This document shows positions 1-18,029 of a stretch of 18,029 bases of DNA, one piece after another (within the stretch, counting starts at the first letter, position 1; each line of letters opens with the position of its first letter). A model generated the notes under the pieces. It saw nothing but the letters and a program-made list of their open reading frames with translations. It did no database searches and was not told where the DNA came from. Made by a program: the position numbers and the translations under genes. This DNA is from Thermoplasmata archaeon. GTDB taxonomy: Archaea; Thermoplasmatota; DTKX01; GCA-020343715. Location of the stretch: NCBI GenBank assembly GCA_020343715.1, contig CP070808.1, forward strand, positions 1,695,019 to 1,713,047, written 5' to 3'.

Positions 1-2877
1 CACCGCCATGGTGTCTGTCGCCAGCTCGTCGCCCTGCTTGGCGGTGACGACCACCTGCTCGGTGTCCGCCGGGGCGAGGGCCCCCTCGGGGTAGAGGAAG
101 TTGAGGCGGGTGCCGTCGACGGTGCAGTAGACCGAGGATACGGTGATGGTCAGCTTGTTGTAGTCCTCCACGTTGTAGAGGTAGGGCTTGATGTCCACCG
201 TCAACGGGACCGTCTCCACGACCATCTGGTCGGGGATGCCCGTGACGACCAGCTTCTCGACCCTTATTATGTCTATGATGACCACTCCCGTCGCCACCGC
301 GCCCTCGGGGTCGACCACGGTCACCACCAGCTTGTCCTGCTCGATGCCCGACTCCTTGGGGTACTCGATGGTGACCACCTTGGAGTCCTCGTCGAAGGTG
401 GCGAACGGGTTGTCCACCGTCATCACCAGCTCCGACTTGGGGTTGTCCACGTCCGAGTAGGACCCGGACAGGTCCATGGAGTAGGGCTCGCCCTCGGTGA
501 CGGTGATCGAGGCGGGCAGGGTCAGGGTGGGCGGGTCGTTCACGTTAACCACCTCCAGGGTCCACCTGTAGGTGGCGGACATCCCGCCGGGGTCGGTGAC
601 GATGAGGTCGATCTGGTACACGCCCACGTCGTCGTTGGTGGGGGTCCACGATATGACCCCCTCGGTGGATATCGTCATGCCATCGGGGACGCTGGCCGCG
701 GAGAAGCTCAGGGGGTCCCCGTCCACGTCCTTGGCGGTCAGCCGGAACTCGAAGGGCTCGTCCTCGTATATCTGGGTGGGAGGGGTCTCCCCGAAGACCG
801 GTGGGTCGTTGACGGGACGGACCTGGATGGTGAATACCTCGGACTCGGCAGCCTGGCCCAGGCCGTCTGAGGCCTTCACCTTGACCTTGACCGAACCGTG
901 CCAGTTGTCGTTGGCCTCCCCGGTCTCTGCGTCGACGCCGATGTAGCGCCCGTCCTCCAACGTCACTGCCACTATGCCCACCTGGTCGACCTGGGTGACC
1001 GTGATCTTCATGTCCTCGAAGGCGGTCACGTCGTCGGAGATGTAGTCCGTGAGGTCGATGAGGTGCAGGTTCTTCGTGTCCTCGTCGATGGCGTAGGTGG
1101 AGGGGATGGGAGAGATGACGGGGGACCTGTCCACAACGATCCTCAAGCCCGACAGCTTGACCTTGCCGTTGGTGCCCGAGACCACGATGAGGGGCACCTT
1201 CAGGTAGCCCTCGTCGTTAGCCTTGTCCTTGTTGGCGGCTATGTAGTTGTTGAGCATCGCGGTGAAGTCCACCGTCTTGGCGGTGTACTCGAAGACTATG
1301 CGAATCTGGTCCACCCTCAGCACACCGGGGGAGGTGCTGGTGAAGTTGATGGCCACGTCGTGGAACTTGTTGCCCCAATTGTCCTGGTGGGAGTAGGCGC
1401 CCTTCAGGTGGGACTCCAGCTCGGTGGCCAGGTTCTTTACGACCACGGTGGTCTCCAGCTCACCACTGTAGGTCCACTCGTCGTCCCCGTCGTCGCCGAT
1501 GTCGATGGCCGGGTCCACGGGCGCGGAGATAATCTTCTCGTAGAAGTAGTAGGCACCGTCCGAGGCGCCCACGATGAGGTCCAGGTCACCGTCGTCGTCC
1601 AGGTCGCCCAGGGTCGGCCGGGCCCACTGGCCCACGTCGATGTCGCCACCGCCGTCGGGGTCGAAGGTCCACTTGGGGTTCGACTTGGTGCCCGTGTTCT
1701 CGTAGTAGGCCACGGTCCCGTTGTAGTTCCCCACGAATATGTCCAGGTCCCCGTCCTCGTCGAAATCGACGATCCACGGGGCGGCTGCATTGTCGGTGTT
1801 GATGTTGGCGAAGAAGTTGGCCGTCGACCAGCTCCACGTGCCCGATGAGTACTTGTTCTCGTAGGAGGAGACGCCCACGTTGGACTCACCGGTGGAGGCG
1901 TACCGGCCGTACGCCAGGTCCATGTCGTCGTCGTCGTCCATATCCCCGAAGTGGGGGGTGGCGTAGTAGCCCTCGTCGATGCCGTAGAAGACCGAAGATT
2001 CGCCGGTGCCGTTGTTCTCCCACGTGGGGCTGGCATTGCTGCCCGTGTTCCAGAACACACGGAGCTGCCCGTTGTATTGGCCGATGACCAGGTCGTTGTC
2101 CCCGTCGTCGTCCAGGTCCACGAGGCGTGGCACGGAGTAGAGGTACGCGTAGTTGTACGAGATGGGGATGTAGGAGGTGTCCAATTGCCACTTCGGGACG
2201 GACTTGTTGCCAACGTTCTCGAACATGTAGATCCAGTTGATGCGACCGCCCTGCCACTGGTAGCCGCCCGTGAGCAGGTCCAGGTCGCCGTCCGAGTCGT
2301 AGTCGATGAGCTGGGGACCGGGCCGCCCGCCGGTGTTGATGGGCACCACGTTGTTGCCCACCTTGTGGGACAGCTTGACCGGGTAGTCCCATCCGGCGTC
2401 GTACTCGATGCCGGTGACCCTCATCTCGGCCGAGGTGATCTTCGCTCCCGCCGGTAGCCTCAGCCTATACGAGTTGTCGAACCCGATGTCCTCGTAGGTC
2501 AGGTCTACGGAGGTGGACCGGTCGGTGAACCTGTCCAAGAACCCCATCGGGGTGTACGCCCTCTCTGCCCACATGTAGACGGGAGAGCCGATGGCACCCA
2601 TGTGGACCTGGAGCCGGTTGGGGTAGTTGTACGTGCCAGCGTCCATGCCGGTCACATAGAAGTACGCCTCGGTGGCGGTGCCGTCCACGGGGACCATGAA
2701 GGACGCGTCAGTGTTCTGGGTCCCGGAGGACAGCGTCAGCGTCACGTCCGAGGACCCACCGGTGAAGGTGGTGATGGTCTCGGCCATGGTCCCCTGGTTC
2801 ACCGTGGAGGAGGCGAGCATAAGAAGGACGACGGCAACTACGAAGAGGGATCTTGCGGCTATGCGGGCGGGTTTCAT
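1..2877 (-). CDS. Secreted FG-GAP/VCBS-repeat protein with cadherin/Ig-like repeats (3' end outside window)
   Basis: An open frame runs without a stop from the ATG at 2877 to the window edge (959 codons seen; the C-terminus is missing). The N-terminus is a Sec-type signal peptide (two basic residues, then a hydrophobic stretch, about residues 1-28). Five FG-GAP/VCBS units with DxDxDGDxD-type calcium-binding loops lie near residues 190, 251, 310, 366 and 422, spaced 56-61 residues, as in beta-propeller blades. After a linker or beta-domain come about four tandem cadherin/Ig-like repeats of roughly 90-95 residues, from about 585, 688, 778 and 870, with DPP and DxDGDPLSFSA-type signatures. Such proteins are normally cell-surface or secreted adhesins, or S-layer-associated proteins; the ligand is unknown. 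It is divergent from the YjbQ gene and shares an AT-rich promoter island with it. The frame was checked at several points and no frameshift was seen. Confidence 0.88.
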   Translation of the reverse strand, partial: MKPARIAARSLFVVAVVLLMLASSTVNQGTMAETITTFTGGSSDVTLTLSSGTQNTDASFMVPVDGTATEAYFYVTGMDAGTYNYPNRLQVHMGAIGSPVYMWAERAYTPMGFLDRFTDRSTSVDLTYEDIGFDNSYRLRLPAGAKITSAEMRVTGIEYDAGWDYPVKLSHKVGNNVVPINTGGRPGPQLIDYDSDGDLDLLTGGYQWQGGRINWIYMFENVGNKSVPKWQLDTSYIPISYNYAYLYSVPRLVDLDDDGDNDLVIGQYNGQLRVFWNTGSNASPTWENNGTGESSVFYGIDEGYYATPHFGDMDDDDDMDLAYGRYASTGESNVGVSSYENKYSSGTWSWSTANFFANINTDNAAAPWIVDFDEDGDLDIFVGNYNGTVAYYENTGTKSNPKWTFDPDGGGDIDVGQWARPTLGDLDDDGDLDLIVGASDGAYYFYEKIISAPVDPAIDIGDDGDDEWTYSGELETTVVVKNLATELESHLKGAYSHQDNWGNKFHDVAINFTSTSPGVLRVDQIRIVFEYTAKTVDFTAMLNNYIAANKDKANDEGYLKVPLIVVSGTNGKVKLSGLRIVVDRSPVISPIPSTYAIDEDTKNLHLIDLTDYISDDVTAFEDMKITVTQVDQVGIVAVTLEDGRYIGVDAETGEANDNWHGSVKVKVKASDGLGQAAESEVFTIQVRPVNDPPVFGETPPTQIYEDEPFEFRLTAKDVDGDPLSFSAASVPDGMTISTEGVISWTPTNDDVGVYQIDLIVTDPGGMSATYRWTLEVVNVNDPPTLTLPASITVTEGEPYSMDLSGSYSDVDNPKSELVMTVDNPFATFDEDSKVVTIEYPKESGIEQDKLVVTVVDPEGAVATGVVIIDIIRVEKLVVTGIPDQMVVETVPLTVDIKPYLYNVEDYNKLTITVSSVYCTVDGTRLNFLYPEGALAPADTEQVVVTAKQGDELATDTMAV

Positions 2878-2929
2878 GTGACGACCCCGGAGAGCCAACG
2901 CCGTGGCTCGGCTCTTCATGAACGGGTCG

Positions 2930-2940
2930 ATATAAATAAT
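2930..2940. promoter_or_regulatory. AT-rich TATA island between divergent genes
   Basis: An 11-bp AT-only island in G+C-rich surroundings reads TATAAATA on the plus strand (2931-2938) and TTTATAT on the minus strand (2930-2936). With the archaeal TATA-to-start distance of about 26 nt, the plus-strand start would lie near 2960 (leader about 60 nt to YjbQ) and the minus-strand start near 2907 (leader about 30 nt to the FG-GAP gene). Serving both directions is an inference. Confidence 0.6.
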
Positions 2941-3022
2941 GAGCGGATTCGTTGCCCCTCCACCGGCGGCCGCCAGGCCAACGTATTTCTGCCCCTGGCG
3001 CCCATGGCGGTGTGGGGTAGAA

Positions 3023-3424
3023 ATGGAGACGTTGTCGGTGAGGACGGGCCGGTCCGCCGAGGTGGTGGACGTGACGGGCATGGTGGAGGGCGTCGTCCGC
3101 TCGTCTGGCGTGACCGAGGGCATCGCCGTCGTGCATACGCCCCACACCACCACCGCCGTCGTGGTCAACGAGCGCGAGGGCGGCCTCACAGGGGACCTGC
3201 TGGAGTGGTCGGCGAAGGTCGCCCCCAAGGGGGCGGGCTACCGTCACGACGGGATGGACGGGAACGCCCACGCCCACCTGCGGGCGATGATGCTTGGGGC
3301 GTCGGCCACTATACCGATCGCGGGAGGACGGCTTGCGCTGGGCACCTGGCAGTCGGTCCTCTTCGTTGAGCTGGACGGTCCGCGGGACCGAAGGCTGAAC
3401 GTGCAGGTGATCGGAGACCGCTAA
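3023..3424 (+). CDS. yjbQ: YjbQ family (UPF0047) protein, secondary thiamine-phosphate synthase type
   Basis: The 133-residue product has the usual YjbQ length and signatures: HTPHTTTAVVVNE at about residues 38-50, a conserved His75, NAHAHLRAMMLGAS at 81-94 and GTWQSVLFVELDGPR at 107-121. Family members are small oligomeric proteins; some have weak thiamine-phosphate synthase activity, and the physiological role is not settled. The ATG at 3023 was chosen over an upstream in-frame ATG at 2939, because the extra 28 residues are low-complexity, unlike the family, and would start within a few bases of the TATA box. The gene ends 9 bp before the convergent cyclophilin gene. Confidence 0.92.
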   Translation: METLSVRTGRSAEVVDVTGMVEGVVRSSGVTEGIAVVHTPHTTTAVVVNEREGGLTGDLLEWSAKVAPKGAGYRHDGMDGNAHAHLRAMMLGASATIPIAGGRLALGTWQSVLFVELDGPRDRRLNVQVIGDR

Positions 3425-3433
3425 GGGTCCTGC

Positions 3434-3895
3434 CTACTGGATGGAGACCGAGAGCAGCTTCGGGGGGTCAACGGGCCGGTCGCCTGCACCCGTGGGGACG
3501 CTGGCGATGGCGTGGACCACCTCCATCCCCTCGGTCACCTTGCCGAAGACGCAGTAGTTGCCGTCGAGGCCGTGGACAGCCGAGTCGCAGATGTAGAACT
3601 GGGACGAGGCGCTGTCCCGGTCGGGACCACGGGCCATTCCCAGGGCGCCCTCCACATGCTTGAGGTCGGGGAGGGTCTCCAGCTTGATCTTGCGGTCGGA
3701 GCCCCCGCGCCCCGTGCCGGTCGGGTCTCCCGTCTGGATGACGAAGCCCTTGATGATCCTGTGGAAGATCATGTTCTTGTAGAAGCCGGAGTTGGCCAGG
3801 TTCACGAAGTTGTCCACCGTGCCGGGGACCCGGTCCCCGAAAAGTTCGGCCGTTATCATGCCCATGTTGGTCTCGATTATCGCCCTTGGTGACAT
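3434..3895 (-). CDS. Cyclophilin-type peptidyl-prolyl cis-trans isomerase
   Basis: The 153-residue single-domain cyclophilin catalyses cis-trans isomerisation of Xaa-Pro bonds during protein folding. It carries the catalytic FHR (44-46), IQTGDPTGTGRGG (53-65, with Gln54), MAR (87-89) and SSQFYI (97-102) motifs, and LDGNYCVFGKV at 110-120. Leu110 occupies the position of the cyclosporin-contacting Trp of human cyclophilin A, which is common in prokaryotic forms. There is no signal peptide, so it is probably cytoplasmic. Its ATG lies one base after the stop codon of the upstream small membrane-protein gene, which suggests co-transcription. Confidence 0.95.
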   Translation of the reverse strand: MSPRAIIETNMGMITAELFGDRVPGTVDNFVNLANSGFYKNMIFHRIIKGFVIQTGDPTGTGRGGSDRKIKLETLPDLKHVEGALGMARGPDRDSASSQFYICDSAVHGLDGNYCVFGKVTEGMEVVHAIASVPTGAGDRPVDPPKLLSVSIQ

Positions 3896-3896
3896 G

Positions 3897-4322
3897 TTAG
3901 AGTCTCACCGTCCCGATGGGCCCATCCTCCGTGGAGAGGATGACCGTCCCTGACGCCTCCTCGGCGTCCAGGGCGTACAGCGTCAGCAGGTCCCCCTCGG
4001 AGACCCGTCCGTTGCCGTCCTGGTCCTCGATCCTGAGCCTGGGCGGGGCCATCACCTCGCTGCCTGACGGGGTCTCGAGGGTCACCTCGACGCCGGTCCA
4101 GCGGGGCTTGGGTTCGCCGTTGGCCACGGCGACCCACACCACCACGTCGGTCAGGTTGCCATCGGTGGCGTTCGCCTCCGAGCCCGACACCATCAGGGTC
4201 ATCCTGAACTCGTCGGGACCCGGCTCGTCCACCTGCAGGTAGGCCAGGATGTAGACCGTCGCCCAGAAGGCGGCGACCAGGACGATCGCCACGATCCACA
4301 CCCTGGACGGTCCTCGGGCCAT
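3897..4322 (-). CDS. Small membrane-anchored extracytoplasmic protein of unknown function
   Basis: The ATG at 4322 gives 141 residues. After a short basic N-terminus there is one hydrophobic helix (about residues 9-29), followed by a beta-rich, acidic domain. The domain contains NxT sequons and an EDQDGNGRVSEGDLL segment that resembles an EF-hand or dockerin-like calcium loop. The overall plan (anchor helix plus a DxDGNGxxSxGD segment near the C-terminus) is reminiscent of archaeal type IV pilin-like proteins, but no clear prepilin cleavage motif is visible, so no function is assigned. A TATA-like TTTATTA lies 24-30 bp before the ATG, so the message is probably leaderless. The frame continues upstream, but that extension runs into the end of the next gene and lacks conserved features. 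Confidence 0.75.
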   Translation of the reverse strand: MARGPSRVWIVAIVLVAAFWATVYILAYLQVDEPGPDEFRMTLMVSGSEANATDGNLTDVVVWVAVANGEPKPRWTGVEVTLETPSGSEVMAPPRLRIEDQDGNGRVSEGDLLTLYALDAEEASGTVILSTEDGPIGTVRL

Positions 4323-4343
4323 CGGCGGGCCAACGGGGTGGCT

Positions 4344-4352
4344 GGTAATAAA
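4344..4352 (-). promoter_or_regulatory. TATA-like box for the small membrane protein/cyclophilin pair
   Basis: On the minus strand the sequence reads TTTATTACC, about 24-30 bp upstream of the ATG at 4322, inside the 47-bp gap after the LutB/LutA-like gene. That spacing would put the transcription start at or next to the start codon, giving a leaderless message. Confidence 0.5.
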
Positions 4353-4369
4353 CGTGCCGGGGCCTGTCC

Positions 4370-6367
4370 CTAATCGCCCTGCAGGACGTGGTCCAGCCAC
4401 CGGACGGTCGTCATTATCTGCACATGGTCCTTGCGCTTCCGGGCGTTGGAGAGGTTGTGGACGCAGCTGGGGCAGTCGGTGAGGCAGTAGTCTGCCTCCA
4501 TCTCGCGGATCTCCTCCATCCTCTGCTTGGCCATGGCCACCGACAGTGCCGGGTAGGTGGCTCGAAGGCCCCCGCCCCCGCCACAGCACTTGCTCTCCTC
4601 GCGGCTCCTGGGCATCTCCTTGAGGGTGGCGCCGGTGGTGGTGATGGCCTTCCGCGGCGCGTCGAAGCCCAGCAGGCCCCTGCCCGACTTCCGGCCCAGG
4701 TCACAGGGGTCGTGGTAGGTCACGATGCCCTCGAACTCCACGGGGAGGTCGGCCTTGGCCACCACCTCGATGAAGGGCATGACCTCTATGCCGGTGCCGT
4801 CCAGGTCATCGGCCAGCACGTGGGCGCAGGTGGGGCACAGGGTGACGACCCGCTTGGCGCCGGCGGCCATGATGGCCTCCCTGTTGTGGTTGATGGGTCC
4901 GTCGTCCCGCTCGCCTCCCAGGAGGTCCACGAGCGCCTGACAGCACCTTTCGTCCACGAAGGCGTACTCCAAGCCGATGCGGTCCAGGATCCTGCGGGCC
5001 GCCGGAATGTCCGAGTCCTCGGTCCTCCGCTCGGCACAACCCACATAGAGGACGGTCTCCGCCTTCCCCGGGGGCTCGGGTAGGTCCTGCAGCTCCTCCC
5101 CGTAGGGGGTCCCGTACTCCTCGACGACGTCCAGGACGACCTTGGCGGGCTCTATCAGCTTGCCCTCCTCGTAGGCTCTCTTCCGGAGGGAGCTGATTAC
5201 CGCCGGTGCGTCCACCGACGCGGGGCACGCAGACTCGCACAGCTCGCACTGGGTGCAGAAGTACAGACCGTGGTCCACGGCCTCCTCAAGACCCTCGGTG
5301 GCCGCCAACATCCCAACACCACGACCGCCCAGGGCGGGGGACTCCCCGTAGTTTAGGGCGATGGTGTCGTACACCGGGCAGTGGAGCAGGCAGTTGCCGC
5401 AGCCGATGCACTTGAACACCTCCAGCATCTCTCCCGTCGCCTCGGACCTGCCGTTGTCCAGCATGATGACCACGACCTCCTCCGGGCCGTGGATGCCCTC
5501 GAACAGCTTCTTCTCGATGTCCGCGGTCTTGGAAGGGCCGCCGATGATGTTGATGTACGAGGTCAGCACCGCCCCCGTGGCGTAGAAGGTCTGTAGACGT
5601 GCCGCGTTGAGGGCCTCGTCAAGGTTCGGATAGACCTTGTCCATGGCGGTCAGGATGATGTGCTTCCAGGGCCTCATGGAGACCTTGGTGATGTCCCCCT
5701 CGTTCTGGATGAGGAGGATCGCCCCCTCCTCGGCGCCTATCGAGTTAGCGCCCGTGAGGCCCACCTTCGCCTTCTCTATGGCGCTCGACAGGTCCTCGAG
5801 GACGAAGTCCGTCAGCTTGCGAGGGTCCGGTTCCAGCTCCCGACCCGCGTACTCCGACAGGATCTTGGCGATGTCGTACCTGTCCAGGTGGGCGGCGGGT
5901 CCCGTCGGATGGGCCCCCGGAAGGTCCGCGATCTGGATGATGCGGTCCCCCAGGTCCGTCTCCACCACCTCGTAGCCCATCTCGGTCATCTCGTGGGTCA
6001 GGTGGATCTCCTTGGACACGTTGGTCTTGCTCTTGACCAGCAATCGCTCGTCGCCCATCTCCTCGACCACCATGTCGAGGGCCTCCTTCGCGTCCACCGC
6101 CATCCTGACGCGGAACCCGGCCTTCTCCATGTTGGTGACGGCCTCCATGATGAGCTTGGGCTTGAGGAGTGTCTCCTCCCTCACCTTTCGGAGACGTTCC
6201 TTACGTGCCTCTATGTCCTTCATCCGATCGTAGTTGGCGGCCTGCTTGGACATGCTGGTGGCGAAGGCCTTCCTGAGGGCATCCCACTTCTTGCGTTCCC
6301 TGGTGGCCCGCTTGACGCGCTCCTCCAGGGCCATCGCCGTCTCATCAACATCCGCACGGACGACCAT
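4370..6367 (-). CDS. Fused LutB/LutA-like iron-sulfur protein (LUD + 2x[4Fe-4S] + 2x CCG)
   Basis: The 665-residue protein combines parts that are usually separate subunits. An N-terminal charged helical region (1-65) leads into a LUD domain (about 70-310; LVKSKTNVSKEIHL at 110-123, TGANSIGAEEGAI at 205-217). Then come two [4Fe-4S] motifs, C320/C323/C326/C330 and C371/C374/C377/C381, and two CCG cysteine-rich domains: C444, C475-C476, C511/C514 and C555, C594-C595, C632/C635. The first two regions match LutB (YkgF); the CCG pair matches LutA (YkgE), GlpC and HdrD. Relatives pass electrons from 2-hydroxyacid (lactate, glycolate) oxidation to quinone or other carriers; the exact substrate cannot be read from the sequence. 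No FAD-containing dehydrogenase partner is adjacent. A GGTGAT purine-rich site lies just before the ATG at 6367. It is cytoplasmic, with no signal peptide or membrane helix. Confidence 0.87.
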   Translation of the reverse strand: MVVRADVDETAMALEERVKRATRERKKWDALRKAFATSMSKQAANYDRMKDIEARKERLRKVREETLLKPKLIMEAVTNMEKAGFRVRMAVDAKEALDMVVEEMGDERLLVKSKTNVSKEIHLTHEMTEMGYEVVETDLGDRIIQIADLPGAHPTGPAAHLDRYDIAKILSEYAGRELEPDPRKLTDFVLEDLSSAIEKAKVGLTGANSIGAEEGAILLIQNEGDITKVSMRPWKHIILTAMDKVYPNLDEALNAARLQTFYATGAVLTSYINIIGGPSKTADIEKKLFEGIHGPEEVVVIMLDNGRSEATGEMLEVFKCIGCGNCLLHCPVYDTIALNYGESPALGGRGVGMLAATEGLEEAVDHGLYFCTQCELCESACPASVDAPAVISSLRKRAYEEGKLIEPAKVVLDVVEEYGTPYGEELQDLPEPPGKAETVLYVGCAERRTEDSDIPAARRILDRIGLEYAFVDERCCQALVDLLGGERDDGPINHNREAIMAAGAKRVVTLCPTCAHVLADDLDGTGIEVMPFIEVVAKADLPVEFEGIVTYHDPCDLGRKSGRGLLGFDAPRKAITTTGATLKEMPRSREESKCCGGGGGLRATYPALSVAMAKQRMEEIREMEADYCLTDCPSCVHNLSNARKRKDHVQIMTTVRWLDHVLQGD

Positions 6368-6840
6368 ACCATCACCCAGGCGCCCCCCGGATGGCGGTAC
6401 GGGTTCTTCTCGGTTTCCCTATGGGTCACACTGGGCCTTCGGGCGAGGACCGCGGGAAAGAGGGACCCTGATGCGACCGCGGACCTCTAAACAGACACCC
6501 CTCGAACCCCCGGAGAGGATGAGGTCGGTCCGGACAGGGTCTATTGCCACAAGCAGCCTGGGGGACTGCGGTAGGAGGTAGGACCGTTCAACTGGCAAGC
6601 GCTCCCATGTAGAGAGCCACATGCCCCCTCCGGACGCTTTTTTTCTGTCGCCCAGGGATATTAAAGGGGTTCTGTATTTCGGTATGTTTTTCGGATTCGC
6701 AATGAAGTGTTATCAAATCTATGGATATGTTATCCTCCCCACCAACGGCGTCCCGCTGGGTTGGGTCAAAAGCCGCACTATTGTAATTTTTTACCATTTC
6801 GGGAGAGCTAACACCCATGTGAGGGACCTGCGTGGTCCCC
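6368..6840. other. Non-coding region with AT-rich core
   Basis: I see no convincing gene in these 473 bp. Small open frames on both strands show no recognisable domain. The stretch from about 6636 to 6800 is clearly AT-richer than its surroundings. It holds a T7 run (6638-6644, plus strand), a TATA-like ATATTAAAG (6658-6666) readable on either strand, and a perfect 5-bp inverted repeat GGATA-TGT-TATCC (6723-6735). It is upstream of the LutB/LutA-like gene (start at 6367) and downstream of the KH-ATPase gene. It may carry a distant promoter and long leader, or a small RNA. No tRNA cloverleaf or C/D-box pair could be identified. Confidence 0.55.
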
Positions 6841-6844
6841 TCAC
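6819..6844 (-). terminator. Hairpin overlapping the stop codon of the KH-ATPase gene
   Basis: GTGAGGGACC and GGTCCCCTCAC form an almost perfect stem (one bulged base) around a 5-nt loop. The TGA stop codon (6841-6843) lies in one arm. No T-run follows directly on the minus strand, so it could be a 3'-end stability or termination element rather than a classic terminator. Confidence 0.4.
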
Positions 6845-8349
6845 AGCTCAACGAAGATGTCGGAACCGGCGTCCATGCCCTTGAGGATCGCCCTGCCGGC
6901 GCGGGACCGCTTGGCGAACCTGATGGCCCCCCGCTTGGTCACCCGGGAGCTGCCAACGACCTGACCGTCCACCACCACGTCGGCCAGCCTGCCCTGGTAA
7001 CGACCCGGGACGTAGAGGGTGACGTTGTTCTTGGTCTCCCTGGTGGAGATGTCCGTGACCCGTTGGGGACCTCCACCGGAGGCGCGGCCCCCACCTCCGC
7101 CTTCGGTCCGGTCCGACACCACATCGATGCGCACGCCCAACTCCCGTTCCAGCTCCTTGATGGTCCTGCCGCCCCTGCCGATGATGGCCGACGCGTCCGA
7201 CGACTCCACGTACACGCGGGCCCTGCCCGGGTACGGCATCTCCACCTCCAGGGGTCCGGCGACCAGGGCCCTCAGGGTGTCCTCCACCTCGGCCTCGGTC
7301 ACCACCTTCCTGGCGGTCACACCCCGGGAAGAGGATCCGCCTCTCCCGGCCCCGCCGGTAACGATGGGCATGACCACCAGCTGGTCGCCGTATGTGTACA
7401 TCTCGAACCTGGGTTCGCCGGTGTGCAGGTCCTCGACCACGACCACAGGACGGGCCAGGTCCTGCTCGAACATCCCCTCGGGCACCTTGACGGTGGGCAC
7501 CAGCCGGAGGGCGTCCTCGATGGCGCCCTTGCGCAGGTGGAGCACGGTGTCGACGATCTGGGGCAGGAGGCCCAGCTCGACGCGGCCGATGAGCCGCTGG
7601 ACTGCGTTGATGGCGGAGTTGGCGTGGACCACACCGATCAGGCCCACTCCTGCCAGGCGCATGTCGGCGTACACCTGGAAGTCCTCGGTCTTGCGCACCT
7701 CGTCGAACACAACGAAGTCGGGCCGTACCATGAGGAGCAGCTCCGCAGTAAGCTCCCAGCTCCCCTCCAGGGGTGCGTACTGGGTCACGTCGTCGGGGAG
7801 CACCATGTCCCGGGGGCTCTCCATGGTCTTGACCACGGCTCCCAGGCCACGCAGGTGCATCGCCACGGCCCTGGCGAAGGTCGTCTTGCCGTCACCGGGC
7901 CTCCCGGAGACCAGGACACCCCTGTGGTAGTCCTCCAGGTGCGAGACCAGCTCCTGGTCCAGGCCGTACTCGTCCAGCTCCAGCTGGCGGACCTGCTTGA
8001 CGGCGGTGACCTCCATGCCGTCGGAGAACGGGGGTGACGCGGCCGCGATGCGGTAGGGTCCCATCTGGACCACCATGGACCCCTCGTGCTCTATCTCCAC
8101 AGAGGAGCCCCTGTGCCTCATGACCAGGTCTATGACCTGGTCCATCAGGGTGTGCAGCTCAGAGCGCTCCAAGGGGACTTCGCCTATGGTCACCAGCTCC
8201 ACACTCTCGACCGAGCCCCGCTTGGCCATAGGTGGGCAGCCCTCCTTGAGGTGCACCGACAGGACGTCCTCCTCGAAGTAGCGGGCCAGGGTGGACTTCT
8301 CGATGTCCTCGTCGGTGACCTCGATCTTGCCGGAGCTGTTCTTCCTCAT
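6841..8349 (-). CDS. PilT/VirB11-type ATPase with KH domain, lacking the PIN domain
   Basis: The protein has 502 residues from the ATG at 8349; a TTG seven codons earlier is in frame but less likely. It matches the archaeal PilT-type ATPase family: YFEEDVLSVHLKEGCPPMAKRG (about 24-44), PPFSDGMEVTAV (106-117), Walker A GRPGDGKT (149-156), KTMESPRD and VTQYAPLEGS, a Walker B-like DFVVFDEVRKTEDF (211-224), and the GVGLIGVVHA stretch. A glycine/serine linker (about 332-343) precedes a KH domain with GRGG at 391-394, a second Gly-rich linker, and a basic C-terminal domain (about 438-502). Family members usually start with a PIN nuclease domain; only about 25 unrelated residues precede the conserved block here. 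The family is thought to act in RNA binding or processing, but its precise role is unknown. A TATA-like box lies 33-40 bp upstream, suggesting its own short-leader transcript. Confidence 0.9.
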   Translation of the reverse strand: MRKNSSGKIEVTDEDIEKSTLARYFEEDVLSVHLKEGCPPMAKRGSVESVELVTIGEVPLERSELHTLMDQVIDLVMRHRGSSVEIEHEGSMVVQMGPYRIAAASPPFSDGMEVTAVKQVRQLELDEYGLDQELVSHLEDYHRGVLVSGRPGDGKTTFARAVAMHLRGLGAVVKTMESPRDMVLPDDVTQYAPLEGSWELTAELLLMVRPDFVVFDEVRKTEDFQVYADMRLAGVGLIGVVHANSAINAVQRLIGRVELGLLPQIVDTVLHLRKGAIEDALRLVPTVKVPEGMFEQDLARPVVVVEDLHTGEPRFEMYTYGDQLVVMPIVTGGAGRGGSSSRGVTARKVVTEAEVEDTLRALVAGPLEVEMPYPGRARVYVESSDASAIIGRGGRTIKELERELGVRIDVVSDRTEGGGGGRASGGGPQRVTDISTRETKNNVTLYVPGRYQGRLADVVVDGQVVGSSRVTKRGAIRFAKRSRAGRAILKGMDAGSDIFVEL

Positions 8350-8381
8350 GCTCGCACCGTTCCGGGCCAAGGGCCCTGGCC

Positions 8382-8389
8382 GATAAAAG
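8382..8389 (-). promoter_or_regulatory. TATA-like box for the KH-ATPase gene
   Basis: The minus strand reads CCTTTTATCGG in the 54-bp gap between the hydrolase stop and the ATPase ATG, 33-40 bp before the ATG at 8349. It is the only AT-rich patch in this gap and would give a leader of roughly ten bases. Confidence 0.45.
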
Positions 8390-8403
8390 GCTTTGGTTGG
8401 CCG

Positions 8404-9048
8404 CTACTCCGACCCACGGCCGTCGATCGGGCAGGTGATGTTGATGAAGCCTTGGACGGCCTCCTGGATCTCGTCCCTTCCCCTGTGGAAGAAGTGGTCC
8501 GAGCCCTCCACCACCACGTGAAGGCCCCCCGTCATCAGGCTCCTGGAGAGCCCGTCGTCCAGGGGGGCCACGTCGTCGAACTCACCGGTGATGTAAAGCG
8601 AGGGGATGTCCTTGTAGTCGGGGTAGTCGGTGGTGGACGGCACCGCGACCCCCACGAAGGCGTTCGCCCTCCCCCCGTCGTTGAGCCAGGTGGTGGCGAC
8701 CTTGGCACCGAAGGAGTAGCCCATCAGGATGACGCAGCCGTCCTTGGCCAGCTTCTTCGCGTGCGACATGGCCGCGTCCACGTCGTCCACCTCCTTGACG
8801 CCCCCCGACTGGGTCCCCTCGGACCTACCAGTTCCCCGGAAGTTGAAGAGCAAGGGAACGAACCCCTCCTCCCACGCCGCGCTGGCCAAGGAACGGACCA
8901 CCGCGTTGTGCATGTCGCCTCCGAAACCTGGATGGGGGTGGCAGACCACGGCCACCCCCGAGAACTTCTCCCCGTCCTTGGGGTCTAGACCCAGCTCCAT
9001 CTCCAACTGCAGACCGTCGGCGGTCTTGAGCCATCCTACCTTCGACAC
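8404..9048 (-). CDS. Alpha/beta hydrolase, COG2945-like (HPHP and GYSFG motifs)
   Basis: The 214-residue cytoplasmic alpha/beta-hydrolase has the signatures of the short COG2945-type group: CHPHPGFGGDMHN (36-48) forming the oxyanion region, FNFRGTGRSEG (69-78), the nucleophile elbow GYSFGA with Ser112, a candidate acid at Asp158 or Asp159 (TGEFDDV), and the catalytic His185 in GSDHFFH. The substrate is unknown; relatives are esterase-like. It starts with GTG at 9048, one base after the stop of the upstream 72-residue membrane-protein gene, so it is probably the last gene of the Rieske/cytochrome b operon. Its link to electron transport may be only co-transcription. Confidence 0.9.
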   Translation of the reverse strand: MSKVGWLKTADGLQLEMELGLDPKDGEKFSGVAVVCHPHPGFGGDMHNAVVRSLASAAWEEGFVPLLFNFRGTGRSEGTQSGGVKEVDDVDAAMSHAKKLAKDGCVILMGYSFGAKVATTWLNDGGRANAFVGVAVPSTTDYPDYKDIPSLYITGEFDDVAPLDDGLSRSLMTGGLHVVVEGSDHFFHRGRDEIQEAVQGFINITCPIDGRGSE

Positions 9049-9049
9049 G

Positions 9050-9268
9050 TCAGGTCCTCCTCCTCGTCCTCTCGTTCCACCGCTCCGGGGAGCTTATGGG
9101 CGCCACCACAATGGCGGCACCGGCAAATAATAGCAGCGCGGCCCATCCCAAGGAGCCCCGGGCGAGCATCTCGATGCCCACGGCGAATGTCAGAACCCCC
9201 ACCAGCTTGGACCCGAATACCCAGGCCTTGTAGCCGGTGGAGATCTCGTTGGCGGGGCCGTCCGTCAC
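9050..9268 (-). CDS. 72-residue two-helix membrane protein in the Rieske/b-Hdr operon
   Basis: The GTG start at 9268 overlaps the TGA of the upstream HdrA-MvhD-like gene (GTGA, 4 bp), and the frame ends one base before the hydrolase start. The product has a short polar N-terminus, two hydrophobic helices (about residues 18-35 and 39-56) separated by an ARGSLG turn, and a basic C-terminal tail (ERWNERTRRR). I do not recognise a family. Its position after the redox subunits and its size suggest a small accessory or assembly subunit of the membrane complex; this is inference. The frame remains open far upstream, but that part lies inside the HdrA-like gene in another frame. Confidence 0.75.
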   Translation of the reverse strand: MTDGPANEISTGYKAWVFGSKLVGVLTFAVGIEMLARGSLGWAALLLFAGAAIVVAPISSPERWNERTRRRT

Positions 9269-10791
9269 ACCCCCCACCCCCTGGCCCACGGACCGTCCCG
9301 CTCGCGCACCACGCCCGTCTCCTCGCGCTCGTACCTGCGCTCCTCCACCGCGGAGATCACGCGGGTGGCGAGCACGTCCTTGTCCGTGGGTCCCAACGTG
9401 AGGACGAAGATCCGCTCCAGGTCCCCGCTGCTGGACAGGCTGGCCTCCATGTTCCTCATGTGGTCCTCCACCAGCGCCCTCCTGTCTCTGAAGTGGCATC
9501 CCCGCTCCGAGCAACCAGCCATGATCACCGGGTCCGCCCCTGCCCCCAGGGCCACCTGCACCAGGTGGGGCGAGAGCCTGGCCAGGCAGGGAAGCCTCAA
9601 GGGGGCAAGGCCCTTGGGCAGCAGGTCGTCCTGGTAGGCCTGGTCCATGGCTCTGTAGGCGGACCAGTTGCACGTGATCAGGAGGTTTGGCGTCCTGGAC
9701 GCGCCCACGCCGATGGCCGCCTCCAGCTCCCTCGTCGTGTAGCCCGCCTGCTCCACGGCCCAGTTCATACACGCGCTGGGGCAAGCGCCGCAACCGGCGC
9801 ACAGCTGGGGGTCCACGGAAACCACGCCCTGCCCGTCCACCAGGTCTATGGCGCCGTAGGGGCAGACCCTGACGCACTTGAGGCAGCCGATGCAGGCTTC
9901 CGGCTCGACCCTGGCCAGGGCGGCCGTGCCCCTGGCCCTCCGACCCAAGTAGGCGGCGGCGGTCCCGGCCGCAGACCTGCCGTCCTCGCCCACGAGGAAC
10001 ACGCCCTGGACCTTGCGGGGCGGTCTGTCCATCGACCTGTGGGGCAGGCCCCATCCCACCCCAGCCTCCCTCTCCTGTTCAGCGAGGCCGGGGGCCACCA
10101 GCACCGTCCCCACCCTGAGCTCCACCTCGTCCCCCAGTCGGGCCAGGACGACGGTGAAGTCGCCCCCTCCTCCCCGAAGGGAGATGACCCTCGCGGGCAT
10201 GTGCAGGGTTATGTTTTCAGGGGCGGTCGAACCTACGCCCACGGGGGCCGAGCCGTCCACCAGGTGGGTGGGCACGCCCCGCTCCCCCAGCTCCACGGCG
10301 GTGGCCCTACCCAATCTCCCGGCCCCCACCACCAGGGCCGCGCGCACAGGGTCGCTGGTGGCCCGTGGAGGGACGTCGTCGGGGGCCTGGCCCATGGCCG
10401 CGATCGCCATCGCCACCATGGTCACCGAGTCCCGGGTGCTCTTGCCATGGTCCTTGACGTTGACGAAGGCGTGGTGGGCCCAAGGGATACGTGAGGCGTC
10501 CTTTACGGCCTCGCGGAGGCCCGCCCGCTCGTCGTTGCAGGCGGCACACCTCTGCGCCTGGGAACAGCACGCGCATGCCGCCACCACCAGCCTGTCCAGG
10601 GTGTGGCGCTTGACCAGGTCCCCCGCCAGCACCATGTTGCCCGCCCCGCACAGGTCGTCGGTGGCCTCGGCGTGCACCACCCCGGGCATAGTCACCGTCT
10701 CGGCGACGATGGTGTCCGCGTCGATGCCCGTCTCGGACCGTGACCAGCAAGAACATGCCAACACACCGATCCGGGGTAGACCGTCCGTCAT
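9265..10791 (-). CDS. Compact HdrA-MvhD-like fusion (Rossmann/FAD-type, 2x[4Fe-4S], MvhD-type domain)
   Basis: The 508-residue protein is cytoplasmic. Residues 5-135 match the N-terminal domain of HdrA (IGVLACSCWSR, LPGVV-like TMPGVVHAE, LDRLVVAAC) but are unusually Cys-rich (C13, C15, C48, C73, C75, C76, C82, C85). A Rossmann segment with GAGRLG (156-161) starts a shortened FAD/NAD-type domain of about 140 residues. The inserted ferredoxin and much of the flavoprotein domain of standard HdrA are absent. Two [4Fe-4S] motifs follow: C300/C303/C306/C310 and C331/C334/C337/C341. Residues 368-480 resemble MvhD (delta subunit of F420-non-reducing hydrogenase): TCNWSAY, PCLARL, AGCSERGCHF, where Ser377 replaces the second Cys of the usual CNWC. 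In methanogens HdrA bifurcates electrons and MvhD links hydrogenase to it; here I infer electron transfer to or from the neighbouring membrane HdrD-like module. ATGA overlaps the upstream gene. Confidence 0.83.
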   Translation of the reverse strand: MTDGLPRIGVLACSCWSRSETGIDADTIVAETVTMPGVVHAEATDDLCGAGNMVLAGDLVKRHTLDRLVVAACACCSQAQRCAACNDERAGLREAVKDASRIPWAHHAFVNVKDHGKSTRDSVTMVAMAIAAMGQAPDDVPPRATSDPVRAALVVGAGRLGRATAVELGERGVPTHLVDGSAPVGVGSTAPENITLHMPARVISLRGGGGDFTVVLARLGDEVELRVGTVLVAPGLAEQEREAGVGWGLPHRSMDRPPRKVQGVFLVGEDGRSAAGTAAAYLGRRARGTAALARVEPEACIGCLKCVRVCPYGAIDLVDGQGVVSVDPQLCAGCGACPSACMNWAVEQAGYTTRELEAAIGVGASRTPNLLITCNWSAYRAMDQAYQDDLLPKGLAPLRLPCLARLSPHLVQVALGAGADPVIMAGCSERGCHFRDRRALVEDHMRNMEASLSSSGDLERIFVLTLGPTDKDVLATRVISAVEERRYEREETGVVRERDGPWARGWGV

Positions 10792-12584
10792 CCTTGCCCA
10801 CCCCCGTCATCGTCAGTGGCCGGAGGTGGGAGCCGGGCGGCCAGGAACTGGGTCAGGTCCAGGATGGCCATCTCGCCGTGGCGACCCTCGTCGGAGGCGC
10901 ACTGCAGGTGGGCGATGCACTTGGGGCAGGTGGTGACCAAGGCGTCCGCGCCTGCGTCGACGGCCTGGTCCAGCCTCCGGACCAGCAGCTCCCTGGAGGC
11001 CTGGTCGCAGTTCATCATGGCGGCCACCCCGCAGCACTGGGCCTTGTCCCGGTTCTCGGCCATCTCCACCAGCTGGACGCCGGGAACCGAGGCCACCAGC
11101 TCCCGGGGGTCCTCGTAGACCTCCATGTGGCGACCCAGGCGGCAAGGGTCGTGGTAGGCGACCTTGAGGTCCTCCCCTCCACCGGTCGGTCCCTCGAGGG
11201 TAGGCATCCGCCGGGCCCTCAGGAACTGGGACACATGCTGGACGGTGACGTCCCCCAGGTCGTAGTCCCTCACCAGCGTCCTGTAGCACTCGGCGCACTC
11301 GGTAACGATGGTGCGGACCCCCGACGCCCGGATGATGATGGAGTTCATCCCCCGGAGGAGATGGAAGGTCTCGGTGTCGCCCTGCCATAGGGCGTCGTGG
11401 CCGCAGCACAGGTGGGGGATCTCGTACGGGTCCTCCCCCACGGCCCGGAGCAGGGCCAGGGTCGCCTCCCGGTGGTCACGGAAGTCGTGGGCGACCCGGG
11501 TCAGCGGGAGCAGGTCCGAGCACCCGGCGAAGTACCCGACACGGTCCCCCGCCTCACCGTGCTCGGGCATGTGCACCTTCGTCTGCCGGGATGTGCGCCG
11601 GGTGTGCCAAGCCATCAGGTCCCTGCAATGCTGGGGCCTCCGCTGGGGTTCAACCACCACCCCCTGGGCCCGCATGGCCTGGGTGTGGTCCGAGAAGACG
11701 ACCCCCTGGGGGCACGAGGCCGAGCAGCGGTCGCATGCCAGGCAAGTCCATACGTGGTCGTCCACCTGGGCGTGCTGGTAGTGGATGAGGTTGAGCCGGG
11801 GCTCGTCCCTGACGGGCCTCACGGGACAGACCCGGTCGCAGTTCCCGCAGCCGTGGCACTGGTTGAGCTGCCACTCGTAGTCCCCTGTGCTCCGGGCGGA
11901 GCGGAGCGAGCCGTAGGCCAGCAGCCCGACGGCCAGGGGCAGCAGCCAAAGGGACGCCCTGAGGCTGGCGTCGGATATCCATTCGAAGCGCTCCTCCACC
12001 ACCTCGTGGATGGAGTACACGGAGGCCATGAGCACGTAGGTGACCGCGGCGGCGCCCACCGCCGCCATGGCAGGGTCCGCCATCGGCCGCTTCGCCCTCC
12101 TTCCCTCGGAGAAGGTTATAGGGGCCTTCCGGAAGGACCTGCCCGCGTACGCGATGATCCGGTCGATCCACGGCACCGCAATGACGGCGACCACGGTGAG
12201 GATGATCAGCAGGACCCCCAGGGTCTTGCCCGATATCCAGTCCACGCCGAAGGCCGATACGTTGGGGGCGGCCTTGAGCAGCCCGAACGCCCACAGGAGG
12301 TACCAGTCAGGCAGGAGCCGGTCGGGGGTGACGTCCGGGTTCGCGGGGTCACCCAGGGCCGGGGGCACCAACGCCGCCAGGACGGACATGGTGGCCATCA
12401 GGTAGAAGAACAGGGCCAGGTCCCTCATGGCCTCCTGGGGGTAGAGGGGCGAGCCTATCCTGGGGCGGGGCTCCCCCCGCCTCCTCCTACGAGGGGCGAG
12501 CTCGTCGTCCAGCAGCCTCCGGACCCGCAGGTACCTGAGCACCATGTCCCTGAGCCTGGGGTCCTCGGCCCCCCCACCGTCCAT
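10788..12584 (-). CDS. Cytochrome b6f subunit IV-like protein fused to an HdrD-like CCG module
   Basis: The protein has 598 residues. After a basic N-terminus come four hydrophobic helices (about 55-75, 121-140, 172-190, 210-226). The Qo-site motif PDWY (92-95; PEWY in most complexes), followed by LLWAFGLLKA, identifies the C-terminal cytochrome b domain (subunit IV). Subunit IV normally has three helices and ends outside. The fourth helix here would return the chain to the cytoplasm, in agreement with the basic N-terminus and the basic 141-168 loop. Residues 240-590 form an HdrD-like module: [4Fe-4S] at C243/C246/C249/C253 and C281/C284/C287/C291, and two CCG domains (C355, C393-C394, C430/C433; C481, C517-C518, C553/C556). 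In HdrD, CCG cysteines bind the noncubane [4Fe-4S] clusters that cleave heterodisulfide; the substrate here is unknown. The ATG at 12584 lies 27 bp after the cytochrome b stop codon. Confidence 0.9.
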   Translation of the reverse strand: MDGGGAEDPRLRDMVLRYLRVRRLLDDELAPRRRRRGEPRPRIGSPLYPQEAMRDLALFFYLMATMSVLAALVPPALGDPANPDVTPDRLLPDWYLLWAFGLLKAAPNVSAFGVDWISGKTLGVLLIILTVVAVIAVPWIDRIIAYAGRSFRKAPITFSEGRRAKRPMADPAMAAVGAAAVTYVLMASVYSIHEVVEERFEWISDASLRASLWLLPLAVGLLAYGSLRSARSTGDYEWQLNQCHGCGNCDRVCPVRPVRDEPRLNLIHYQHAQVDDHVWTCLACDRCSASCPQGVVFSDHTQAMRAQGVVVEPQRRPQHCRDLMAWHTRRTSRQTKVHMPEHGEAGDRVGYFAGCSDLLPLTRVAHDFRDHREATLALLRAVGEDPYEIPHLCCGHDALWQGDTETFHLLRGMNSIIIRASGVRTIVTECAECYRTLVRDYDLGDVTVQHVSQFLRARRMPTLEGPTGGGEDLKVAYHDPCRLGRHMEVYEDPRELVASVPGVQLVEMAENRDKAQCCGVAAMMNCDQASRELLVRRLDQAVDAGADALVTTCPKCIAHLQCASDEGRHGEMAILDLTQFLAARLPPPATDDDGGGQG

Positions 12585-12604
12585 CCTGTCGGTCGCCGTC
12601 CCGT

Positions 12605-12612
12605 CACCTCCT
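12605..12612 (-). promoter_or_regulatory. Strong Shine-Dalgarno-like site upstream of the subunit IV-HdrD gene
   Basis: The minus strand reads GAGGAGGTGA directly after the stop codon of the cytochrome b6-like gene. It lies about 19 nt before the ATG at 12584, farther than the usual 5-10 nt, but no in-frame start codon is closer. Confidence 0.4.
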
Positions 12613-15242
12613 CAGTGGGGCTCCGCCAGGCCCTGGATGTACACGGCGATCAGGTGGACCACCATCAGCGTGATGGTGGCCAGGGGCAGGAACAGGACGT
12701 GGAAGAAGTACATTCGTGTCAGGGTGGCCGCCCCCAGCTCCACCCCACCGAATATGAGCTCCGCGAACCAGTCGCCCGCCACCGGCACTGTGCGGGCCAT
12801 CTCCAGCCCGATGGTCCCGGCCCAGTACGAGAGCTGGTTCCAAGGGAGCAGGTAGCCCGAGAACCCGTAGAAGATGGTGAGGACCAGGAGGATGGACCCC
12901 ACGACCCAGTTGAGCTCCCTGGGGTTCCTGTAGGCCCCGGTGAAGAAGACCCGGAGCATGTGCAGGAACACCGCGGCGATCATGATGTTGGCGGCCCAGT
13001 GGTGGATGGCGCGGAACATGAAGCCGAAGCTCACGTCCTCCATGATGGTCTCCACCGACCTGTAGGCGGCCGAGGGGTCGCCCTCCGAGGAGGGAACGTA
13101 GTAGAGCGACAGGACCAGGCCGGTGACGCCCAGGACCACGAAGCAGAGGATCGCGATGCCCCCCAGGCAGTAGAAGGGATACCAGTACCACACGGTCTTG
13201 GCCCCGTAGCGCTCGGCGTGGGTGTGGGGCATCTGGCGGTCGATGGAGTAGTAGAGGCGGCGGGCCTCGGTAAGGTATCGGGCGGACCGCACCCGCTCCT
13301 CCACCCATGCGAAGGCGGTGAGGGCCACCCGACCCCAGCCCCACCGGACCTGCACCACGGCCAGCACCGCCACCAGCGCGATGGCGGACACCAGGAGGGC
13401 CAGGTCCCACCAGGTCTCCAGCCAGTCCTCGATGTAGAATACGGGCCGGTCGGCCTCCGGGTCGGGTGCCGCCACGTAGCGGAGGGCATAGGGCTCCAGG
13501 GCGGTGTTGCCCGCCAGATCCTCCAAGGTGGCGTCCACGTTGACGGTGTACACCCTCCCCAGCTCGGTGCCCTCCAATGTCACCGTCAGTACGTTGCCGG
13601 ACCACGAGAAGGAGGCGGTGGCCATTGGGGAGACCCATATGGCCTCCTCCACGGAGGTCCGGTCCATCGCCTCGGACCAGGTCAGGCGGACCTGCCCCCC
13701 CGGGGCCAGGTTGGAGCCCGCCGGCGGGGCGGCGGAAACCAGGTAAGGAGGGGTCCTGTCCGAGGAGCCTGCCGTGCTGAACACGAGCAGGTACGGCTCC
13801 TCCATTGGGTTGCCACGCACGTCCATGAGTGACGTTCCCACCGTCAGGTTGTACGTGACCCCCTCCTCGAGGGGATGCCCGGGCGTCAGCGTGGCCGTCG
13901 ATCCCTCCCATGATATGTCGGCCAGGACCGGTGGTTGCCAAGAGAGGGCACCCGGGAGCGTGTCTCGGTCCACGTCGTCGGACAGGGTCAACGACACCGT
14001 GGTCACCAGCGGGACGTCGGTGGAGCGGTTCTTGGGGGACGTGGAGTGGACCTCGGGCGGCACCGTGTCCGCGATGGTGAGGAAGGTGGAGAAGACATCC
14101 GTTCCCATAGGGTTGCCAGCCAGGTCCCTGGCCGAAGCGTCCACCCTCACGGTGTACAGAGTGTCGTAGTCCAACAGCCCGTGGGGGGTGAACACCAGGG
14201 TGTCCTCCTCCCACGAGAGGTTCCCGGCCACGTCAGGGTCGATGGAGGTGGCATTGATTACAGATGCCCTATCCATCGGCTCTGAGAACGTGATGCGGAC
14301 CACGGCGTCCCTGGGTGCTCGAGAGGACAGGATGCTGAGTATCACAGGGGGATAGAAGTCCTGGTCCGACCCAGTGGTGAACGCCACCTCAAGGGGCTCC
14401 AGCAATTGGATACCGTCCATGTCAAAAGCCGTTGTGTCAAGCCGGTAGGTATAGGTGGTGGCTTCATCGAGCAGGTCGTCGGGATTGAAGCGGGCCACTG
14501 GGCCCTCCCACGTGAAGGTACCGTCTACGGGCGGGTCGATGCTGAAAGCGCCCTCTACCGAGGGGCGATCCATCTCCTTGTTGAAAGCAATCACCACTGG
14601 GCTGTTGATGAAGACATCCTCTGTTCCGTTCCTGGGCGTGGCGTCCAACACCTCGGGGGGTGGGACGACCCGGAACGGGAGCGCGTCGAACACGTCCCTG
14701 GAGATGGGATTGGTGTCGAACTCCCCATTGAGGTGGTCGACACCCGTCTGCATCCTTATCATGATGGTGTGGTTACCGGGGACCGGTGGGGCCTGGAGAA
14801 GCCAAGTGAAGGATGCCGAGGTGTTGCCTGTTACCCCCAGGGCGGGCATCTTCGAGTAGTCGAAGCCTGGGGACCTGCCTCGCGGGTCCTGCTGGATCAC
14901 CCAACCCCATCGCTGCACCGGGGACAGGAGGGGGTTCTCAAGGTTGGACAGGATGCTGACCCCGATCGGGTCCCCCTCGTACTGCTCGGCCCCGGTGACG
15001 TTCACCAGGACGGTGATGTTCGGCTGTCCCGCGTAGACCGTCAGGTCAGGTGTCCATGCGGTGACATTCGCCAGCGATGTGTTGGAACCGGGAAGGCCGT
15101 GACATGCCTCGGTGTTGTTGCACAGTCCCCAGTTCTTCTCCTCGGCACCGTTGGGATTCGCGAACACAGGATATAGGGCCGCCCCCACGGCCAGGAGGGC
15201 GATGAGCAAGGCCAGGGTCACGCGGACCCTGCCCCTCTCCAT
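12612..15242 (-). CDS. Cytochrome b6-like protein with N-terminal secreted CX5CH domain and four SbsA-type Ig domains
   Basis: The product has 876 residues. A signal peptide (1-28) leads to an extracytoplasmic domain (30-195) with CNNTEACH (C41, C47, H48), somewhat like Reeler/choice-of-anchor V domains. Four SbsA/Big_5-type Ig domains follow (about 196-290, 297-391, 395-490, 498-590), each with an EMDR/EPMDR/EAMDR-type or related motif and an LxxxxxYxxxVD-type strand. An extra helix (612-632) crosses back in before a b6-like four-helix core (688-870). Heme ligands are H747/H761 (14 apart) and H848/H863 (15 apart), the b6 spacing. TGAYRNPRELNW and SGYLLPWNQLSYWA are b6-like. FYCLGG (C692) matches the b6 cysteine that covalently holds heme c-i. 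It should hold hemes bL and bH for quinol/quinone chemistry with the adjacent Rieske and subunit IV. Its ATG shares the A of the Rieske TGA, with a GGAGG site about 9 nt upstream. Confidence 0.92.
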   Translation of the reverse strand: MERGRVRVTLALLIALLAVGAALYPVFANPNGAEEKNWGLCNNTEACHGLPGSNTSLANVTAWTPDLTVYAGQPNITVLVNVTGAEQYEGDPIGVSILSNLENPLLSPVQRWGWVIQQDPRGRSPGFDYSKMPALGVTGNTSASFTWLLQAPPVPGNHTIMIRMQTGVDHLNGEFDTNPISRDVFDALPFRVVPPPEVLDATPRNGTEDVFINSPVVIAFNKEMDRPSVEGAFSIDPPVDGTFTWEGPVARFNPDDLLDEATTYTYRLDTTAFDMDGIQLLEPLEVAFTTGSDQDFYPPVILSILSSRAPRDAVVRITFSEPMDRASVINATSIDPDVAGNLSWEEDTLVFTPHGLLDYDTLYTVRVDASARDLAGNPMGTDVFSTFLTIADTVPPEVHSTSPKNRSTDVPLVTTVSLTLSDDVDRDTLPGALSWQPPVLADISWEGSTATLTPGHPLEEGVTYNLTVGTSLMDVRGNPMEEPYLLVFSTAGSSDRTPPYLVSAAPPAGSNLAPGGQVRLTWSEAMDRTSVEEAIWVSPMATASFSWSGNVLTVTLEGTELGRVYTVNVDATLEDLAGNTALEPYALRYVAAPDPEADRPVFYIEDWLETWWDLALLVSAIALVAVLAVVQVRWGWGRVALTAFAWVEERVRSARYLTEARRLYYSIDRQMPHTHAERYGAKTVWYWYPFYCLGGIAILCFVVLGVTGLVLSLYYVPSSEGDPSAAYRSVETIMEDVSFGFMFRAIHHWAANIMIAAVFLHMLRVFFTGAYRNPRELNWVVGSILLVLTIFYGFSGYLLPWNQLSYWAGTIGLEMARTVPVAGDWFAELIFGGVELGAATLTRMYFFHVLFLPLATITLMVVHLIAVYIQGLAEPH

Positions 15243-15853
15243 CAGACCGCCTCCAACCTGCCATCGATGACGTGCAGCGGTATCTTGGGCAGCGGGAGGG
15301 GCGGTGGTCCGTACACCACCTTGGCGTTGCGGAAGGGGTCGAAGGCCCCCTGGTGGCAGGGACAGTAGATGACGCCATCGGGAAAGTCCCCCGCGGGGGT
15401 CTGGCCCACGGCGAAGTAGACCTGGCAACCCAGGTGGGTGCAGGTGCTGGAGTAGGCGACGAAGCCCATGTCGGTGCCCGACCGGTCCACCAGCTGCCTC
15501 TCTTCGAACCTCATCAGGATGGCCTTCTGGCCTCCCACGTAGACCTTGGCCGACTCGCCTACGGGGAACTCCGTGGCCAGCACCTCCCGGCCGTCCAGGT
15601 CCGAGTACCAGGGGTTCTCGCCCTGGGGGACATGGTAGACGAAGGCCTTCGACGAGGGACCGGTCGAGGAGTCCCCACCAGTGGTAAGCGAGCGGACCAC
15701 CGAGCCCCCGAAGGCACCGACCCAAGCGGCTCCCGCCACGGCGGCCCCGGCCTTCACGAAGGTGCGACGGGACATGGTCGATGGGGGATCGCCCTCCACG
15801 ACGTACCGCTCATCGGTGCCGTCTCGGCCTCCATCCTCCCCATCCTCGGTCAT
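15242..15853 (-). CDS. Rieske iron-sulfur protein with Tat signal
   Basis: The 203-residue Rieske subunit accepts electrons from quinol at the Qo site of a cytochrome b complex. The [2Fe-2S] ligands are C138/H140 (CTHLGC) and C164/H167 (CPCHQG); C143 and C166 form the expected disulfide. An acidic N-terminus precedes a twin-arginine motif SRRTFVKAG (28-36) and a hydrophobic segment (about 36-52) that probably stays as the membrane anchor, so the folded cluster domain lies outside. The C-terminal GPPPLPLPK proline loop (182-190) is typical. It starts 15 bp after the stop of the upstream membrane-protein gene and overlaps the cytochrome b6-like gene by one base, as expected for subunits of one complex. 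Confidence 0.96.
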   Translation of the reverse strand: MTEDGEDGGRDGTDERYVVEGDPPSTMSRRTFVKAGAAVAGAAWVGAFGGSVVRSLTTGGDSSTGPSSKAFVYHVPQGENPWYSDLDGREVLATEFPVGESAKVYVGGQKAILMRFEERQLVDRSGTDMGFVAYSSTCTHLGCQVYFAVGQTPAGDFPDGVIYCPCHQGAFDPFRNAKVVYGPPPLPLPKIPLHVIDGRLEAV

Positions 15854-15868
15854 CGTGCGTCCACCCCG

Positions 15869-16234
15869 TCAGTCCTGCCTTGGGACCACCTTGTCCTTCC
15901 TTCGCTTGACCACCAGCTTGTCCGGCATGAAGCCGGTCCGGTAGACATCGGTCATCACGCCCAGGGTCAGGAACATGGCGGCCAGCACAAGGGCCAGCGG
16001 TCGCTGGTCCCATCCGTCTATGAGCCCCCAGAGGAACATGGACGCGAAGAGCACCTCCAGGACCACCAGGGACCAGAATATGATGGTGAGGCCCTGGCCC
16101 GGTCGGGCGGCCTCGCGGCGCACGGTGGTGCCCATGGCGGGCTTGGATGGGATGGCCTCCCTGTCATCGATGGCCGCCTCGGCCTCCTCGAGGGTTATCT
16201 CCCCCCGCTGGAGCCTCCGGAGGATGTCCCGCAA
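15869..16234 (-). CDS. Two-helix membrane protein with YvlB/SHOCT-like N-terminal motif, first gene of the operon
   Basis: The 121-residue product starts with a helical LRRLQRGEITLEEAEAAIDD segment (about 5-24). This resembles the short 'L..GKIT.EEA..LL' motif at the N-termini of YvlB/LiaX- and SHOCT-type proteins, often linked to oligomerisation or membrane association. Two hydrophobic helices follow (about 49-72 and 78-95), then a basic C-terminal tail. The start is TTG at 16234: an in-frame stop lies eight codons upstream, a GGTGGT site precedes it, and the next Met (about residue 34) would remove the recognised motif. Being 15 bp before the Rieske gene, it is probably an accessory subunit of the Rieske/cytochrome b complex (inference). 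No heme or metal motif is seen. Confidence 0.75.
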   Translation of the reverse strand: MRDILRRLQRGEITLEEAEAAIDDREAIPSKPAMGTTVRREAARPGQGLTIIFWSLVVLEVLFASMFLWGLIDGWDQRPLALVLAAMFLTLGVMTDVYRTGFMPDKLVVKRRKDKVVPRQD

Positions 16235-16320
16235 TCTACCACCGTGCCCCGGCGCTCAGGAACAGGACATAGCATCCTGTCTAGGCCACTCTAGGGGACG
16301 GCCAGGCTATGGGCCCCGGA

Positions 16321-16330
16321 CCTTAAATGG
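16321..16330 (-). promoter_or_regulatory. Candidate TATA-like box for the Rieske/b-Hdr operon
   Basis: The minus strand reads CCATTTAAGG about 90 bp upstream of the TTG start at 16234, in otherwise G+C-rich sequence. This would give a leader of about 60-65 nt. It is a weak match, but the best AT-rich element on this side. Confidence 0.35.
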
Positions 16331-16352
16331 CTTTCGCGATGGGGTCGCGGAC

Positions 16353-16371
16353 GGGCCCGCCGGCGGGGCCC
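16353..16371. repeat. G+C-rich inverted repeat 1 in the divergent intergenic region
   Basis: GGGCCCGCCGGCGGGGCCC is self-complementary apart from one extra G. It lies between the TATA-like boxes of the two divergent transcription units, so it is a candidate operator, or a hairpin if transcribed. Confidence 0.5.
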
Positions 16372-16373
16372 CT

Positions 16374-16397
16374 GGCCACCCCTCCTGAAGGGGTGCC
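16374..16397. repeat. G+C-rich inverted repeat 2 in the divergent intergenic region
   Basis: GGCCACCCCT and AGGGGTGCC flank a CCTGA loop and pair over about nine bases with one bulged C. It begins only two bases after inverted repeat 1, giving a tandem pair. Confidence 0.45.
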
Positions 16398-16433
16398 AGA
16401 TACTTCTCGCGTGTGTGAATATGGACGTAGCCC

Positions 16434-16440
16434 TTTTATA
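16434..16440 (+). promoter_or_regulatory. TATA-like box for the CARDB protein gene
   Basis: CCCTTTTATACC on the plus strand lies 24-30 bp before the ATG at 16464. This spacing predicts a leaderless or near-leaderless message and argues against the in-frame ATG at 16452, which would lie upstream of the transcription start. Confidence 0.6.
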
Positions 16441-16463
16441 CCGGCCCAATCATGGTCAGACCG

Positions 16464-18029
16464 ATGGGCAAGCCTGGACGTTCACACGCTAGGGGCTTGA
16501 TATGCACTCTGGTCCTCTTCATGCTGCTCGGCAGCGCCTTCATCGCGACCACGCCAGCCGCCGCTGCCCCGGGTGACCTGGTGGCACCGGTCTACATGGA
16601 CGGCGACTGGTGGAACCACACCTGGGACGGCACCCACCACGTGCCGGCCGAGGTGGGGGAGTACAGCGTGGAGTTCGACACCGTGGATGGATGGCTCAAG
16701 CACACCGTCGACGGCACCACCAGCTACCTGGGCAAGGTGGCGTGGGTTATGGAGGTGAGCGGCAAGGTCCGGCTCGAGGGTGACTGGTCCAGCGGCTCGG
16801 AGACCGGGACGACGTCCTTCGATGCCTGGGTCAGCGGGAAGGAGTACCGCTCCACCGACGACCTGGCCATACTGGGTTCCGCCCTGAGCTACTCCGGAGG
16901 CCTGGAGATCGCCACCAAGACCGGGCCCGAGGACTTCGATGTCGTGATTTACGAGAACCGGACCTTGGACAGGCCCCTCCGGATGCTTCTGTTCCCGGTC
17001 CCCATAGCAACCTTCCCGTCGGAGAGCCACACCGTGACCCAGCGGTGCACCTTCGAGGTGGGCTCCTACTCCTCGACCCGGGTGGAGAAGTGGCAGTACA
17101 CCTCCACCTACAAGGGCCTTGGACAGGTCCAGGGCAAGGACATCACCTTCACCAACCAGCACACCTTCGCCATAGAGGGAAACGTGACTGTGGGCGAGCA
17201 GACGGACACCCTTGACCTCAGCGTCTACTACGAGAACACCCCGAGGAAGGCTGTCACCGTGGACCAGGCCAGGTCCCTGGAGGTGAGCACCTACGAGGTC
17301 TCCGCGGCGACCGGGTTCCCCGACCTGGTGGTGGCCGACGGTGAGTTCAACGTTACCGACGAGGCCCCCGTGGAGGGCACCGAGGTCAACTTCACCGCCA
17401 CCGTCCACAACATCGGCGCCATGGAGGTCCTCTCCGTGGTGGTGGAGCTGTGGTCGAGCCAGGACGAAGGCAGGCCCAGCCGCGAGAACTCCACGACCAT
17501 ACCCAAGATAGAGCCGAACGGCGCCGCCGTGGTGCACTTCAACTGGACGGGAGTCGAAGTGGGACTTTGGGAGTTCTTCCTCCGTGTCGACCCCACCAAC
17601 ATCGTCACCGAGAACCGTGAGGACAACAACGAGGCGACCCTCCTGATGATCGTCACCCACGACGTCCCGAAGCCCAACCTCTACGTGGTGGAGGACGGGA
17701 TCGAACTCGACCCGCCGTCCCCTGTGAACAACAGGACCGCCCTCAAGATCACTATAACCGTGGGCAACGACGGCCCCGGTGGGGCCGAGAATGTCAGCAT
17801 AGACCTCTACCTGGGAGAACCGGGCCAGGACGGGGTCAAGATAGGATGGCGCGAGAGCATCGACAACATTCCCTCCGGCGAGACCCGGTCGGCCTGGATT
17901 AACTGGGGCGCCAACATCCCGGGGAACCACAACCTATGGGTCCATCTGGACGGTAACAACACGGTGAACGAGACGGTGGAGACGGACAACCTGGCATCGG
18001 TACCCATCATCATCGTGGCCACCGCCCAG
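16464..18029 (+). CDS. Secreted CARDB-domain protein (3' end outside window)
   Basis: An open frame runs from the ATG at 16464 to the window edge (522 codons). The signal peptide has a basic start (KPGRSHARG), a hydrophobic core and a TPAAAAP-like end (about residues 1-38). Residues 40-285 form a beta-rich, Trp- and Thr-rich domain that I do not recognise; it contains several NxT/NxS sequons. Two CARDB-type adhesion domains follow: about 286-402 (NFTATVHNIG, VDPTNIVTENREDNN) and about 404-520 (ITITVGNDGP, LDGNNTVNETVETDN). The N-x-V-x-E-x-x-x-x-N-N type ending is the CARDB hallmark. The protein is probably surface-exposed; its role is unknown. It is divergent from the respiratory operon, so shared regulation is possible but unproven. 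Confidence 0.85.
   Translation, partial: MGKPGRSHARGLICTLVLFMLLGSAFIATTPAAAAPGDLVAPVYMDGDWWNHTWDGTHHVPAEVGEYSVEFDTVDGWLKHTVDGTTSYLGKVAWVMEVSGKVRLEGDWSSGSETGTTSFDAWVSGKEYRSTDDLAILGSALSYSGGLEIATKTGPEDFDVVIYENRTLDRPLRMLLFPVPIATFPSESHTVTQRCTFEVGSYSSTRVEKWQYTSTYKGLGQVQGKDITFTNQHTFAIEGNVTVGEQTDTLDLSVYYENTPRKAVTVDQARSLEVSTYEVSAATGFPDLVVADGEFNVTDEAPVEGTEVNFTATVHNIGAMEVLSVVVELWSSQDEGRPSRENSTTIPKIEPNGAAVVHFNWTGVEVGLWEFFLRVDPTNIVTENREDNNEATLLMIVTHDVPKPNLYVVEDGIELDPPSPVNNRTALKITITVGNDGPGGAENVSIDLYLGEPGQDGVKIGWRESIDNIPSGETRSAWINWGANIPGNHNLWVHLDGNNTVNETVETDNLASVPIIIVATAQ

Follow-up and report, generated by a model that had tools for sequence, protein, structure and literature searches.

What does a heterodisulfide reductase-type (Hdr) module do when it is built into a Rieske/cytochrome b complex? 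The window, an 18,029-nucleotide stretch of a Thermoplasmata archaeon genome (CP070808.1), contains seven adjacent minus-strand genes (8404..16234) in which both systems occur, and a sequence-only reading had proposed that they form one operon. All seven genes lie where that reading had placed them, and coordinates, junctions (+15, -1 (TGATG), +27, -4 (ATGA), -4 (GTGA), and +1 bases), and family matches agree that the operon is real. Pfam and NCBIfam searches of the seven proteins gave these identities:

15869..16234, minus strand: DUF7318 small membrane protein, 121 aa, two hydrophobic segments (PF24002, E 3e-12)
15242..15853, minus strand: Rieske [2Fe-2S] protein with a TAT-type signal, SRRTFVK (PF00355, E 4e-10; boxes CTHLGC and CPCHQGAF)
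12612..15242, minus strand: cytochrome b6-type subunit, 876 aa (Big_5 and Cytochrome_B matches)
10788..12584, minus strand: subunit IV-HdrD fusion, 598 aa (PF00032, Fer4, and two CCG matches)
9265..10791, minus strand: cut-down HdrA fused to MvhD/FlpD, 508 aa (ferredoxin and FlpD families)
9050..9268, minus strand: small membrane protein, 72 aa, two hydrophobic segments
8404..9048, minus strand: alpha/beta hydrolase, last gene in the run (PF12697)

Most of the names first given to these genes were upheld by the family searches, and two needed amending. The protein called b6-like is 876 aa long, and an outer part of about 600 residues precedes its b6 domain; the protein called an HdrA-MvhD fusion does have HdrA-type and FlpD matches, but most of the middle of HdrA is absent. 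The 72-aa membrane protein had no Pfam or NCBIfam match at E <= 0.01. The DUF7318 gene is the first gene of a conserved core, and the hydrolase is probably not a subunit of the complex.

Rieske and cytochrome b6-type subunits

The operon is predicted to encode a complete b6f-type Rieske/cytochrome b complex. Both cluster boxes that such a complex requires are present in the Rieske protein, which matches the TAT_signal model just below its cut-off and whose best solved-structure matches are 3fou and 1nyk, which we take to be Thermus structures. The profile of the b6 family has cytochrome b6 as its best solved match (E 4e-55). The heme-b histidines (H747, H761, H848, and H863), which align to those of cytochrome b6, and the heme-ci cysteine (Cys692, within an FYCLGG aligned to the FYCLGG of cytochrome b6) are invariant in 21 of 21 aligned rows, and the heme-ci cysteine motif recurs in each of the 70 cytochrome b ORFs in the loci retrieved. 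The window thus shares with cytochrome b6f (PetB/PetD/PetC) and menaquinol b6-type complexes the split into b6 and subunit IV, the heme-b histidines, the heme-ci cysteine, the PxWY motif, and the Rieske protein. It differs from cytochrome b6f in that subunit IV runs on into a hydrophobic segment and HdrD, and in the long outer part of b6.

The b6-type protein comprises, in order, a signal-like helix, a domain with a C-x5-CH motif, four Ig-like Big_5 repeats, one membrane helix, and the b6 domain. All 21 aligned relatives share the C, C, and H of the motif, one of them with C-x7-CH, and the ectodomain may carry an outer heme or metal site. The sequence-only reading had seen no cytochrome c at this locus. 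No canonical CXXCH occurs in any of the seven proteins, which agrees with it, but the invariant C-x5-CH means that the statement is not established. Neither cytochrome f nor c1 was recognised by family searches of the operon proteins; all 11 genomes examined have matches to PF01578 (cytochrome c assembly).

A candidate homology between the C-x5-CH domain and the GCxCH choice-of-anchor V domain of MGII was rejected: the profile score was 15.0, against a mean of 12.9 and a maximum of 18.5 for 30 column shuffles, a Big_5 control scored 15.3, and a local comparison gave no useful match. For the full-length b6 protein, the structure model has a mean pLDDT of 69 and is poor across the N-terminal motif and the membrane part, and its fold matches (Ig-like repeats and b6) are of little added weight.

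The HdrD and HdrA-MvhD modules

The fusion protein begins with a subunit IV bearing the Qo motif PDWY (residues 92-95), followed by an extra hydrophobic segment, two CxxCxxCxxxCP clusters, and two complete CCG domains; the extra segment was placed by hydropathy, which missed at least one of the four segments in the window's own protein. The cubane cysteines (C243, C246, C249, C253 and C281, C284, C287, C291) and the CCG-site cysteines (C355, C393, C394, C430, C433 and C481, C517, C518, C553, C556) are invariant in 14 of 14 rows, and each of the 79 HdrD ORFs found retains both CCG pairs and both CxxC motifs. Since both CCG sites are complete, dithiol/disulfide chemistry is possible; it is not universal, as the last cysteine of the first site is lost (CAEG) in two genomes of one lineage (G010 and G333). 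Subunit IV and HdrD share a single frame in 72 of 80 loci, some of them incomplete. The covalent join between a quinone-handling b6-type subunit and an Hdr-type Fe-S module, on which the sequence-only reading had built, is borne out by this one frame and the conserved order. The HdrD module is presumably cytoplasmic. None of the 56 plasmid records matched by the fusion protein spans 80% of its length; the 20 matches listed are confined to the HdrD part, with 24-29% identity.

Neighbouring genes of these kinds have been described before. In the accessible text of Diamond et al. 2022 (PMC9038741), the complex III locus of Ca. Angelarchaeales has Rieske/cytochrome b genes with hdrD-like and rnfB-like genes nearby, and in 23 of 30 loci Rieske is preceded by a plastocyanin-like gene; that of Tully 2019 (PMC6336850) lists cytochrome b, Rieske, and RnfB for an MGII-specific complex III. 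Neither accessible text describes the fusion, its topology, the catalytic cysteines, or HdrA-MvhD for these groups (PMC9038741, PMC6336850), and searches of an open-access library turned up no account of the fusion or its topology, nor of the intact Hdr sites and the replacement by HdrA-MvhD.

HdrD is homologous to the solved structure 9ojn, presumably mycobacterial EtfD. The membrane part of EtfD is NarI-like, whereas that of the window protein is of the b6/IV type. EtfD likewise combines a membrane heme-b protein with cubane and CCG domains in a cytoplasmic wire to menaquinone, and the order of cubanes then CCG is the same in the window HdrD; the CCG ligands of EtfD are non-catalytic (Thr539 and His583; PMC13083937, accessible text), whereas the window has complete Hdr ligands. 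Common to the window and methanogen HdrDE or HdrABC-MvhAGD (5odc, 8rvy) are HdrC-like cubanes, two CCG domains, an HdrA N-domain, an FAD-type fold, a C-terminal ferredoxin, and FlpD. The partner of HdrD in HdrDE is an HdrE/NarI-type cytochrome b; here it is b6/subunit IV with Rieske, not HdrE.

The HdrA-MvhD protein consists of an HdrA N-domain, a minimal FAD-type domain, a 2[4Fe-4S] ferredoxin, and FlpD, and its HdrA-type NCBIfam matches fall under the cut-offs of those models. HdrA of methanogens has a two-domain flavoprotein core with an inserted ferredoxin, whereas about 290 middle residues are absent here, and the NAD(P)-like half and the inserted ferredoxin domain are missing in alignments, with which the structure model is consistent. 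This loss leaves bifurcation at the HdrA flavin unproven. The FAD-type half is retained in the structure model, in a fold comparison that mostly spans residues 146-288 and is silent on the FlpD and HdrD folds; G156/G158 of GxGxxG and D270 are near-invariant. An initial reading of the alignment as loss of the FAD site was withdrawn on the strength of this model. In the FlpD domain (PF02662, E 1e-15), C374, C402, C427, and C432 are invariant in 16 of 16 rows, and the fifth FlpD cysteine (CNWC) is absent from all 12 core rows, where it becomes CNW[S/A].

Gene order and genome context

Conservation of gene order had been set as a check on the sequence-only reading. The order is kept in close relatives with 63-83% identity, and the core order recurs across Thermoplasmata's wider phylum, Thermoplasmatota, including marine Poseidoniales, so the arrangement is not due to chance. 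Among 77 more distant loci, several of them truncated, 59 have the DUF7318 gene; it lies upstream of Rieske in G010, G333, G390, and G097. The hydrolase also adjoins the run in locus L003 (70% identity) and was found in none of the 77 distant loci.

The fusion is often accompanied by a neighbouring gene for a ferredoxin-type partner, which in this lineage is HdrA-MvhD. The HdrA-MvhD protein is a lineage-specific part, with tblastn matches in 0 of the 77 distant loci and none in two Poseidoniales-type genomes searched. Four loci of other lineages that were read in detail (L123, L129, L131, and L136) carry a ferredoxin-type gene nearby, on the opposite strand, together with small membrane genes, in L131. 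Small membrane genes adjoin the ferredoxin gene in L131 and L136, with no detectable sequence similarity to the window's 72-aa protein, which tblastn matched in none of the 77 distant loci. In G005, neither a ferredoxin nor a small membrane gene adjoins the fusion.

Among the 119 genomes with a strong match, 112 encode COX1 and seven lack it; the figure for genomes without a strong match is 80 of 270. The correlation partly reflects shared ancestry, as most strong matches are Poseidoniales-like by length and identity. MCR (MCR_alpha) was found in none of nine relatives carrying the complex, and two methanogen controls were positive. The association of HdrD and HdrA with heterodisulfide chemistry, as first drawn, does not hold in the methanogen sense: oxidase and MCR counts place the locus in a respiratory, mostly aerobic context. 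By its genes and their company, the complex is a complex III of the aerobic type into which an n-side Fe-S module has been built, rather than a heterodisulfide reductase of methanogens. Across much of Thermoplasmatota, the central respiratory complex has, covalently attached, a cytoplasmic module whose class is otherwise known from methanogens and ETF dehydrogenases, and the disulfide-type active site of this module is intact in mostly oxidase-bearing genomes. Poseidoniales (MGII) are globally abundant and their complex III is group-specific (PMC6336850, accessible text).

Possible electron paths

The Hdr module probably gives electrons from the cell interior an extra entry into respiration. 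We propose a Thermoplasmatota-type complex III whose subunit IV carries a cytoplasmic HdrD, and in which dithiol and/or ferredoxin/flavin electrons would reach quinone within a Q-cycle complex, a reading to which we give an even chance. A cytoplasmic donor would deliver electrons at the CCG site, and the clusters would act as a wire, taking them by way of the cubanes to heme ci/bH on the n-side and on to the Qi quinone. HdrA-MvhD would dock on HdrD as an extra electron input, a role that an RnfB-like or polyferredoxin protein would fill in other lineages. Quinol would be oxidised at Qo, and its electrons would reach the terminal oxidase via Rieske and carriers on the outer side; in net terms, one complex would both run the Q cycle and pass electrons from cytoplasmic dithiol and/or reduced ferredoxin/flavin to quinone. 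A debated route for ferredoxin into b6f lies at heme ci, and this path, if shown, would be its natural hard-wired counterpart; which thiol or carrier of the cytoplasm donates electrons to the n-side of such a b6-type complex, or withdraws them, is now a testable question. We infer both the substrate and the direction of the electrons. Transfer from a dithiol couple (-143 mV) to menaquinone (-80 mV) would be downhill (PMC4683180, accessible text). The lack of MCR in all nine relatives makes CoM/CoB chemistry unlikely.

The ferredoxin-type partner of other lineages would also fit a path for ferredoxin only, in which ferredoxin would be oxidised by an RnfB-like partner (HdrA-MvhD in this operon) and the CCG sites would be relics or serve a structural role. 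Ferredoxin entry at complex III was proposed by Diamond et al. (PMC9038741, accessible text), and the CCG ligand lost in one lineage is consistent with it. We nevertheless think it rather unlikely, because ten CCG-site cysteines invariant in 14 of 14 rows and motifs kept in 79 of 79 HdrD ORFs are hard to square with a relic.

The same complete set of disulfide-reductase ligands at both HdrD sites would suit electrons running outwards. Qo would split quinol, sending one electron via Rieske and the other via bL, bH, and heme ci to HdrD/HdrA-MvhD, where it would reduce a cytoplasmic disulfide or, with help from the flavin, a carrier of lower potential. The FAD-type fold kept in the HdrA part, with its near-invariant glycines and aspartate, and heme ci as a conceivable n-side exit point the same way. 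However, transfer from bL to bH runs against the membrane potential, neither the NAD(P)-like half nor the inserted ferredoxin is left in the HdrA part, and the loci of other lineages that were examined closely have nothing but a ferredoxin-type protein in that place. Menaquinol to heterodisulfide would also be uphill (-143 mV versus -80 mV; PMC4683180, accessible text), and we regard the outward direction as unlikely. Both known bifurcation chemistries could even be combined in one path, with quinone splitting at Qo sending the low-potential electron via heme ci to HdrD and the flavin of HdrA-MvhD for respiration-driven disulfide or ferredoxin reduction, or with the reverse, confurcation into the Q cycle; this seems distinctly improbable.

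HdrD could instead be an EtfD-like wire that takes the electrons of fatty and amino acid oxidation from electron-transfer flavoprotein to quinone, as its homology to 9ojn would allow. ETF is present in eight of nine relatives; the ETF-QO ferredoxin domain was over the cut-off in none of the nine (two weak matches, one of them a polyferredoxin beside the complex in G010), and ETFQO_UQ-bd in none of 10 genomes. Against this, both EtfD marks are missing from the window HdrD, which has C394 at the Thr539 position and E432 at the His583 position; its motifs are CAEC and CCG, whereas EtfD-like (EtfD/FadF) proteins of related genomes have CPHC with CSG or CNG. Two Poseidoniales-type genomes (G003 and G004) encode a separate EtfD-like protein with CSG and CPHC, while their complex III HdrD keeps CCG and CAEC, and two other relatives also have a separate CPHC protein, named EtfD-like by motif. 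In a tree, 22 complex III HdrD rows form one fork (support 100/98) apart from the EtfD-like proteins. We therefore consider an ETF dehydrogenase very doubtful; a narrower version, with HdrD as the sole ETF outlet in Poseidoniales, was dropped because of the separate EtfD-like protein.

The family matches and names of HdrD, HdrA, and MvhD would suggest a methanogenic or methanotrophic pathway with a true CoM-S-S-CoB heterodisulfide reductase, but this is scarcely credible, as the nine relatives lack MCR and many have a heme-copper oxidase.

The operon and its Rieske/cytochrome b6 core

The operon encodes a real, conserved form of the b6f-type complex that has been little described. The window has a GC content of 65.7%. 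Junction coordinates and family matches bear out the sequence-only reading of seven adjacent minus-strand genes, which are separated by +15, -1, +27, -4, -4 and +1 bases, in order.

Features of the window
8404-16234, minus strand: seven co-directional genes of the operon
6841-8370: PilT-type ATPase with a KH domain (PRK13764) adjoining the operon, an adjacency kept in L003
4370-6367, operon strand, two genes downstream: LUD-Fer4-CCG-CCG fusion protein (LdhH/LutB-like), its neighbourhood kept in L003 (80% identity)
1-3228 and 16452-18029: large, secreted-looking open frames flanking the region, judged by eye

Family searches along the operon returned DUF7318, Rieske, Big_5/cytochrome b6, subunit IV-Fer4-CCG-CCG, ferredoxin-FlpD (the HdrA-MvhD protein, with HdrA-type matches as well) and alpha/beta hydrolase; the small membrane protein had no family match in these searches. 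The HdrA-MvhD copy of MAG CSMAG_707 (L003, 772-2283) reads CIGCLKSVRVGP, with Ser and Gly at the cluster-cysteine positions of its relatives, possibly an assembly error.

As judged from its motifs, the b6 complex encoded by the operon appears complete. Among solved structures, the b6 family profile best matches cytochrome b6 of b6f (E = 4e-55), with which the FYCLGG of the b6 protein aligns letter for letter; in b6f, this motif carries the heme-ci cysteine. H747, H761, H848, H863 and C692 of the b6 protein are invariant in 21/21 aligned relatives, and the heme-ci motif YPxYCxGG occurs in 70/70 cytochrome b ORFs among the best 80 of 557 confirmed loci. PDWY is found at residue 92 of subunit IV; the Rieske boxes read CTHLGC and CPCHQGAF. 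In bc1, a Ser and a Tyr raise the Rieske potential. Because these positions are Gly and Phe in the window protein, its sequence suggests a low-potential, menaquinone-type Rieske.

The subunit IV-HdrD fusion and its cluster sites

Within one 598-residue protein, subunit IV is followed by a pair of cubane motifs and a pair of CCG domains, and subunit IV and HdrD share a frame in 72 of the best 80 of 557 confirmed loci. None of the eight cysteines in the cubane motifs or the ten at the CCG sites varies across the 14 aligned proteins. A covalent subunit IV-HdrD architecture of this kind very probably exists. By simple hydropathy, the related protein P0033 has four clear hydrophobic segments ahead of the ferredoxin part; three regions are called in the window protein, its fourth segment being below threshold, and three segments, the fourth among them, are called in P0013 and P0018. 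A strongly acidic stretch (12 K+R vs 47 D+E) before the last segment of the Poseidoniales-type P0035 fits what an outer loop should show. Given that subunit IV starts on the inner side and spans the membrane with three helices, the extra segment suggests that the HdrD module is cytoplasmic.

PMC13083937 describes the bridging cysteines Cys81 and Cys234 as required in Hdr sites; in EtfD, by contrast, Thr539 stands in for one cysteine and His583 completes the other cluster. Aligned with 9ojn, the window HdrD has C394 at the first of these EtfD marks and E432 at the second, and both C433 and C556 are present. Cys81 and Cys234 are taken here as the final cysteine in each CxxC. All 79 HdrD ORFs found among the best 80 of 557 confirmed loci retain, at both sites, the CCG pair and the CxxC. 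Intact CCG sites are not universal, since two relatives (G010 and G333) have CAEG, with one bridging cysteine lost; in these two, the CCG part is a separate gene in another frame.

A within-genome control argues against a role of the complex III HdrD as ETF dehydrogenase: the Poseidoniales-type genomes G003 and G004, together with G097 and G333, encode an additional protein that is EtfD-like and carries CPHC with either CSG or CNG. These proteins, named by motif and membrane start and not by family search, seem to serve these archaea as ETF dehydrogenases. EtfD-like proteins (CPHC, CSG/CNG) lie at loci L195, L198, L200 and L190. When 45 HdrD-like domains were placed in a tree, those of complex III (22 rows) grouped in a single fork (support 100/98) apart from the EtfD-like rows; its neighbours are standalone proteins, including P0041 (named from a Methanosarcinales archaeon), some rows being on long branches and the deeper order unsure.

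The main role of the complex is probably electron input from the cytoplasm to quinone. The overall mechanism stated for it could equally be right or wrong, and a dithiol as substrate is somewhat doubtful.

Distribution and earlier descriptions

Within the best 80 of 557 loci confirmed in one genome-collection scan, L001 keeps the first five operon genes up to its contig end, and L002 and L003, which are contigs of a single MAG, jointly keep all seven and two genes beyond. The other 77, several of them short, are mostly titled Poseidoniales/MGII, Thalassarchaeaceae or Euryarchaeota; tblastn found DUF7318 in 59/77, cytochrome b in 69/77, subunit IV in 71/77 and HdrD in 77/77. A Rieske-like ORF lies directly ahead of cytochrome b in 61 of the 63 loci with room, and tblastn found the Rieske in the two others (L002 and L009). 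The core gene order, which the sequence-only reading had put forward for checking in relatives, recurs among these 80 loci. Matches at E <= 1e-50 occur in 146/389 genomes of the phylum of G002, a relative of the window organism, and at E <= 1e-60 in 3/5 genomes of its class.

In earlier papers, genes resembling hdrD and rnfB are described close to complex III in Angelarchaeales-1, with ferredoxin entry proposed (Diamond et al., PMC9038741); MGII have cytochrome b, Rieske and, for many of their families, RnfB, without canonical bc1 (Tully, PMC6336850); Yaplasmales MAGs are said to be without cytochrome bc (PMC9239135); and Methanoperedens possesses, apart from its HdrDE, a Rieske/cytochrome b complex that is non-canonical (PMC4683180). 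The part of PMC9478090 seen holds nothing further on fusions. The open-access library searched, which covers few subscription papers and no bioRxiv preprints, yielded no account of subunit IV fused to HdrD.

Respiratory context and outer-side motifs

Strong matches (best E <= 1e-70, a threshold chosen after seeing the phylum results) comprise 119 genomes; a further 27 with a weaker match were set apart. COX1 (E <= 0.001) occurs in 112/119 strong-match genomes vs 80/270 others, a co-occurrence inflated by shared ancestry; the 112 include G199, which matches only at 1e-5. The seven strong-match genomes without a COX1 match, G001 among them, are of unstated completeness. COX1 is found in eight of the 27 weaker genomes, including two relatives with split genes (G010 and G097), and not in 19, including G333 and G390. 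The cytochrome c assembly family PF01578 matches in 11/11 genomes and ETF in 8/9; MCR was found in 0/9, and ETF-QO domains over the cut-off in 0/9 and 0/10. G001 and G002, both kin of the window organism, belong to an Hdr-rich lineage. HdrA/MvhD-like matches are very many (42 in G001, 35 in G002), and G002 has 36 CCG matches and a heme-copper oxidase.

The b6 ectodomain bears C41, C47 and H48, invariant in 21/21 rows, with the spacing C-x5-CH (C-x7-CH in the related protein P0165). In distant loci, a separate membrane-anchored GCxCH protein takes its place in 58 of the 59 with enough upstream sequence (among the best 80 of 557); the one locus lacking it, L002, is closely related to the window. 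Both motifs differ from standard CXXCH, and no relation between the two domains was detectable. The three GCxCH proteins tested all pass the choice-of-anchor V model NF041895. COX1 (heme-copper oxidase subunit I) carries a GCxCH domain of the same kind as an N-terminal fusion at L144 (G003), L141 (G097) and L163 (G005), which hints at an outer carrier module common to complex III and the oxidase. Beside ETF and acyl-CoA-dehydrogenase-like genes at L178, G001 encodes a secreted-looking protein whose CXXCH motif is canonical (CRSCH), and a similar protein start occupies the matching place at L179 of G002.
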